NCBI GenBank assembly: GCA_021824565.1
Contig: JAKAKL010000017.1
Span: forward strand, 1-64,000
Length of the DNA: 64,000 nt
Direction: 5' to 3'
Source of the DNA: Bacteroidota bacterium
Lineage (GTDB): Bacteria > Bacteroidota > Ignavibacteria > Ignavibacteriales > Ignavibacteriaceae
Position 1 is the first letter of the stretch, and every line of letters starts with the position of its first letter. Positions 1 through 64,000 of this stretch are shown in pieces. Below the pieces are notes generated by a model. That model had not been told where the DNA came from. It saw only the letters and a program-made list of their open reading frames with translations, and did not search any database. The translations under genes and the position numbers were made by a program.

Positions 1-3000
1 TGAAACTGCATCAATGCGGACTGCCAAAAGACATGGCTGTAGAACTTTTTAAACCTTTCATCATTAGAAAATTAATTGAAAGAGGACACAACAAAACTGT
101 AAAAAGCGCAAGAAAAGTAGTCGACAGAAAAGATCCGATCATCTGGGATATGCTTGCAAAAATTATTGAAGGACATCCTGTATTATTGAACCGCGCTCCT
201 ACTCTGCACAGACTTGGTATCCAAGCGTTCCAGCCATTGTTAATCGATGGCAGAGCTATACAACTTCATCCAATGGTTTGTACTGCTTTCAACGCAGACT
301 TTGACGGCGACCAGATGGCTGTTCACGTTCCGCTTTCTTATGAAGCGCAGCTTGAAGCATCATTATTAATGCTAAGCAGTCATAATATTCTTTCACCGCA
401 GAATGGAAGCCCAATTGTTGTTCCTACTCAAGATATCGTTCTCGGCTGCTATTATTTGACGAAGTTAAAAGAAGGCGAAAAAGGCGAGGGAATGATTTTC
501 GGTTCTTCGGAAGAAGTTATAATTGCATATAACTCTAAAGTCGTTAGCCTTCACTCAAAAATAAAAGTCAGAATTGATGGTAAACTGATTGAGACGACAA
601 CAGGACGCGTAATTTTTAATAGAATTGTTCCCAAAGAGATGGGTTACTTTAACCAGCTTCTAATAAAGAAAACATTTGGCGGCTTTATCGGTCAGATGTT
701 TATGAAACTTGGTAATAAAGTTACTGCAAAATTCCTTGATGATCTTAAAGACCTTGGGTTTAGATATTCAACTGCCGGCGGCTTATCTGTAAGCTATGCA
801 GACATGATTATCCCTGAGGAAAAAGAAAATTTAATATCTAAGGCTAATACAAAAGTTGAAGCAATTTTAAATGAACACGAACAAGGTGTTATTACAGATG
901 CCGAACGTTATAATAAAATCATTGACGTTTGGACTCACACTACCAACGATGTCGCTCGTGCATTGATGGATAAAATTAAAGGACACAATCAAGGTTTCAA
1001 TTCCCTCCATATGATGGTAGACTCTGGTGCAAGAGGTTCGCAAGAACAGGTTCGCCAGTTAGCAGGTATGCGTGGTTTAATGATGAAGCCGCAAAAAAGC
1101 TTATCCGGGCAAGCAGGTGAAATTATTGAGAACCCGATCGTTGCAAACTTCAAAGAAGGTTTGTCAGTGCTCGAATATTTTATTTCAACTCACGGCGCAA
1201 GAAAAGGACTTGCCGATACAGCTCTTAAGACTGCAGATGCAGGATACTTGACAAGACGTTTGGTCGATGTTAGTCAGGACGTAATTATTTCTGAAATTGA
1301 CTGTGGAACTATTCTTGGAATAGAAGTTACAGCGCTCAAAGATGTAGAACAGGAAAGAGAGCCGCTCGGTGAAAGAATTACAGGCCGTGTTGCGCAGGAA
1401 GATGTTATTGATCCTCGCACGGATGAAGTAATAATTCCTGCCGGTGATATGATAACCGAAGAAATTGCGGAAAAGATTGAAGATGCAAGTATAGATTCGG
1501 TATATATCAGGACAGTGTTGACTTGCGAATCAAAGCGAGGTGTTTGCGCAAAGTGTTATGGAAGAAATCTTACAAATGGTAAGATGGTAGAAATTGGAGA
1601 AGCAGTCGGAATTGTTGCTGCTCAGTCAATCGGTGAACCTGGAACACAGCTTACATTAAGAACATTCCACTTGGGAGGTACGTCATCAAGAATTGCAAGC
1701 CAGTCGCAGGTTGAAACTGCAGTAGACGGAACAGCTCGTTTTGAAAAAGTTTCTTATGTTGAAAAATCTGATTTCCTTGGAGCAATAAGAGTAGTTACTG
1801 GCAGAAGAGGTGTAATTGGAATTTATGACGATAATAATAGGCAGATAAAAAAATATGATGTTCCATATGGCGCTGAAATTGTAATTAAAGACGGACAATA
1901 TGTAAAGAAGAGAACAGCTTTGTATAATCACGATCCGTACAACTCTGTTATTCTAACTGATATTGCAGGCAAGGTAAAATTTGCAGATATGATTGACGGT
2001 TCGACTTTGCAGCAAGTAACTGATGAACAAACCGGTCACGTTCAAAAAGTTGTAATTGAATCAAAAGATAAGAATCTTACGCCAAGCATTATAGTTGAAG
2101 GCGAAAACGGTGAAAGAAAATCTTTTAATATTCCTACAAGAGCATATTTGTCTGTAGATGAAGGCGAAGTCATTCCTGCTGGAACTATTCTAGCAAAGAT
2201 TTCAAAACAGCAAAGCAAAAGCCGTGATATTACAGGCGGTTTGCCTAGAGTAACTGAGCTTTTTGAAGCAAGAAGTCCGCAGGAAACTGCTATCGTTTCT
2301 GAAATAGAAGGGACAGTAAAATTTGGTACAAGAAAAAAGGGTTCGAGAGAAATTTTAGTTATTGCTCCGGATAAATCAGATGAGAAGAGATACAACGTTC
2401 CGCTTGGAAAACATATTCTGGTACAAGAGGGAGATGAGATTCCGGCAGGCGAAAAAATAACAGATGGACCTATAAATCCTCATGATATTTTGAAGATAAA
2501 AGGAACAAGCGCTGTTCAAGAATATCTTGTAAATGAAATACAGGATGTTTACCGCCTACAAGGTGTGAAGATAAATGATAAACATATTGAGGTTATTGTA
2601 AAACAAATGCTTCAGAAAATTAAAATTGTTTCTCCGGGCGATACTAAATTCCTTGAGGAAGATGTAGTTGACCGAAACGAATTTATCGACGAAAATAATA
2701 AAATTATGAATATGGTTCGTGTTGAAGATAAGGGAGAATCAAGATACAAAGAAGGTCAAATAATTTCTAAAAGCAAACTTAGAGAAATTAATTCCGATCT
2801 TAAAAAGAAAAACAAGAAGCAATTAATTACTAAAGATGCCGAACCTGCGACTTTTGAGCATGTTCTACTTGGTATTACTCAAGCTGCTCTTCAAACAGAA
2901 AGCTTCATTTCGGCAGCCTCATTCCAGGAAACTACTAAAGTGTTAGCCAATGCTGCAACAGAAGCAAAGGTCGACTTCTTACTTGGACTTAAAGAAAATG

Positions 3001-3119
3001 TAGTTATGGGACATTTAATACCGGCAGGAAGCGGCTTAAAGAAATATAAAAACCTGATGCTTAATACAGAAGAAATAGCTGAAGAGCCAAAGGAAGAAGA
3101 AGAAAAAGTCCAAGCATAA
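1..3119 (+). CDS. rpoC: DNA-directed RNA polymerase subunit beta' (5'-truncated)
   Basis: Largest subunit of RNA polymerase; it carries the active-site magnesium loop. The gene is cut by the window edge: the frame is open from base 3 and already encodes the conserved stretch [18 protein letters not shown], so the methionine at base 33 is internal. The catalytic loop NADFDGDQM is encoded at 291-317. The downstream zinc site is visible as C-x6-C-x2-C ([11 protein letters not shown], from base 1524), with a further Cys in [10 protein letters not shown] upstream. The trigger-loop region and a long C-terminal region follow, ending in a Glu-rich tail ([12 protein letters not shown]). About 1038 residues are present. 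It is the last gene of the presumed rpoBC operon and is followed at once by a terminator. Confidence 0.98.
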
Positions 3120-3138
3120 GGGAAAAAATAATTCAAAA

Positions 3139-3170
3139 AAATCCGGTTTTGAGAAAAGCCGGATTTTTTT
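3139..3170 (+). terminator. Rho-independent terminator after rpoC
   Basis: AATCCGG pairs with CCGGATT around a TTTTGAGAAAAG loop region that can extend the stem, followed by a run of seven T. It lies 20 bases after the rpoC stop and separates rpoBC from the str cluster. Confidence 0.85.
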
Positions 3171-3211
3171 ATCATAAAAATGAAAAAAAATAAAAATATT
3201 TAAACGTTTTC

Positions 3212-3240
3212 TTGACAAAATTTTAGTTAAAGTCTATATT
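3212..3240 (+). promoter_or_regulatory. Sigma-70-type promoter for the str cluster (rpsL)
   Basis: Perfect -35 TTGACA at 3212-3217 and -10 TATATT at 3235-3240, spaced by exactly 17 bases, just downstream of the rpoC terminator and 42 bases before the rpsL start. An AGGAG ribosome-binding site follows at about 3272. Position and match to consensus make this the likely main promoter for rpsL-rpsG-fusA-tuf. Confidence 0.8.
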
Positions 3241-3282
3241 AGAAGTCTGAAATTTTTTAAACTGGAAATTTAGGAGAAATTA

Positions 3283-3660
3283 GTGCCCACAATAAATCAG
3301 TTGATTAGAAAAGGACGGGTCCAGATCTTGTCTAAAAAGAAGGCCCCGGCTCTTGATGCGTGCCCTCAAAAAAGAGGTGTTTGTACAAGAGTATATACTT
3401 CTACGCCCAAAAAGCCGAACTCTGCTTTGAGAAAAGTAGCAAGAGTTAGGCTTACAAATAGTATGGAAGTAACGGCGTATATTCCAGGTGAAGGGCATAA
3501 TTTGCAGGAGCACTCAATTGTTTTAATTCGTGGCGGTAGAGTTAAGGATTTACCTGGCGTTCGCTATCATATCATAAGAGGAACCCTTGATACTAGCGGC
3601 GTCGAAGATAGAAAAAAAGGCAGATCGAAATACGGCGCTAAGAAACCAAAGGCAAAATAA
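3283..3660 (+). CDS. rpsL: 30S ribosomal protein S12
   Basis: Decoding-centre protein of the small subunit. The 125-residue product begins [12 protein letters not shown] and has the hallmark [10 protein letters not shown] and [13 protein letters not shown] loops. Both lysines linked to streptomycin response (in PKKPNS and GRVKDLPG) are wild type, and the Asp usually methylthiolated in GRVKDLPG is present. Translation starts at GTG with AGGAG about 7 bases upstream. It is the first gene of the str cluster and ends 3 bases before rpsG. Confidence 0.98.
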
Positions 3661-3663
3661 TTT

Positions 3664-4131
3664 ATGAGAAAGAAAAGATCAGAAAAAAGATTTTTAAAAC
3701 CAGATCCGAAATTTAATGATGTTACTGTTTCAAGATTCATTAACTCGATAATGTATGATGGGAAAAGATCGATTGCGAGAAATGTGGTTTATAAGGCTTT
3801 AGATATTATTGAAGAGAGAACAAAGAAAAACGGTCTTGAAACTTTTAAGAAAGCTATAAGCAACACCCAGCCGGTCATTGAAGTGCGAAGCCGGCGCGTG
3901 GGCGGTGCTACTTATCAGGTCCCAACGGAAGTAAGACCGGAGCGTAGAACTGCTCTTGCTATGCGTTGGATTAAAACTTATGCGCGGGCAAGAAACGAAA
4001 AATCTATGTCGTTAAAATTAGCCTCGGAATTAATCGCGGCTTCTAATAACGAGGGATCGGCAGTTAAGAAAAAAGAAGATACTCATAAAATGGCAGAAGC
4101 AAATAAAGCATTTGCTCACTTTAAGTGGTAA
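3664..4131 (+). CDS. rpsG: 30S ribosomal protein S7
   Basis: Primary 16S rRNA-binding protein of the small-subunit head. The 155 residues include the conserved [19 protein letters not shown] and [17 protein letters not shown] segments and a basic C-terminus ([10 protein letters not shown]), full length for the family. It starts 3 bases after the rpsL stop, so the two are probably translationally coupled. Confidence 0.98.
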
Positions 4132-4172
4132 TTAAGAAAGATAAGATTAGGAAAGAAAATTAGATTTTTAGT

Positions 4173-6272
4173 ATGGCAACAAGACTCCCGATAGATAAGG
4201 TTAGAAATATTGGTATTATGGCTCATATAGACGCCGGTAAGACGACTACCACAGAGCGTATTCTTTTTTATACCGGAAAGCTTCATCGTATCGGCGAAGT
4301 TCATGACGGTGCAGCTACGATGGATTGGATGGAGCAGGAGAAAGAAAGAGGAATTACGATTACAAGCGCTGCTACCACTTGTTACTGGGACAATCATCAG
4401 ATAAATATCATTGATACTCCCGGACACGTTGATTTTACTGTTGAAGTAGAGAGATCATTAAGAGTGCTTGACGGCGCCGTCGCTCTTTTTTGTGCTGTTG
4501 GAGGCGTTGAACCTCAGTCTGAAACAGTATGGCGCCAGGCGGATAAATATCAAGTTCCGCGTATTGCTTTTATCAATAAGATGGATAGAACCGGAGCCGA
4601 CTTTTTTAATGCGCTTCAGATGATGAAAGATCGTTTGGGCGCCAACGCTATTCCGATCAATCTTCCTATTGGTGAAGGAGATATGTTCTCTGGTGTAATT
4701 GATCTTATTTCTTTTAAGGCACGAATGTATCATGAAGAAACGTTTGGAGCTACTTTTGAGGATATTCCAATTCCGCATGACTTGCACGAGATCGCTAATA
4801 AGTATAGAACCGAAATGCTGGAGGCGGTATCGGATGTTGACGATACTCTTTTGGTAAAATATTTGGATGGTCAGGAAATAAGTGCTGACGAAATTAAAAA
4901 TGTTTTAAGAAAAGCGACCATTGAGCTTAAAATTATTCCCGTGCTCTGTGGTTCAGCTTTCAAGAATAAAGGAGTTCAGAACCTTCTTGATTCTGTTGTT
5001 GATTTTTTACCTGCGCCAACTGACACAAAAGAAATCGAAGCTCATCATATAGGAATTAACGATAATATTAAAAGAAAAATCGATCCGAATGAAAAGTTTA
5101 CTGCCCTGGCGTTTAAAATTATGAATGATCCTTATGTAGGAAAGCTTACTTTCTTCAGAGTTTATGCAGGCACTTTGCATGCTGGATCATATATTTATAA
5201 CGCTGTAAGCGGAAGAAAAGAAAGAATAAGCCGCTTGCTTCAAATGCATGCAAATCATAGAGAGGAAATAGAAGAAGTTCAATGCGGAGATATAGCGGCA
5301 GCAGTTGGATTGAAATTCACAAAAACCGGAGATACTCTTTGCACTGAAGAAGATCCGGTTATGCTCGAAAAAATTGTTTTTCCTGAACCAGTTATACAAA
5401 TTGCTATCGAACCAAAGACAAAAGCGGATCAAGACAAGCTTTCTGATGCTCTTGTTAAATTATCAGATGAAGATCCGACTTTTAAAGTTAAAGTCGATGA
5501 AGAAACCGGACAGACGCTGATAAGTGGAATGGGAGAACTTCACCTTGAAATTCTTGTTGATAGAATGAAGCGTGAGTTTAAAGTTGAAGCTAATGTCGGT
5601 AAACCTCAAGTTGCATATAGAGAGACAATAACTCATACTGTTAATGCCGAAGGTAAATTTATCAAGCAATCTGGAGGTCGTGGTAAATACGGGCACGTTT
5701 GGATTGAACTTGGACCCAACGAACCGGGGAAAGGATATGAGTTTGTTAATGGAATTGTTGGCGGAGTAGTTCCAAAAGAATATATACCGGCAGTTTCTCA
5801 AGGAATTCAAGAAGCAATGCGCAACGGCGTGGTTGCGGGCTTCCCGGTTGTTGATATTAAAGCAAAAATATATGATGGTTCTTATCATGATGTTGATTCG
5901 GACGAACTGTCGTTCAAAGTTGCCGGATCAATTGCATTTAAAGAAGGCGCAAAAAAGGCTAAACCAATTCTTCTCGAGCCGATAATGGATGTCGAGGTGG
6001 TAACTCCTGAAGAATATCTTGGAGATGTTATGGGCGATCTGAACTCGAGAAGAGGAAAGATTGAAGGATTTTCTGCAAGGAAGGACGCTCAAGTTATTAA
6101 GGCAATTGTGCCTCTTTCGGAAATGTTTGGCTATGCTACTGTTCTTAGATCAATGACTCAGGGACGAGCAATTTATACCATGCAATTTGCTCATTACCAT
6201 GAAGTCCCAAAGAGCATAGTAGAAGAGATTGCTGAAAAATCATTAGGTAAAAAATCAACGATAACAACTTAA
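4173..6272 (+). CDS. fusA: Translation elongation factor G
   Basis: GTPase that drives ribosomal translocation. The 699-residue product shows the G1 loop [13 protein letters not shown], the switch region [12 protein letters not shown]3 DTPGHVDF and G4 NKMDRTGAD at the N-terminus, then the domain IV tip motif [10 protein letters not shown] and the C-terminal domain V. Length matches canonical EF-G rather than EF-G2 or tetracycline-protection proteins. It is third in the str cluster, 41 bases after rpsG; no strong Shine-Dalgarno lies directly before the ATG. Confidence 0.97.
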
Positions 6273-6317
6273 TAAAGATTAAAAACATAAATAGAAATAA
6301 TTACTAAGGAGAATTAG

Positions 6318-7523
6318 ATGGCAAAAGAAAAATTTGATAGGAGTAAACCTCACGTTAACGTAGGTACAATCGGTCACGTAGATCATGGTAAAACCACATT
6401 GACAGCTGCCATCACGATGGCTCTCGCCAGGAAAGGCTTATCGGAAATTAGAACGTTTGACAGTATCGATAATGCACCTGAAGAAAGAGAAAGAGGTATT
6501 ACTATTGCGACTGCTCATATAGAGTATTCGACAGCAAATAGGCATTACGCTCACGTAGATTGCCCTGGTCACGCTGATTATGTAAAAAACATGATTACAG
6601 GTGCTGCTCAGATGGACGGTGCAATACTCGTTGTAGCGGCTACCGATGGTCCAATGCCTCAAACAAGAGAACATATTCTTCTTGCCCGTCAGGTAGGCGT
6701 TCCAAAAATTGTTGTATTCATGAATAAGATTGATATGGTTGATGATCCAGAACTTATTGAACTTGTGGAAGTTGAATTAAGAGACTTGTTAACTTCTTAT
6801 GAATTTCCAGGTGATGAAATCCCGATTATCAAGGGTTCTGCTTTGAAAGCTCTGGAAGCTGGTTCAAGCAATGCACCAGTAGACGATGCAAGATATAACT
6901 GCATCTGGGAACTAATGGATGCCGTGGATAGTTACATCCCGATTCCTAAAAGAGATACTGATAAACCATTCTTAATGCCTGTCGAAGACGTATTTTCAAT
7001 TACAGGTCGCGGCACTGTTGCAACCGGAAGAGTTGAAAGAGGTCAAGTAAAAATTCAGGAAGAAGTTGAGCTTATTGGTTTGGGTCTGCATAAGAAAACT
7101 GTTGTAACCGGAATTGAAATGTTCAGAAAAGAACTTGATTCTGCTGTTGCCGGCGACAATGCAGGTATTCTTTTAAGAGGTATTGATAAAAATGAAATTG
7201 AAAGAGGAATGGTCCTTGCAAAGATTGGATCAATTACTCCTCACAAGAAATTTCATGGTTCTGTATATGTTTTGTCAAAGGAAGAAGGCGGTCGTCATAC
7301 TCCGTTCTTCAACGGATACAGACCGCAGTTTTATTTTAGAACAACCGACGTTACCGGAGTCGCAACGCTTCCTGCCGGTACTGAAATGGTAATGCCTGGA
7401 GATAGAGTAGATCTTTCGGTTGAGCTTATTTCGGAAATAGCAATGGAAGAAGGTTTACGTTTTGCTATCCGCGAAGGCGGCAGAACGGTGGGCTCAGGTG
7501 TTGTTACTAAAATTATAGAATAA
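6318..7523 (+). CDS. tuf: Translation elongation factor Tu
   Basis: GTPase that delivers aminoacyl-tRNA to the ribosome. The 401 residues contain [14 protein letters not shown] (G1), [10 protein letters not shown] (switch I), [12 protein letters not shown] with the catalytic His (G3) and NKIDMVDD (G4), then beta-barrel domains 2 and 3 ending [17 protein letters not shown]. An AAGGAG site precedes the ATG. It is the last gene of the str cluster and is followed by a hairpin terminator. No second tuf is in the window. Confidence 0.98.
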
Positions 7524-7539
7524 AATTTAGTTCAACCTC

Positions 7540-7565
7540 AAAGGGAGTGTGAAAGCTCCCTTTTT
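7540..7565 (+). terminator. Rho-independent terminator or attenuator after tuf
   Basis: AAAGGGAG (7540-7547) and CTCCCTTT (7556-7563) form an 8-bp stem with loop TGTGAAAG, followed by TTG. The T tract is short, so read-through into rpsJ is plausible. It separates the str cluster from the S10 cluster. Confidence 0.7.
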
Positions 7566-7592
7566 GTGTCTTTAATTATAAGGAGTTCTTAA

Positions 7593-7901
7593 GTGCCAGG
7601 TCAAAAGATTAGAATAAAATTAAAATCATACGATCACATATTGATAGATAAGTCAACCGAGAAGATTATTAAAACGGTTAGAAGTACAGGTGCAGTTGTA
7701 TCAGGACCGATTCCTTTGCCGACGAGAAGAACTGTTTACACGGTATTGAGATCTCCACACGTTGACAAGAAATCTCGTGAACAGTTTGAAACAAGAGCGC
7801 ACAAGAGAATAATAGATATTCATAATTCAAATAATAAAACCGTCGATTCGTTAAGTAAATTAGATATTCCGGCGGGTGTTGATATAGAGATAAAGCTTTA
7901 A
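7593..7901 (+). CDS. rpsJ: 30S ribosomal protein S10
   Basis: Small-subunit head protein, also the NusE factor in antitermination. The 102 residues include [47 protein letters not shown] and the C-terminal [15 protein letters not shown] start with AAGGAG 8 bases upstream. First gene of the S10-spc-alpha block; no consensus promoter is evident between the tuf terminator and this start. Confidence 0.97.
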
Positions 7902-7917
7902 AGGATTCGGAGCTAAG

Positions 7918-8538
7918 ATGTCTGGTCTTATTGGAAAAAAAATTGGTATGTCAACAGTTTTCAACGCTGAAGGAGAAGTTGTCCCTGTAACTGTTATTCA
8001 GGTGGGACCCTGCAAAGTTGTAGCTGTTCGAACAAAAGAAAAAGATGGTTATGAAGCCGTCCAGTTGGGTTTCGGAGAAAGAAAAGAAAAGAATCTTTCT
8101 AAGCCTGTCTTGGGTCAGTATAAGAAAAATAATTTTATGCCGTCTGCTGTTCTGAAAGAATTTAAGTTTGATAATTCAGAGTTGAAAGTCGGCGACGAAA
8201 TTAAGGCTGATTTTTTTGCTGAAGGTGAAAAAATAAAAGTCAGAGGAAAAAGCAAAGGCAAGGGATTTCAGGGCGTAATGAGAAGACATGGCTTTGGAGG
8301 TGTTGGCGGTACAACACACGGACAAAGCGATCGTTTGAGAGCGCCTGGTTCCATAGGTGCCAGCTCATTTCCATCGAGAGTCTTTAAAGGTCAAAGAATG
8401 GCTGGAAGAATGGGGTATGAAAATGTTACCGTTTCAAATTTAAGAGTAGTAAAAGTATTGACAGATCAAAATCTGATATTGGTTAAAGGAGCGGTTCCAG
8501 GTTCAATTAATTCTTATGTTGAATTGATAAAGAAGTAA
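7918..8538 (+). CDS. rplC: 50S ribosomal protein L3
   Basis: Binds the 3' end of 23S rRNA and shapes the peptidyl-transferase region. The 206-residue product starts MSGLIGKKIGMSTVF and carries the RHGFGGVGGTTHGQSDR loop, including the Gln that some bacteria methylate, plus GQRMAGRMGYENVTVSNL. Full length. It lies 16 bases after rpsJ with a GGAG-type site. Confidence 0.97.
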   Translation: MSGLIGKKIGMSTVFNAEGEVVPVTVIQVGPCKVVAVRTKEKDGYEAVQLGFGERKEKNLSKPVLGQYKKNNFMPSAVLKEFKFDNSELKVGDEIKADFFAEGEKIKVRGKSKGKGFQGVMRRHGFGGVGGTTHGQSDRLRAPGSIGASSFPSRVFKGQRMAGRMGYENVTVSNLRVVKVLTDQNLILVKGAVPGSINSYVELIKK

Positions 8539-8550
8539 GTCGGTATAAAA

Positions 8551-9198
8551 ATGACATTAGAAATTTATAAAATAGACGGTACCCTTTCAGGAGAAAAATT
8601 AGAACTTGCTGATGAGATATTCGGTATTGAGCCGAATGATCATGCAATTTATTTGTCGGTAAAATCTTATTTGGCAAATCAAAGGCAAGGAACATCAAAA
8701 GCTAAAGAGAGAGGCGAGGTAAGCGGCGGCGGCAAAAAGCCATGGAAGCAAAAAGGCAGAGGCGGTGCACGCGCCGGTACGACAAGGTCTCCTCTATGGG
8801 TTGGCGGCGGAACAATTTTTGGACCTAGACCAAGAGATTATAGAGAAGATCTTCCGAAGCAGATAAAGAAGCTTGCAAGGAAATCTGCTTTAAGCCATAA
8901 GGTGAAGGACAACCAGATTTTGCTGGTGGAAGATTTCACTATTGAAAAACCTAAAACCAAAGAGATTGCCGGTATACTAAGCGCTTTAAAGGTAAACGGC
9001 AAAAAGGTTCTTCTGCTGACAAACGGAAACAACGATGTTGTTTACAAAGCCGGTAGAAATATTTCTAAAGTAAAAATTTTAGAAGCAGAAAAAGCTTCAA
9101 CGTACGACATATTAAACAATCAAGTTTTGATCTTGCAGAAGAGCGCTGTGGAAGCAATCAGCAAAACATTTAGCAATAAGGAAGAGGCAGTAAATTAA
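8551..9198 (+). CDS. rplD: 50S ribosomal protein L4
   Basis: Early-assembly protein lining the exit tunnel. The 215 residues show the tunnel-loop signature KPWKQKGRGGARAG followed by SPLWVGGGTIFGPRPRDY. Slightly longer than the E. coli protein (201). In gammaproteobacteria L4 autoregulates the S10 operon; no leader of that type can be recognised here. Confidence 0.97.
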   Translation: MTLEIYKIDGTLSGEKLELADEIFGIEPNDHAIYLSVKSYLANQRQGTSKAKERGEVSGGGKKPWKQKGRGGARAGTTRSPLWVGGGTIFGPRPRDYREDLPKQIKKLARKSALSHKVKDNQILLVEDFTIEKPKTKEIAGILSALKVNGKKVLLLTNGNNDVVYKAGRNISKVKILEAEKASTYDILNNQVLILQKSAVEAISKTFSNKEEAVN

Positions 9199-9199
9199 T

Positions 9200-9493
9200 A
9201 TGCAGGATGTTTTAATATCTCCTTTGATAACTGAAAAGATGACTAACCTTGCTGCCGATAAAGGCAAGTATGGTTTTTTAGTAAATCCTTCTGCTAATAA
9301 AATTCAAATAGCAAAGGCAATAGAAAAAAGATTTGAAGTTCATGTAGTCAACGTAAGAACAATTAATCATCCGGGAAAAATCAAAACTCAGTTTAGAAAG
9401 AACGGAAGATTTTCTGGGAGAACTTCGAAGATCAAAAAAGCAATTGTAACCCTTAAAGAGGGCGAGAAGATAGAATTATTTGAACAAGCATAG
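9200..9493 (+). CDS. rplW: 50S ribosomal protein L23
   Basis: Exit-tunnel rim protein and docking site for trigger factor and SRP. The 97 residues begin MQDVLISPLITEKM and include the conserved YGFLVNPSANKIQIAKAIE. It starts 1 base after the rplD stop (TAATATG), which suggests translational coupling. Confidence 0.96.
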   Translation: MQDVLISPLITEKMTNLAADKGKYGFLVNPSANKIQIAKAIEKRFEVHVVNVRTINHPGKIKTQFRKNGRFSGRTSKIKKAIVTLKEGEKIELFEQA

Positions 9494-9513
9494 AGATTGA
9501 ATAGGACGATCCA

Positions 9514-10338
9514 ATGGCAATTATAAAAATAAAACCGATGACACCCGGAACTAGATTCAAATCTGTGTCATCGTTTGAAGAGATAACTAAGAGCACTCCG
9601 GAAAAATCTCTTACTAAATCATTAAAAAAATCCGGCGGTAGAAATAATCTTGGTCATCTTACCGCTCGTCATATTGGCGGCGGGCATAAAAGAAAATATA
9701 GAATCATAGATTTCAAAAGAGATAAGTTTGGAGTTCCGGCAAAGGTTTTTTCAATCGAGTATGATCCAAACAGAACATGCAGAATAGCATTGTTGCATTA
9801 TATTGATGGAACCAAAAGATATATTCTTGCTCCGAATGGCTTAAAGGTTGGCGATAAAATCGTTTCTGGTTCTGGAAGCGATATTACGGTTGGCAATGCG
9901 CTGCCGTTAAGAGAAATGCCGCTTGGTAGTTTTGTGCATAATGTAGAATTGAAAGCAGGCAAGGGCGGGCAATTGGGGCGGAGCGCTGGAGCGGCGCTTC
10001 AGGTTCTTGCAAAAGAAGGCGATTACGCTCAGTTAAAAATGCCTTCCGGCGAAGTAAGAATGGTAAGACTTAATTGTCTGGCAACTTATGGAACAGTTGG
10101 AAATGCTGAGCAGGAAAACATTAGTCTTGGCAAAGCTGGCAGAACGCGGTGGCTTGGAATACGTTCTCATGTAAGAGGCGTTGCTATGAACCCAGTAGAT
10201 CACCCTATGGGCGGCGGTGAAGGTAAAACTTCCGGCGGCGGTCATCCGGTATCTCCGTGGGGACAAAAAGCTAAAGGCTTGAAGACAAGAAAACACAAAA
10301 AAGAATCGAACAAATTTATTATTAAAAGACGTAAATAA
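9514..10338 (+). CDS. rplB: 50S ribosomal protein L2
   Basis: Core 23S rRNA-binding protein needed for peptidyl-transferase activity and subunit joining. The 274 residues include [19 protein letters not shown] and the C-terminal region with [23 protein letters not shown] and the basic tail KFIIKRRK. The position after DHP is Met where E. coli has His. Confidence 0.98.
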
Positions 10339-10352
10339 TTTTTGAGTGAAAT

Positions 10353-10676
10353 ATGCCAAGGTCGGTAAAAAAAGGTCCTTTTGTTGATTATAAGTTAGCT
10401 TATAAAATTGATCAACTTAATAAAATAAATCAGAAGAAGATAATTAAAACGTGGTCGCGCGCTTCAACGATTATTCCTGATTTTGTCGGTCATACAATTG
10501 CTGTTCATAACGGCAATAAAATGATTCCGGTTTATATTACTGAAAATATGGTTGGGCATAAGTTAGGCGAATTTGCGCCGACGAGAATTTTTAGAGCGCA
10601 TCCCGGCACTAAATCAGAAAAAGCTTCTAAACCGGTAGCAGCAGCTCCGGCGCCGGCAGCACCTGCAAGTAAATAG
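10353..10676 (+). CDS. rpsS: 30S ribosomal protein S19 with Ala/Pro-rich tail
   Basis: Small-subunit head protein. The core matches S19 ([61 protein letters not shown]). At 107 residues it is about 15 longer than E. coli S19 because of a low-complexity C-terminal tail rich in Ala, Pro and Lys ([13 protein letters not shown]). Tail function unknown. Confidence 0.97.
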
Positions 10677-10694
10677 TAAAGGATTTGAGTTTAG

Positions 10695-11039
10695 ATGGAA
10701 GCAAAAGCAATACATAGATTTATTCCTTCATCACCAAGAAAGATGAGGTTGGTGACTGATTTGATTCGTGGAATGTCTGTTGATAAAGCAATAGAAACAT
10801 TACACTTTCATTCGAAGCATGCATCGAAAGACGCTGAAAAAGTTTTAAGATCAGCTGTGGCTAATTTAATGAACAAAGATGATGTAACAAGAGTTGAGCC
10901 GAACGAACTGTTTGTAAAAGAAGCTTTTGTTAATCAAGGACCAACTGTAAAAAGACTTTCTCCGGCACCCCAAGGTCGTGGTTATAGGATAAGGAAAAGG
11001 TCATGTCATTTAACAATTGTAGTAGCAACTAAAGCGTAA
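10695..11039 (+). CDS. rplV: 50S ribosomal protein L22
   Basis: Exit-tunnel protein. The 114 residues show SPRKMRLVTDLIRGMSVDKA and the beta-hairpin region PTVKRLSPAPQGRGYRIRKR. Full length. It lies between rpsS and rpsC as in most S10 operons. Confidence 0.96.
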   Translation: MEAKAIHRFIPSSPRKMRLVTDLIRGMSVDKAIETLHFHSKHASKDAEKVLRSAVANLMNKDDVTRVEPNELFVKEAFVNQGPTVKRLSPAPQGRGYRIRKRSCHLTIVVATKA

Positions 11040-11058
11040 AGTTTAGGAGGATATTTTT

Positions 11059-11700
11059 TTGGGACAAAAAACAAACCCGATTGGATTAAGAGTTGGAATT
11101 ATTAGAGGCTGGGACTCTAATTGGTATGAAAATAAAACTTATGCTGGAAAGATTAGAGAAGACGACAAATTAAGAGTTTATGTTCGCAACCGTTTAAAGA
11201 AAGCCGGTATCTCTAGAATTGTTATAGACAGAACTTCTAAGAATATTATTCTTACAATTTATACTTCAAGACCTGGCGTTGTTATTGGAAAAAGCGGTAA
11301 AGAAATTACCCAGCTTGAAGAGGAATTGAAGCAAGTAACTGACCGCGAAGTAAAAATTCAGATTTCTGAAATAAAGAGACCCGAACTGGATGCATTTTTG
11401 GTTGCTGACAATATAGCGAGTCAGCTTGTCGGCAGAGTTTCATTTAGAAGAGCTATGAAGATGGCGATAACTTCGGCAATGAGAATGGGTGCTGAGGGTA
11501 TTAGAATAATGTGTTCGGGAAGGTTAGGCGGCGCAGAAATGGCTCGCACGGAGCAGTACAAAGAAGGAAGAATTCCACTTCATACTTTGCGTGCAGATAT
11601 TGATTACGCTAATGGAAGAGCGGAAACGATTTATGGCTCCATCGGAATAAAGGTTTGGATTTGCCGTGGAGAAATTTTAGGGAAAAGAGCTACAGAATAA
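11059..11700 (+). CDS. rpsC: 30S ribosomal protein S3
   Basis: mRNA-entry-channel protein. It starts [20 protein letters not shown]; the KH-domain loop GKSGKEI follows RPGVVIG, and the C-terminal [15 protein letters not shown] and [15 protein letters not shown] blocks are present. TTG start with GGAGG upstream. 213 residues, about 20 shorter at the C-terminus than E. coli S3. Confidence 0.97.
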
Positions 11701-11721
11701 TTTAGCCGGAGTTTTTTAATT

Positions 11722-12138
11722 ATGTTAATGCCGAAAAGAGTAAAATATAGAAAATCACAACGCGGAAGAAGAGCCGGAAAAGCAAAGCGCGGCAGCACAA
11801 TTGCTTTCGGTGATTTTGGATTGAAGGCTTTAGAACCACATTGGATTACAAGCCGTCAAATTGAAGCTTGCCGTGTGGCTCTTTCAAGAAAAATGAAGAG
11901 AGACGGAAAAGTTTGGATAAGAATATTTCCTGATAAACCGGTTTCAAAAAAACCTCTTGAAACAAGAATGGGAAAAGGAAAAGGCGCTCCGGAATTCTGG
12001 GTTGCAGTTATTAAGCCTGGAAGAGTTTTGTTTGAGGTTTCCGGTGTTGCCAAAGAAATTGCGCACGACGCTTTGAAAACATGCGCTTATAAATTGCCGA
12101 TAAAAACAAAAGTTGTTGCCCGGCCGGATTTTGAATAA
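11722..12138 (+). CDS. rplP: 50S ribosomal protein L16
   Basis: Central-protuberance protein that contacts A-site tRNA. The 138 residues start [17 protein letters not shown], with the family blocks [40 protein letters not shown] and [16 protein letters not shown]. The first ATG is preferred because it restores the usual MLMPKR start. Confidence 0.97.
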
Positions 12139-12154
12139 TTCTTAAGGTTTGAAA

Positions 12155-12391
12155 ATGAAGATTCATGAAATACGCGAAATGAAAGATGATGAGTTAATTA
12201 AGCAAATTGTATTGCAGAAAAAAGAATTGGTAGATTTGCGTTTTGCACACCAGCTGAAGCAATTAACTAACACTGCGAAGTTGAATGTTATAAAGAAAGA
12301 CTTGGCAAAGTTGAAAACAGTTATTAGAGAAAGAGAACTTGCAAAAATTGCTTCGGCAAAGATAGAAAATAAAGAAGGAGTTAAAGCTTAG
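12155..12391 (+). CDS. rpmC: 50S ribosomal protein L29
   Basis: Small helical tunnel-rim protein next to L23. The ATG at 12155 gives [18 protein letters not shown], the normal L29 start, with TAAGG 7 bases upstream; an in-frame TTG two codons earlier is less likely. 78 residues, longer than the usual ~63 because of a charged C-terminal tail ([16 protein letters not shown]). Confidence 0.93.
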
Positions 12392-12393
12392 AT

Positions 12394-12648
12394 ATGGAAC
12401 GAGCGCTTAGAAAAACAAGAGTTGGTGTTGTAGTTAGCAACAAGATGCAGAAAACTATTACCGTTGCAATTGAAAGAAGAGTTCCACATCCTATATATAA
12501 AAAGTATTTTAAGAAGACGACGAAACTAATGGCTCATGATGAAAAAAATGAATGCGGATTAGGAGATAAAGTAAAAATTATGGAAACTCGTCCTTTAAGC
12601 TTAAAGAAAAGATGGCGCTTAGTAGAAATTGTAGAAAAAGCCAAGTAG
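12394..12648 (+). CDS. rpsQ: 30S ribosomal protein S17
   Basis: Primary 16S rRNA-binding OB-fold protein. The 84 residues include [39 protein letters not shown] and [17 protein letters not shown], as expected for S17. It starts 2 bases after the rpmC stop. Confidence 0.96.
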
Positions 12649-12669
12649 TAAATCAAGGAGTAGTTATTA

Positions 12670-13038
12670 ATGATTCAAGAAGAAACGAATTTAGTTGTAG
12701 CAGATAATTCCGGTGCTAAAAAAGTTAGATGTATCCGTGTACTTGGCGGAAGCGGCAGACAATATGCAAGCGTAGGTGACTTAATAGTTGTTTCGGTAAA
12801 AACTGCGATTCCAAATGGAACCGTAAAAAAAGGCGAAGTTTCGAGAGCTGTAATTGTAAGAACAAAAAAAGAAGTTAGAAGGAAAGACGGCTCTTATATC
12901 AGGTTTGATGAAAATGCCGCCGTTTTAATAAATGCTCAAAATGAACCTAAAGGAACGCGTATTTTTGGTCCGGTTGCAAGAGAGCTGAGAGAAAAGCAGT
13001 TTATGAAAATAGTTTCATTAGCACCAGAAGTTTTATAG
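12670..13038 (+). CDS. rplN: 50S ribosomal protein L14
   Basis: Intersubunit-face protein of the large subunit. The 122 residues show [37 protein letters not shown] and the C-terminal [20 protein letters not shown]. First gene of the spc segment, 21 bases after rpsQ with an AAGGAG site. Confidence 0.97.
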
Positions 13039-13053
13039 GAATTTAAGGAAAAA

Positions 13054-13377
13054 ATGAAAATTCGAAAAAACGATAATGTTGTTGTAATTGCCGGGAATGA
13101 TAGAGGAAAAACAGGAAAAGTTCTTAAAGTTTTTCGGAAAGATTCCAAAGTAATTGTGGAAGGAATTAATGTCCGTAAGAGACATACAAAGCCAAACCAG
13201 AAGAATCCGCAAGGCGGAATTCTGGAAAAAGAAATGCCTGTTCATATTTCAAATATTTTGCTGGTTGATCCAAAGACTAACGCCGGTACAAGGCTTGGTT
13301 CACAGATTATTCTGGACGATAAAACCGGCAAGAAAAAACATACGCGTATTAGCAGAACAAGCGGCGAAATGATTTAA
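13054..13377 (+). CDS. rplX: 50S ribosomal protein L24
   Basis: KOW-domain assembly initiator at the tunnel exit. The 107 residues begin [21 protein letters not shown] and include the KOW motif, then [21 protein letters not shown] and [10 protein letters not shown]. An AAGGA site precedes the ATG. Confidence 0.96.
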
Positions 13378-13413
13378 CAATAAAGATCTTTTACTTAAGG
13401 TTTAATTAATAAA

Positions 13414-14073
13414 ATGGCAGAAAAGAAAACTAAAACTGAATCTACAACTGAAAAGCCAAGCAAGCCTTCCAAAAAGGCTGCGGCAAAAGAATCGACTGAA
13501 AAGACGGTTAGGATAAAAACGCGTCTTGCAGAAATTTATAAAAGTGAAATCGTTCCAGAGCTGAAGAAAAAATTTAATTACAAAAGCATCATGCAGGTTC
13601 CAAAGCTGCACAAGATCGTTGTAAATATGGGCGTTGGCGCTGCGGTTGCAGATCAAAAAATTTTGGAGGAAGCGGTAAAAGAATTAGAAACTATTACCGG
13701 TCAAAAAGCTAGCATAAGAAAAGCTAAAAAGTCTATTTCAAACTTTAAGCTTCGCGAAGGTGTGAATATCGGAGCAATGGTAACTTTGCGAAATGAAAAA
13801 ATGTATGAATTCATGGACCGCTTGATAAATATAGCTCTTCCGCGAGTTCGCGATTTCAGAGGATTGTCTGATAAGTCTTTTGACGGCAGAGGAAATTATA
13901 CTCTCGGCGTTAGAGAACAAATCATTTTCCCTGAAATTAATGTTGATAAGATTACAAAAGTTTTAGGAATGGATGTAACCTTTGTTACCACAGCTAATAC
14001 CGATAATGAAGCGTACGAACTGCTTCAATCTTTCGGATTTCCATTTAGAAAAAAAGAAATTAAAACAGCATAG
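13414..14073 (+). CDS. rplE: 50S ribosomal protein L5 with basic N-terminal extension
   Basis: 5S rRNA-binding protein. The core starts near residue 35 ([20 protein letters not shown]) and contains [35 protein letters not shown] and [11 protein letters not shown]. At 219 residues it is about 40 longer than E. coli L5, because a Lys/Thr/Ser/Ala-rich extension precedes the core. The ATG at 13414 is the plausible start; no internal ATG lies at the core boundary, so the extension is probably translated. Confidence 0.96.
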
Positions 14074-14085
14074 GCAGGAAAATTA

Positions 14086-14355
14086 ATGGCTCGTAAAAGT
14101 CTAATTGCAAGAGAAGAGAAAAGAGAAAAGCTTGTAGAGAAGTATGCAAAGCTTAGAAAAGAATTAAAAGAAAAAGGAGATTACGAAGGTCTTCAAAAAC
14201 TTCCGAAAAATTCGTCAAAAGTAAGACTTCATAATCGCTGCATGTTTACAGGCAGAGCTCGTTCTTACTACAGAAAGTTCGGAGTATCCCGCTTGGTTCT
14301 TCGTGAGATGGCGCTTAAAGGCGAGATTCCTGGATTAAAAAAGTCAAGTTGGTAG
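14086..14355 (+). CDS. rpsN: 30S ribosomal protein S14 (zinc-free type)
   Basis: Small-subunit head protein. The 89 residues end with [20 protein letters not shown] and [16 protein letters not shown]. The zinc-ribbon Cys pairs of the C+ type are absent, so this is the zinc-independent form. No second rpsN is in the window. Confidence 0.95.
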
Positions 14356-14367
14356 AAGGAGAAGTTT

Positions 14368-14763
14368 ATGCCGGTTACAGATCCGATTTCAGATTTTTTA
14401 ACGCGTATTAGAAACGCTTCTAAAGCTAAGAAGATTAGAGTAGATATTCCTGCTTCTAGCTTAAAGAGAAGCCTTGCAGAGATTCTTAAGCAGCAAAAGT
14501 TTATTGCTGATTATGCAGTTGTTGAAGATAATAAACAAAATATTCTTAGATTGCAGTTAAAGTATAAAGACGGTGCGCCTGCAATTAACGGACTAAAAAG
14601 AATTAGTACGCCCGGCTTAAGAGTTTATAAATCTTCTGATGAATTGCCTCGCGTGCTTAACGGATTAGGAGTAGCTGTAATATCTACTCCAAAAGGTCTC
14701 TTGACAGATAAAGAAGCACGAAAACAAGCAGTCGGCGGCGAAGTAGTTTGTTACATTTGGTAA
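14368..14763 (+). CDS. rpsH: 30S ribosomal protein S8
   Basis: Binds the central domain of 16S rRNA; in E. coli it also represses spc translation. The 131 residues start [20 protein letters not shown] and end with [20 protein letters not shown] and GGEVVCYIW, both diagnostic for S8. Confidence 0.96.
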
Positions 14764-14785
14764 ATCAATTTATTGGAGTTTTAAA

Positions 14786-15325
14786 TTGTCACGTATTGGT
14801 AAAAAACCTGTTTTAGTTCCTAAAGGTGTTAATGTCAGCCTAAGCGGTAACGCTTTAAAGGTGAAAGGACCAAAAGGCGAACTTGTAAATGAATTTCATC
14901 AAGATATGAAAATTGAAGTTAAGAATGATGAAATTGTTGTGACGCGCCCAAATGATCTGAAAGAAAATAAAGCGCTTCACGGCTTGACAAGAGCTTTAAT
15001 CCAGAACATGGTTGACGGCGTAACAAAAGCTTATGAGAAAACCTTAGACATTGTTGGTGTCGGATACAGAGCCGAGCTTAAAGGAAAAAATCTTTTAATA
15101 AATATCGGTTTTTCGCATCCGATATATTTTATGCCGCCGGATGGAATTACTCTTCAAACTCCTACGTCGACACAAATTGTAATTTCAGGAATCGATAAAC
15201 AGCTTGTAGGAATGGTAGCGGCAAAAATTCGCTCAATTAGAAAACCAGAACCGTACAAAGGTAAAGGTATTAAGTACACCAACGAATATATTCAAAGAAA
15301 AGCCGGTAAAACCGCAGGTAAATAA
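14786..15325 (+). CDS. rplF: 50S ribosomal protein L6
   Basis: Large-subunit protein near the factor-binding centre. The 179 residues start MSRIGKKPVLVPKGV and have GVGYRAELKGKNLLINIGFSHP and the C-terminal IRSIRKPEPYKGKGIKYTNE signature. TTG start with TTGGAG upstream. Confidence 0.96.
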   Translation: MSRIGKKPVLVPKGVNVSLSGNALKVKGPKGELVNEFHQDMKIEVKNDEIVVTRPNDLKENKALHGLTRALIQNMVDGVTKAYEKTLDIVGVGYRAELKGKNLLINIGFSHPIYFMPPDGITLQTPTSTQIVISGIDKQLVGMVAAKIRSIRKPEPYKGKGIKYTNEYIQRKAGKTAGK

Positions 15326-15348
15326 TTTTTAGTGGAGAATAGATAAAG

Positions 15349-15714
15349 ATGATTAGTAGAAATGAAAATTCAAGACTTCGTTCAAAAACAAAAATTAGGA
15401 AAACTATTTCCGGTACTGCCGAGAGACCGCGCTTGACAGTTTACAGAAGCTTGAATCATGTTTATGCTCAGTTGATTGATGACGCAACTGGAAGCACGAT
15501 AGTTTCGGCATCTTCACTATCTAAAGAATTGGAAGAAGAAATCAAAAATGCTAAAGGTAAAATTTCAAAGAGCAAAATAGTAGGAATACTTGTTGCGAAA
15601 AAAGCTCTGGAGAAAAAAATTACCTCTGTTGTTTTTGACAGAAACGGCTACCGTTATCATGGAAGAATTCAAGCAATAGCAGACGGAGCTCGCGAAGGAG
15701 GCTTAAAATTCTAA
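15349..15714 (+). CDS. rplR: 50S ribosomal protein L18
   Basis: 5S rRNA-binding protein. The 121 residues show RPRLTVYRSLNHVYAQLIDD and the C-terminal FDRNGYRYHGRIQAIADGAR. The gene ends 16 bases before a tRNA gene that interrupts the usual rplR-rpsE junction. Confidence 0.96.
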   Translation: MISRNENSRLRSKTKIRKTISGTAERPRLTVYRSLNHVYAQLIDDATGSTIVSASSLSKELEEEIKNAKGKISKSKIVGILVAKKALEKKITSVVFDRNGYRYHGRIQAIADGAREGGLKF

Positions 15715-15730
15715 TGAATTTTATTAAGCT

Positions 15731-15801
15731 TGCCGGGTCGTCTAATGGTAGGACTACGCCCTTTGGAGGCGTCTGCAGAGGTTCGAATCCTCTCCCGGCA
15801 G
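15731..15801 (+). tRNA. tRNA-Gln (anticodon UUG)
   Basis: The 71-base sequence folds as a full cloverleaf. The acceptor stem is TGCCGGG/CCCGGCA with discriminator G. The D arm is GTCT/GGAC with loop AATGGTA, and the anticodon stem is ACGCC/GGCGT. Anticodon loop CTTTGGA places TTG at 34-36, which reads CAA. The T arm is AGAGG-TTCGAAT-CCTCT. CCA is not encoded (CA then G follow the discriminator). It lies on the same strand between rplR and rpsE with no promoter of its own evident, so it is probably cut from the ribosomal protein transcript. Confidence 0.95.
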
Positions 15802-15871
15802 CAGTGAAATTTTGTAATTTAATTTAGTCGAAAAATTTTTGACAATAAAAAAAATATAAAGAGAGTAGTTC

Positions 15872-16393
15872 TTGGAAAAGCAAACAAAAAATGTAAAGTC
15901 AAGCGAAGCAGAAGGACTCAAAGAAAGAGTTGTTCATATAAATAGAGTAGCAAAAGTTGTTAAAGGCGGAAGAAGATTCAGCTTTAACGCAATAGTAGTT
16001 GTCGGCGATGGTCAAGGCACAGTTGGCATTGGTCTTGGCAAGGCAAACGAAGTAAGCGATGCTATTTCTAAAGGCATAGATGACGCAAAAAAGAATCTTG
16101 TCCATGTTCCCGTGATTAAAGGAACTATTGCTCACGAAATAATTGGCAGATACGGCGCCGGAAGAGTTCTGCTAAAGCCGGCTTCTCCAGGTACAGGATT
16201 AATAGCCGGAGGCGGAGTTCGTGCAGTGCTTGAATCTGCTGGTGTGCAGGATATTCTTACTAAATCTCTTGGCTCAAGCAATCCGCACAATCAGGTTAAA
16301 GCTACTCTTAACGGATTACAAAATTTAATTGATGCAAAAAGAATGGCTTCAAAAAGAAGCATGACAATTAAAGAATTATTTGGTTCTAATTGA
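15872..16393 (+). CDS. rpsE: 30S ribosomal protein S5
   Basis: Small-subunit protein of the mRNA entry and accuracy centre. The core contains [37 protein letters not shown] and [20 protein letters not shown]. 173 residues from a TTG start at 15872, with a GAGAG purine stretch upstream; the ATG at 15891 is out of frame. It follows tRNA-Gln by 70 bases. Confidence 0.95.
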
Positions 16394-16400
16394 GGTTATC

Positions 16401-16586
16401 ATGAGCAAAATAAAAGTTACACAAATTAGAAGCATTATTGATAGACCTAAAGATCAGAAGCTCACTATTAAAGCTTTGGGCTTGGGCAGACCCAACTGGG
16501 AAAAAATTCATAATGATACTCCTCAAATTAGAGGGATGATTAAAAAAGTTACTCATCTTGTTATTGTTGAAGAATTAAAGGACTAA
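16401..16586 (+). CDS. rpmD: 50S ribosomal protein L30
   Basis: Small large-subunit protein. From the ATG at 16401, 61 residues: MSKIKVTQIRSIIDRPKDQK, then IKALGLGRPN and IRGMIKKVTHLVIVEE, typical of L30. The frame is open seven codons further upstream, overlapping rpsE, but the ATG with GAGG just before it gives the family start. Confidence 0.94.
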   Translation: MSKIKVTQIRSIIDRPKDQKLTIKALGLGRPNWEKIHNDTPQIRGMIKKVTHLVIVEELKD

Positions 16587-16598
16587 AGGTTTTGTAAG

Positions 16599-17051
16599 AT
16601 GGATGTTTTAAGTAATCTAAAATACGCGCAAGGTTCGAGAAAGAAAAGAAAAAGAGTCGGCAGAGGCGAAGGTTCTGGTCATGGCGGAACTGCTACTAGA
16701 GGTATGAACGGTCAAATGTCTCGCTCTGGTGCTAAGAAGAAGGCTTGGTTTGAAGGAGGTCAAATGCCTCTTCAAAGAAGAATTCCTAAATTTGGATTTA
16801 CAAGTCCATTCAAAGTGTATTACCAGGTAGTAAATCTTGACTCGCTTCAAAAAGTGGCTGACGCCAAGAAGATTAGTGAATTTAATTTAAACACTTTGAA
16901 GCAGCATGGATTAATTTCTACTTTGCAAAGCCCGGTTAAAATTCTTGGTAATGGCGAGGTGAAATCAAAATTGAAAATTCAGGCAAACGCCTTCAGCAAA
17001 TCTGCTACCGAAAAAATTCAAGCTGCTGGCGGAACTATTGAAACGATTTAA
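16599..17051 (+). CDS. rplO: 50S ribosomal protein L15
   Basis: Late-assembly large-subunit protein. The 150 residues include the glycine-rich basic N-terminus (RKKRKRVGRGEGSGHGGTAT), MSRSGAKKKAWFEGGQMPLQ and RRIPKFGF. It is directly followed by secY, as in nearly all spc operons. Confidence 0.96.
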   Translation: MDVLSNLKYAQGSRKKRKRVGRGEGSGHGGTATRGMNGQMSRSGAKKKAWFEGGQMPLQRRIPKFGFTSPFKVYYQVVNLDSLQKVADAKKISEFNLNTLKQHGLISTLQSPVKILGNGEVKSKLKIQANAFSKSATEKIQAAGGTIETI

Positions 17052-17062
17052 TACTGACTTAA

Positions 17063-18397
17063 ATGGCTAAATTTACCGACACCTTCAGAAATATTTTTAA
17101 GATTCACGAGCTTCGTCAAAGAATTCTTTATACCATGGCGCTGCTTGTAATCGTAAGGCTTGGCGCCCATATTACGCTGCCAGGCATTGATACCGCGATA
17201 TTATCAGAAAGCACCAAGAATGCTTCGACGGATAACTTATTTGGGTTGTACGATTTGTTTGTCGGCGGTGCATTTCAAAATGCCGCTATCTTTGCACTCG
17301 GTATAATGCCATATATTTCGTCTTCAATTATAATTCAACTTCTCGGCGCAGTAGTTCCTTATTTTCAGAAACTGCAGCAGGAAGGTGAAGATGGGAGAAA
17401 GAAAATTACGCAGCTTACAAGGTATGGTACAGTTTTAATTGCTGGGTTGCAGGCGTGGGGCGTTACTATAAAATTATTAAATCAAAATTATCAAGGAATT
17501 CCTATTGTACCTATTGGAGTTCAAGGATTTGGTTGGACATTTTCTACCGTAATGATTTTAACTGCGGGCACAATATTTATGATGTGGCTTGGCGAGCAGA
17601 TTACTGATAAAGGAATAGGCAACGGTATATCGCTTATAATTTTTATCGGTATCATTGACAGATTCCCCTTTGCAGTATTAGACGAATATCGCTTAATCAG
17701 CGAAGGCACGAGAAGTTTAATCGTAGAAATAATAATTCTTACTTTAATGGTACTAATAATTGCCGGAGTTGTTTTGGTAACTCAAGGTACGAGAAGAATT
17801 CCGGTTCAATATGCAAAGCGCGTAGTTGGGCGAAAGGTTTACGGCGGTGTTACGCAATATATCCCGCTTCGAGTAAATACTGCTGGAGTTATGCCTATAA
17901 TATTTGCACAGTCACTGATGTTTATTCCAAACACGGTGCTGTCATTTTTCCCGAATGATGAGTTCATGCAAAACATTTCAAAATATTTTATTTATACGTC
18001 GCCGGTATATTCTGTCTTATATGCAATATTGATTATCTTCTTCACTTATTTTTATACGGCGATAGCTTTTAATCCGAAAGATGTAGCCGACAATATGAAG
18101 AAGCAAGGCGGGTTTATTCCAGGAATTAGACCCGGAAAACAAACATCGGAATTCATTGATAATATTTTAACAAAGATCACTTTACCGGGATCATTTTTCC
18201 TGGCTATTGTTGCAATACTGCCTGCATTTGTTTCTACCTGGGGCGTATCAGGACGCTTTGCTCAGTTCTTTGGTGGTACAAGCTTGCTTATTGTTGTTGG
18301 TGTTGCTCTTGATACTTTGCAGCAAATTGAATCTCATTTATTGATGAGACATTATGATGGTTTTATGAAGACCGGTAAAATGAAAGCAAGAAGATAA
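17063..18397 (+). CDS. secY: Preprotein translocase subunit SecY
   Basis: Channel subunit of the Sec translocon in the inner membrane. The 444 residues form about ten hydrophobic segments. Family marks are GIMPYISSSIIIQLLG, the cytoplasmic loop QGTRRIPVQYAKRVVGRKVY, GGVTQYIPLRVNTAGVMPII and FNPKDVADNMKKQGGFIPGI. Full length. The gene starts 11 bases after rplO. Confidence 0.97.
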   Translation: MAKFTDTFRNIFKIHELRQRILYTMALLVIVRLGAHITLPGIDTAILSESTKNASTDNLFGLYDLFVGGAFQNAAIFALGIMPYISSSIIIQLLGAVVPYFQKLQQEGEDGRKKITQLTRYGTVLIAGLQAWGVTIKLLNQNYQGIPIVPIGVQGFGWTFSTVMILTAGTIFMMWLGEQITDKGIGNGISLIIFIGIIDRFPFAVLDEYRLISEGTRSLIVEIIILTLMVLIIAGVVLVTQGTRRIPVQYAKRVVGRKVYGGVTQYIPLRVNTAGVMPIIFAQSLMFIPNTVLSFFPNDEFMQNISKYFIYTSPVYSVLYAILIIFFTYFYTAIAFNPKDVADNMKKQGGFIPGIRPGKQTSEFIDNILTKITLPGSFFLAIVAILPAFVSTWGVSGRFAQFFGGTSLLIVVGVALDTLQQIESHLLMRHYDGFMKTGKMKARR

Positions 18398-18406
18398 AGT
18401 AATTTT

Positions 18407-19171
18407 GTGATTCACATAAAAACCAAAAAAGAAATTGATCTGATTCGTGAAAGTTGCAAAATTGTTGCAGAGACTTTAGTTCTGTTAAAAAATAATGTAA
18501 GATCTGGCATAACTACAAGAGAACTTGATCAGATAGCTGAAGATTATATCCTGAGTAATAATGCAATACCGGCTTTTAAAGGTTATTCACAGGGTGGAAA
18601 TGCTATAGATTATCCTGGTTCGATCTGTACATCAATCGACGAGCAGGTTGTTCACGGGATTCCCGGCGGCAGAGTTCTTAAAGAAGGTGAAATAATTTCT
18701 TTGGATGTTGGCGTTAAGAAGAATGGATATTATGGTGACGCTGCTCTTTCTGTTGCTGTAGGAAAAATTTCAGACGAAAAGAAAAAATTGATGGAAGTAA
18801 CTGAAAGATCGTTATACATTGGAATTGATCAGGCAATTGAGAATAACAGAGTTCATGATATTTCTGCTGCAGTTCAAGAATACGTTGAATCAAATGGTTT
18901 TTCTGTTGTGAGAGATTTATGCGGACACGGAGTTGGTAAATATTTGCATGAAGATCCGTCGGTTCCGAACTATGGACAGGCGGGAACGGGCCCGAAATTA
19001 AAAAATGGTATGACGATAGCCATCGAGCCAATGGTAAACATGGGCAGGTATGAAGTTAGAACCTTGTTTGACGGCTGGACGGTAGTTGCCGCAGATGGTT
19101 TGCCTTCGGCGCATTTTGAGCATAGCATTGTTATTTCAAACGGTCATCCAGAAATATTGACGGTGTGCTAA
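18407..19171 (+). CDS. map: Methionine aminopeptidase, type I
   Basis: Removes the N-terminal Met from nascent proteins with a two-metal centre. Metal ligands are visible in order: Asp in [16 protein letters not shown] (two), His in [18 protein letters not shown], Glu in AIEPMVN and Glu in FEHSIVI. 254 residues, type I without an N-terminal zinc finger. GTG start 9 bases after secY. adk, often found between secY and map, is absent. The stop codon overlaps the infA start. Confidence 0.95.
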
Positions 19172-19389
19172 TGTCTAAACAGGGACCAATAAAAGTAGAC
19201 GGTGTAGTTTCTGAAACGTTGCCAAATGCGCATTTCAAAGTTAAGCTGGATAATGGACATGAGATACTTGCTCATATATCCGGGAAAATGAGAATGCATT
19301 TTATAAAAATATTAGTCGGAGATAAGGTATCAATTGAATTATCTCCTTACGATTTAACTAAAGGTAGGATTACCTACCGTTATAAGTAG
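19171..19389 (+). CDS. infA: Translation initiation factor IF-1
   Basis: OB-fold initiation factor that binds the A site of the 30S subunit. 72 residues from the ATG at 19171: [20 protein letters not shown], then [20 protein letters not shown] and [15 protein letters not shown]. The start overlaps the map stop as TAATG, implying coupled translation; an in-frame GTG two codons earlier is less likely. Confidence 0.96.
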
Positions 19390-19400
19390 CGGAGTGTTTA

Positions 19401-19514
19401 ATGAAAGTTCGATCATCGGTTAAAAAAATTTGTGATAATTGTAAAATTATAAAACGCAAAGGCGTTGTTAAAGTGATTTGCAAAAATCCAAAGCATAAAC
19501 AACGTCAAGGTTAA
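19401..19514 (+). CDS. rpmJ: 50S ribosomal protein L36
   Basis: Small zinc-ribbon protein of the large subunit. The 37-codon frame begins [19 protein letters not shown] and ends [13 protein letters not shown]. The C-x2-C, C and H zinc ligands are all present (C+ type). It lies between infA and rpsM, its normal place, with a GGAG site upstream. Confidence 0.95.
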
Positions 19515-19539
19515 TAATTTAAATTTAAGGAGATTATAA

Positions 19540-19923
19540 TTGGCTCGTATAGCTGGTGTAGATTTACCAAAAAATAAAAAAGTTTTGTTTGGTCTTCAAT
19601 ATATTTTTGGCGTAGGACCAAAAGTATCATCAACCATTCTCGGCAAAGCAAAAGTTGATCCGGATAAAAAAGTTGCAGATTTGACTGACGAAGAAGTAGC
19701 TGAGATCAGAGCGATATTAACCGCCGAATATAAAGTAGAAGGCGCGCTTCGTTCTGAAGTCCAGCAAAACATAAAAAGATTAATGGATATTGGTTCTTAT
19801 CGCGGAAGCAGACACAGAAGAAGCTTGCCTGCAAGAGGTCAAAGGACGCGGACTAATTCGCGAACAAGAAAAGGCAAGCGTAAAACTGTTGCCGGTAAGA
19901 AGAAAGCTCCTACTAAGAAATAA
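19540..19923 (+). CDS. rpsM: 30S ribosomal protein S13
   Basis: Head protein contacting P-site tRNA and L5. The 127 residues start [20 protein letters not shown] and include [39 protein letters not shown] and a basic tail. TTG start with AAGGAG upstream. It begins the alpha segment. Confidence 0.96.
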
Positions 19924-19949
19924 TAAAAGATAACCTGGAGGTTTAAGAC

Positions 19950-20336
19950 TTGGCTAAAGTTGTAAAGAAAACAAAAAAGAAAACGCATGTTGATGCTAAT
20001 GGAGTTGCTCATGTTAAGGCAACTTTTAATAATGTTATTGTAACGATAACTGATATTTACGGAAATACCATAGCATGGTCATCGGCAGGAAAAAACGGAT
20101 TTAAAGGTTCGCGTAAGAATACTCCTTTTGCTGCGCAAGTTTCAGCAGAAGCTGCCGCAAAGGAAGCGTATGATTTAGGATTAAGAAGAGTTGACGTATT
20201 CGTAAAAGGACCAGGCTCCGGCAGAGAAGCTGCCATCCGCGCTTTGAATACAGCAGGATTGGATGTCAGTTCTATTAAAGACGTAACGCCTATTCCGCAC
20301 AACGGCTGCCGTCCACCTAAGAAAAGAAGAGTTTAA
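19950..20336 (+). CDS. rpsK: 30S ribosomal protein S11
   Basis: Platform protein near the E site. The 128 residues contain [40 protein letters not shown] and the C-terminal [20 protein letters not shown] start with TGGAGG upstream. Confidence 0.97.
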
Positions 20337-20356
20337 ATTTATTGGAGACTTATTAA

Positions 20357-20983
20357 ATGGCAAGATACACAGACTCGGTTTGTAAATTATGCAGAAGAGA
20401 AAGACAGAAATTATTTCTAAAGGGTCAAAAATGTTTTACTGAAAAGTGCCCGATGGAAATAAGAAATTATGCTCCCGGTCAGCATGGAAACAGCAGAAGA
20501 GCAAAAGTCTCTGAATACGGCGTTCAGTTAAGAGAGAAGCAAAAAATTAAAAGACAATACGGATTGCTTGAAACACAGTTCAGAAATTATTTTGAGAAGG
20601 CTAACAAGCAAAAAGGAATTACAGGCGAGAACCTTGTTAAGCTTTTGGAAAGCAGGTTGGATAATGTTGTTTACCGGCTTGGCTTTGCATCTTCAAGAAA
20701 GCAGGCAAGGCAGTTGATTAGACATCGCCATGTAATTGTAAATGAGCGTCTTGTTGACATTCCTTCTTTTATCTTATCAGCCGGCGACATAGTAAAGATA
20801 AAAGACAAAAGTAAAAAGCTGGATGCAATTCACAGCTCTCTTAAAAGAATAAAAGACAATACATACACATGGCTAGCAGTTGATAAAGCTTCGCTGTCCG
20901 GAACATTTGTCCAGGTTCCGGAAAGAGCCGATGTTCCTCTAAACGCCAACGAGCAATTGGTTGTAGAGCTTTATTCTAAATAA
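20357..20983 (+). CDS. rpsD: 30S ribosomal protein S4 (zinc-type N-terminus)
   Basis: Primary 16S rRNA-binding protein. The N-terminus has a Cys-rich zinc region (SVCKLCRRERQKLFLKG, then CFTEKC), as in the C+ form. The S4 RNA-binding domain follows with RLDNVVYRLGFASSRKQARQ and RHRHVIVNERLVDIPSF. 208 residues, full length. In E. coli S4 represses the alpha operon; no pseudoknot leader is recognisable here. Confidence 0.97.
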   Translation: MARYTDSVCKLCRRERQKLFLKGQKCFTEKCPMEIRNYAPGQHGNSRRAKVSEYGVQLREKQKIKRQYGLLETQFRNYFEKANKQKGITGENLVKLLESRLDNVVYRLGFASSRKQARQLIRHRHVIVNERLVDIPSFILSAGDIVKIKDKSKKLDAIHSSLKRIKDNTYTWLAVDKASLSGTFVQVPERADVPLNANEQLVVELYSK

Positions 20984-21019
20984 AATCAATTTTTTAAGAT
21001 TATTTTTAGAGGATTTATA

Positions 21020-22015
21020 ATGAGTGTTTCAAATTTAAAAATGCCTGAAGCAGTAGTACTAGACGAATCAAATTATACTAATACTTTCGGAAAATTTTCC
21101 TTACAGCCGCTCGAAAGAGGTTATGGAGTTACGCTTGGTAATTCTTTAAGAAGAGTTTTACTTTCATCGCTTTCCGGCGCGGCTATTGTTTCTGTAAAGT
21201 TCAGCGGGGTGCTTCATGAATTCACTACTATCGAAGGAGTAGTTGAAGATGTTTCAGAAATTATTTTGAACCTGAAACAAGTAAGAATGAAGTTATTAAA
21301 TAAAAAGCCAAATAAGATTGATATTTCATTACGCGGCGAGTGCGAATTTACTGCTGCTGATATTCAAAAAAACAGTACCGACGTCGAAATATTAAATCCC
21401 GATTTACATATTGCAACATTGAATAAAAGCGCTAAAGTGGAGATAGAGCTGAGAGTCGGCAAAGGCAAAGGTTATGTTTCGGCTTCGGAAAATGTAGCCC
21501 CTGATCAGACTATCGGCGTTATTCCAATCGATTCGATTTTCACGCCTATTAAAAATGTAAAATATGATGTTGAGAACGTACGTATCGGCGATAAGAATGA
21601 TTATGAAAAATTAACTCTTGAAATTTCTACTGATGGTTCTATAACGCCGGACGACGCGTTGACGCAGGCTGCAAAAATTATGAAAGAGCATATTCAGCTT
21701 TTCATTAATTTTGATCTTGACCAGGAAGAAGAACAGGCTACTAACCAGAAGGACAGCGAGAAAGATAGAATAAAGAAGATTCTTCTTACTAATGTTGATG
21801 ATCTTGAATTGAGTGTAAGATCTCATAATTGCTTAAAAGCAGCCAACATTAAGAATCTTGCCGAGCTTGTCAGAAAAGATGAATCTGAAATGTTGAAGTT
21901 TAGAAATTTCGGCAGAAAATCTCTGGCAGAATTGACGGAAATAGTTGAGACTCTCGGTCTTGATTTTGGAATGGATGTAGATAAATATTTAAAAGACGAA
22001 ACTGAATCAATTTAA
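21020..22015 (+). CDS. rpoA: DNA-directed RNA polymerase subunit alpha
   Basis: Assembly platform of RNA polymerase. The N-terminal domain has LQPLERGYGVTLGNSLRRVL and GVLHEFTTIEGVVEDV. After an acidic linker (DQEEEQATNQKDSEKD), the C-terminal UP-element-binding domain shows ELSVRSHNCLKAANIKNLAE and LRNFGRKSL-type helix (FRNFGRKSLAEL). 331 residues, standard length. Confidence 0.98.
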   Translation: MSVSNLKMPEAVVLDESNYTNTFGKFSLQPLERGYGVTLGNSLRRVLLSSLSGAAIVSVKFSGVLHEFTTIEGVVEDVSEIILNLKQVRMKLLNKKPNKIDISLRGECEFTAADIQKNSTDVEILNPDLHIATLNKSAKVEIELRVGKGKGYVSASENVAPDQTIGVIPIDSIFTPIKNVKYDVENVRIGDKNDYEKLTLEISTDGSITPDDALTQAAKIMKEHIQLFINFDLDQEEEQATNQKDSEKDRIKKILLTNVDDLELSVRSHNCLKAANIKNLAELVRKDESEMLKFRNFGRKSLAELTEIVETLGLDFGMDVDKYLKDETESI

Positions 22016-22037
22016 TTTTTGAGAAAAAGGTTTACTG

Positions 22038-22529
22038 ATGAGACACGGAGTACATAAAAAGAAGTTAGGAAGAACATCAAGCCACCGCGCTGCTTTGCTG
22101 AATTCTCTTGCAACATCTTTGCTGAAGCATAAGAGAATTAGAACAACTCTTTCAAAAGCTAAAGAAGCGAGAAGCTTTGTTGAAGCTTTAATTACGAAGG
22201 CAAAAAAGAATGATTTGCACGCACGCCGTCAGATAATGAGTGTAATAAATGATAAGGAAGTTGTTAAAGAATTATTTAATGAGATAGTTCCGAAGATTGG
22301 CGAGCGTCCGGGCGGATACACAAGAGTTGTAAAGCTTGGGAACAGAATCGGCGACGCTGCTTCAATGGCGATTATTGAATTGGTAGACTACAACGATGTA
22401 ATAAATGCTAAAGCTGAAGAACACAAAGAAAAGAAAGAAGCTAAGGCAAAAGCTAAACGTGAAAGCGAAGAAAAAGCTTCCGCTGAAGATGCAAAAATTG
22501 TAGAAGAATCCGAAGTTAATTCCAAATAG
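22038..22529 (+). CDS. rplQ: 50S ribosomal protein L17 with charged C-terminal tail
   Basis: Large-subunit tunnel-exit protein. The core [20 protein letters not shown] and [20 protein letters not shown] marks L17. At 163 residues it is about 35 longer than E. coli L17, because a Lys/Glu/Ala-rich tail follows ([19 protein letters not shown] and onward). Last gene of the ribosomal block; a terminator follows. Confidence 0.96.
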
Positions 22530-22550
22530 TTCTAATTTTTTTTAATTAAT

Positions 22551-22586
22551 AAAAGTAATCTCATAAACAGGGATTACTTTTTTTTT
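22551..22586 (+). terminator. Rho-independent terminator after rplQ
   Basis: AAAGTAATC (from 22552) pairs with GATTACTTT (ending 22580) around the loop TCATAAACAGG, followed by further T bases. It closes the S10-spc-alpha transcript. The engB ATG begins only 4 bases after the T tract. Confidence 0.85.
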
Positions 22587-22589
22587 GTC

Positions 22590-23174
22590 ATGTTTGAAGA
22601 ACAAAAATTTATAAAGTCGGCTTTTAGTATAAAAGATATTCCTAAGGATAATTTACCTGGAATAATTCTATGCGGCAGATCCAATGTTGGAAAATCTTCT
22701 TTTATCAATTCTCTTTTCAACAAAAAAAATCTTGCTAAGACAAGTTCTACACCCGGCAAAACACGCTCTATAAATTTTTATTTGATTGATAAGAAATTTT
22801 ATTTAGTAGACTTACCCGGTTTTGGTTATGCTAAGACAAGCAAAAGTGAACGGGAATATTGGGCAAAACTGATAGAAGAATTTTTTAAGGAATCTAAAAA
22901 TATTTCTCTTGCGTTTCATTTTATCGACAGCCGGCACAAGCCGACGGAGCTTGACGTAAAGCTGAACGAGAAGCTGAATTTTTTTGGAATTCCATACGCG
23001 GTAATTTTAAGTAAAGTCGACAAACTAAATCAGTCCGAAACCGCTCAAGCAAAAAAAAACACGGCTGAAATTTTTCCCGAACTAAGTTTCGGAGATAATC
23101 TGTTGCTTTATTCTTCTCTTAAACATACAGGCAGAAAAGAAATTCTTCAGCGTCTTTCAAAAATTTTTTATTGA
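22590..23174 (+). CDS. engB: Ribosome biogenesis GTPase EngB/YsxC/YihA
   Basis: Small TRAFAC GTPase needed for large-subunit assembly. The 194 residues start MFEEQKFIKSAFSIKDIP, the family's usual opening. G1 is GRSNVGKSSFINSL, G2 region SSTPGKTRSI, G3 DLPGFGYA and G4 SKVDK, with a C-terminal SS/KHTGR G5-like region. No Shine-Dalgarno is visible because the start abuts the rplQ terminator; the protein may be made from read-through transcripts. Confidence 0.93.
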   Translation: MFEEQKFIKSAFSIKDIPKDNLPGIILCGRSNVGKSSFINSLFNKKNLAKTSSTPGKTRSINFYLIDKKFYLVDLPGFGYAKTSKSEREYWAKLIEEFFKESKNISLAFHFIDSRHKPTELDVKLNEKLNFFGIPYAVILSKVDKLNQSETAQAKKNTAEIFPELSFGDNLLLYSSLKHTGRKEILQRLSKIFY

Positions 23175-23268
23175 TAAGCTCTTTAATTCCTTCTGATTTG
23201 TTTGCTATTCTATTGCAGTAAAATTATATTAACAATCAATTTTTAATTATCTGTAAATTATACGAATT

Positions 23269-25128
23269 ATGGACAGCCGGCAGAGAAGAAGAATATTAAT
23301 ATTTCTTGTCGTTCCCATTTTGGCATCGTTTCTTTTCATTACAGATGACACCTTAATCAGAGTCATTTCACTTGCCTTACTTTTAATCTATGTTGCGTTT
23401 ATAATTTTTCTGCGTGATTCTATCAAGTTTGAAGGACCATATATTCCAAGGTCAAGCAATGCCGAGGAAGATGAAAGCATTTCACAGCCGGAACATGAAA
23501 CTGATGTTGATGAATCGTTTGAAATTATTTCTAAAAATCACACGGTAGAAATAATTACTGCGGATAATTATGTGCCGGAATTGCGGCATTCCAAAACAAC
23601 TTTGAAGCCGCCGGATCTAAAAGAGCGGTTTGAAGAAATTGCAAATGAGTCTTTGCCGGAAGGAATCGGAAATGACGGTCAATTTGCGTTTGTGCTTGAG
23701 AAAATGCTGACCGTAATTAAAGAAGCTTACCAAGCTCACACAGCCATTTTCTTCTGGTATAACAGGAAGAAAGAAAAGCTCGGAGTTGAGAGATACGTTT
23801 CAAATACAAACGAAATTGAAAAAAGAAAATTCGATCTTGAAAATGACATCCTGAGCAACATAATAAAAAAAGGAGAACCGGAACTTCTCAGCGATATTTC
23901 GCCCGCTGCTGAAGCCGATGTAATAAGATATTATTCTGCCCCTCAAGGTATCCGAAGCTTTGTCGGAGTTCCTCTTTATTATGATAAACAGCTAATCGCG
24001 ATCATTGCAGTTGATTCAAAAATGGGAGACAACTTCGGTATAGAAACAATCTATTCCTTAGGAAGATTTGTCCGGGTTATTACAATGGTCATAACAATTT
24101 TTGAGGAGAAACATTCCGATTCTATTTCACAAATGCGTTTAAAAGGAATGCTGAACCTAATAAGCCAGGATAAAAAATTTGAAACTGATGAAGATTTAAT
24201 TTCATCAATACAGGACGCCGTCAGTTTTCTTCTTCATTGGGATTCTTTTGCTTTTGTATACTTCAAGCCTTTATCAAAAAAATTTAATATTATTAAGACG
24301 CTTAATAAAACCTCGCTTAAATACGTCGGCGAAGGATTGGAAATTGAACTTAACGGAACGCTTGTCGGAAAGTCTATTATTACAGGCATTCCCGTTAAAA
24401 TAGATGACACATCTACTGGAGAATATGTTCGGTTTTCAAAAGTTGAGAGCGTCAGCTTTGACGGATCTTTTGTTGCCGTACCTGTCGTTTACAACGGTCA
24501 AAATTACGGCGTACTTTGTTTTGAAAGCTTAAAGAAAAACGCTTACACAAACGAAGATGTTCAGTTCTTAAAAAACGCAATGAATATTTTCTCCTTTATA
24601 ATTTATTCTTACTCAACTCAAACTTTGTTGAAAAGCTTTCTTGCGCTTGATATTGAAACTCATACCTTGAACGTTGATACTTTTAAAGAAAGATTAACAT
24701 CTGACTTGTACAAAGCTGCGCAGCTAAAAATCCCCGGTGCTTTAGCATTAATACGAATTGACGATTTTATAGAACAGGAGTCGCTGTTTGATGGAAATCC
24801 CTTCCCCAAGGTTCTTACGGCAGTCTCTGAAACAATTACCGAAGAGATGACGCCTTTTAATCTATTAGGAAGAATAAGCGAAAAAGTTTTCGGAGTTTAT
24901 TTCTTTAATGCTAATACGAAAGATGTTTTTCTTTGGGCTGAAAAGCTTCGCGTCAAGATAGCCCGCAAGCCTGTTGCAGTAGTTTCAAAACAAACCACAT
25001 ATACCGTATCAATCGGCGTTGCATCCGCAAACGGCAAAGTAAACGCCGATGAAATTATTTATAATGCTGACCTTGCGCTGCAGAAAGCAATTGAAAAAGG
25101 CGGCAACGCTGTTCGCAATATCAATTAA
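23269..25128 (+). CDS. Membrane-anchored GAF protein with degenerate GGDEF domain
   Basis: Probable signalling protein of the inner membrane. Two hydrophobic segments lie at residues ~8-27 and ~30-48, then an acidic linker. Two GAF-like sensor regions follow at ~125-280 (with GIRSFVGVPLYYDKQLIAII) and ~295-455 (with FVAVPVVYNGQNYGVLCFES). The C-terminal ~150 residues have the order of a diguanylate cyclase domain (LRVKIARKP..., YTVSIGVAS, NADLALQKAIEKGGN). The signature position reads SEKVF (537-541) instead of GG(D/E)EF, so cyclase activity is unlikely. It may bind a nucleotide or act through protein contacts. The gene stands 94 bases after engB and just before deoB. Confidence 0.75.
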   Translation: MDSRQRRRILIFLVVPILASFLFITDDTLIRVISLALLLIYVAFIIFLRDSIKFEGPYIPRSSNAEEDESISQPEHETDVDESFEIISKNHTVEIITADNYVPELRHSKTTLKPPDLKERFEEIANESLPEGIGNDGQFAFVLEKMLTVIKEAYQAHTAIFFWYNRKKEKLGVERYVSNTNEIEKRKFDLENDILSNIIKKGEPELLSDISPAAEADVIRYYSAPQGIRSFVGVPLYYDKQLIAIIAVDSKMGDNFGIETIYSLGRFVRVITMVITIFEEKHSDSISQMRLKGMLNLISQDKKFETDEDLISSIQDAVSFLLHWDSFAFVYFKPLSKKFNIIKTLNKTSLKYVGEGLEIELNGTLVGKSIITGIPVKIDDTSTGEYVRFSKVESVSFDGSFVAVPVVYNGQNYGVLCFESLKKNAYTNEDVQFLKNAMNIFSFIIYSYSTQTLLKSFLALDIETHTLNVDTFKERLTSDLYKAAQLKIPGALALIRIDDFIEQESLFDGNPFPKVLTAVSETITEEMTPFNLLGRISEKVFGVYFFNANTKDVFLWAEKLRVKIARKPVAVVSKQTTYTVSIGVASANGKVNADEIIYNADLALQKAIEKGGNAVRNIN

Positions 25129-25161
25129 ATTATTCGCGGCAATTTCTTAATAGAAAATTAA

Positions 25162-26334
25162 ATGAAGAATTTTTTTATAATCATTTTAGACGGCGTTGGC
25201 ATAGGCGAATTGCCAGATGCGAAAAAATACGGCGATGAAGGAAGTAATACACTTGGCAACATGGCTTTGGCTTTAGACGGGCTAAACCTTCCTAATCTCG
25301 CCAGGCTTGGTCTTGGGAATATTAATGAAATTAAAGGAGTGCCTTCCGTTTCTAATCCACTCGCTTCTTTCGGAAAAATGAATGAGGTTTCAAAAGGAAA
25401 AGATTCTACTACAGGTCATTGGGAGTTAGCCGGCTTAAATATTCAAACGGATTTTTCTTATTTCCCAAACGGCTTCCATAAAAAAATTATTGATGATTTT
25501 ATATCGTTAACAAACTGTAAAGGAGTTCTCGGAAATAAAGCAGCATCAGGAACTGAAATAATAAAAGAACTCGGCGCCGAACATATGAGAACAGGCTTTC
25601 CAATTGTTTATACATCTGCTGATTCGGTTTTCCAAATTGCCGCTCACGAGGAAATAATTCCTCTCGAAAAACTTTATGAGATTTGCGACATTACAAGAAA
25701 TAAAATCTTAGTGCCGCCGTTAAATGTAGGCAGAGTTATTGCCAGACCTTTTATTGGAAATCCCGGAAACTTTTCAAGAACTACCAATAGAAAAGATTTT
25801 TCTCTTGATCCGCCGGAAGAAACACTGCTTGATTTGCTGTATAAAAAAAATATTACAACAATTGCGATCGGCAAAATAAATGATCTCTTTAATTACCGCG
25901 GAATAAAAATTAAAGAGAAAACAAAATCTAATCTTGAGGGCTGCAATAAACTAATTGAATATGCGTCAAAGGCTGAGCATAGTTTTATATTTGCAAACCT
26001 CGTTGACTTTGATGTTTATTTTGGTCACCGGAATGATCCGGCTGGATTTGCTTCCGCGTTGAGCGAGTTTGACGCATTTCTTCCAAATTTCTTGGACATT
26101 CTTGATGAAACAGACTCACTTATCATTACTGCAGATCACGGCAACGATCCTACTACTCCAAGCACAGATCACAGCAGAGAGTACGTTCCGCTTTTATATT
26201 TTATAAAAAATGTTGACGGAGAAAATTTAGGAATAAGAAAATCTTTTTCGGATGTTGGTAAAACCGCAGCAGATTTCTTTAATGTCGAAAATAATTTAAA
26301 CGGTAAAAGTTTTAAGAAGAACAAGCTGAATTAA
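25162..26334 (+). CDS. deoB: Phosphopentomutase
   Basis: Interconverts (deoxy)ribose 1-phosphate and 5-phosphate in nucleoside salvage. The 390 residues belong to the alkaline-phosphatase-like metalloenzymes. Visible marks are IIILDGVGIGELPDA (metal-binding Asp), the phosphorylated-Thr region STTGHWELAG and the metal-binding ITADHGNDPTTPSTDHSREY. Full length. Phosphoglycerate mutase GpmI shares the fold, but DEGSNTLGN and NRKDFSLDPP favour DeoB. Confidence 0.93.
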   Translation: MKNFFIIILDGVGIGELPDAKKYGDEGSNTLGNMALALDGLNLPNLARLGLGNINEIKGVPSVSNPLASFGKMNEVSKGKDSTTGHWELAGLNIQTDFSYFPNGFHKKIIDDFISLTNCKGVLGNKAASGTEIIKELGAEHMRTGFPIVYTSADSVFQIAAHEEIIPLEKLYEICDITRNKILVPPLNVGRVIARPFIGNPGNFSRTTNRKDFSLDPPEETLLDLLYKKNITTIAIGKINDLFNYRGIKIKEKTKSNLEGCNKLIEYASKAEHSFIFANLVDFDVYFGHRNDPAGFASALSEFDAFLPNFLDILDETDSLIITADHGNDPTTPSTDHSREYVPLLYFIKNVDGENLGIRKSFSDVGKTAADFFNVENNLNGKSFKKNKLN

Positions 26335-26417
26335 TTTTACAAACAAGATATGACCCGTCAAATTTATACTGATGACAAGAATATTTAGCATTAATAATTA
26401 GTAAGTTAGAATATATT

Positions 26418-27647
26418 TTGAAAGCATTCACACCTAAGCCGTACAAGCTGTTTAATAAAATTCAAAACTATGAATGGGGAACAAAAAACGAAGATGCGTT
26501 TATACCAAAATTTATTGGAACTAATGCTGAGCCTGATATTCCTTACGCAGAACTTTGGATTGGCGCGCATCCGAAGTCTCCTTCCGAAATAGAAATTGAC
26601 GCTGAACATCTTCCACTTGATAAAATTATAGAAAGTTATTGCGATGAGGTTTTAGGTTCTTACGTTAAAAATAAATTTAGCGGGAAGTTTCCTTTTTTGT
26701 TAAAAGTTCTATCGTCAGCAAAAGCGCTTTCGATTCAACTTCATCCTAATAAATTACAAGCCGTGAAGCTTCATACATTAGATCCTAAAAATTATCCCGA
26801 TGATAATCATAAACCTGAAATTGCTGTGGCGGAAGAATCTCTGATTGCAATTGCGGGATTCCGGCCTGTCGATGAAATAATAGAAAACCTTCGCGCGCTT
26901 CCGGAATTAAAATTTCTTACGGGCGGAGATTTGATAGAAAAAATATTAATATCTAAAGACGAAGTTGAAAACAAAGAACTTATAAAACAGCTTTATCGAA
27001 ACATTATGATTAAAGCCGCCGATAAAGAAAAACTTTCTGCTTGCATAAAAAATATTGTTGAAATACTTAATAATAAAAGCAAGCTGTCGTTGGAAGAAGA
27101 ACAGTTCATAATCCAGTATAAATTATTCGGCGAAGATGTCGGTCTTCTATCGTTCTTTTTCTTTAACATTATTAAGCTCGAGCCGGGGCAGGCTATTTAT
27201 ACCGGCGCCGGCGTTCCGCACGCATACATTAAAGGAAACATAATTGAGTGCATGGCTAACTCGGACAATGTTGTTCGCGCGGGTCTTACCAATAAATTCA
27301 AAGACGTTAACACATTGCTCGAAATAATGCGGTACGATTTTTCTCATTACAGCATTATTAATGCTTCGATGAAGAAGGATGAAGTAATTTATAAAACCCA
27401 TGCAGAAGAGTTTGAAGTTTCATGCTTTCAAAAAATGAAGAGCTTTAATAAAATATTTCAGACATATAATAAACCTGCAGTATTTTTAGTGGCAGAAGGA
27501 CAATTAAGAGTGAAATGGAATTTAAATAATGATCTTGATGAGCTTGAATTCTCCAAAGGCGAATCGTTTTTAATTCCTGCGTCGCTGGAGGAATATGAAA
27601 TATCAGCTTCATCGGATGTAAAGTATTATCAAGTTACTATTCCATGA
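26418..27647 (+). CDS. manA: Mannose-6-phosphate isomerase, class I
   Basis: Zinc enzyme interconverting fructose 6-phosphate and mannose 6-phosphate, feeding GDP-mannose and envelope glycan synthesis. The 409 residues open with KIQNYEWGTKNEDAF. Zinc ligands are seen in SIQLHPNKLQA (Gln, His), NHKPEIAVA (Glu) and GVPHAYIKGNIIECMANSDN (His), followed by VVRAGLTNKFKDV. TTG start; no ATG is available at the family start. It stands alone between deoB and the GH2 gene. Confidence 0.92.
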   Translation: MKAFTPKPYKLFNKIQNYEWGTKNEDAFIPKFIGTNAEPDIPYAELWIGAHPKSPSEIEIDAEHLPLDKIIESYCDEVLGSYVKNKFSGKFPFLLKVLSSAKALSIQLHPNKLQAVKLHTLDPKNYPDDNHKPEIAVAEESLIAIAGFRPVDEIIENLRALPELKFLTGGDLIEKILISKDEVENKELIKQLYRNIMIKAADKEKLSACIKNIVEILNNKSKLSLEEEQFIIQYKLFGEDVGLLSFFFFNIIKLEPGQAIYTGAGVPHAYIKGNIIECMANSDNVVRAGLTNKFKDVNTLLEIMRYDFSHYSIINASMKKDEVIYKTHAEEFEVSCFQKMKSFNKIFQTYNKPAVFLVAEGQLRVKWNLNNDLDELEFSKGESFLIPASLEEYEISASSDVKYYQVTIP

Positions 27648-27695
27648 ACTAATAAATAATTTTTTAGTGATGATAATTAAAAGAGAGGATTATAT

Positions 27696-29747
27696 ATGAA
27701 TAAAGTTTTCTTTCTTGTAATATTTATTTTAATAAACTTATCTATGACGGCTGCGCCTGCGAGAAAAGAGATTCCGTTAAATAATAATTGGAAATTTTCT
27801 AAAGGAAATTTTGAAAATGCTTTTAAGATTTCCTTCGATGATTCCGCCTGGCAAACTGTTTCGCTTCCTCATACCTGGAATAACCTGGACGGACAGGACG
27901 GCGGCACTTATTATAGAGGTCCTGCCTGGTATAGAAATTCTTTTTCTATATCAAAAGACCTTTCCGGTAAACAAATTTACATTCGCTTCGGCGCCGCTAA
28001 TATGATTACTGACCTGTACATTAACGACAAGTTTGTTGGCGAGCATAAAGGCGGCTACGCGGCTTTTGTATTTGATATTACCAAGTATGTAAAGCCCGGA
28101 AATAAAAATATAATTGCTGTGAAAGTTGACAACACAAGTTTCAAAGATTCCGAAGAATTTCAACTTGCGCCCCTAGATGCCGATTATACGATGGACGGCG
28201 GTATTTACAGGAAAGTAAATCTTATTGTTACTAGCGGCGTTCATATCTCGCTTACAGACTACGCTTCGCCGGGTGTTTTTATAACCCAGAACAATGTCTC
28301 TGATGATCACGCCGATGTCTCCATACTTACTAAACTCGAAAACGATTCCAAGCAAAACAGCAATTTGAAAATCAAAGCTGTTATCTGCGATGAAGAAGGA
28401 AAGATTATAAAAGAACAAACCGGTGAAAAGAAATTAAATGCAGGCTCCGCGTCTGATTTTGTACAGCATTTCTCAATCAACAAGCCCCATCTATGGAACG
28501 GCAGAATTGATCCTTATCTTTATCACGTCGTTGTATCTTTATATCGAAACAAAGTACTTGTTGATGAAATAAAACAGCCGTTGGGACTTAGATATTTCAA
28601 AGTAGATCCGGACAAAGGTTTTTTTCTTAACGGCAAACCGTATAAACTTCACGGGTTTTGCATTCACGAAGATAAAAAGGACGAAGGACGCGCCATTACC
28701 AACTACGATAGAAAACAAGAGATGAATTATGTAATGGATATCGGCGCCACAATGGTTCGTCTTGCGCATTATCAGCACGGACAGGAAATGTATAACTTAT
28801 GCGATAAAAACGGAATTGTCGTATGGACTGAAATTCCGCTCGTCAACCATATAGAAACTACCGGAGCATTCGCAAAGAACTGCGAACAGCAGCTTAAAGA
28901 ATTAATCCGGCAAAATTATAATCATCCTTCAATTTTATTCTGGGGAATATTTAATGAACTCGGGAATGTTAAAGGACCTGACGCGGCTTCTCTTGTTAAA
29001 AATCTAAATGCTCTCGCTAAGAAAGAAGACTCGACAAGATATACAACCGCAGCGGCAAATATTGACAACATAGCTCCCGAATTTGTTACCGATGTCCTCG
29101 GACTTAATAAATATTTCGGCTGGTACAACGGCAAAGCAGAAGACCTTGGACCCTACTTAGACAAATGGCATAAGGAACATCCCGGCAGAGCTATCGGCTT
29201 AAGCGAATACGGCGCCGGCGGAAGCATCTATCAGCATGAGGAAAATCCTAAACAGCCGAAGCCGGGCGGACCCTGGCATCCCGAAGAATATCAAACCGAA
29301 CTTCATGAAATTATCTGGAAGGAAATTCAAGCGAGACCTTATATCTGGTTTTCAACTTTGTGGAACGGATTTGAATTCGCCTCCGATTCAAGGCGCGAAG
29401 GATTTAAACCCGGAATAAACGACAAAGGAATTATTACTCAAGATCATGCAGTTAAAAAAGACGCGTACTTCTGGTACAAAGTAAACTGGAACCCCGCTCC
29501 GATGGTTCACATTACAAGCAAAAGATTTACCGTGCGCGATACTTCCATTATCACTGCAAAAATTTATTCTAACGCCGATGAAGTGGAATTGTTCGTAAAT
29601 GGAAAATCTTTGGGCAAAACGTCAAGCAGCGACCACCGCTTTATATGGAAAGACGTTCGCTTAAACAGCGGCTCGAATGATATTAAAGCCGAAGCTACTA
29701 TTAATGGAAAAGAATATTCCGACGAATGCTGGTGGAGATATAAATAA
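27696..29747 (+). CDS. Secreted glycoside hydrolase family 2 (beta-galactosidase/beta-glucuronidase-like)
   Basis: Retaining exo-glycosidase, probably periplasmic. The 683 residues start with a signal peptide (MNKVFFLVIFILINLSMTAA), then the GH2 sugar-binding jelly roll (WQTVSLPHTWNNLDGQDGG, YINDKFVGEHKGGYAAF), the immunoglobulin-like domain and the TIM barrel (FLNGKPYKLHGF). The acid/base Glu is E421 in WGIFNELGN and the nucleophile is probably E504 in IGLSEYGAG. A C-terminal Ig-like domain closes the protein. Substrate cannot be set from sequence. AGAGAGG precedes the ATG. Confidence 0.88.
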   Translation: MNKVFFLVIFILINLSMTAAPARKEIPLNNNWKFSKGNFENAFKISFDDSAWQTVSLPHTWNNLDGQDGGTYYRGPAWYRNSFSISKDLSGKQIYIRFGAANMITDLYINDKFVGEHKGGYAAFVFDITKYVKPGNKNIIAVKVDNTSFKDSEEFQLAPLDADYTMDGGIYRKVNLIVTSGVHISLTDYASPGVFITQNNVSDDHADVSILTKLENDSKQNSNLKIKAVICDEEGKIIKEQTGEKKLNAGSASDFVQHFSINKPHLWNGRIDPYLYHVVVSLYRNKVLVDEIKQPLGLRYFKVDPDKGFFLNGKPYKLHGFCIHEDKKDEGRAITNYDRKQEMNYVMDIGATMVRLAHYQHGQEMYNLCDKNGIVVWTEIPLVNHIETTGAFAKNCEQQLKELIRQNYNHPSILFWGIFNELGNVKGPDAASLVKNLNALAKKEDSTRYTTAAANIDNIAPEFVTDVLGLNKYFGWYNGKAEDLGPYLDKWHKEHPGRAIGLSEYGAGGSIYQHEENPKQPKPGGPWHPEEYQTELHEIIWKEIQARPYIWFSTLWNGFEFASDSRREGFKPGINDKGIITQDHAVKKDAYFWYKVNWNPAPMVHITSKRFTVRDTSIITAKIYSNADEVELFVNGKSLGKTSSSDHRFIWKDVRLNSGSNDIKAEATINGKEYSDECWWRYK

Positions 29748-30143
29748 TTATTTTAAACACCTTGTGCGAATTAAAAATTAACTATCTAAAACTGTTTAAA
29801 CAGTTATCAGCGAAGGATGATTTTATTAGCCCACGGATTAATAGTCTGAGTGAAAATTATTTTTAATTGCATAGAACTCAACCCCCTGCCCCTGCTCTTA
29901 CAAAGAGAAGGGGAGAGATTTAAACTTGTTCTTAAAGTCCTTCTCTTTTTAAGAGAGGGATTTAGAGTGTGTTCCTTTAGAACTTTACTATTTAAACACA
30001 GCCTCTTAATCTGCGGACTAATAAGAAAAACAAGACTTATTATAACCGATTCACCTGTCCGGCATTATAGACGGAACGGCTTACAATTTAATTCACACAA
30101 CTGGTTGATGTAATTGTCCGGGCAGGCAATAATTCTTCCGGTT
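29748..30143. other. Intergenic region with two hairpins and a palindrome
   Basis: No convincing gene. A perfect 16-bp palindrome AACTGTTTAAACAGTT lies at 29790-29805. At about 29884-29914 CCCCTGCTCTT pairs with AAGAGAAGGGG around ACA, and at about 29936-29966 a second arm pair follows (AAGTCCTTCTCTTT against AAGAGAGGGATTT). The pair resembles the short CTC-rich dispersed repeats common in this bacterial group. An 87-codon open frame over it is a by-product of the repeat. Confidence 0.6.
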
Positions 30144-31256
30144 TTAATTTTCAATCTGAAGAATATTAATCTTTAATCCTTCGGTGCAGTTCGTACACAT
30201 GCTTAAGCCTGTGCGGTTGTCTAAAACTCCTTTTCGGAAATCAGTGTAGCCTTCTGAGGTCCAGATTTCTTTGAAAGACAGGCTGCTTAACTTTCCCAAT
30301 TCATAGTTTGCGTCTTTATCAAAGCAGCATGGAACAACCTTACCGTCCCACGTTATAACCGAAGTCCGCCAAAGCGCAAAGCAATGATTCCTTAATTTAT
30401 TTTTGATCCTTATTTTCCCGTCTTCAACAATATATCTGCGGTATTTTTTATTCGACGGAAGAAAGTGCAAAGCGTTTTCATACGAAGAAACCTGCATTGT
30501 CTTTAACACGACTTTATCAACGCCTGCGTCTTCGCCGTATTTAAGAACATCGTCAATTTGATGCTCGTTCTGCTTCATCACTATAAATTGAAGCTCGACA
30601 AACGGCTTCTTCTTTTTCAATTCCTTTTTCCTTTTAAGAAGCAGCTTAAGCCCGCTGTCGGCATCCTTAAAAGTGCCGCCCACTCTATAGTTCTGATAAG
30701 TCTCTTCGTCAAGACCATCGATTGAAAAGATTAATTTATCAGGCGCGCTCTCAAGTATATTATCGATGTTCTTTTCGGATACGAGCAAGCCGTTGGTGCT
30801 TACGGAAATATATATGTTATTCTTCTGCGCATACTCGATCATTCCGGGCAGATTCTTATTTATGTATGGCTCGCCCTGGAAATATAATTGGACATAAAAC
30901 CCGTCATGCTTTATTTGATCGACAAAGCTTTTGAAATCCTCAAGCTTTAATAAGCCGAGCGGTCGCGTTAATGCGCCTAACCCGGACGGACATTCCGGGC
31001 ACTGAAGATTACAGTGGTTTGTCGGCTCTACGGAATATGAAATCGGCATTCCCCATACGATTGGCTTTCGCAAAGTTATGGATGCTATAAATGAAGAGAC
31101 TACTTTCGCCGCGTTAGCAATGCGTCTGAGCGTTATATATTTTAATATGTTTATTTCCAATATCGAAGAATATTTTTTATATGTTTCAGCATTTTTTAAG
31201 GAGAGCGGTATCGGATTCCAAAAAGCTGACTGCTTTGCATGGTAATAAAATTCCAA
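30144..31256 (-). CDS. Radical SAM protein with SPASM domain
   Basis: Putative S-adenosylmethionine radical enzyme. The 370-residue product carries the [4Fe-4S] motif C-x3-C-x2-C in PTNHCNLQCPECPSG, a TIM-barrel with FQGEPYINKNLPGM, STNGLL and FSIDGLDEETYQNYRVGG, and a C-terminal SPASM region with additional Cys (NHCFALWR, VPCCFDKD, CTNCTEG). SPASM proteins modify peptides or act as enzyme-maturing partners, but no peptide substrate gene is seen nearby. The start is uncertain (TTG); about 80 residues precede the core. It is isolated among repeats. Confidence 0.82.
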   Translation of the reverse strand: MEFYYHAKQSAFWNPIPLSLKNAETYKKYSSILEINILKYITLRRIANAAKVVSSFIASITLRKPIVWGMPISYSVEPTNHCNLQCPECPSGLGALTRPLGLLKLEDFKSFVDQIKHDGFYVQLYFQGEPYINKNLPGMIEYAQKNNIYISVSTNGLLVSEKNIDNILESAPDKLIFSIDGLDEETYQNYRVGGTFKDADSGLKLLLKRKKELKKKKPFVELQFIVMKQNEHQIDDVLKYGEDAGVDKVVLKTMQVSSYENALHFLPSNKKYRRYIVEDGKIRIKNKLRNHCFALWRTSVITWDGKVVPCCFDKDANYELGKLSSLSFKEIWTSEGYTDFRKGVLDNRTGLSMCTNCTEGLKINILQIEN

Positions 31257-31419
31257 CGCTCCAAAAACGAAGGTTGAAAATATAAAATTTTATGCTTGCA
31301 TAAAAGTATCCTTTGCTGCAGCGCAGGCATTGAGAACAGCAGATTTAAGATTATATCCTGCCGCCTAACAAACGACATTCATTTCGATCACTATCTTTTG
31401 CGAATTTATTATAAAGCAT

Positions 31420-31517
31420 CTCTGCGGCTCTTTGTGTTTACTTTGTGGTTCTCTGCGTAATAAATTCCTTTTTGTAACACAGAGGAACACAAAGCAGGCA
31501 CCGAGAACCACAGAGGC
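31420..31517. repeat. Imperfect inverted repeat with CTCTGTG-rich arms
   Basis: The left arm 31420-31460 (CTCTGCGGCTCTTTGTG, then CTTTGTGGTTCTCTGCG) matches the reverse complement of the right arm 31475-31517 (reads CCTCTGTGGTTCTCGGTGCC, then CTTTGTGTTCCTCTGTG). Fourteen AT-rich bases lie between. Such CTCTGTG(G) elements occur as dispersed non-coding repeats in Bacteroidota and Chlorobi relatives. Confidence 0.65.
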
Positions 31518-31610
31518 GTTAACATAGGCGTCAAAATAATTTTTAATAAATGATTTTATCCTGTATAGTATTGCGGCAGCATCGAATCATAATCAAATCA
31601 TATATTTATC

Positions 31611-31807
31611 ATCCCGAACGGGATTCTAATTTTGCGGCTTTACTACCTGCTATAAATATTTCATCCCTAACGGGATTTTAATTTTGTGATGTTAATATTT
31701 TTTATAAATCTTCCGTTCCTAACCGGATACGCACTTTTCATAATCCCGGAGGGATGATATATTTATAGAAAAATCTGTAAAAAAATAAATAAAATCCCTT
31801 TAGGGAT
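31611..31807. repeat. Cluster of five short ATCCC-N3/4-GGGAT palindromes
   Basis: ATCCCGAACGGGAT at 31611-31624, ATCCCTAACGGGAT at 31663-31676, a decayed copy TTCCGTTCCTAACCGGATA at 31711-31729, ATCCCGGAGGGAT at 31743-31755 and ATCCCTTTAGGGAT at 31794-31807. Copies 1-2 are preceded by TATTTATC or TATAAATATTTC; copies 4-5 have the same flank in the opposite orientation (GATATATTTATA after copy 4). Looks like a dispersed REP-like family. Confidence 0.75.
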
Positions 31808-31941
31808 GACATATAAAAAATTTAGATTGTGAAAATCTATCAGCTAAAATGGACTTCTCGCTCCAGGAAACAGATGAAGCGGAAAATATGTGCTAAAGAT
31901 TTTGATAAAATTTTGCCATATCAGAATTACAAGCGAACATC

Positions 31942-32450
31942 CTTTGTCAATTTTGGCACATACCGTTTAAATTTTGTCTTATAATATTTTTGCAATTGCC
32001 TATTAGTATTTTACAATCACCTAAGAGTATTTTGCAATAGCCCAATTGTAGTTTGCAATGACAAAATAGTTAATTACAATAGCCAAGTAGTTAATTGCAC
32101 ATGCCAAATAGTTAATTGCACTGACCAAATTGTTAATTACACTGACCACATTGTTAATTACACTGACCACATTGTTAATTACACTGATCAAATTGTTAAT
32201 TACACTGACCAAATTGTTAATTACACTGACCAAGTTGTTAATTACACTGACCAAATTGTTAATTGCACTGACCAAGTTGTTAATTACACTGACCAAATTG
32301 TTAATTACACTAACCAAATAGTTAATTACACTGACCGGGTATGCGCAAAAAGTTAACTGTTACGCTGCATAATTGCCATATTTAAATTCAAACTTGGTAT
32401 GCCGCGGCATAGAACTGCCGCAAATTATTAAAGAAATTGCAGAATTTTGT
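31942..32450 (+). repeat. 21-bp-period tandem array element, copy A (19 units)
   Basis: A bounded element. It starts with a 40-bp sequence (31942-31981) that is identical to the end of copy B at 48264-48303 on the other strand. From 31987 to 32385 there are exactly nineteen 21-bp steps. The units nearest the leader are diverse; those from about 32113 to 32322 are nearly identical, with core TAATTACACTGACCAAATTG. The last two or three units decay, then a distal end shared with copy B follows: ATTCAAA at 32386 and CATAGAACTGCCGCAAAT at 32408-32425, with similarity to about 32450. Long open frames through it arise only because 21 is a multiple of 3. Confidence 0.85.
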
Positions 32451-32966
32451 GCGGCAAGAATCATTTCTGATTCCAATCGATCATAAAAATTGTTAAAATC
32501 ATTCAAAAGATTTTACTATTTCCCGAATAAAAGATATTATTACTTAAAAAAAATCCCGATGAGCCGCTTTCTTTTTTATGAGTTAAGCTCCAATCGCCAG
32601 TAAAATAGGCTCCATCATTTCCATTACATGATTTTAATTTCATCATAATTATTATTCCGGCATGAGAAACATTTTTTTCCGTCTAACCGGTTAGATTTTT
32701 TTGCGGCTTATTATGCCGGGATTTAGACAGAGTACAATTTTCTGAAAGAAGGCGCGCATCAGTTGTGCATGGTCATCAAAATTTAATGAGTTGTTAAATT
32801 TTATTCATAATCTGAATTGTTTAAATACTATTCTAAGCATAGTATGTTTTTGTCCGCAAAACAAAAAGGATAAATATTTTTTTTTATTTGAAATGATCGA
32901 AGAAATTTTAATAAGTGATCATGCCGCAATTAATTTTACGGCATGACTTTAAATATTAATTTATTT
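32451..32966. other. AT-rich intergenic region, no gene seen
   Basis: No supported gene. A perfect palindrome TCTAACCGGTTAGA lies at 32682-32695 with T tracts on both sides. A hairpin near the beta-barrel gene is listed separately. Confidence 0.5.
32919..32946 (-). terminator. Possible terminator of the beta-barrel gene
   Basis: TCATGCCG (32919-32926) and CGGCATGA (32939-32946) form an 8-bp stem with a 12-base loop, 20 bases past the stop codon of the minus-strand gene. There is no strong T tract on the minus strand, so this may be an RNA-stabilising hairpin instead. Confidence 0.4.
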
Positions 32967-33545
32967 TTATAATGAGTAGGTAACGCCTGCTTTAACGATA
33001 AGGTGGTTAAGATCGCTGAGGAGAACGTAGCGCGGTTCTACAAATATCATAACTGAAGATCCGACATTAAAGTTAGCGCCTGCTTCAAGGTTAATTCCGA
33101 ATTTGCTGTCTGTACCGGAAACTGAACCGGAAATATAATCGCCGGTTATAGTAAAATCGGTTGATAGCATATTATAACCAACACCGGCACCAATGTAAGG
33201 CGCGACTGATCCGCCGGTAGGGAAATCATAATGAGCATTAATATTTATAGCAAAGTCGTTTAATTTCCAGGTAGCAGTTGTATTTGGCACACTAGGATCG
33301 GTAAAGTCCTTTGATGTTGTAAAATACTGTACCTCTGGATATATAGAAAGATTGTCTATGATATTTCCAAGATTTACATGAGCAGAGAATGCAAAGCCGG
33401 GAAGCGTTTCACTTCCGTCCGAGCCGCTAACAGATACAGATGTATATCCCGCGCCGCATCCGATTCCTTTGAATCCCAGACCCTGGGCAAAGGATGAAGA
33501 AGCAAGAACAGTAAGAACTGCTAATAGAACAAGAATGTTTTTCAT
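32967..33545 (-). CDS. Outer-membrane beta-barrel protein
   Basis: Small porin-like or OmpA-type barrel of unknown cargo. 192 residues from the ATG at 33545 (MKNILVLLAVLTVLASSSFA signal peptide, cleavage near AFA-QG). GGAG lies 6 bases upstream; an in-frame ATG four codons earlier overlaps that site and is rejected. The mature part alternates polar and hydrophobic residues in about eight strands (VAPYIGAGVGYNMLST, GINLEAGANFNVG, VMIFVEPRYVLL) and ends VKAGVTYSL, as barrels of the OMP_b-brl type do. It is a single-gene unit. Confidence 0.8.
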   Translation of the reverse strand: MKNILVLLAVLTVLASSSFAQGLGFKGIGCGAGYTSVSVSGSDGSETLPGFAFSAHVNLGNIIDNLSIYPEVQYFTTSKDFTDPSVPNTTATWKLNDFAININAHYDFPTGGSVAPYIGAGVGYNMLSTDFTITGDYISGSVSGTDSKFGINLEAGANFNVGSSVMIFVEPRYVLLSDLNHLIVKAGVTYSL

Positions 33546-34114
33546 GGTTATCTCCATTTTTATTGTTGATGTATTTTTGATTATTTAAGTAGAACTAATT
33601 TCCGGTATCTGGAGTTTCATTTTTATTAACGCTCATCTAATAATTTTGCCGTCTGCTTCATTGATTATTGCGGCTAAAAATTACATGGTAAGTTTAGCTT
33701 CTGATAAAAGTTTTTTCAATCGCACTTTTGTATGATTTTTTTTAGCCGGAGGTTTGCTGTATGCTGTAGTTGGTCGAACGTTATTTCGTTGTGTATTTGT
33801 TTTCTGAATTAGATCATAAGCTTAAACTTCATCATAATCTTAATCTTGAACTTGAGCTTAAACTTGTTTACAGCTTCTAACCGTATTTAATATTGTTTCT
33901 CGCTTTTATATTATTGATCTATGCGGAAGACAAAATAAAATTCTTCGATGGTATTTCTTTTTTAGAATCTTCATGCCGCCTAAAATATTTGCATGCCGGA
34001 TTTTCTATCATATATAATTTTGATATATTTAAAAAGATAATTTATATTAGTGCGAAACTTAAGAGGGCAGATGTATGATTTATAGTTTAGCCGTAAATTG
34101 CGAAAAGGGATAAA
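33546..34114. other. Intergenic region between diverging genes
   Basis: No supported gene. It holds a degenerate period-6 tract at 33815-33868 (nine steps such as CTTAAA, CTTGAA, CTTAAT) and a promoter-like site at 34020-34048 for the downstream cassette. A 61-codon open frame at 33893 has no family features. Confidence 0.5.
34020..34048 (+). promoter_or_regulatory. Likely promoter of the NYN ribonuclease cassette
   Basis: -35 TTGATA at 34020-34025 and -10 TATATT at 34043-34048 with a 17-base spacer; the -10 hexamer and spacing are those of the rpsL promoter. It would give a leader of about 60 bases before the ATG at 34115, which has AAGGG upstream. The region is AT-rich, so chance matches are possible. 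Confidence 0.5.
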
Positions 34115-35194
34115 ATGAAAATTACAATCTTAAATCCGGTGTGTTCTCAAATAAACGAGGAAACTGAAAGCAAAATGCTTTGGACTTCGCTGCTGCTTGC
34201 CGATGAAATCTATTATGCCGCTAAGGGCGCTTCAATTATAGCATTGAGAAATATTTTCACCGAATTACCGGAGAAATTAAAATATACTGCTTTTGAACAT
34301 TTAGCTCGAAAATTATTTAGCCAGGAAGAAGTTCTGGATCTTCTGAAGAAATACCTTGCCTGGTACCATAAGTACAGATCGATAAAGCATAAAAATAAAG
34401 ATCAGCTGCTGCTTTTTCTGGAAGCTAAAAGAGGATTGGATAAACTACTTAGTGGCGTGCAGGAAAATGTTAATTCTTTATGTAAAAAATATAATTTTTA
34501 CGAGCTGCTTCCATTTGTTAATAAGAAATTGGATTGCACTATTTATCCATTGCCTTTGATATTCCATCCGCGCACTCCTGAAGAAATAAATAAGAAGATA
34601 ACCGTTCTTACAGACTATCTCCTATTGAAAGGAAATATGTTTTTGCTTGGCGCGGAAGTTTTTAAAGCTCTGCCCGCAATAAAATTCGGTAAGGTGCCTG
34701 AAAAATTTAATAAGATTGACGTTCCTCATTTTATATACGGCGAGTTTATCGACCTGCCTTCGCTTGAATCATTATCTTATGATCACTTCAATGTTTTGCG
34801 TAATATTTTTTTGAAGGAAGTTGAACCAATACTATACGTGTTTAAGGAACTTGAAGGCGCAGTGCAGTGCGCTTCATATTTAATTGAGACTATTAAATTG
34901 ATTGAGCAGTTTTATGGTGCTAATAAAAACGTTATCGGTTTTATTACTGATGAATTAAATAAAAATCAATTTCTTAATAATCTTATTTGCAACGGCACCG
35001 TAAAAGGAAATAACAGAATTTATTACGCTATGACTTCAAAGGAATTCATGATTGATATATTTCAAAAATTATCTTTTATAGACGAAAGAGATAAGCTGTA
35101 TTTAATCCAGAATCTCAGCAGCCATATCGATGTTAAAACGATTTGCCAATTTTTTATATTCGAGGAGGTAAAACAAAATGAGCGCAAAGTTTGA
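34115..35194 (+). CDS. Hypothetical helical protein, first gene of NYN ribonuclease cassette
   Basis: I do not recognise the family. The 359-residue product is Leu/Lys-rich and apparently all helical, with no signal peptide or membrane segment. Notable stretches are SKMLWTSLLLADEIYYAAKG (20-40), a charged helical part (KYLAWYHKYRSIKHKNKDQL) and DVPHFIYGEFIDLPSLESL in the middle. No catalytic motif stands out. Its last 17 bases overlap the start of the next gene, whose GAGGAGG ribosome-binding site lies inside this frame, so the two products are probably made together and may form a complex. Confidence 0.75.
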   Translation: MKITILNPVCSQINEETESKMLWTSLLLADEIYYAAKGASIIALRNIFTELPEKLKYTAFEHLARKLFSQEEVLDLLKKYLAWYHKYRSIKHKNKDQLLLFLEAKRGLDKLLSGVQENVNSLCKKYNFYELLPFVNKKLDCTIYPLPLIFHPRTPEEINKKITVLTDYLLLKGNMFLLGAEVFKALPAIKFGKVPEKFNKIDVPHFIYGEFIDLPSLESLSYDHFNVLRNIFLKEVEPILYVFKELEGAVQCASYLIETIKLIEQFYGANKNVIGFITDELNKNQFLNNLICNGTVKGNNRIYYAMTSKEFMIDIFQKLSFIDERDKLYLIQNLSSHIDVKTICQFFIFEEVKQNERKV

Positions 35195-36647
35195 ATATAT
35201 CCAGACAGAAAACTACGCCGGCTTTCCTTCAATTGAAATAAAGGACGTATCAGGATTTATAAAGTATGCCGAAAGCCTGGCTGTTAAGTATATTTTTTAT
35301 ATTGAAAATAATCATAATGGAAAAGACGGGCTGGATTCTGAACAATCGGACAGAACATTTTATTTCCCCGTCGAGAATATTATTTATAGGATTGAAAGCT
35401 CAATGTATTCCTATCTTGAAGACTACGCCGACGCATTGAAAAACGGGTTTGACCAGGCTTGCCAGTACTACGACGCGCGTAAAAAAGGCTGCGTTACTTT
35501 TATAGAATATAAACAGCTAAAGGAACTTGACATTAACGATATGGAAGCATATTCGCTCGCTCAGAAAGGCGGCTATGTTAAAGGCTTCGAAGAGTTTAAG
35601 AAAAAAATCAAATCCTATTTGAATACCAAAGCCACTTCCGTAATTCCGGATGATCTTAAGAACCCTATAATGCTTATGCAGTACGCTTCCGGCAAGGGAT
35701 TTCATAACTATAAGGAGTTTGAGAAGGTCTATGATCTTGGGTTCCCGGATATTTTTATATATAATGAAGCCGTATCGAAAGGGTTTAAGTCGTCAAATGA
35801 TTTTTACACTGCCGTCCAGGGCGGCTTCAACGACTGGCGTGATTACGAAGAGGCAAAAAGATTATCTATACAGTCCAGGCAGGAATATGATAATTATAAA
35901 TATTTCAAGAACTGCGGACCAAAGGCAATGGCTTGCGATGAGTATATTGTTTATGAAATAATTAAAAAAGAAGAGAACGGCTCTGTAATTTCATTTAAGG
36001 ATTTAAAAAGCAAATTCAACGAAGAACAGGCAAAGTATAGAATAACTTTTGCGCCTAACGGCGACAATGCAGGCAATCATGATATGAAAATAATACCGCT
36101 CTGGTTTTCGCAAAACCTTGCTAAAGATGAAAATGTTAAGAAGTTCCTTCTTCAAAATGAAGACATAAAAAAGAACGGGTTCTTCGATGAGGATAAAGAA
36201 GCTTTTGAAGTCTTCCGGGTGTCGAAAGCTAAGGTTTACATCGACGCAAGCAACGTAACAAGGCACAGCAATGAAGATTCAAATAAGAAAGCAAGGTTTT
36301 CTAATCTGCAATTGATTGTCGATGAACTAAAGTCGAGAGGATTTTCAGAAATAGTAGCCATAGCCGACGCGTCCTTAAGGCATCACGCCGTGGATTACCA
36401 CGTGCTTAGCCAGTTGAAGAAAGAAATAAATTATTACGAAGTCCCGAGTCATACAACCGCGGATGAATTTATTATCGAGAATGCGCGGAGGGAAAAGTGT
36501 CTTATAATTTCCAACGATACTTTTAGTGATTGGAAAAGAAAAGACAAATGGATAGCGCATAATATAGATTATATCCGCATCCCGTTTCTAATTGCGGAGA
36601 ACAAGGCTACAATGCCAGCCTTAAAAGCAGTTCTGAACGGTGGATAA
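35178..36647 (+). CDS. NYN (Zc3h12a-like) ribonuclease-domain protein with GF repeats
   Basis: Putative endoribonuclease. In the 489-residue product, residues ~350-470 match the Zc3h12a/Regnase-type NYN domain of the PIN fold: VYIDASNV (D356), AIADAS (D397), TADEFIIENA (D429) and LIISNDTFSDW (D447) supply the acidic metal-binding residues. Residues ~80-235 hold degenerate repeats of the form A-x-x-KGF-x5-Y/F-x-x-A (ALKNGFDQACQYYDA, ASGKGFHNYKEFEKV, AVSKGFKSSNDFYTAVQGGF). A middle part (FKDLKSKFNEEQAKYRITFA) may be a winged-helix-like adaptor. Domain calls are from motif reading. Target RNA unknown; the repeats and partner gene suggest regulated or complex-bound activity. Confidence 0.8.
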   Translation: MSAKFEYIQTENYAGFPSIEIKDVSGFIKYAESLAVKYIFYIENNHNGKDGLDSEQSDRTFYFPVENIIYRIESSMYSYLEDYADALKNGFDQACQYYDARKKGCVTFIEYKQLKELDINDMEAYSLAQKGGYVKGFEEFKKKIKSYLNTKATSVIPDDLKNPIMLMQYASGKGFHNYKEFEKVYDLGFPDIFIYNEAVSKGFKSSNDFYTAVQGGFNDWRDYEEAKRLSIQSRQEYDNYKYFKNCGPKAMACDEYIVYEIIKKEENGSVISFKDLKSKFNEEQAKYRITFAPNGDNAGNHDMKIIPLWFSQNLAKDENVKKFLLQNEDIKKNGFFDEDKEAFEVFRVSKAKVYIDASNVTRHSNEDSNKKARFSNLQLIVDELKSRGFSEIVAIADASLRHHAVDYHVLSQLKKEINYYEVPSHTTADEFIIENARREKCLIISNDTFSDWKRKDKWIAHNIDYIRIPFLIAENKATMPALKAVLNGG

Positions 36648-36801
36648 GGATCAACGCTTATCTAAAATTATATTTACCCGGCGCTGACAGCTTTTAATCA
36701 TACGCGAACGTATTCACAAATATGGATTGTTATGATTAAATTTTTCTTTTTTTATGGATGAAGTATCATTATTTTAAGTTCCGCAATAAAAATAAATTTA
36801 G

Positions 36802-37128
36802 ATGAACGAAGTAATACTTAATATTTATCTTATCATTAACAACGGTATTGTAGAAGCTTTCCGTGCAGTTGCATACGAAATAGAAGGCGGCGACGATAAC
36901 AAAATAAAATTTCTTAAGAGCAAGGTGGAAGAAGATTATTCCAAATCTTTTTTGTTTGACGCACCTACAAACAGACGCGGAAAGTTTATGAAATACCCAA
37001 AATTTGCAAAGCTTGAAAAGCAGGGCATGCAGTATCAATTATTTGAAGAAATATTTGCACGATTTGAAGTCCCTCAGAACCCGCTTATTTGCGTAACTCC
37101 CGTTGTAGATGGAAAAATATTAAATTAA
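36802..37128 (+). CDS. Hypothetical small protein
   Basis: Not recognised. 108 residues, soluble, mixed charged: MNEVILNIYLIINNGIVEAF, FLKSKVEEDYSKSFLFDAP, FARFEVPQNPLICVTPVVDG. It lies alone, 154 bases after the NYN gene and 98 before the pullulanase gene, on the same strand. Codon usage looks like that of its neighbours and the reading frame is clean, which supports a real gene. Confidence 0.55.
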   Translation: MNEVILNIYLIINNGIVEAFRAVAYEIEGGDDNKIKFLKSKVEEDYSKSFLFDAPTNRRGKFMKYPKFAKLEKQGMQYQLFEEIFARFEVPQNPLICVTPVVDGKILN

Positions 37129-37226
37129 ATATAAGCTCATGGAATCATCTTATGAGTTAAAATAAGGTAATAATTTTAGTACGTAAACAAATTAGAAATT
37201 TTATCGAAAATTAATTGGGATTCATA

Positions 37227-39341
37227 ATGAAGTACGCAAAAATATTTTTAGTTTCAGTATTTTTTTTAATAATAATTTACCCGTTGAAAGGTGCTGTATT
37301 GTTCATAAGTGATAAAAGCAAATCCGCTGCCGAAGTAAGTGAGAATAAAACAAAGACCGGGAAAAAAGATTTAAATAAATTTTATTCTAATAAAAGGCTT
37401 GGCTCTTTTGTCGAATACGGCAGAACTTTTTTCAGATTATTTGCGCCCGATGCGGAAAGCGTTACGCTGGTAACTTTTAAACACCCGCAGGATTCTACCG
37501 GCAATTCTTATGAAATGAAACGCGACAACGAAGGAGTGTGGGAAACTTCGATAGATGGCGAACAGTACGGATTATTTTACGGCTTTAAAGTTTTCAATCC
37601 AAAATATCCCTCCACAAAAAATGTAGTTTGCATCGATCCTTATACTAAAGCAGTGGCTTCTTACAATACTTATTTTACTCCGAGAAGATCAATTGTGGTC
37701 AAAGAAAATAACTATGATTGGCAGGGCGATCATTGGATACAAAGAGATTGGCGAGATCTTATCATTTATGAAATGAATATCCGCGATATGACTGCCGACC
37801 CTTCGTCCGGCTCGGATAAGCCAGGAACTTACCAGGGACTTATTGAGCACGGCAAAGCCGGCGGCATTGATTATATTAAAAAGCTCGGCGTCAATACGGT
37901 TGAGCTTTTGCCTTCGCAAGAATTTGCCAACATTGAAATTCCATACAAAGATTCATTGAACGGAAGATATAACACATGGAATCCTTATGAAAGAAATCAT
38001 TGGGGATATATGACCGCGGCATTCTTTGCGCCTGAATCATATTACAGTGATACCACAAAAAACCTGGTGTGGAATACGTGGAGCGGAACTTCGGGTAAAC
38101 AGATTGCTGACTTCAAAGATATGGTAAAAGCTTTTCACAAAGACGGCATTGGCGTTATAATGGATGTAGTGTACAATCATCTTTCCGAATATGAGCTTGG
38201 AAACCTAAAGGAAATTGATAAAGATTATTATTTCCGTCTTGATAAAAACGGCAACTTTATAAATCAAAGCGGCTGTGCTAACGATTTAAAAACAGAACGA
38301 CCGATGGTAAGAAGATTAATTGTCGATAGTATTCTTTACTGGATGAAAGAATATCATATTGACGGCTTCCGTTTTGATTTAGGAAAACTTATCGACTGGG
38401 AAACTGTTGAGAAAATTATTTATGAAGCAAAAAAAATAAATCCGCACGTCGTTATTGTTTGCGAGCCGTGGGGCGGCGGTTACGATCCGGCTGGCTTTTC
38501 ATTGCGCGGCTGGGGAAGCTGGAACGATCAAATTAGAAACGGCGTTAAAGGTGAAAACCCGGCAAATGGTCTCGGCTGGATCTTCGGCAAGTGGTACGGA
38601 AATAATAATCCGGACAGAATTAAAAGCTATGTTAACGGAACTTTGGTAAGAGATAAATTTGGTTTGTTTCAGAAGAAGGAACATTCGGTAAATTATCTTT
38701 CTTCACATGACGGATATACTTTTGGAGATTTCATACGCATTGCAACTAAATCAGTCGATCCAAATGAAGTTATAAAAGACGTTGATTCGTTTGTAAAGCT
38801 TACTCCTCTCGAACTTAAATTAAATAAACTCGGTGCGCTGTTCCTTTTTACTTCTCAAGGAATTACGATGTTTCAAGAAGGAGATGAATTTGCACGAACC
38901 AAAGTTATTCCTTACGATGAGAAAGTAGACGATCCTAATAAAGGCAAGATAGATAATAACAGCTACGACAAGGATAATTCTACAAATTATATTAACTTCA
39001 AACATGCAGAAATAAATTCCGACCTGGAAAATTATTATAAAGGTTTAATAAGCCTGCGTGAAAAATATTCTGCGTTCCGGCGTGCGCACTACGAAGAAGT
39101 GAAATTTTTCAATATAAAAGATAACCCTTTCGCTTTAGGTTATAACGTTAAGCATAACGGAGAAAATTTTATCGTCCTTTTTAACGCCGATCCAAATAAG
39201 GACGAAGAATTTGTTTTGCCGGAAGGCGGTTGGGAAGTTCTCGTGAATGAAGAGAACGCCGGTATCAATTCACTCGGAGTTGTTTCTGCCCATGTCGTAC
39301 TGAAGCCAACAACCGGTATGGTTTTGAAAAAAATTAAATAG
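37227..39341 (+). CDS. Secreted GH13 pullulanase/isoamylase-like enzyme
   Basis: Alpha-glucan debranching or related enzyme. 704 residues from the ATG at 37227 (an in-frame TTG four codons earlier is less likely), with signal peptide MKYAKIFLVSVFFLIIIYPL. An N-terminal CBM48-like domain (TFFRLFAPDAESVTLVTF) precedes the GH13 barrel. The four conserved regions are present: DVVYNH (313-318), GFRFD with nucleophile D384, acid/base E413 in VCEPWGGG and HD (494-495) in SSHDGYT. The YNWGYDP motif of type I pullulanases is replaced by NHWGYMTA, so specificity is uncertain. Convergent with hydE, 11 bases apart. Confidence 0.85.
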   Translation: MKYAKIFLVSVFFLIIIYPLKGAVLFISDKSKSAAEVSENKTKTGKKDLNKFYSNKRLGSFVEYGRTFFRLFAPDAESVTLVTFKHPQDSTGNSYEMKRDNEGVWETSIDGEQYGLFYGFKVFNPKYPSTKNVVCIDPYTKAVASYNTYFTPRRSIVVKENNYDWQGDHWIQRDWRDLIIYEMNIRDMTADPSSGSDKPGTYQGLIEHGKAGGIDYIKKLGVNTVELLPSQEFANIEIPYKDSLNGRYNTWNPYERNHWGYMTAAFFAPESYYSDTTKNLVWNTWSGTSGKQIADFKDMVKAFHKDGIGVIMDVVYNHLSEYELGNLKEIDKDYYFRLDKNGNFINQSGCANDLKTERPMVRRLIVDSILYWMKEYHIDGFRFDLGKLIDWETVEKIIYEAKKINPHVVIVCEPWGGGYDPAGFSLRGWGSWNDQIRNGVKGENPANGLGWIFGKWYGNNNPDRIKSYVNGTLVRDKFGLFQKKEHSVNYLSSHDGYTFGDFIRIATKSVDPNEVIKDVDSFVKLTPLELKLNKLGALFLFTSQGITMFQEGDEFARTKVIPYDEKVDDPNKGKIDNNSYDKDNSTNYINFKHAEINSDLENYYKGLISLREKYSAFRRAHYEEVKFFNIKDNPFALGYNVKHNGENFIVLFNADPNKDEEFVLPEGGWEVLVNEENAGINSLGVVSAHVVLKPTTGMVLKKIK

Positions 39342-39352
39342 GGTTTTAATAC

Positions 39353-40387
39353 TCATACTTTAAGAGATTGTCCTTTGCCGGTTGCGACTTTCCTTCCTAA
39401 TAGAGAAATGGAATTTTCAAGACATGAAGGACAATCTAAAGGATTATCCTTCGCACATTTTTTATTTGCGTAGATGGAAAATTTCTCTCTATACGGATTA
39501 GGAGTGAAATTAGGCATGATAACATTTGCACCAGCCTGCAAGCCTTTCTCCCTCCCAAACTCGTCAAGTGTGGCGATCGCAGTTGTAGCGGGAATATGAA
39601 CATTTTTCAAAACGATTCTTGCAGCAGCCATAACTTTTAGGGTGAAAGTTAAGTCGGCATTCTTCCGTTTTCTATAAGGTGTGTAAGGCGACGAAATGAA
39701 AGGGCTGAAAGATGCCATGTCGACATCCAATTCTCTGCATAACAGAATGTCATCCGCAATGTCTTCAATCGTTTGACGCGGCAGACTTATTATATTTCCG
39801 CTTCCGATTTGATAACCTATTGATTTGAGAAAATATAAATGATCTACTCTGTCCTTTAATTTTTGATTTGAATGATAGACCGGATACAGACCGGGATTTG
39901 AAGTTTCATGCTTTAACAAATATCTATCTGCACCGGAAGTCTTCCATAATTTATATTCCTCATAATCTCTTTCTCCAAGGCTTAACGTAATTGCGACATC
40001 AAATTTTTTTTTGATAGAAGAAATAATATTCGCAATATCGTTGCCTCCGAATGAAAAATCTTCTCCCGACTGAAGAACGATAGTTTGAATTCCCATATTA
40101 TAAATCGCTTTAGCAGTTTGCATTATTTCTGCGCTGCTCATTCTGTAACGTTCCAAAACACTATTGCTTTTTCTTAGACCACAGTACAGACAATCTTGTT
40201 CGCAGTAATTTGAAAATTCAATTATACCGCGCAAATGAACTTCATCTCCGCAGTAAACTTTTCTAACCTCATCAGCTTTTTGAAATAATAACTGAACATC
40301 CTGGCAGTCTTCAGTTCGGAGCAATGAGACAATTTCCTCTTTATTAAGTTCTTCTTTATTTAAAATATCATTTATCATTTCTATCAA
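39353..40387 (-). CDS. hydE: [FeFe]-hydrogenase maturase HydE (radical SAM)
   Basis: Radical SAM enzyme acting on the organometallic cysteine complex during H-cluster assembly. The 344 residues carry C-x3-C-x2-C in NYCEQDCLYCGLRKSN (C62, C66, C69), IVLQSGEDF and the C-terminal second-cluster type Cys group (CAKDNPLDCPSC). BioB and PylB are relatives, but the neighbours hydG and hydF fix the call. Downstream of hydG with a 30-base gap, so co-transcribed. Confidence 0.93.
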   Translation of the reverse strand: MIEMINDILNKEELNKEEIVSLLRTEDCQDVQLLFQKADEVRKVYCGDEVHLRGIIEFSNYCEQDCLYCGLRKSNSVLERYRMSSAEIMQTAKAIYNMGIQTIVLQSGEDFSFGGNDIANIISSIKKKFDVAITLSLGERDYEEYKLWKTSGADRYLLKHETSNPGLYPVYHSNQKLKDRVDHLYFLKSIGYQIGSGNIISLPRQTIEDIADDILLCRELDVDMASFSPFISSPYTPYRKRKNADLTFTLKVMAAARIVLKNVHIPATTAIATLDEFGREKGLQAGANVIMPNFTPNPYREKFSIYANKKCAKDNPLDCPSCLENSISLLGRKVATGKGQSLKV

Positions 40388-40417
40388 ATCTAATTTAGAA
40401 CTTAATTTAAATTCGCC

Positions 40418-41809
40418 TTATAAATACACATCTCGTGCGCCGCTGTCGACTTGCTCGATCATCCTGGAAGTTTTCTTTTTAATAGTTTCTTCAAGACCGT
40501 TCAATTCATCCTGGAAGAATTTATTAGCGGTAACTTTCGTTTCTTCAGATGCAAAATCATTAAGATATTCTTTAAAAGTAGCCATTGCATTAGGCAAGCA
40601 TATTTTCCCGATATTTGCAGACTTTGCCAATTCCATAAATCTATCGCCTGTTCTGTTTGAGCGGTAGCATGCCGTGCAGAAACTCGGCAGATAACCCTGT
40701 ATTGTGCAGTCTCGAACAACCTCGTCAAGGCTGCGGTGATCGCCAAGCTGAAATTGTTCGAGTGAATGTTCATCCATGCTTTCTCTCGATTCTTTGTAGC
40801 TGCCTGGCGCTGTTCTGCTCCCCGCGCTAATCTGTGAAACGCCGACTGAAAATAATTCTCTTCTTAACTCTGCGCGTTCTCTTGTCGACAAAATTATCCC
40901 TGTATAAGGAACAGCAAGTCGAATGACCGCTACAATTTTTTTGAAAGAAAGATCATCAACAGCATGCGGCGGATTAATAGCCGCAGGCGCATTCAAAGCA
41001 GGTTCGAGACGGGGGACAGAAATTGTATGAGGTCCAACGCCATATTTGCTGTCAAGATCAAATGCGTGAGACAAAAGACCGAGCGTTTCAAATTTATAGT
41101 TCGTTAAACCGAATAATGCGCCTATCCCTACGTCGTCAATCCCGGCTTGCAGCGCTCGATCCATTGCATAAAGTCTCCAGCCATAATCTGTTTTAGGTCC
41201 ATCGGGGTGCATTTTCTTGTAAGTTTCGTAATGGTAGGTTTCATGGAAACACTGGTATGTTCCGATGCCGAAGCTTTTCAATGTTCTGAAGTCTTCGACA
41301 CAGAGTGGCGCAACATTAACATTTAATCTTCTAATGTTGTTGCCTGAATAATTTATTTTATAAATTCTATTAATAGCTTCGCCAATAAAATTAAGCGCCG
41401 CCATCTTAGGATGCTCGCCTGCAACCAGTAAAATTCTTTTCTGACCTTGTTGTACAAGTATCCTTGCTTCTTCTTCAATCTCATCAAGTGTTAAATATTT
41501 TCTTTGGAGTTTATGGTTATCTTTTCTAAACGCACAGTAGAGGCAGTTATTTACACATAGATTTGAAAAGTACAACGGAGCAAATAATACAAGCCTATTG
41601 CCGTAGATAATTTCTTTTACTTCTTTTGCTTTCTGAAATAGTTTGTCTAAAACTTCAGGCGAACTGATATTCAACAAAGCGGCGCTTTCTCTTAAGGACA
41701 AACCCTTTGCCTCGCGTGCTTTATCTAAGATTTCAACCTGGAAATGTTCATCATTAAGCGATTTATCTTCTAAAAAGGAATTTATCTTGCATTCATCAAT
41801 GAAATACAT
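40418..41809 (-). CDS. hydG: [FeFe]-hydrogenase maturase HydG (tyrosine lyase)
   Basis: Radical SAM enzyme that cleaves tyrosine to give CO and cyanide ligands on an Fe-Cys synthon. The radical SAM motif is C85-x3-C89-x2-C92 (NLCVNNCLYCAFRKDN), and the C-terminal auxiliary cluster has CTACYRSNRTGDRFM, which separates it from ThiH. The frame is open upstream to 41932 (504 codons); the Met at 41809 gives MYFIDECKINSF and 463 residues, the usual HydG length, with AAAGG somewhat far upstream. Start therefore moderately certain. Reads away from aspA-hydF. Confidence 0.93.
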   Translation of the reverse strand: MYFIDECKINSFLEDKSLNDEHFQVEILDKAREAKGLSLRESAALLNISSPEVLDKLFQKAKEVKEIIYGNRLVLFAPLYFSNLCVNNCLYCAFRKDNHKLQRKYLTLDEIEEEARILVQQGQKRILLVAGEHPKMAALNFIGEAINRIYKINYSGNNIRRLNVNVAPLCVEDFRTLKSFGIGTYQCFHETYHYETYKKMHPDGPKTDYGWRLYAMDRALQAGIDDVGIGALFGLTNYKFETLGLLSHAFDLDSKYGVGPHTISVPRLEPALNAPAAINPPHAVDDLSFKKIVAVIRLAVPYTGIILSTRERAELRRELFSVGVSQISAGSRTAPGSYKESRESMDEHSLEQFQLGDHRSLDEVVRDCTIQGYLPSFCTACYRSNRTGDRFMELAKSANIGKICLPNAMATFKEYLNDFASEETKVTANKFFQDELNGLEETIKKKTSRMIEQVDSGARDVYL

Positions 41810-41991
41810 TTTCTGTTCGCAGCCTTTGAGATTTTCTTCTTTTGAAAAGTTTGATTCTGTCTTTTTTAAAGAAGTAAGAGACAATAAATATACCATATGT
41901 ATTTTTATTTTATCATAAAAATACCAACACATTTAGCAAGTATTTCTAATAACAGAGAAGCATTTTCCTAAATCTAAGTATTAATGAAGTT

Positions 41992-42061
41992 CAAAAAGGA
42001 AAAACGGCGGTTCTTTTAAGTTTAAATTATTCTATTGTTGGAACAATTTTTGACTTCATTA
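41992..42061. promoter_or_regulatory. Inverted repeats in the hydG/aspA divergent control region
   Basis: TAATGAAGTTCAAAAA at 41992-42007 faces TTTTTGACTTCATTA at 42047-42061; the two are inverted copies with a single extra base, 39 bases apart. A second perfect inverted repeat ATTGTT-GG-AACAAT sits inside at 42034-42047. Placed between two divergent maturase operons, they look like operators or a hairpin leader for the aspA-hydF transcript. No consensus promoter pair could be assigned. Confidence 0.5.
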
Positions 42062-42077
42062 GGATGAAGGTTTGTTT

Positions 42078-43502
42078 ATGCGACAAGAATTTGATTCAAT
42101 TGGTACTCTGCCTTTGCCCGATGACGCTGTATATGGAATTCATGCATTCCGGGCGCTGGATAATTTTCCCATGACTAATGAACGGGTTAATCTGCATCTT
42201 ATAAAATCCTATCTACTAGTTAAAAGCGCATCCGCAAATACAAATTTTAAACTGGGTCTGCTTAGGCAAAATAAGTATGAACTGATTTCTAAAGCAATTG
42301 ATATTTTACTTCAAGAAACCGAGAGCGCGATTAGAAGAGAATCTTTTTTAATTTATGACAAAATAATCGTCGATCCTTATCAAGGCGGCGCTGGCACTTC
42401 ATTGAATATGAATATTAATGAAATCATTGCGAACACCGCTCTTCATTTAAAAGGATTAAAGTATGGAGCTTATGATGTAATTAATCCAATCGATGATGTT
42501 AATATGTCGCAGTCGACAAATGATACTTATCCGACGGCATTTAAAATTGCGGCAATTTATTTATTAAGAGAATTAACAGAATCATTCGCGGCTTTGCAGC
42601 ACGAACTTCAGGAAAAAGAAAATAAATTTGGCGGTGTTTTAAAATTAGGGAGAACGCAATTGCAGGACGCTGTCCCAATTATGCTGGGACAGGAGTTTGG
42701 CGCATACGCTCAAGCAATTGCGCGGGACAGATGGCGCCTTTATAACGGAGAAGAAAGACTGCGCTCTGTCAATCTCGGAGGAACTGCCGTTGGAAACTTT
42801 ATATCAGCAGAAAGGGATTATGTTTTATCTGTTAACAATGAGCTTAAGAAAATTACCGGGCTTCCAATTGCTAAAGCCGAGGATTTAATTGATGCTACTC
42901 AAAACCTTGATGTTGTAGTTGAGGTGCACGGATTAATTAAATCAGGCGCGGTTTCAATTATAAAAATTTGCAATGACTTAAGATTGCTTTCCAGCGGTCC
43001 GCACGGCGGAATCGGCGAAATAAATTTGCCGCCAATGCAAGCTGGCTCAAGCATAATGCCCGGAAAAGTCAATCCCGTCATTTTGGAAAATGCTATTCAA
43101 GTAGCAGAACTAATTAAAGGTCACGATGTTATAATCTCAAATTTATCAGCCGCTGGAAACCTGGAGCTAAATGCGTTCCTTCCTCTTATTGCACATTTGT
43201 TTTTGAAGTCAATAGAAATGTTAAGAGACGTAAATTACAACCTTGCGCAGAAATGTATATCAGGTATTACGGCAAACGTAGAAAAATGCCGTCAGAATTT
43301 GTTTAATTCTACGGCAACAGCCGCTTCTCTGATTACAAAATTCGGATATGATCAGATCGCAGAAGTAGTAAAATATGCGGAGACGAAAAAAATTCCTTTC
43401 ATCGCGGCGTTAAAAGAAAAAAGAATTCTTAATGATAAAGAACTCTTAGAATTTTTATCAAAACAAATCGGGAAGAATAATGAACAGCGTTCCAAACTCT
43501 GA
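42078..43502 (+). CDS. aspA: Aspartate ammonia-lyase (hydrogenase-maturation cluster)
   Basis: Fumarase/aspartase superfamily enzyme, aspartate to fumarate plus ammonia. 474 residues from the ATG at 42078 with AAGG 7 bases upstream. Signatures are GTSLNMNINEIIANTAL, VNMSQSTNDTYPTAFKIA, and the catalytic SS loop in GSSIMPGKVNPVILE. Class II fumarase is the alternative, though the substrate loop favours AspA. It overlaps hydF by 23 bases and diverges from hydG, so it belongs to the maturation cluster; a role supplying ammonia for H-cluster dithiolate synthesis is inference. Confidence 0.85.
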   Translation: MRQEFDSIGTLPLPDDAVYGIHAFRALDNFPMTNERVNLHLIKSYLLVKSASANTNFKLGLLRQNKYELISKAIDILLQETESAIRRESFLIYDKIIVDPYQGGAGTSLNMNINEIIANTALHLKGLKYGAYDVINPIDDVNMSQSTNDTYPTAFKIAAIYLLRELTESFAALQHELQEKENKFGGVLKLGRTQLQDAVPIMLGQEFGAYAQAIARDRWRLYNGEERLRSVNLGGTAVGNFISAERDYVLSVNNELKKITGLPIAKAEDLIDATQNLDVVVEVHGLIKSGAVSIIKICNDLRLLSSGPHGGIGEINLPPMQAGSSIMPGKVNPVILENAIQVAELIKGHDVIISNLSAAGNLELNAFLPLIAHLFLKSIEMLRDVNYNLAQKCISGITANVEKCRQNLFNSTATAASLITKFGYDQIAEVVKYAETKKIPFIAALKEKRILNDKELLEFLSKQIGKNNEQRSKL

Positions 43503-44700
43503 AAGAAGACATATAGTTTTTGTCGGAAGAAGAAACGTCGGTAAATCTTCTTTGGTAAATGCATTTATCGGGCAGGATTTATGCATTGTAAGCGAAGTAG
43601 CGGGGACTACTACCGACCCTGTAAAAAAAGCCATGGAGCTTTTACCATTTGGTCCCATAATCCTTATTGATACTGCCGGAATAGATGACGTCGGCGAACT
43701 CGGCGAAAAAAGAATTAACAAAACTATAAAAGCAATAGCGTCGGCAGACTTTGCCGTAGTCGTTGTTGAAGCAGCAGTACAGCTTTCACCAAAGGAATGG
43801 GAACTGTTCAACTATCTTAATAAGATCTCAATCCCTTATGTTATTGCCGTAAATAAAATTGAATTTGGAGTTAACCAGCTTTTACTTTCCGAAATTAAAT
43901 ATCTCAACGCAACACATTTTGAAATTTCATGCGCTGAGAATGTAGGCATAGACGCGCTCAAACGCAGAGTTGTCAGAATGCTTCCTAATGAAATCGGACC
44001 GCCGCTGATCGGCGACCTTGTAAGCCAGGGAGACGTCGTAGTGCTTGTAGTTCCTATCGACCTCGGCGCGCCTAAAGGCAGATTAATTCTTCCTCAAGTA
44101 CAAACCATCCGGGAAGCTCTCGACGAAGATACAATTGTTATTGTCTGCAAAGATAAAGAACTGCGCTCCGTTCTTTATAATTTGAAAAGTTCACCCGACT
44201 TAGTAATCACCGACAGTCAGGCTATTATGCGCGTCGCGGCTGATGTCCCGGATAATGTTAAGCTTACAACTTTTTCAATTTTAATGGCAAGATATAAAGG
44301 CGACCTGCAGACTTTTGTTAAAGGTTTACACACTGTTGAAAAATTACAGGACGGAGATAAAATATTAATAGCCGAAGCCTGTTCGCATCATGCGCAGGAA
44401 GATGATATAGGAAGAGTTAAAATTCCAAGATGGCTCCGGCTGCATACAAAAAAGGATTTACAGTTCGATGTAAGCAGCGGCTTAGAGTTCCCTAATAATT
44501 TAATCGACTATAAACTTATCGTTCATTGCGGCGGATGTATGTTAACTCGGCGCGCCATGCAGATGAGAATTAAAGAAGCGCAGATTTTAGATATTCCAAT
44601 CGTAAACTACGGCGTATTGATTTCATATATGCACGGAGCGATCCCGCGCGTTCTAATTCCGTTTGAAGAAGCCGCCGGGCAATGGACTATTGCAGATTAA
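43480..44700 (+). CDS. hydF: [FeFe]-hydrogenase maturation GTPase HydF
   Basis: Scaffold that assembles the diiron subcluster and hands it to the hydrogenase. The 406 residues show an Era/TrmE-type GTPase domain (GRRNVGKSSLVNAF, AGTTTDPV, DTAGIDDVG, AVNKIE), a dimerisation domain, and a C-terminal cluster domain with C301-x-H303 and H349-C350-x2-C353, fitting the CxHx44-53HCxxC family pattern. The start overlaps the aspA end by 23 bases. Its stop lies 3 bases from the convergent cupredoxin gene. Confidence 0.94.
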   Translation: MNSVPNSERRHIVFVGRRNVGKSSLVNAFIGQDLCIVSEVAGTTTDPVKKAMELLPFGPIILIDTAGIDDVGELGEKRINKTIKAIASADFAVVVVEAAVQLSPKEWELFNYLNKISIPYVIAVNKIEFGVNQLLLSEIKYLNATHFEISCAENVGIDALKRRVVRMLPNEIGPPLIGDLVSQGDVVVLVVPIDLGAPKGRLILPQVQTIREALDEDTIVIVCKDKELRSVLYNLKSSPDLVITDSQAIMRVAADVPDNVKLTTFSILMARYKGDLQTFVKGLHTVEKLQDGDKILIAEACSHHAQEDDIGRVKIPRWLRLHTKKDLQFDVSSGLEFPNNLIDYKLIVHCGGCMLTRRAMQMRIKEAQILDIPIVNYGVLISYMHGAIPRVLIPFEEAAGQWTIAD

Positions 44701-44703
44701 TTA

Positions 44704-45099
44704 TTATTTTACTGTTACAGTCGCCTGCATTACAGTGGGATGAATCTTGCAGAAATACTTAAACGTGCCCGCGCTGTCGAAAGTAAAACTAAAAGTACTT
44801 CCCGCCGGAATATTTCCGCTGTCAAAATATGTTGTCTGATTGCCCGGAGTGCCGCTGGTAACTGTATGCGCAAAGCTGTCTTTATTTGTCCATGTAATTT
44901 TTGTTCCTACTGTCACTGTAATGCTTGCAGGACTAAATGCGGTGTTCTGCATCCAGACCTCATTTGCGCCGGGTCCGTTGGAAGTAGAAGTTGTCGGGCT
45001 GCTGCTCTTGTTGCAGCCATTAATAAATAATACAAACACGCAGCTAATAAAGAATAAAATAATTCCCTGCTTTACTCTTTCCAAATGTCTTGATTTCAT
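44704..45099 (-). CDS. Cupredoxin (plastocyanin-like) lipoprotein
   Basis: Type 1 copper protein for periplasmic electron transfer. 131 residues from the ATG at 45099, chosen because AGGAG lies 7 bases upstream; the frame is open 28 codons further. A lipoprotein signal (FISCVFVLFINGC) is followed by a Ser/Thr linker and one cupredoxin domain. Copper ligands: His in SFAHTVTSG and Cys, His and Met in YFCKIHPTVM. Convergent with hydF; no redox partner gene adjoins it. Confidence 0.87.
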   Translation of the reverse strand: MKSRHLERVKQGIILFFISCVFVLFINGCNKSSSPTTSTSNGPGANEVWMQNTAFSPASITVTVGTKITWTNKDSFAHTVTSGTPGNQTTYFDSGNIPAGSTFSFTFDSAGTFKYFCKIHPTVMQATVTVK

Positions 45100-45324
45100 T
45101 TTATCACTCCTCATAGAAAGTAATTTTATTAAATATAATAGCGAAGTAAATACTTCGACGGAATGATTAGTAACACAGTTCAATTAACAATGTAGAGAGT
45201 AAAACGCGGTATTATGCTAAATGATAGTACGATTTTTTTTGCAGTTATTTATTAATCTCTCTTTTATTCTGTCGTTTCCGCAAATTTTAATAAATTTGTC
45301 CTTATAAATTTTACGCTTTTAGAA

Positions 45325-45732
45325 ATGCTAAGTCATAAAACTGAAATCAGAGTACGGTATGCGGATACCGACCAAATGCAATTTGTGTATAACGGCAAAT
45401 ACTTTGAATATTTTGAAGTCGGCAGGACAGAAATGCTTCGCAACAACGGCTTGCCTTACAGCCTTATTGAAAAAAACGGCTATCAGCTTCCCGTGCTTGA
45501 AACGTGGGCGAAATATATTGCTCCCGCTTTTTATGACGATGTGTTAATTGTAGAATCTGTCGTTAAAGAAAAACCTTTACTTAAAATTCACATAGATTAT
45601 AAAATCTTCAGAAAGACTAACGGCGATTTAATTGCTGAAGGTTTTACAGAACTTGTATTTGTTTTTAAGGATTCTAAAAAGCCCGCGAGACCTCCGAAAT
45701 TTTTTAACGAAGCAATGGAACAATTTTTTTGA
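45325..45732 (+). CDS. Acyl-CoA thioesterase, YbgC/4HBT family
   Basis: Hotdog-fold thioesterase. The 135 residues include RVRYADTDQMQFVYNGKYFE with the catalytic Asp, then YFEVGRTEMLR and the hotdog core VLIVESVVKEKPLLKIHIDY. Substrate unknown. It precedes the flippase gene by 35 bases on the same strand and may be co-transcribed with it. Confidence 0.85.
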   Translation: MLSHKTEIRVRYADTDQMQFVYNGKYFEYFEVGRTEMLRNNGLPYSLIEKNGYQLPVLETWAKYIAPAFYDDVLIVESVVKEKPLLKIHIDYKIFRKTNGDLIAEGFTELVFVFKDSKKPARPPKFFNEAMEQFF

Positions 45733-45767
45733 ATATATTGCTGCACATATTTCTCTTTTAATTTATT

Positions 45768-47240
45768 ATGATGTTCGATAAACTAAAACAACTTACAAAA
45801 GACACCGGAATTTACGGCATCAGCACTATCGGCGGCAGGGTGCTTACTTTTCTTCTGGTACCATTTTACACACACGTTTTCGACACGAGGCAATTCGGAA
45901 TTTTTTCTACTTTGTACAGCTTCATAGGCGTGCTTAATGTTCTAATGCTGTACGGGATGGACGCGTCCTATCTTAAATTTGCATCTAACCCGGTAATTGG
46001 AGATGAGAAAGATAATTTTTCCACGCCGTATTTATCCGTATTGTCCGTTAGTCTTTTGGTAAGCGGAGTTATTATTCTTTCTAAAACGTTTATATATTCT
46101 CTGCTCGATGTCCCCACAGAATATTATTACCTGGTTTATTACATTGCGGGCATATTGTTGCTCGACGCCGTCAGCGTAATTCCTTTTATCACTCTGCGGC
46201 TTGAGCATAAGGCGAAAAAGTTTGCCTTATTCAAGACAATAAATATTCTAACCAACGTTTTTCTAAATATTTTTCTCATTGTAAAATTGAAATGGGGGAT
46301 CGAGGCGGTTTTCTTCAGCAACCTAATCGCGTCGCTTTCATCTTTTCTTCTGCTGTCGCCGGAAGTAATAAAAAAAATAAGAGCTAAAATAAATTTTGAA
46401 TTATTAAAGCGTTTATTAAAATTCGGACTGCCGTACTTTCCTGCGGGCATCGCGGCAATGCTGATTCAAGGCGTCGACCGACCGATCATAAACCATCTTA
46501 CTAATCTTGAAACAGCCGGTTTATACAGCGCAAACTATAAGCTCGGAATCTTTATGATGCTTTTTGTGAATATGTTTCAGTACGCATGGCAGCCTTTCTT
46601 CCTGCAGAATGCGGAGGAGAAAAACGCAAAGGAGCTGTTCTCAAAAGTTCTTACTTATTTTACTCTCGCCGGATGCTTTATTCTTGTTATTCTTTCCTTG
46701 TTCATCAACGATGTAGTCCAGATAAAAATATTCGGACACACTATTATTCAAGAATCGTATTTAAGCGGGCTGAATATAGTGCCTGTCGTATTATCCGGAT
46801 ACATGTTCTTAGGAATGTGCACAATTTTTACCGCGGGAATCTTTATAAAAGAAAAAAGTATATACGTTCCCTTTGTTACTGCTATCGGAGCGACCGTAAA
46901 TATCGTATTAAACTTTTGGCTTATTCCTATTATAGGCATAATGGGAGCCGCTCTCGCAACGCTGCTGGCTTATCTTGTTATGGCTTTCATTTATTTCTTC
47001 ATCACCCAAAGGTTTTACAAGATTGATTACGAGCTTATAAAGTTAGGTAAGATATTTTTATCGCTTACCGCAGTTGCGGTGATTTATTATTTGCAGTATG
47101 CCGGCAATCATTTAACTATTCTAAATAAATTTTTACTTCTCCTGCTCTTTATAATTCTATTGTTGATCTTTAATGTCGGCAGGGAGGAATTAATATTCTT
47201 AAAAAATAGATTTGCCAAAAGAAAAGTTAAGAACGCATGA
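45768..47240 (+). CDS. Polysaccharide/lipid flippase (Wzx/MVF-like)
   Basis: Integral inner-membrane protein of the MOP exporter superfamily, flipping lipid-linked glycans. The 490 residues form about 14 hydrophobic segments, opening with LTKDTGIYGISTIGGRVLTF and having LLKFGLPYFPAGIAAMLIQG and GLYSANYKLGIFMMLFVNMF, typical of Wzx-like transporters. Two ATG codons in a row make the start slightly ambiguous. It overlaps dut by 4 bases (ATGA). Confidence 0.85.
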   Translation: MMFDKLKQLTKDTGIYGISTIGGRVLTFLLVPFYTHVFDTRQFGIFSTLYSFIGVLNVLMLYGMDASYLKFASNPVIGDEKDNFSTPYLSVLSVSLLVSGVIILSKTFIYSLLDVPTEYYYLVYYIAGILLLDAVSVIPFITLRLEHKAKKFALFKTINILTNVFLNIFLIVKLKWGIEAVFFSNLIASLSSFLLLSPEVIKKIRAKINFELLKRLLKFGLPYFPAGIAAMLIQGVDRPIINHLTNLETAGLYSANYKLGIFMMLFVNMFQYAWQPFFLQNAEEKNAKELFSKVLTYFTLAGCFILVILSLFINDVVQIKIFGHTIIQESYLSGLNIVPVVLSGYMFLGMCTIFTAGIFIKEKSIYVPFVTAIGATVNIVLNFWLIPIIGIMGAALATLLAYLVMAFIYFFITQRFYKIDYELIKLGKIFLSLTAVAVIYYLQYAGNHLTILNKFLLLLLFIILLLIFNVGREELIFLKNRFAKRKVKNA

Positions 47241-47707
47241 AAGAAACTATGCACGAAGAAGTTGTTGTTAAGATTAAAAAAATAAATCCCGGCTTTGATG
47301 ATATTGATCTTCCTTCATACGCAACCGGCGGAAGCGCAGGCATGGACATTCGCGCGGCTGTCAACGACGACGTAATAATTAAGCCGGGCGAAATAGTTTT
47401 AATTCCCACCAATCTATCGGTTGAAATCCCGCTTGGCTACGAAATACAGGTTCGCCCTCGAAGCGGTTTAGCAATTAAGAACGGCATAGGCATCTTAAAT
47501 TCTCCGGGCACTATCGATGCGGACTACCGCGGCGAAATAAAAATTATTATGTTCAATTTCGGCAAAGAAAATTTTGTAGTTTCACGCGGCGATAGGATTG
47601 CCCAAATAATTTTATCCAGAGTTTATATTGCCAAACTTATCCAAACAGAAAATCTTAACGACAGCCAAAGAGGAGAAGGCGGATTCGGACACACCGGCAA
47701 AGGATAA
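47237..47707 (+). CDS. dut: dUTP pyrophosphatase
   Basis: Trimeric dUTPase: dUTP to dUMP plus pyrophosphate, keeping uracil out of DNA. All motifs are present in 156 residues: AGMDIRA (1), RPRSGLAIKNG (2), GTIDADYRGEIKI (3), RGDRIAQ (4) and RGEGGFGHTG (5). It shares ATGA with the upstream flippase, so translation is coupled. A weak GC-containing inverted repeat follows but no clear terminator. Confidence 0.95.
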   Translation: MKETMHEEVVVKIKKINPGFDDIDLPSYATGGSAGMDIRAAVNDDVIIKPGEIVLIPTNLSVEIPLGYEIQVRPRSGLAIKNGIGILNSPGTIDADYRGEIKIIMFNFGKENFVVSRGDRIAQIILSRVYIAKLIQTENLNDSQRGEGGFGHTGKG

Positions 47708-47920
47708 TTAAAATATATCCGGGCATTATACGGGCAAATTAAGCCGGCATAAATTTTTTAGCAAATTTTCCATACTTTATTAAAGGAAGTGCAGAAAATA
47801 AAATTCCTTTTGCGGAAGTTTATGCGGCGATTTTTCATTACAATGAATTATTCTATAAACCGAAAGTCATAATAAGCTGAAAGAAAAAGGTCTTTGCTCA
47901 CTCAAAATCCTCCATACCAA
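47708..47920. other. Intergenic region before repeat element B
   Basis: AT-rich, no supported gene or strong terminator seen. Confidence 0.4.
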
Positions 47921-48303
47921 ACGAAATTCTGTCAATTCTGTATTTATTTGCGGCAGTTCTATGTTGTACCGGATCAAATTTGAATAGGACTAGCTTTCTT
48001 TTTGTGCGGACTTGAGTAATTTTGCCGCGTACTTGGCATTTTCAAAAGCGGACTTGACGACTTTAATCCCGGACTTGGCATTTTTTAAAGCAGACTAGGC
48101 GACTTTGCGCTTAGACTTGGCATTTTTGAAAGCAGACTAGGTGACTTTGAACATGGACTTGGCATTTTCAAAAGCGGACTAGGCGATTTTGGGCTTAGAC
48201 TTGGCATTTTTTAAAGTAGACTTGATAACTTCGAGTATAGAACAGCCATTTTTAAAAGTAGACTAAGACAAAATTTAAACGGTATGTGCCAAAATTGACA
48301 AAG
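47921..48303 (-). repeat. 21-bp-period tandem array element, copy B (13 units)
   Basis: Read on the minus strand, it begins with the same 40-bp leader as copy A (48303 to 48264, no mismatch). Thirteen units follow from 48258 down to 47987; twelve are exactly 21 bp and the last, next to the distal end, is 20. Minus-strand units have the form N5-AAAATxGCC-xAGTC-N2 and alternate between a CTTTnAAAAATGCC type and a more variable type, giving a 42-bp super-period. The distal end matches copy A: ATTCAAA, then CATAGAACTGCCGCAAAT (complement at 47947-47964) and similarity to 47921. Confidence 0.85.
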
Positions 48304-49032
48304 CATGCCCGGTTTCAAAAAATGTACTTCAGCAAAATTTACTTTTAGGACAGCCTGTTTTAACGGCAATTACTGTTTAATTTTTGCAGGCTAAAGTCTA
48401 ATAAGCGTCATCTTAATTTTTCAAAGTAGTCTGTAAATTAAGATTATACTTTTGTATCCATGTCTTTATATTTCGTCCATACATAATATAAGCTCATAAG
48501 GTTTTAGCAATGGGTTTTATGTTTGTTACTAAGGTTAGGAAAGCAGATAAGGATTTTCGCACTATATCAAAAACATTCTGGAATTAAAAGTGTGCTTATG
48601 ATAAATGCAAAAGAAACCTTATTCCTTTTGTTGACCTTAGTAACAAAAAATAACAGCAAGATTTTACCTTATTAGCTTATTAGTATGTTATAAACACATT
48701 TCACAAGCATTCTTATGTTGAGGTTAATTAGTCTAAGGTCTATGCTGTATAAAAAATAATTCCAATGCGCATGCTTCAGTATCTGTGTGCTTCTTATTAT
48801 TCAAAACTGCTCTCCTAATTTTGCAGGGCGATGCAGAAAATTTACGAAGCGAAGTTTAATTATTATTGCCCGTCAATATCTTAATAAAATTTTTTTATTA
48901 TGATTTAATAACGATATGAAAAAAAATAATTTTGTCAACCTGTTTTTTCGTCAATTATTTTGTTAATATTGAAATAGTAATTAGTTCTTCTCACCAAAGC
49001 ACACAGAAAATTTTTAGTACAAGACTTGCTCA
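48304..49032. other. Intergenic region upstream of dnaE
   Basis: No supported gene. It holds a 10-bp-arm hairpin at 48410-48444 (ATCTTAATTT/AAATTAAGAT) and a long inverted repeat at 48488-48680, listed separately. A weak promoter-like pair for dnaE is TTGTCA at 48932 and TATTTT at 48956 with an 18-base spacer. Confidence 0.5.
48488..48680. repeat. Long imperfect inverted repeat, possible MITE-like element
   Basis: The left arm 48488-48560 and right arm 48607-48680 are imperfect inverted copies. Matching blocks in order are ATAAGCTxATAAGGT, TTTGTTACTAAGGT, ATAAGG and TTTTxGC. About 46 bases separate the arms. No transposase gene lies inside. It could be a non-autonomous mobile element or a long hairpin RNA. 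Confidence 0.65.
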
Positions 49033-52000
49033 ATGTCAGATTTTGTTCACTTACATAACCACACACATTACAGCCTGCAGGACGGCGCCTGCACGGTTGA
49101 CGGGTTAGTTTCAGCAGCTAAGAAGCATGGAATGAAAGCCGTCGCTCTTACCGATCACGGCGTAATGTACGGCATCGCTGAGTTCTATAAGAAAGCAACT
49201 AAGGAAGGTATAAAGCCAATAGTTGGAATGGAAGCTTACGTAGTTGCCGAAGGCAGCAGGCACGACAAAGGCAAAGCCGAAGAAATGAACGGTAAAAAAA
49301 GAGCGAAGCATTACAACCATTTGATCCTTCTTGCAAAGAATAAGGAAGGATATAAAAACTTATCAAAGCTCTCTACGCTCGGTCATACCGAGGGCTTTTA
49401 TTATAAGCCGAGGATCGACCTTGAACTGCTTCGTAAATACCGCGATGGTTTGGTTTGTACTTCCGCTTGCGCCGGCGGTGTAGTGTCTTCGCATCTTGTT
49501 AACGGCAATTATGATAAGGCAAGAGATGTCGCAAAAGCATACAAGGATATTTTTGAAGAGGACTTTTATCTTGAAATCCAGGATCATAGTATGGATGTCG
49601 AGAAGAATGTTCTTGAAGGAATGCCGAGGCTTTCCAAAGAGCTTGGAATTAAGCTTGTCGCCACGAACGACTGCCATTATATCGAACAGGATCATTCTAT
49701 AGCGCATAATATTTTACTTCTTTTATCAGATAAGAACGGCACGGACTACCGCGATTTGCGTTACGGAACGGATCAGGTTTATTTTAAATCCGCCGAGGAG
49801 ATGAAAAAGCTTTTTAAGAATTATAAAGGCGCGATTGAAAATACACTGGAGATAGAATCTAAAATTGATTTAAAGATTGACTCCGAAGGTTATTTGTTTC
49901 CTAAGTTTCCTATTCCCGGTGACTCCCCCGCAAAGACACTTGATGACTATATGGAACTGCTCGCCCGCGAAGGTCTTGAAAAGAAAGTAAAAAATATTAA
50001 TCATGAAGTCGAAGAGCGTTTCAACTTTGAGATTGCAACTATAAAGCAGATGGGTTTCGCGGGATATTTTTTAATTGTGCAGGACTTTATTAATTCTTCA
50101 AAGAAGATGAACATTCCCGTCGGTCCCGGCAGAGGAAGCGCGGCAGGAAGTCTTGTAGCTTATTCGCTTGGAATAACAAATATAAATCCGTTAGAATATA
50201 ATTTATTGTTTGAAAGGTTTTTAAATCCGTCGAGAAAATCGATGCCTGATATAGACGTTGATTTTGCAGACGACAAACGCGGCGAAGTTATAGATTATGT
50301 GCGCAATAAATACGGTTCTAATTGCGTAAGCCAGATTATAACTTTCAACAGGCTGTCTTCAAAGGCAGTGATTAGGGATGTCGCAAGGGTTTTAAAAATC
50401 CCGATTCCTACCGTAAATAAAATAACGAAATTTATTCCTTCAAAGTTTGGAAAAGTTTACAGCATCGATCAGGCTCTTGGAGAAGTGCCGGAATTAAAGT
50501 GGGTAAGAGATTCTAAAGAGACGGACATACAAAATTTAATCAAGTACGCTAAAGTTCTGGAAGGAATGAACCGCAACGCTTCCAAGCATGCCGCCGGCGT
50601 TGTAATCACTCCCGATGACGTAAGCAATTACGTTCCTCTTGCAAGCGCAGTTTCGCAGAACGACATTGTTACCCAGTTCAACATGAAGGAGATTGAAGGC
50701 GCCGGTCTTCTTAAAATGGATTTTCTCGGGCTTCGTACATTAACTATTATCAGGGACGCGCTTGATCTTATTAAGAAAAATTACGACTCCGATATTGATA
50801 TTGATAAAGTTCCGCTGGACGATGAAAAAACTTTTCAGCTATTCTGGAAAGGACAAACGACCGGCATATTCCAGTTTGAATCCGGTCCGATGAGAGAATA
50901 CCTTAAAAAGCTTAAGCCTACAACTTTGAATGATCTTTCGGCGATGAATGCTTTGTACAGACCCGGGCCGATGGAATTTATTGATGATTTTATAGACCGC
51001 AAGTTTGGTGTGAAGGAAGTAAAATATCTTCATCCTATTTTAGAGCCGATCTTAAAAGAAACGTACGGAGTTATTGTTTATCAGGAACAGGTTATCCAGA
51101 TTGCAAACAAGGTTGGCGGAATGAGCCTTGCCGAAGCGGATATTCTTCGCCGCGCTATGGGTAAAAAAGATTTGCTCGCGATGGCTCAGCAGAAAACTAA
51201 GTTCGTTGAAGGCGCTGAAAAGAATTCCATCTCTAAGAAAATTGCCGAAGAAATTTTTGACGCTATAGATAAATTTGCAAATTACGGTTTCAATAAAAGC
51301 CACTCCGTTGCATACAGCTTTGTGGCTTATCAAACCGCATACTTGAAGGCTCATTACACGCCGGAGTTCTTGGCTGCAAACCTTACGAATGAATTTGGAA
51401 ATAAAAATAAAGTCTCAAATTTTTTGGAGGACTGCCGTAAGCTAAAGATCGAAGTCCTTCCGCCGGACGTAAACAATCCTACAGTTTCATTTGATGTCGT
51501 TGACGGTAAGATCAGGTTTGGAATGTCTGCAATAAAGAATGTCGGCATCAATGCTGTTGAAGAAATTATTCGATCAAGGAACAGGCTTGGCAGAGACTTT
51601 ACGAGCATCTTTGATTTTTGCTCAAATGTAGATACGCGCATCGTCAACAAAAGAACACTTGAAGGCTTAGTAGTTGCCGGCGCCTTTGACGGCTCGAATA
51701 AAAATAGAGCTCAGCTCTTTGAAGCCATTGAAAGCGCATTAGAGTTCGGGCATAAAGCTGCGCTGTTCCAAACTTCAAGCGAGAACAGCTTGTTCGGCAG
51801 CGTTGAAGAAGTAATGAAAATTTCCGAACCAAGGCTTCCGGATATTAAGCCGTGGACTGAAAAGGAAAAGCTTGCAAGAGAAAGAGAAGTAATTGGATTT
51901 TATGTGACCGGTCATCCTCTTCAAAAATATGAAGTGGAATACAGATCGTTTGCTACGATTCATCTCGGAGAGACTGAAGAATTGGAAGAGCAGAACGTTG

Positions 52001-52503
52001 ACCTTGTGAGAGCGTGCGGCGTAATTACTTCGCTTGAAACAAAGATTGATAAATCCGGAAGAGTAATGGCGTTTTTAACTCTTGATGATTTTTCCGGCTC
52101 GTGCGAGGCTTTGGTTTTTTCCAAGACTTACGAAAAGTTTGGAAAATATTTAAACGAAGAAGAATGCGTTTTTATAATCGGCAAGCCGGAAAGCAGCGGC
52201 GACGCAATTAAGATTCAAATAGACGAAGTAATTCCGCTAGAGTCGGCTCGCGAAAGATTTACAGAAAGTATAAAAATTTCATTAGAGCAGAATGAAAATT
52301 CGCCTGAAAAAATTGTAGGATTAAAATCGGTTCTTGAGAAACATAGAGGCGCTATCCCTGCTTACTTGAGTTTGATGAGCAACGGTTCTAAGCCGAGATT
52401 ATTTTTCTTAAGAGATTTCCGCGTAAAAATATCAAACGAGTTTGTGGAAAGCGTCAACAATTTGTTCGGCGAGGATTCGGTTATTTTTACAGGAAAGCGT
52501 TAA
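49033..52503 (+). CDS. dnaE: DNA polymerase III subunit alpha
   Basis: Replicative polymerase catalytic subunit. The 1156 residues begin with the PHP domain (FVHLHNHTHYSLQDGAC, LTDHGVMYG). The palm and finger core follow, with GPGRGSAAGSLVAYSLGI and catalytic acids D406 and D408 in PDIDVDFADDKR and D563 in LLKMDFLGL. FANYGFNKSHSVAYSFVAYQ lies further on, then helix-hairpin-helix and OB-fold regions (LDDFSGSCEALVFSKTYEKF). Length suits DnaE1. It follows a repeat-rich gap and appears to have its own promoter. Confidence 0.97.
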   Translation: MSDFVHLHNHTHYSLQDGACTVDGLVSAAKKHGMKAVALTDHGVMYGIAEFYKKATKEGIKPIVGMEAYVVAEGSRHDKGKAEEMNGKKRAKHYNHLILLAKNKEGYKNLSKLSTLGHTEGFYYKPRIDLELLRKYRDGLVCTSACAGGVVSSHLVNGNYDKARDVAKAYKDIFEEDFYLEIQDHSMDVEKNVLEGMPRLSKELGIKLVATNDCHYIEQDHSIAHNILLLLSDKNGTDYRDLRYGTDQVYFKSAEEMKKLFKNYKGAIENTLEIESKIDLKIDSEGYLFPKFPIPGDSPAKTLDDYMELLAREGLEKKVKNINHEVEERFNFEIATIKQMGFAGYFLIVQDFINSSKKMNIPVGPGRGSAAGSLVAYSLGITNINPLEYNLLFERFLNPSRKSMPDIDVDFADDKRGEVIDYVRNKYGSNCVSQIITFNRLSSKAVIRDVARVLKIPIPTVNKITKFIPSKFGKVYSIDQALGEVPELKWVRDSKETDIQNLIKYAKVLEGMNRNASKHAAGVVITPDDVSNYVPLASAVSQNDIVTQFNMKEIEGAGLLKMDFLGLRTLTIIRDALDLIKKNYDSDIDIDKVPLDDEKTFQLFWKGQTTGIFQFESGPMREYLKKLKPTTLNDLSAMNALYRPGPMEFIDDFIDRKFGVKEVKYLHPILEPILKETYGVIVYQEQVIQIANKVGGMSLAEADILRRAMGKKDLLAMAQQKTKFVEGAEKNSISKKIAEEIFDAIDKFANYGFNKSHSVAYSFVAYQTAYLKAHYTPEFLAANLTNEFGNKNKVSNFLEDCRKLKIEVLPPDVNNPTVSFDVVDGKIRFGMSAIKNVGINAVEEIIRSRNRLGRDFTSIFDFCSNVDTRIVNKRTLEGLVVAGAFDGSNKNRAQLFEAIESALEFGHKAALFQTSSENSLFGSVEEVMKISEPRLPDIKPWTEKEKLAREREVIGFYVTGHPLQKYEVEYRSFATIHLGETEELEEQNVDLVRACGVITSLETKIDKSGRVMAFLTLDDFSGSCEALVFSKTYEKFGKYLNEEECVFIIGKPESSGDAIKIQIDEVIPLESARERFTESIKISLEQNENSPEKIVGLKSVLEKHRGAIPAYLSLMSNGSKPRLFFLRDFRVKISNEFVESVNNLFGEDSVIFTGKR

Positions 52504-52644
52504 TTATATTCGTTATCGGGAAGCATAATTAAAAAAGGTAATGACTGAATTCACATTCTGAAATATTCAATGTTGTGTAACAGGCGCCGTTTTAGTAATT
52601 TTTGACCTCCGTTTTATACAAATAATATAGGCAGCAGTTAAACG

Positions 52645-53487
52645 ATGGCAGCGAACGAAAATAATAAGTTTTGGGCAGTTATACTTGGAGCTTCTTCAGG
52701 TTTCGGCGAAGCGACTACATTGAAACTTGCGGAAGACGGTTATAATATTGTCGGCGTTCATCTCGATAGGCAAGCCACAATGTCGAATGTAGATAGGATT
52801 CTAAGTCAGATAAAATCGCTCGGCGTCAAATCAATGTTCTTTAATGTTAATGCTGCCGACGAAGTAAAGAGAAAAGAAATTATCGAAGAGATAAAAAAAG
52901 TTTCTAATGGGCAGCCGGTTGTAAAAATATTGATGCATTCGCTTGCATTCGGATCATTAAAGCCGTTTATTCCTTCTGCGGGAGAGCAGCCTTTAACCAA
53001 AGCTCAAATGGAAATGACTATGGATGTTATGGCGAACTCGCTTGTGTATTGGGCGCAAGATCTTGTAATGAATAATCTCTTGACAAACAAAGCAAGAATA
53101 TTTGCGATGACAAGTTCAGGCGGACATACAGCAATACCTTATTACGGCGCAGTGTCAGCGGCAAAAGCGGCGCTTGAGTCGCATTGCAGGCAGTTGTCAA
53201 CCGAGCTGGGATTTATGGGAGTATCAGTGAACCCGATTATGGCTGGTGTAACGGATACGCCTGCTTTGAGAAAAATTCCGGGCAACATTCCAATGATCGA
53301 AGTTGCCAGGAGAAAAAATCCAAGAACGCGATTAACCAGCCCTGAAGATATTGCTAAAATAATTTCTTTACTTTGTAAAGACGGAGGCGAATGGATTTCA
53401 GGAGGATTAATTCATGCAGACGGCGGCGAAGACGTTGTTAATTTTGTCGGTCAAGGCGAGCCGTCCGATAAATCATTTAATTTTTAA
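52645..53487 (+). CDS. FabL-like enoyl-ACP reductase (short-chain dehydrogenase)
   Basis: Probably reduces enoyl-ACP in fatty acid elongation. The 280-residue Rossmann protein has the cofactor loop GASSGFGEATTLKLAEDGYN and, in place of the classical Y-x3-K, a Y-x6-K catalytic pair in AIPYYGAVSAAKAALES, as in FabI and FabL. The GxSSGxG loop and the C-terminal VTDTPALRKIP and GGLIHADGG resemble FabL. Another SDR function cannot be excluded. No other fab gene is nearby; trxA follows 20 bases later. Confidence 0.75.
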   Translation: MAANENNKFWAVILGASSGFGEATTLKLAEDGYNIVGVHLDRQATMSNVDRILSQIKSLGVKSMFFNVNAADEVKRKEIIEEIKKVSNGQPVVKILMHSLAFGSLKPFIPSAGEQPLTKAQMEMTMDVMANSLVYWAQDLVMNNLLTNKARIFAMTSSGGHTAIPYYGAVSAAKAALESHCRQLSTELGFMGVSVNPIMAGVTDTPALRKIPGNIPMIEVARRKNPRTRLTSPEDIAKIISLLCKDGGEWISGGLIHADGGEDVVNFVGQGEPSDKSFNF

Positions 53488-53507
53488 TTTTATTTTAAAA
53501 GGTGAAT

Positions 53508-53828
53508 ATGAAACCAATTACTATTACCGATGATAATTTTGATGCCGAAGTTTTAAAATCAGACGTTCCGGTATTGATAGACTTCTGGGCTGTGTGGTGC
53601 GGTCCGTGCAGAATGATAGCTCCAATTGTTGAAGAATTGGCAAGCGAGTATTCAGGAAAATTAAAAATCGGCAAGCTTGATGTTGATAATAATCAGCAGA
53701 CTTCAATAAAGTACGGCGTGCGAAGCATTCCAACTTTATTAATTTTTAAGGGTGGTCAACTGAAAGATGCTATTATTGGTGCGGTTCCAAAAGCGCAGAT
53801 TGTGCAAAGATTGAAAACCGTTATGTAA
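53508..53828 (+). CDS. trxA: Thioredoxin
   Basis: Cytoplasmic disulfide reductase. 106 residues from the ATG at 53508 (AAAGG 5 bases upstream; a GTG two codons earlier is less likely): ITDDNFDAEVLKSDVPVLID, active site WCGPC at 30-34, and RSIPTLLIFKGG with the cis-Pro. Full length. Confidence 0.95.
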   Translation: MKPITITDDNFDAEVLKSDVPVLIDFWAVWCGPCRMIAPIVEELASEYSGKLKIGKLDVDNNQQTSIKYGVRSIPTLLIFKGGQLKDAIIGAVPKAQIVQRLKTVM

Positions 53829-53874
53829 TAATAGCTGAAATTAATTTTAAAATATATTTTTGACTTGGAGAATA

Positions 53875-55458
53875 ATGAAGAAGATAATTATAACTGATTC
53901 TGTGGATAAGAAATGCGCAAACATTTTAGAATCTGCAGGCTTTGAAGTTACTTATAAGCCAGGCATGCCGAAAGAAGAAATAAAAAAAGTAATTAAAGAC
54001 TTTAACGGCATGGTAGTAAGAAGCGATACTCAGGTTACGCCGGATTTAATTGAGCTGATGGATAACATGGAAGTTATTGGAAGAGCCGGAGCTGGCGTTG
54101 ACAATATAAATTTAGAAGCCGCCACCCGCAAAGGCATTATTGTTATGAACACGCCCGGAGGAAATACAATTTCGACGGCTGAGCATACAATGGCTTTAAT
54201 GATGTCGATGTGCAGGAACATAGCACAATCAAATCAATCATTGCGTGCAGGAAAATGGGAGAGAAAAAAATTCAGCGGAACCGAATTGTGGGGTAAAACT
54301 TTAGGAATTATTGGATTGGGAAAAATCGGGCGCGAGGTAGCAGTTCGTTCCAAAGCTTTTGGCATGATGGTAATTGGATTTGATCCGGTGCTATCTGAAG
54401 AAATGGCACTGAAGATCGGCGTTGCTCTTGTTGACCTCGATACGGTTTTCAAAAATTCCGATATAATCACAGTTCATGTGCCTTTGAGTGAAGAAACAAA
54501 AAATTTATTATCGGAAGAGACTCTTCATAGATGTAAAGACGGAGTGAAATTAATTAATTGCGCACGAGGCGGAATAATTAATGAAGATGCCTTAGTAAAG
54601 GCTTTGGAAAGCGGTAAAGTTTCTTCTGCAGCTCTCGACGTTTATACTAAAGAGCCGCCGGAATTTACGGGTTCGTTGATCCAGCATCCAAAGGTTGTAA
54701 CTACGCCACATTTAGGCGCGTCGACTGAAGAAGCTCAGGAAAAAGTTGCAGTTCAAATTGCAGAGCAAATGGTTGATTTGTTCAATCAAAAAGGCGTGCG
54801 GGGAGCAGTGAATGCCGCAGCCGTTGAATCAGCAGGGAGCAAAGAATTAATTCCTTATGTAAAGCTTGCAGAAAATTTGGGAACGCTTCATTCGCAATTA
54901 AACAAAGGTCAGCTTAAACAGATCAATATAAATTACAGCGGCGAACTGCTGCATGCGTCAACAACATTATTGTCGACCGCGGTTCTAAAAGGATTTTTAT
55001 CCAAGAAAATGACTGCCGGAGTAAACTTAATTAATGCGCCGTTTCTTGCAAAGGAGATGGGAGTTAAAATTAATGAAACGAAATCCGGCGCCAATTCAAA
55101 TTACGTAAATTTGATGACGGTTGAATTTATAACTGATAAAGAAAAACATTCGCTTGCCGGAACCGTATTTGGAAGCAGTCAAATTAGAGTAGTAGACATT
55201 GACGGTTTCCATCTTGAATTAAACCCGGAAGGCAACATGCTTTTCTACGCAAATATAGATAAGCCTGGAATGCTTGCTAACGTCGGTAAAATTTTAGCCG
55301 AATCGAATATCAATATTGCCGGACTATCTCTTGGCAGGCTTGACATAGGCAAGAAAGCGATCACAGTAATTAATGTCGACAGCGAAATAAATAAAGATGT
55401 TGTTAAATTAATTTCCGAGATAAGCGGCGTTACCGATGTTTACGCTGTAAAAGTTTAA
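53875..55458 (+). CDS. serA: D-3-phosphoglycerate dehydrogenase
   Basis: First step of serine synthesis, 3-phosphoglycerate to 3-phosphohydroxypyruvate. 527 residues from the ATG at 53875 with GGAG upstream. Domains: substrate/NAD D-2-hydroxyacid dehydrogenase (GRAGAGVDNINLEAATRKGI, NTPGGNTISTAEHT, LGIIGLGKIGREVA, NCARGGIINEDAL), an intervening domain (VNAAAVESAG onward) and a C-terminal ACT domain (MLFYANIDKPGMLANVGKIL), as in the long type I form. The ACT domain suggests serine feedback. Confidence 0.95.
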   Translation: MKKIIITDSVDKKCANILESAGFEVTYKPGMPKEEIKKVIKDFNGMVVRSDTQVTPDLIELMDNMEVIGRAGAGVDNINLEAATRKGIIVMNTPGGNTISTAEHTMALMMSMCRNIAQSNQSLRAGKWERKKFSGTELWGKTLGIIGLGKIGREVAVRSKAFGMMVIGFDPVLSEEMALKIGVALVDLDTVFKNSDIITVHVPLSEETKNLLSEETLHRCKDGVKLINCARGGIINEDALVKALESGKVSSAALDVYTKEPPEFTGSLIQHPKVVTTPHLGASTEEAQEKVAVQIAEQMVDLFNQKGVRGAVNAAAVESAGSKELIPYVKLAENLGTLHSQLNKGQLKQININYSGELLHASTTLLSTAVLKGFLSKKMTAGVNLINAPFLAKEMGVKINETKSGANSNYVNLMTVEFITDKEKHSLAGTVFGSSQIRVVDIDGFHLELNPEGNMLFYANIDKPGMLANVGKILAESNINIAGLSLGRLDIGKKAITVINVDSEINKDVVKLISEISGVTDVYAVKV

Positions 55459-55487
55459 CTAAAAATATACATTATAAGTTTTATAGC

Positions 55488-55516
55488 TTGACAAAAAAGC
55501 AGGCTTGTGCTATTTT
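55488..55516 (+). promoter_or_regulatory. Promoter-like site upstream of the GWxTD gene
   Basis: Perfect -35 TTGACA at 55488-55493 and -10 TATTTT at 55511-55516 with a 17-base spacer. The predicted start point falls at the base of a terminator hairpin, so only terminated short RNA or read-through transcripts would arise from it. Confidence 0.5.
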
Positions 55517-55521
55517 TCAAA

Positions 55522-55560
55522 AAGGAATGACATGAAAAATGTTCATTCCTTAATTTTTTT
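55522..55560 (+). terminator. Rho-independent terminator after serA
   Basis: AAGGAATGA (55522-55530) pairs with TCATTCCTT (55543-55551), the stem can extend through CAT/ATG, and AATTTTTTT follows. It may end serA transcription or act as an attenuator for the next gene. Confidence 0.75.
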
Positions 55561-55627
55561 AGCGATAATTTGAAGAGTGAAACAATCCATTCATATTCCG
55601 TAAATTTATTAAAGAGAAAATTTTAAA

Positions 55628-57001
55628 ATGAAAAATTTAATTCTACTGTTTGCTTTCCTTTGCTTTGCCCAATTAAGCTTCGCGCAGCAAAATAAAGATC
55701 TTTTTGATTTTGATTATGCACAGTTTGCCTACGATTCATCCTCCAATTATGTGGAATTTTACTATTCGTTAAATCAAAATGCGATGACTATTAAAAGCTC
55801 TGATTCTGCAAGATATGTGGAAGGGATATTATCTATTTCTATCCAGGATACTGCGTTAAAAACCTTTGCTGTCAACAAGGAATGGAAGATACAACATAAG
55901 CTGCAAAGAGATACAAGCGCTGTCCAAAACTTAGTTGGTGTTTTAGGCTTTGCAATCCCAAAGGGTTTTTATAAATGTATTATAAGCATGAAAGATCTGT
56001 ATAATGAAAAGAATGTGAAAACATTAGTAGATTATTTGTCAATAAAGCCTTTTCAGTTAGATAGCCTTGCAATAAGCGACATTCAGCTTGCTTCAAACAT
56101 AATACAGGACAGCGATAATAAGAATTCTATTTTTTATAAAAATACTTATGAAGTTACACCGCAGCCGACGCTGGTTTTTGGAGACGGATTGCCGCTGGTT
56201 TATTATTACTGTGAACTGTATAGCCGCTCTAAAAATGTGAACGGCGGTCCTATGAATTATATTGTAACAATTAAAAATAGCAGAGGAAGAATTCTCTTTT
56301 CAAAAACCCAGGCGATAGCAAGAGACGTTGAATCAAGAGTAGAAGTTGGCGCCGTACCTATTGTAAAATATCCCACAGACTCATATTCAATCGAAGTCAT
56401 GTTGATGGACAGCGCGGATAATTACGGCGTTCGGTCCTTAAAAAGATTTTTTGTATATAATCCAAAAATAAAAGCCGTTGATACTATAAACTACCAGCAA
56501 TCGTCGATGATCAGTTCAATTTTTGGAGTTATGTCTGCCGAGGAATGCGATGATTTCTTCAATAAGTCGGAATACATTGCTTCAAAGCCGGAAATCGACC
56601 AGTATAAAAAAATAACTGATTTAACAGGTAAAAGAGAATTTTTATTTCAGTTCTGGAAAAAAAGAAACCCCGATCCGTCTTCTTCTAAAAATGATTATTT
56701 GAAGGAGTATATGGAGAGAATTCAAACTGCCGATCAAAGATACGGTGCATTTAAAAAAGCTGGATGGAAAACCGACAGAGGAAGAGTTTATATTATTTAC
56801 GGCGAGCCCAGCGAGGTTGACCGCTATCCAAATCAAACCGATACCAAACCTTACGAGATCTGGAGATATAATGATATTGAAGGCGGCGTTGAGTTTGATT
56901 TTGGCGACCTTACAGGATTTGGAGATTATCAACTTCTCAATTCCACAAAGCGCGGCGAAATGAGCGACGATAACTGGCAGCAGAGGATAACGACTAATTA
57001 A
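55628..57001 (+). CDS. GWxTD domain-containing secreted protein
   Basis: Exported protein of unknown function. The 457 residues begin with signal peptide MKNLILLFAFLCFAQLSFAQ. The C-terminal domain has KAGWKTDRGRVYIIYGEPSE and YEIWRYNDIEGGVEFDFGDL, the defining features of the GWxTD family found in Bacteroidota/Chlorobi and Acidobacteria. The middle part is a beta-rich region. Monocistronic by appearance; the next gene starts 108 bases later. Confidence 0.85.
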   Translation: MKNLILLFAFLCFAQLSFAQQNKDLFDFDYAQFAYDSSSNYVEFYYSLNQNAMTIKSSDSARYVEGILSISIQDTALKTFAVNKEWKIQHKLQRDTSAVQNLVGVLGFAIPKGFYKCIISMKDLYNEKNVKTLVDYLSIKPFQLDSLAISDIQLASNIIQDSDNKNSIFYKNTYEVTPQPTLVFGDGLPLVYYYCELYSRSKNVNGGPMNYIVTIKNSRGRILFSKTQAIARDVESRVEVGAVPIVKYPTDSYSIEVMLMDSADNYGVRSLKRFFVYNPKIKAVDTINYQQSSMISSIFGVMSAEECDDFFNKSEYIASKPEIDQYKKITDLTGKREFLFQFWKKRNPDPSSSKNDYLKEYMERIQTADQRYGAFKKAGWKTDRGRVYIIYGEPSEVDRYPNQTDTKPYEIWRYNDIEGGVEFDFGDLTGFGDYQLLNSTKRGEMSDDNWQQRITTN

Positions 57002-57109
57002 TTAGGACAGAATATTTTTTATAATTCTTTCCTTGTGAAAAATAGTTTCGATTATAACCTGCAATTGCTTAACTTTGTTGCCGAATTATTAGACTCTTTT
57101 TTTGCATGA

Positions 57110-57979
57110 ATGAAAGACAAACTCGAATATATTATTTTCGTTTCGTTTGGATTTTTATTTAAAATATTAGGGCTTAAAATTTCCAGAAAATTTTCTTACT
57201 TACTTGCCTTTTTATTTTTTTACTTAATTCCTATTAGAAAACAGACGACGCTTGAAAATTTAACAAGAGCATTTCCAGAATATTCCCGCGGGCGTATTAA
57301 GCATATTGCTTTCGAAAGCTACAGAAGCTTTGCAATTACTCTGATTGAAATTTTGTACATGCCGAACTTGAAAACCGATGAGATTGAAAATTTTATTTTT
57401 TCCGATAATAACGAATCAATTATTAAAAGGTATAAAGAAAATCGCGGAGTAATTTTGCTTTCGGCTCATTTCGGGAACTGGGAGGCAATGGCATTATCTA
57501 CCGGGCTTCAACTCAAAATTCCTTTAGCTGTTGTTGTTAAAGCGCAAAGGAATACACTTGTTTCAGACTGGCTGAATAGACTTAGAACTAACTGGGGAAA
57601 TAAAATTGTTCCGCTTGGAATTTCTATAAGGCAAATTTATCAGACACTGAAAGAAAAAAATATCGTTGCTATGGTTTCTGATCAGCGCGGACCGGAAGAC
57701 GGAATAAGAGTAAATTTATTCGGAAGGAAAGCATCTATTTATGCAGGTACAGCAGTACTGGCTTTAAAGACAAGGTCGCCAATATTTTTCGGAGTATCCG
57801 TAAGGCAGCCGGATTATTCTTACAAAACTCATTTTGAAGAAATAAGCTTTGAAGATTTGCCCGACGATGATAATGAAAAGATTACGGAATTAAGTCAGCG
57901 TCATACTTCTCTTTTAGAAAAAGTAGTTAGAGAACACCCGGAACAGTGGCTCTGGATGCATAAAAGATGGAAGTATTAG
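57110..57979 (+). CDS. Lipid A biosynthesis-type acyltransferase (LpxL/HtrB family)
   Basis: Inner-membrane acyltransferase adding a secondary acyl chain to lipid A or a similar lipid. The 289 residues have an N-terminal hydrophobic anchor, the acceptor motif SAHFGNWEAMA (HxxxxE catalytic type), VSDQRGPEDG and the C-terminal EQWLWMHKRWKY. Starts the envelope gene run; GT9 gene begins 4 bases after its stop. Confidence 0.87.
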   Translation: MKDKLEYIIFVSFGFLFKILGLKISRKFSYLLAFLFFYLIPIRKQTTLENLTRAFPEYSRGRIKHIAFESYRSFAITLIEILYMPNLKTDEIENFIFSDNNESIIKRYKENRGVILLSAHFGNWEAMALSTGLQLKIPLAVVVKAQRNTLVSDWLNRLRTNWGNKIVPLGISIRQIYQTLKEKNIVAMVSDQRGPEDGIRVNLFGRKASIYAGTAVLALKTRSPIFFGVSVRQPDYSYKTHFEEISFEDLPDDDNEKITELSQRHTSLLEKVVREHPEQWLWMHKRWKY

Positions 57980-57983
57980 TTTG

Positions 57984-59009
57984 ATGGAAAAAATTTTGAT
58001 TATTCAAACCGCATTTATCGGCGATGCGATTTTAACTCTGCCGATGATTCAAAAGCTGAAAGAATTTTCCCCTGACTCAGCAATTGATGTTCTTGCTATA
58101 CCTTCAACTGCAGAAATATTTTCTTCATCTTCCAGCGTTGATGAAGTCATTGTGTTCGATAAAAAAGGCAAAGAAAAATCATTGCGGGCAATGATACAGC
58201 TTGCAAAAAAACTAAGAGAAAAAAATTATGTACGGGTTTATTCTCCTCACCGTTCATTCAGGACTTCATTCCTTGTGATGAACCTTGGTGTGAAAGAAAC
58301 TTATGGATTTTCAAATTCTTCGTTAAAGCATGTTTATAAAAACCTTGTTGAGTATATTCCGCATCATCATGAGGTGCAAAGGAATTTAGACTTGATCGGA
58401 TTTAGTTATAATGATGAGGATTGGAAAATTCAGCCGGAAGTCAATGTTTCTATTATTTCAAAACAAAAGGTTAATGATTTTTTTATAAATTTAAATTCTG
58501 AATGCGAATTTGTAGCAGTTGCTCCCGGCAGCGTGTGGAGCACTAAAAGATATCCCGCGGAATATTACGAACAGGTTATAAAATATTTTGTTGAAAAATC
58601 CTTTGGAGTTTTCTTATTGGGAAGCGAAAACGAAAAAAATCTTTGCGAGGCTTTGGCGCATAAATTTGAGGAAAATGTTTTTTCGACTGCAGGAAATTTT
58701 TCTCTTATTGAATCTGTTGAGTTATTAAAGAAAGTCAAATTATTAATATGTAATGACAGTGCCCCGACGCATTTAGGAATGTGTGCAGGAATTCCGGTGC
58801 TTACAATTTATTGTTCGACTGTTCCCGCATTTGGATTTTACCCCTACAACAAAAAAAGTTCTTGCTTAAGTTATGACGACCTTTCATGCAAGCCATGCGG
58901 TATTCACGGCAAGGAACAATGTCCGATTAATACTTTTGACTGTGGATTTAAACTTGCTCCTCATGTAGTTATCACAAAAGTTGAAGGAATGCTAAATGAT
59001 AAATCTTAA
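57984..59009 (+). CDS. Glycosyltransferase family 9 (heptosyltransferase-like)
   Basis: Probable LPS core glycosyltransferase. The 341 residues start MEKILIIQTAFIGDAILTLP and have the donor-binding region VAPGSVWSTKRYP and NDSAPTHLGMCAGIPVLTIY, as in ADP-heptose:LPS heptosyltransferases. The ATG at 57984 is chosen over an in-frame TTG one codon before. Overlaps the next gene by 14 bases. Confidence 0.87.
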   Translation: MEKILIIQTAFIGDAILTLPMIQKLKEFSPDSAIDVLAIPSTAEIFSSSSSVDEVIVFDKKGKEKSLRAMIQLAKKLREKNYVRVYSPHRSFRTSFLVMNLGVKETYGFSNSSLKHVYKNLVEYIPHHHEVQRNLDLIGFSYNDEDWKIQPEVNVSIISKQKVNDFFINLNSECEFVAVAPGSVWSTKRYPAEYYEQVIKYFVEKSFGVFLLGSENEKNLCEALAHKFEENVFSTAGNFSLIESVELLKKVKLLICNDSAPTHLGMCAGIPVLTIYCSTVPAFGFYPYNKKSSCLSYDDLSCKPCGIHGKEQCPINTFDCGFKLAPHVVITKVEGMLNDKS

Positions 59010-59631
59010 AAGCGCTGAGCTTATAAATATTGATAAAGACAGTGAAGCGGCAGTAAGTATAGCAAAAAAACTATATCTCGAAGGAACAATTTTTACTTAT
59101 CCTACCGATACAATCTACGGGTTTGGGGCGAATCCATTTAACGAAGAAGCAGTCCATAAAATTGATGAGATAAAAAAAAGAGAAATTGGCAAGCAGTACA
59201 TTTTGCTAATCGGAAGCATGGAACTGCTTTTAAAATATATCGAGATAAAATCTGAAAACCATCTGGATTTTCTTTTATCTATTTGGCCGAATCCAATTTC
59301 GGTTGTATTAAATTTAAATTTCAAGACAAGCGAGCTATTACAGACTAAGACGGCGGCGTTTCGAATACCAAATAATCGTTTTTGCTTAAAGTTGTTAGAG
59401 GCGCTCCAGATGCCGCTTATCTCAACAAGTGTAAACAAAAGCAGCAATCCTCCTTTGAATGATATGAGTTTAATAGAAAATGAGTTCGGTTTGGAAATAG
59501 GTGCAATTTTTTATACCGCGAAAAAGTCTTTTCCTCAATCTTCTACTTTAATAGATTTAAGTGACAGTGTTCCTAAATTAATTCGCGAAGGCAAAATTAA
59601 ATTTGAAGACATAATGGCAAAGTTTAAATGA
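58996..59631 (+). CDS. L-threonylcarbamoyladenylate synthase (Sua5/YciO/YrdC family)
   Basis: Makes threonylcarbamoyl-AMP for the t6A tRNA modification, if it is a true TsaC. The 211 residues match the YrdC domain: GTIFTYPTDTIYGFGANPFN, EIKKREIGKQYILLIG, the KxR-type basic site, TAAFRIPNN and PLISTSVNKSSNPP. YciO paralogues of unclear role share these features. Embedded in an envelope gene run by overlaps of 14 and 4 bases. Confidence 0.85.
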   Translation: MINLKSAELINIDKDSEAAVSIAKKLYLEGTIFTYPTDTIYGFGANPFNEEAVHKIDEIKKREIGKQYILLIGSMELLLKYIEIKSENHLDFLLSIWPNPISVVLNLNFKTSELLQTKTAAFRIPNNRFCLKLLEALQMPLISTSVNKSSNPPLNDMSLIENEFGLEIGAIFYTAKKSFPQSSTLIDLSDSVPKLIREGKIKFEDIMAKFK

Positions 59632-60500
59632 ATAAGCTAAAAAAAATTTTTGAGAAGTTACTACAGAGGATAAAGTTTCACAGAGTAAAAAAAATTAGGA
59701 GCTTTTCCTTAATAATTATTCCGGAGGAAGTTGGGCTACAGGCAAAGTCGAAAAAATTTACTGTAAAATACGCTGCGGCTTTTATTGTACTATACACACT
59801 GCTCTCTTTTTTGGTGGGATTTTATGTAATAAATTTTTCACCTTTGAAAAATATTTTTGTGCCCGGTAAAAATGGTCTAAGCTATTCCGATATTCAAAAA
59901 ATTAATGAGTTGAATAGACGTGTAATTTTTCTTACGCGTGATCTGGAAAATCTAAAATCAACAAATGAACAGTTGAAGAATGCAATAATGCTTGGAGATT
60001 CAAGCGCGGCTGACTCTTTGTCGCGCAAGACTCAAACACCGGATATTCAAAAAGAAAATCCGTTTGGCGGAAATATTCTTGAAGTAATAAGAAAAATTTT
60101 TAACGGCAATAGCAATCAAGACAGCGAAGCTATTCACTTTGAATATCCAACGACAGGATTTATCAGCCGCGGCTTTTTACCCGAATATGGACACATGGGA
60201 ATTGATTTCGTAGTAAAAGTAGGAACACCTATTTATGCCGCCGCCGGCGGCTATGTGGTCTTTTCAGGCTACACTGTAAACGACGGGTACATGATTATAC
60301 TAAATCATCCCGAAGGTTTTGTTACAGTTTATAAACATTGTTCTGCGTTATTAAAAAAAGCGCACGATATTGTTTCGCAGGGTGAAGCTATCGCGCTAAG
60401 CGGAAATACTGGAGAACTTACTACCGGTCCGCATCTTCATTTTGAAATTTGGAAGGATGGGAAGCCAATTAATCCGAAAAATCTTTTAAAAAATTACTGA
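59628..60500 (+). CDS. M23 family metallopeptidase (murein hydrolase-like)
   Basis: Membrane-anchored LytM-type zinc endopeptidase. In 290 residues there is an N-terminal basic part, a transmembrane segment (AAFIVLYTLLSFLVGFYVIN), a coiled-coil (IQKINELNRRVIFLTRDLEN) and a C-terminal M23 domain with H-x3-D in YGHMGIDF and HLHFEIW. The zinc ligands are complete, so activity is possible. Overlaps the previous gene (ATGA); the bactofilin gene follows 13 bases later, a pairing known in cell-shape loci. Confidence 0.88.
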   Translation: MNKLKKIFEKLLQRIKFHRVKKIRSFSLIIIPEEVGLQAKSKKFTVKYAAAFIVLYTLLSFLVGFYVINFSPLKNIFVPGKNGLSYSDIQKINELNRRVIFLTRDLENLKSTNEQLKNAIMLGDSSAADSLSRKTQTPDIQKENPFGGNILEVIRKIFNGNSNQDSEAIHFEYPTTGFISRGFLPEYGHMGIDFVVKVGTPIYAAAGGYVVFSGYTVNDGYMIILNHPEGFVTVYKHCSALLKKAHDIVSQGEAIALSGNTGELTTGPHLHFEIWKDGKPINPKNLLKNY

Positions 60501-60513
60501 AGGAGACCATAAA

Positions 60514-60900
60514 TTGAAAAACGTACAGATTGAAAAAGATTCTGTCACTATAATAAGCACCGGCACAACTATAGAAGGAAAATTAGTGAGCAATGGTAAT
60601 GTAAGAATTGATGGTGTTATTAACGGAAACGTTGAAGCGAAAGGAAATATTACGGTTGGCGAACATGGTGAAATAAACGGCGAGGTTAAGGGCAGCACGG
60701 TAACTTTGGGCGGCAAAGTTTTTGGTTCGGTTAACGCAAGTGATAAAGTTTTACTCGAAGCAAAATCAATTCTCAAAGGAGATTTAATAACCAAAATCTT
60801 GGTCGTAGAAGAAGGCGCTTTATTTGATGGAACCAGTAAAATGAATTCAAATACATTGAAGAGCGATACAGGCTCAAATTCGGACTTGCTTAAAAAATGA
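60514..60900 (+). CDS. Bactofilin
   Basis: Polymer-forming cytoskeletal protein. The 128 residues show a right-handed beta-helix pattern with repeated GxVxxxGxI steps (SNGNVRIDGVINGNVEAKGN, GEHGEINGEVKGSTVTLGGK) flanked by disordered ends. TTG start with AAGGAG upstream. Pairing with the M23 peptidase suggests a role in local peptidoglycan remodelling. Overlaps atpZ by 4 bases (ATGA). Confidence 0.9.
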   Translation: MKNVQIEKDSVTIISTGTTIEGKLVSNGNVRIDGVINGNVEAKGNITVGEHGEINGEVKGSTVTLGGKVFGSVNASDKVLLEAKSILKGDLITKILVVEEGALFDGTSKMNSNTLKSDTGSNSDLLKK

Positions 60901-61130
60901 CATTGAAAAAAAACAGCAGCAAAGAGGAAAATGAAAATCCAAATTCATGGGCAAATTATTTAGGACTTGGTACTCAACTCGCTGTTACAGTAGTTGTTAT
61001 GGTTCTGCTTGGTGTTTGGCTGGATGAAAAGTTTTCTACAAAACCTGTTTTAACTGTGGTGTTTTCTTTTGTAGGAGTAATTGGAGGACTTTATAACTTT
61101 ATTAAGACAACTATCAAATCAGATAAGTAA
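60897..61130 (+). CDS. atpZ: AtpZ/AtpI-family small membrane protein
   Basis: Accessory protein of the ATP synthase operon. The 77 residues have a charged N-terminus and two transmembrane segments around the family turn GVWLDEKFSTKPVLTV, ending GLYNFIKTTIK. Family members aid c-ring assembly or ion supply. Starts within the end of the bactofilin gene. Confidence 0.85.
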   Translation: MTLKKNSSKEENENPNSWANYLGLGTQLAVTVVVMVLLGVWLDEKFSTKPVLTVVFSFVGVIGGLYNFIKTTIKSDK

Positions 61131-61133
61131 AGA

Positions 61134-61499
61134 TTGAAAAAAAAATTCTTGTTCCCGGTGGCGCTGGTTTTGTCGGTTGATTTACTTCTACTTCTGCTTT
61201 CATTCTTATCTTATTTGCCGTACAAGGATTTTCTTTCTTATTTTTCAGCTTCAGCAATTACCACAATTAATTTCAGTGCGGCTGTATTTTCTATAAAAAA
61301 GGACTTAAAAAACCCCAAAAGGGAGATCGGTCATTTCTATAAGTTCATTCCGTTACGTATTTTTTTCGCCTTACTGTTAATAATTATTTCCTTAAAATTC
61401 TTGGATATATATCGGAATAAGTTTATATTTTCAGCCTTAATTTTTTATGTTTTTTATCAAATTGTGGAAGTAAAAACCCTGATTAACGGGAATAATTGA
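61134..61499 (+). CDS. ATP synthase subunit I-like membrane protein
   Basis: Four hydrophobic segments in 121 residues, beginning KKKFLFPVALVLSVDLLLLL. No strong motif, but the size, topology and place between atpZ and atpB fit an AtpI/AtpR-type assembly factor. TTG start 3 bases after atpZ. Confidence 0.65.
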   Translation: MKKKFLFPVALVLSVDLLLLLLSFLSYLPYKDFLSYFSASAITTINFSAAVFSIKKDLKNPKREIGHFYKFIPLRIFFALLLIIISLKFLDIYRNKFIFSALIFYVFYQIVEVKTLINGNN

Positions 61500-61508
61500 T
61501 TCGATTTT

Positions 61509-62363
61509 ATGTTTTCAAATCAAATTTCTAACAATACTTCAGCCGTAGTAGACACGCTAAAAAAGGCTGGGCAAAATAATAGCGATCCAAGCTGGATAAT
61601 GCACCATGTATTAGATGGAAAGAGCATCAGCTTTGAGCCGTTTGGAACTTTATACTTGCCTCAAATGCATTTGTTTGGAATTGATATTTCTATTACCAAG
61701 CACGTCTTTTTTATTTTCGTTGTTGCTTTGATATTAATTATTCTTGCTTTGGTCTCTGCTAAAAGCTACAGAAAATCTTTAATCCCAAAAGGATTCGCAA
61801 ACCTATTTGAGATAATTATTATCTTTGTTCGCGACGAAATTGTTGCGCCGTCAATCGGGAAAGGCTACCAGATATTCTTGCCGTATATGCTCACGCTGTT
61901 TTTCTTTATACTATTGAGTAACTTATTCGGGCTGATTCCTTACGCAGCTTCAGTTACCGGCAATATTGCTGTAACTGCCGCCCTTGCGGGAATCTCTTTT
62001 ATAGCTACGCAATTTGCAGGCATTAAACAACACGGCGTTATAAAATATTTCAAAAACTTAGTTCCGTCTGGTATGCCTGGATGGATTTTAATAATAATAA
62101 TTCCGCTTGAGGTATTAGGTTTATTTACAAAGCCGTTTGCATTGTGCATACGTCTTTTTGCTAACATGATTGCCGGTCATATTGTAATTTTTTCTTTGCT
62201 CGGATTGATTTTTATAATGCACACAATCTATGTTGCCCCTGTGTCGGTCGGCTTTGCGCTTTTTATCGAACTGTTAGAACTATTAGTCGCTCTTATTCAA
62301 GCATATATATTTACGATGCTGACAGCCTTGTTCATCGGCATGTCGATGCATTCGGAACATTAA
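61509..62363 (+). CDS. atpB: F-type ATP synthase subunit a
   Basis: Membrane half-channel subunit. The 284 residues have five to six hydrophobic helices, FLPYMLTLFFFILLSNLFGL and the essential Arg (R215) in ALCIRLFANMIAGH. An N-terminal extension of about 60 residues precedes helix 1. First core gene of the atp operon. Confidence 0.95.
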   Translation: MFSNQISNNTSAVVDTLKKAGQNNSDPSWIMHHVLDGKSISFEPFGTLYLPQMHLFGIDISITKHVFFIFVVALILIILALVSAKSYRKSLIPKGFANLFEIIIIFVRDEIVAPSIGKGYQIFLPYMLTLFFFILLSNLFGLIPYAASVTGNIAVTAALAGISFIATQFAGIKQHGVIKYFKNLVPSGMPGWILIIIIPLEVLGLFTKPFALCIRLFANMIAGHIVIFSLLGLIFIMHTIYVAPVSVGFALFIELLELLVALIQAYIFTMLTALFIGMSMHSEH

Positions 62364-62406
62364 TTTTTTTATAAACAAAAATCATTAAATATTTAAGGAG
62401 AAAAAA

Positions 62407-62625
62407 ATGAACTTTGCATGGTTAGCTGCCGGTTTAGGCGCCGGTTTAGTTGTTATTGGTGCCGGTTTAGGAATTGGAAAACTTGCCGGCGCGGCGATGG
62501 AATCTATGGGTCGTCAACCCGAAGCAATTTCACCGATAAGAACAGCGATGATTATTGCTGCTGCTCTTATCGAAGGTATCGCTTTCTTCGGATTGGTTAT
62601 CTGTATTCTTTTGGCATTTAAATAA
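62407..62625 (+). CDS. atpE: F-type ATP synthase subunit c
   Basis: Rotor ring proteolipid, 72 residues in two helices. The glycine-rich helix 1 reads GAGLVVIGAGLGIGKLAGAA; the polar loop is MGRQPEAI; the ion-binding Glu is E56 in AALIEGIAFFG. Helix 1 lacks the Gln and helix 2 the Ser/Thr after Glu of sodium types, so proton coupling is likely. AAGGAG upstream. Confidence 0.96.
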   Translation: MNFAWLAAGLGAGLVVIGAGLGIGKLAGAAMESMGRQPEAISPIRTAMIIAAALIEGIAFFGLVICILLAFK

Positions 62626-62662
62626 AATTTTTTAGAATAATAATTTCCGCAGGAAATAAGCT

Positions 62663-63205
62663 ATGCTTACACTTTTTACTTTTATAGTGCTGGCAGCAGA
62701 ACAAGAAAGCGGCGGCAGTCTTATTGACGTAAACCCCGGCGTTATTTTTTGGACGGTTGTTACCTTTATCTTTCTAATGCTCGTTTTGAAAAAGTTTGCC
62801 TGGAAGCCAATCCTAACAGCTTTAGATCAGCGCGAGTCGGCTATAAAGGAATCTCTTGAGAAAGCCGAGAAAGCAAAAGAAGAAGCGCAAAAAATTCTTG
62901 ATGAGAATCAAGCTAATCTTGCAAAGGCTGAAGAAGAATCTAAAAAAATTATCAGTCAGAGCCGCGCTTACGCAGAAAAGTTAAAAGAGCAGATACTTCT
63001 GGACAGCAAAGCAGAAGCAAAAAAGATTATCGAAGAAGCATCGTCTGAAATAGAAAGAAAAAAAGATGCCGCATTTGATGAATTAAAAAGTCAAGTTGCA
63101 GAAATTGCAATCCAGGCTGCGGAGAAAATATTAAAAGAAAATCTTGATAAAAACACTCAAGCTAAAATTGTCGACAAATATATCGGTGAGATTACCAAGA
63201 ATTAA
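62663..63205 (+). CDS. atpF: F-type ATP synthase subunit b
   Basis: Peripheral stalk subunit, 180 residues. One N-terminal transmembrane helix (VIFWTVVTFIFLMLVLKKFA) is followed by a long charged coiled coil (ESLEKAEKAKEEAQKILDEN and onward). Single b type; no b' gene here. Confidence 0.93.
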   Translation: MLTLFTFIVLAAEQESGGSLIDVNPGVIFWTVVTFIFLMLVLKKFAWKPILTALDQRESAIKESLEKAEKAKEEAQKILDENQANLAKAEEESKKIISQSRAYAEKLKEQILLDSKAEAKKIIEEASSEIERKKDAAFDELKSQVAEIAIQAAEKILKENLDKNTQAKIVDKYIGEITKN

Positions 63206-63208
63206 TTT

Positions 63209-63763
63209 ATGAGTGAACTTAAAGTTTCCATAAGGTATGCAACTTCGCTGCTTGAGTCGGCTAAAGAAAAAAATACAACTGATTCCGTTTTCCATGATAT
63301 GGAACTAATTAATTCTTCTCTTTATGCAAGCAGAGACCTTCAGCTTATGCTGGAGAACCCTGTTATCAAGCCGAATGCTAAGCTTACTGTGCTTGAAGAA
63401 ATTTACAAAAATAAAATTAGTTCTGAATCTTTAAGCTTTCTTAAATTTCTTGTTGAAAAAGGAAGAGTGAATCTTCTCTCAAGCATAGTTAAGAAATTTT
63501 TAGAATTGCATGATGAGTATCTTGGAATTGTGAACGTGAAAATCAGCTCTGCTGTTAAGCTTAATGAAGACCAGGAAAGTCTATTAAAAAACAAATTTGA
63601 AAAAATCTTGCAGAAGAAAGTCAGGTTAAGTTTTAAGATAGATGATTCTGTGCTGGGCGGATTTGTAGCTGAAGTAAGCGATACTGTTTATGATGCCTCG
63701 CTTAAACACCAGCTTGATATATTGAAGAAACAATTTTTAACAAACAGTGTTTCGTTAAATTAA
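63209..63763 (+). CDS. atpH: F-type ATP synthase subunit delta
   Basis: Stalk subunit linking b to the F1 head. The 184 residues show IRYATSLLESAKEKN at the N-terminus, FLKFLVEKGRVNLLSSIV, and the C-terminal DDSVLGGFVAEVSDTVYDAS. Starts 3 bases after atpF. Confidence 0.92.
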   Translation: MSELKVSIRYATSLLESAKEKNTTDSVFHDMELINSSLYASRDLQLMLENPVIKPNAKLTVLEEIYKNKISSESLSFLKFLVEKGRVNLLSSIVKKFLELHDEYLGIVNVKISSAVKLNEDQESLLKNKFEKILQKKVRLSFKIDDSVLGGFVAEVSDTVYDASLKHQLDILKKQFLTNSVSLN

Positions 63764-63789
63764 AAGAATTTTAATAAGGAAAAATTAAA

Positions 63790-64000
63790 ATGGCTGAAGT
63801 AAGACCGGACGAAATTTCGGCGATATTAAGAAAACAGTTGTCGGGCTACGAGAACGAAGTAGACATTTATGATGTCGGTACTGTATTGCAGGTCGGCGAC
63901 GGAATAGCGCGCGTTTACGGCTTGTCTAAAGTTATGTCCAGCGAGCTTGTAGAATTTCCAAATGATGTTTTCGGAATGGTGCTAAACCTTGACGAAGACA
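63790..64000 (+). CDS. atpA: F-type ATP synthase subunit alpha (3'-truncated by window)
   Basis: Only the first 70 codons lie in the window: [37 protein letters not shown] and [19 protein letters not shown], the standard N-terminal crown of the alpha subunit. AAGGA lies upstream of the ATG. Order B-E-F-H-A is the usual one. Confidence 0.96.

What the first reader, a model, noticed from the sequence alone, without database searches (positions are those of the whole stretch)
31942..32450. Two-copy element with identical 40-bp leader and 21-bp-period array (copy A at 31942-32450, copy B at 47921-48303)
The sequence shows two loci 16 kb apart, in opposite orientation, with an identical 40-bp end, a shared distal end (CATAGAACTGCCGCAAAT plus weaker flanking similarity) and between them 19 and 13 units of 21 bp. 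Total lengths 509 and 383 differ by 126, which is six units. Unit sequences differ between the copies, yet phase relative to both ends is kept. This is not a CRISPR, REP or known insertion sequence. 21 bp is two helical turns, so each unit would present the same face to a protein; a phased binding array, a chromosome-organising site or a non-autonomous mobile element are possible (inference).
Basis: seen in the sequence. Interest (0 to 1): 0.9.

Follow-up and report, generated by a model that had tools for sequence, protein, structure and literature searches.

The report
Phased 21-bp DNA arrays, protein-linked
Two repeat arrays in this bacterial genome belong to a modular DNA element built strictly in 21-letter steps, and arrays with the same 21-letter step but mostly different letters sit beside genes for an uncharacterised protein in many related bacteria, so the spacing rather than the sequence is kept and likely serves as a scaffold for that protein.

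Summary
In detail: A (31942-32450) and B (47921-48303) share a 40-bp leader and a tail, with 21 and 15 whole 21-bp steps between. The own genome holds six such elements; in the five with both ends the spacing is an exact multiple of 21 (15 to 28 units) and the end alignments need no gap. A and B show no coding signal and no RNA fold. B is absent from the same dUTPase-dnaE gap in three sister species. The main find lies outside the window: copy D, and an array in sister species G021, abut a gene of an unnamed basic helical protein family (F1; 3835 database hits, no Pfam or NCBIfam match for the two members tested). Of 47 F1 loci examined within the phylum, 43 have a 21-bp-period array (6 of them weak), 42 within 340 bp of the gene; one more has a 22-bp array. 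None of 40 control stretches from F1-carrying genomes has one. Unit letters mostly differ once F1 proteins fall below about 80% identity, yet the period stays 21. I infer, untested, a phased DNA scaffold for F1, with A and B as dispersed orphan arrays. Rivals: a passive BOX-like repeat, a repeat RNA, a mutational product.

The parts
31942..31981 (+). Leader of element A, 40 bp, identical in B; one more copy with 3 mismatches in the genome (C)
31976..32416 (+). Array A: 21 steps of 21 bp from GTCTTA to the tail GCCGC; core unit GTTAATTACACTGACCAAATT
32408..32450 (+). Tail of element A, with CATAGAACTGCCGCAAAT at 32408-32425
48264..48303 (-). Leader of element B (40 bp identical to A)
47955..48269 (-). 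Array B: 15 steps of 21 bp; alternating units such as GTCTGCTTTAAAAAATGCCAA and GTCTAAGCGCAAAGTCGCCTA
47921..47963 (-). Tail of element B, 18-mer at 47946-47963
47237..47707 (+). dUTPase gene on the tail side of B, reading towards it
   Evidence: (PF00692)
49033..52503 (+). DNA polymerase III alpha (dnaE) on the leader side of B
32967..33557 (-). Outer-membrane beta-barrel gene on the tail side of A, reading towards it
30144..31256 (-). Radical SAM/SPASM gene on the leader side of A

Best explanation
A and B are two of six copies found in this genome of a modular intergenic element (leader, 21-bp array, tail), the same kind of array that flanks genes of the unnamed helical protein family F1 in related bacteria, and such arrays likely work as phased double-stranded DNA scaffolds that F1 is predicted to coat, one protein per two-turn unit. 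Shown: the anatomy; the strict phase; the lack of coding or RNA-fold signal in A and B; the F1 association; the fast turnover of unit letters against a fixed period; the absence of B from three sister species. Inferred: that the array acts as DNA; that F1 (basic; two tandem four-helix modules in the model) binds it; that arrays change by gain and loss of whole units; that A and B are dispersed orphan copies of an array type that once lay beside F1, as copy D still does.
For: In 5 of 5 complete own copies the leader-to-tail spacing is a whole multiple of 21 (21, 23, 15, 28 and 17 units), and end alignments of 6 tails and 5 leaders need no gap at 72% and 77% mean column identity. F1 lies beside copy D, and the G021 gene 56% identical to it also has a 21-bp array upstream. 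Of 47 F1 loci examined, 43 score above every one of 40 control stretches for period 21 (control maximum 1.98; cut 2.7 set after seeing the controls); 37 of 47 score 10 or more. In 42 of the 43 the array lies within 340 bp of the gene; 11 of 43 are upstream and 32 downstream. Unit similarity is low for protein identity below 60% (bin means 0.29 to 0.35), 0.41 at 60-80% (17 pairs) and 0.96 above 80% (3 pairs), while the period stays 21. F1 is predicted all-helical at pLDDT 91.8, two similar helix sets in tandem, and basic: pI 9.0-9.7 in 10 of 10 valid rows.
Against: No binding was tested. Within units there is no 10.5-bp substructure; lags 10 and 11 are among the lowest and a mild 7-bp harmonic is seen instead. 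On the gene strand the F1 arrays have fewer G than C (G above C in only 12 of 43, p 0.0004), a strand bias that a pure double-strand scaffold does not predict. The own genome has several 21-bp arrays with other units and no F1 gene nearby (2 of 20 arbitrary stretches; also L052, L062, L065; only 2 F1 matches in the whole own genome), so F1 cannot read them all by one sequence. One F1 locus has a 22-bp array and three have none. A second helical family, F2, is only partly array-linked (6 of 14 loci). No significant structural relative.
Confidence: 0.34

Rival explanations
1. A to F are ordinary BOX-like or MITE-like non-autonomous repeats whose internal 21-bp array is passive cargo; they spread by a host enzyme and have no job.
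For: Modular ends plus a variable middle; E and F dispersed into different flanks; B absent from the same dUTPase-dnaE gap in G013, G022 and G023; in 6 of 6 copies the gene on the tail side reads towards the element (E and F not independent).
Against: Does not explain why arrays of the same 21-bp period with other letters sit beside F1 genes within the phylum (43 of 47), nor the absence of indels in degenerate units. No target-site duplication could be resolved and no transposase link was looked for by search.
Confidence: 0.27
2. The array is transcribed into a repeat RNA that partners F1, as in type III toxin-antitoxin loci.
For: A repeat array beside a small protein gene; hairpins between gene and array in 10 of 32 downstream loci with strict settings (5 of 8 in the first set with looser settings); G below C on the gene strand in 31 of 43 F1 arrays, p 0.0004.
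Against: No fold better than shuffles for A or B on either strand; the array is upstream in only 11 of 43 and a hairpin lies between in 1 of these 11; no purine bias (20 of 43 above one half, p 0.42); no Rfam hit; no PADLOC family for P0001 at E up to 0.1.
Confidence: 0.17
3. A mutational process, not selection, makes two-turn (21-bp) tandem duplications in these genomes, and F1 loci are only tolerant places for them.
For: The own genome has many 21-bp arrays with differing units in intergenic DNA; units turn over quickly.
Against: 0 of 40 arbitrary stretches of F1-bearing relatives and 0 of 10 dnaE loci in sister species have one, against 43 of 47 F1 loci.
Confidence: 0.15

Closest known systems
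BOX elements of Streptococcus pneumoniae (PMC3049150, passages read)
   Same: Interspersed intergenic element with two end modules and a repeatable middle module, thought to be non-autonomous and mobile
   Different: BOX is predicted to form stem-loops if transcribed; A and B fold no better than shuffles. Here the middle is 15 to 28 units of 21 bp whose letters differ between copies while the phase is kept, and arrays of this kind accompany a protein gene
Type III toxin-antitoxin loci, ToxIN (PMC8860590, passages read)
   Same: Tandem repeat array next to a small protein gene
   Different: ToxI repeats are upstream of the toxin, separated by a terminator, and form a conserved pseudoknot; here 32 of 43 arrays are downstream, no fold is seen for A and B, and F1 is modelled all-helical
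Iteron arrays of replication origins and centromere repeats (recalled)
   Same: Direct repeats about two helical turns apart, letters specific to each system
   Different: No rep or par gene among the four genes beside A and B; two F1 members match no Pfam or NCBIfam family above cut-off; no F1 match in the plasmid or phage collections for one query
Helical bimodular (HBM) sensor domains such as McpS (structure row; the HBM name is recalled, PMC5126104 seen as a search listing and abstract start)
   Different: Within the range where helical bundles match by arrangement alone; F1 is a stand-alone protein of about 243 residues

Membership tests
BOX-like modular interspersed repeat | Fixed 5' and 3' modules with a variable number of middle modules | tested here: met
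   leader and tail align without gaps, 15 to 28 units between
BOX-like modular interspersed repeat | Stem-loop structure if transcribed | tested here: not met
   z-scores 0.51, 1.05, 0.67, -0.41 for the two strands of A and of B; C to F not folded
MITE | Target-site duplication on insertion | tested here: inconclusive
   dUTPase-dnaE gap is 1325 bp here and 201 and 151 bp in two relatives, but the flanks are too diverged to set borders
MITE | Terminal inverted repeats | not tested
   leader and reverse-complemented tail look loosely alike by eye only; no scored comparison was run
Type III toxin-antitoxin (ToxIN-like) | Repeat array upstream of the protein gene with a terminator between | tested here: not met
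   11 of 43 arrays upstream, hairpin between in 1 of those 11
Type III toxin-antitoxin (ToxIN-like) | Protein is a growth-arresting endoribonuclease | not testable with these tools
   needs expression; the F1 model is all-helical
CRISPR | Identical repeats separated by unique spacers | tested here: not met
   contiguous 21-bp units, no constant-repeat/spacer alternation
Protein-coding heptad repeat | Open frame with codon-position bias | tested here: not met
   mismatches by codon position p 0.96, 0.45, 0.16, 0.23; at least one stop in every frame across A and across B, though A holds one 98-codon open stretch on the minus strand; stops in all six frames in 9 of 17 F1 arrays, one frame open in the other 8
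Plasmid iteron or centromere array | Beside a replication-initiator or partition gene | tested here: not met
   neighbours in the window are radical SAM, outer-membrane, dUTPase and dnaE (polymerase) genes
HBM helical bimodular domain | Same fold well above unrelated helical bundles | tested here: inconclusive

The most novel reading that the evidence does not exclude
A phylum-wide two-part system in which a bacterial protein family (F1) is inherited together with a DNA array whose period, exactly two helical turns, is selected while its letters are free to change: a spacing-coded rather than sequence-coded DNA scaffold that can also break loose and spread as orphan arrays.
Probability: 0.4. 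Interest if true: 0.9.

Novelty: categorically new. Interest (0 to 1): 0.77.

Why it matters
A large uncharacterised protein family (3835 hits among the 8000 candidates scored) gains a near-constant genomic partner, which gives a first handle on its function. If the period and not the sequence is what is kept, sequence searches and Rfam-like models would miss this class of DNA element; it has to be found by its spacing. It also makes a direct test possible: change the period by one or two base pairs and ask whether F1 still acts.

Tried and rejected
Coding heptad repeats (one frame looks protein-like): rejected by stops across A and B in every frame and by lack of codon-position bias; the 98-codon open stretch in A does not span the element. 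Structured RNA: no fold for A and B and no Rfam family. A promoter-type reading of the leader was considered by eye and not tested. The pair geometry (A+/B- and D+/C-, type I left and type II right in both) was considered as a boundary pair; the genes between look ordinary and differ (by eye), n is 2, left as chance. Exact 19-mer matches in three Calothrix records and one Verrucomicrobia record were not followed up. The G001 match shows no array in the sequence read. Weak model hits in other genomes were screened by TRF on 67 loci: period-21 rows of at least 5 copies appeared only in own copies and in G021. Conserved synteny around D and the G021 locus beyond gene plus array was not tested, so orthology is not claimed.

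Literature: seven searches on the array and its phylum. Three had no hit (69, 70, 95); the others listed 20 of 332, 1 of 1, 4 of 4 and 8 of 171 papers, and no listed title or abstract start describes 21-bp arrays linked to this protein family. They cover only the open PMC library, and only listings were seen. Three more searches were for the comparison systems.

The pI row for P0001 used a gapped copy (length 333) and is dropped. One search's lag test gave 17 of 21 loci; the finer period scan adds L171 with a weak score. The hairpin count (17 loci) used looser settings; (43 loci) is the one quoted first.

Full report
Check of the observation. Elements A (31942-32450, +) and B (47921-48303, -) are as described: identical 40-bp leader, shared tail, and whole 21-bp steps between them. 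Neither end is a chance match in the window.

Copies in the own genome. A pattern search with up to 3 mismatches, BLAST with two copies and sequence-only models of the two ends give six elements: A, B, C (C3:140335-140965, -), D (C3:119728 to about 120255, +), E (C115:62607 to about 63000, +) and F (C125, cut by the contig end). From the leader junction GTCTTA to the tail GCCGC (GGCTC in C) the distances are 441, 315, 588, 483 and 357 bp in A, B, C, D and E: 21, 15, 28, 23 and 17 units, 5 of 5 exact multiples of 21. The tail alignment (6 copies, 130 columns, mean column identity 72%) and the leader alignment (5 copies, 107 columns, 77%) need no gap. Across 104 units of the five complete copies some positions are strongly kept (T at position 8 in 96 of 104, A at 19 in 85, C at 4 in 76), with two main unit types: A and D; B, C and E/F.

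Nature of the array. Mismatches between copies show no codon-position bias in 4 of 4 pairs tested. Every frame of A and of B has at least one stop, although A holds a 98-codon open stretch on its minus strand. Both strands of A and B fold no better than shuffles; the other copies were not folded. No Rfam family reaches its threshold in the five loci that cover all six copies. E and F differ at 11 of the first 382 aligned columns and soon after run into unrelated flanks (F sequence). At the B site, dUTPase and dnaE are neighbours in three sister species, with gaps of 201 bp (G013), 151 bp (G022) and about 966 bp (G023) and no array, against 1325 bp here; in the other 7 of 10 sister loci no dUTPase was seen in the stretch fetched upstream of dnaE, at most 1.5 kb and 436 bp in G020. 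So B was gained here or lost there, most simply gained; insertion borders could not be set. In 6 of 6 copies the gene on the tail side reads towards the element (E and F are not independent).

The protein link. The leader model picked out G021 (same genus), which has a 21-bp array that scores with the unit profile of the own copies. Its neighbour gene is 56% identical to the gene that starts next to the leader of D. I call this family F1. Two members have no Pfam or NCBIfam match above cut-off. A profile of ten members finds 3835 proteins at E up to 0.001 among the 8000 candidates scored; of the 120 listed, those with a source name are almost all 'hypothetical protein', and the organisms named are Ignavibacteria, Ignavibacteriaceae and Flavobacterium. 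F1 genes are patchy: 8 of 80 family genomes, 10 of 395 phylum genomes, 38 of 395 genomes of the class of G351.

The association. I examined 47 different F1 loci: 10, 11 new, 26 new. One search listed 67 match rows; only the 30 rows that came with loci were examined, one of them already held and three repeats, so 37 rows were not looked at. A period scan from 12 to 63 bp and a summary give a period-21 score above every one of 40 controls in 43 of 47; 37 of 47 reach 10, so 6 of the 43 are weak (L171, L190, L191, L196, L198, L205). The cut was set after seeing the controls. The best single period is 21 in 41 loci and 42 in one; in one more (L194) a 32-bp repeat elsewhere in the locus scores higher than its 21-bp array. 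The four others: L164 and L174 (one genome, an 8-bp/16-bp microsatellite instead), L172 (a weak 89-residue match) and L215 (a 22-bp array, score 79). Among the 43, L190 and L191 are identical, and two further pairs exceed 80% protein identity. Controls: 40 arbitrary 3.7-kb stretches of nine F1-bearing genomes (six of other families of the phylum, three of the own family), none above 1.98; 10 dnaE loci of sister species, none above 2.0. The array is upstream in 11 and downstream in 32; the gap to the gene is at most 340 bp in 42 of 43 (749 bp in L196).

What is kept. For 43 F1 arrays, unit similarity (best rotation, gene strand) rises with protein identity (Mantel r 0.30, 0 of 1000 permutations), mainly because near-identical proteins share units: the bin means are 0.29 to 0.35 below 60% identity, 0.41 at 60-80% (17 pairs, one as high as 0.81) and 0.96 above 80% (3 pairs). 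Letters are mostly lost while the protein is still recognisable; the period is not. Over 51 arrays (43 F1 and 8 others) there is no half-unit (10.5 bp) signal; the third harmonic (7 bp) is mildly raised and the 3-bp one is near average. On the gene strand the 43 arrays have no purine bias (20 above one half, p 0.42) but have fewer G than C (G above C in 12 of 43, p 0.0004); this is unexplained and is the one hint of a strand-specific role. Base composition of the first 17 F1 arrays ranges from 24% to 55% G+C, so intrinsic A-tract bending is an unlikely common feature.

Orphan arrays. The own genome has a second F1 gene (C34:12498-13232) with a near-perfect 21-bp array downstream. It also has arrays with other units away from F1: L052, L062, L065 and L069 surfaced among 103 loci first meant as controls (12 positive, the other 8 being known copies or the G021 array; those loci had been fetched by weak matches to the array, so they are not a random sample), and 2 of 20 arbitrary stretches were positive (L262, L273). 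L069 follows a gene of a second unnamed helical family, F2, of which 6 of 14 loci have an array (two of the six weak). So this genome is rich in 21-bp arrays, and A and B are orphans of that kind.

Interpretation. What the calls show: a period-specific array with changeable letters that goes with F1, and a modular dispersed form of it in this genome. What I infer: the array acts as double-stranded DNA, because neither coding nor RNA structure is seen in A and B and because the kept quantity is a length equal to two helical turns; F1 is the likely ligand, its two modules matching two turns. The lack of a 10.5-bp half-site pattern, the G-C strand bias and the orphan arrays with other letters count against a simple sequence-specific site, so contact would have to be mostly shape- or spacing-driven, or each array must co-evolve with its own partner. 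The passive-repeat, RNA and mutational rivals are not excluded.

Noticed in passing
window 31607-31810; L003 1640-1888; L173 2460-2890: Dispersed repeats with a core like CATCCCTAACGGGATT lie beside A, beside C and beside the second own F1 locus (there as a 112-bp tandem, lag identity 1.0).
   Followed up: no
C3:120979-123549 (L081): Four tandem ORFs beside copy D look like paralogous lipoproteins (GCSS motif, recalled), a local gene expansion.
   Followed up: no
L069 1745-2488; L175-L188: Second unnamed all-helical family F2 (about 212 aa, proline-rich tail); 14 loci in 7 of 80 genomes, 6 with a 21-bp array.
   Followed up: partly
L052 479-1093 and 1160-1750: A gene with a weak fn3 match sits next to an AT-rich 21-bp array; L062 carries a similar array with a similar right end by eye, perhaps a second element family.
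   Followed up: partly
window 31942-48303; C3:119728-140965: A/B and D/C are both convergent pairs with type I units on the left and type II on the right, leaders outward, 16.4 and 21.2 kb apart.
   Followed up: partly
L215 (G620:C15): The one F1 locus with a clean 22-bp instead of 21-bp array, a natural test case for what period F1 tolerates.
   Followed up: no
L164, L174 (G326): F1 genes of one genome have no 21-bp array but an 8-bp microsatellite nearby.
   Followed up: no
43 F1 arrays: On the gene strand the arrays carry fewer G than C (12 of 43 with G above C, p 0.0004); unexplained.
   Followed up: no
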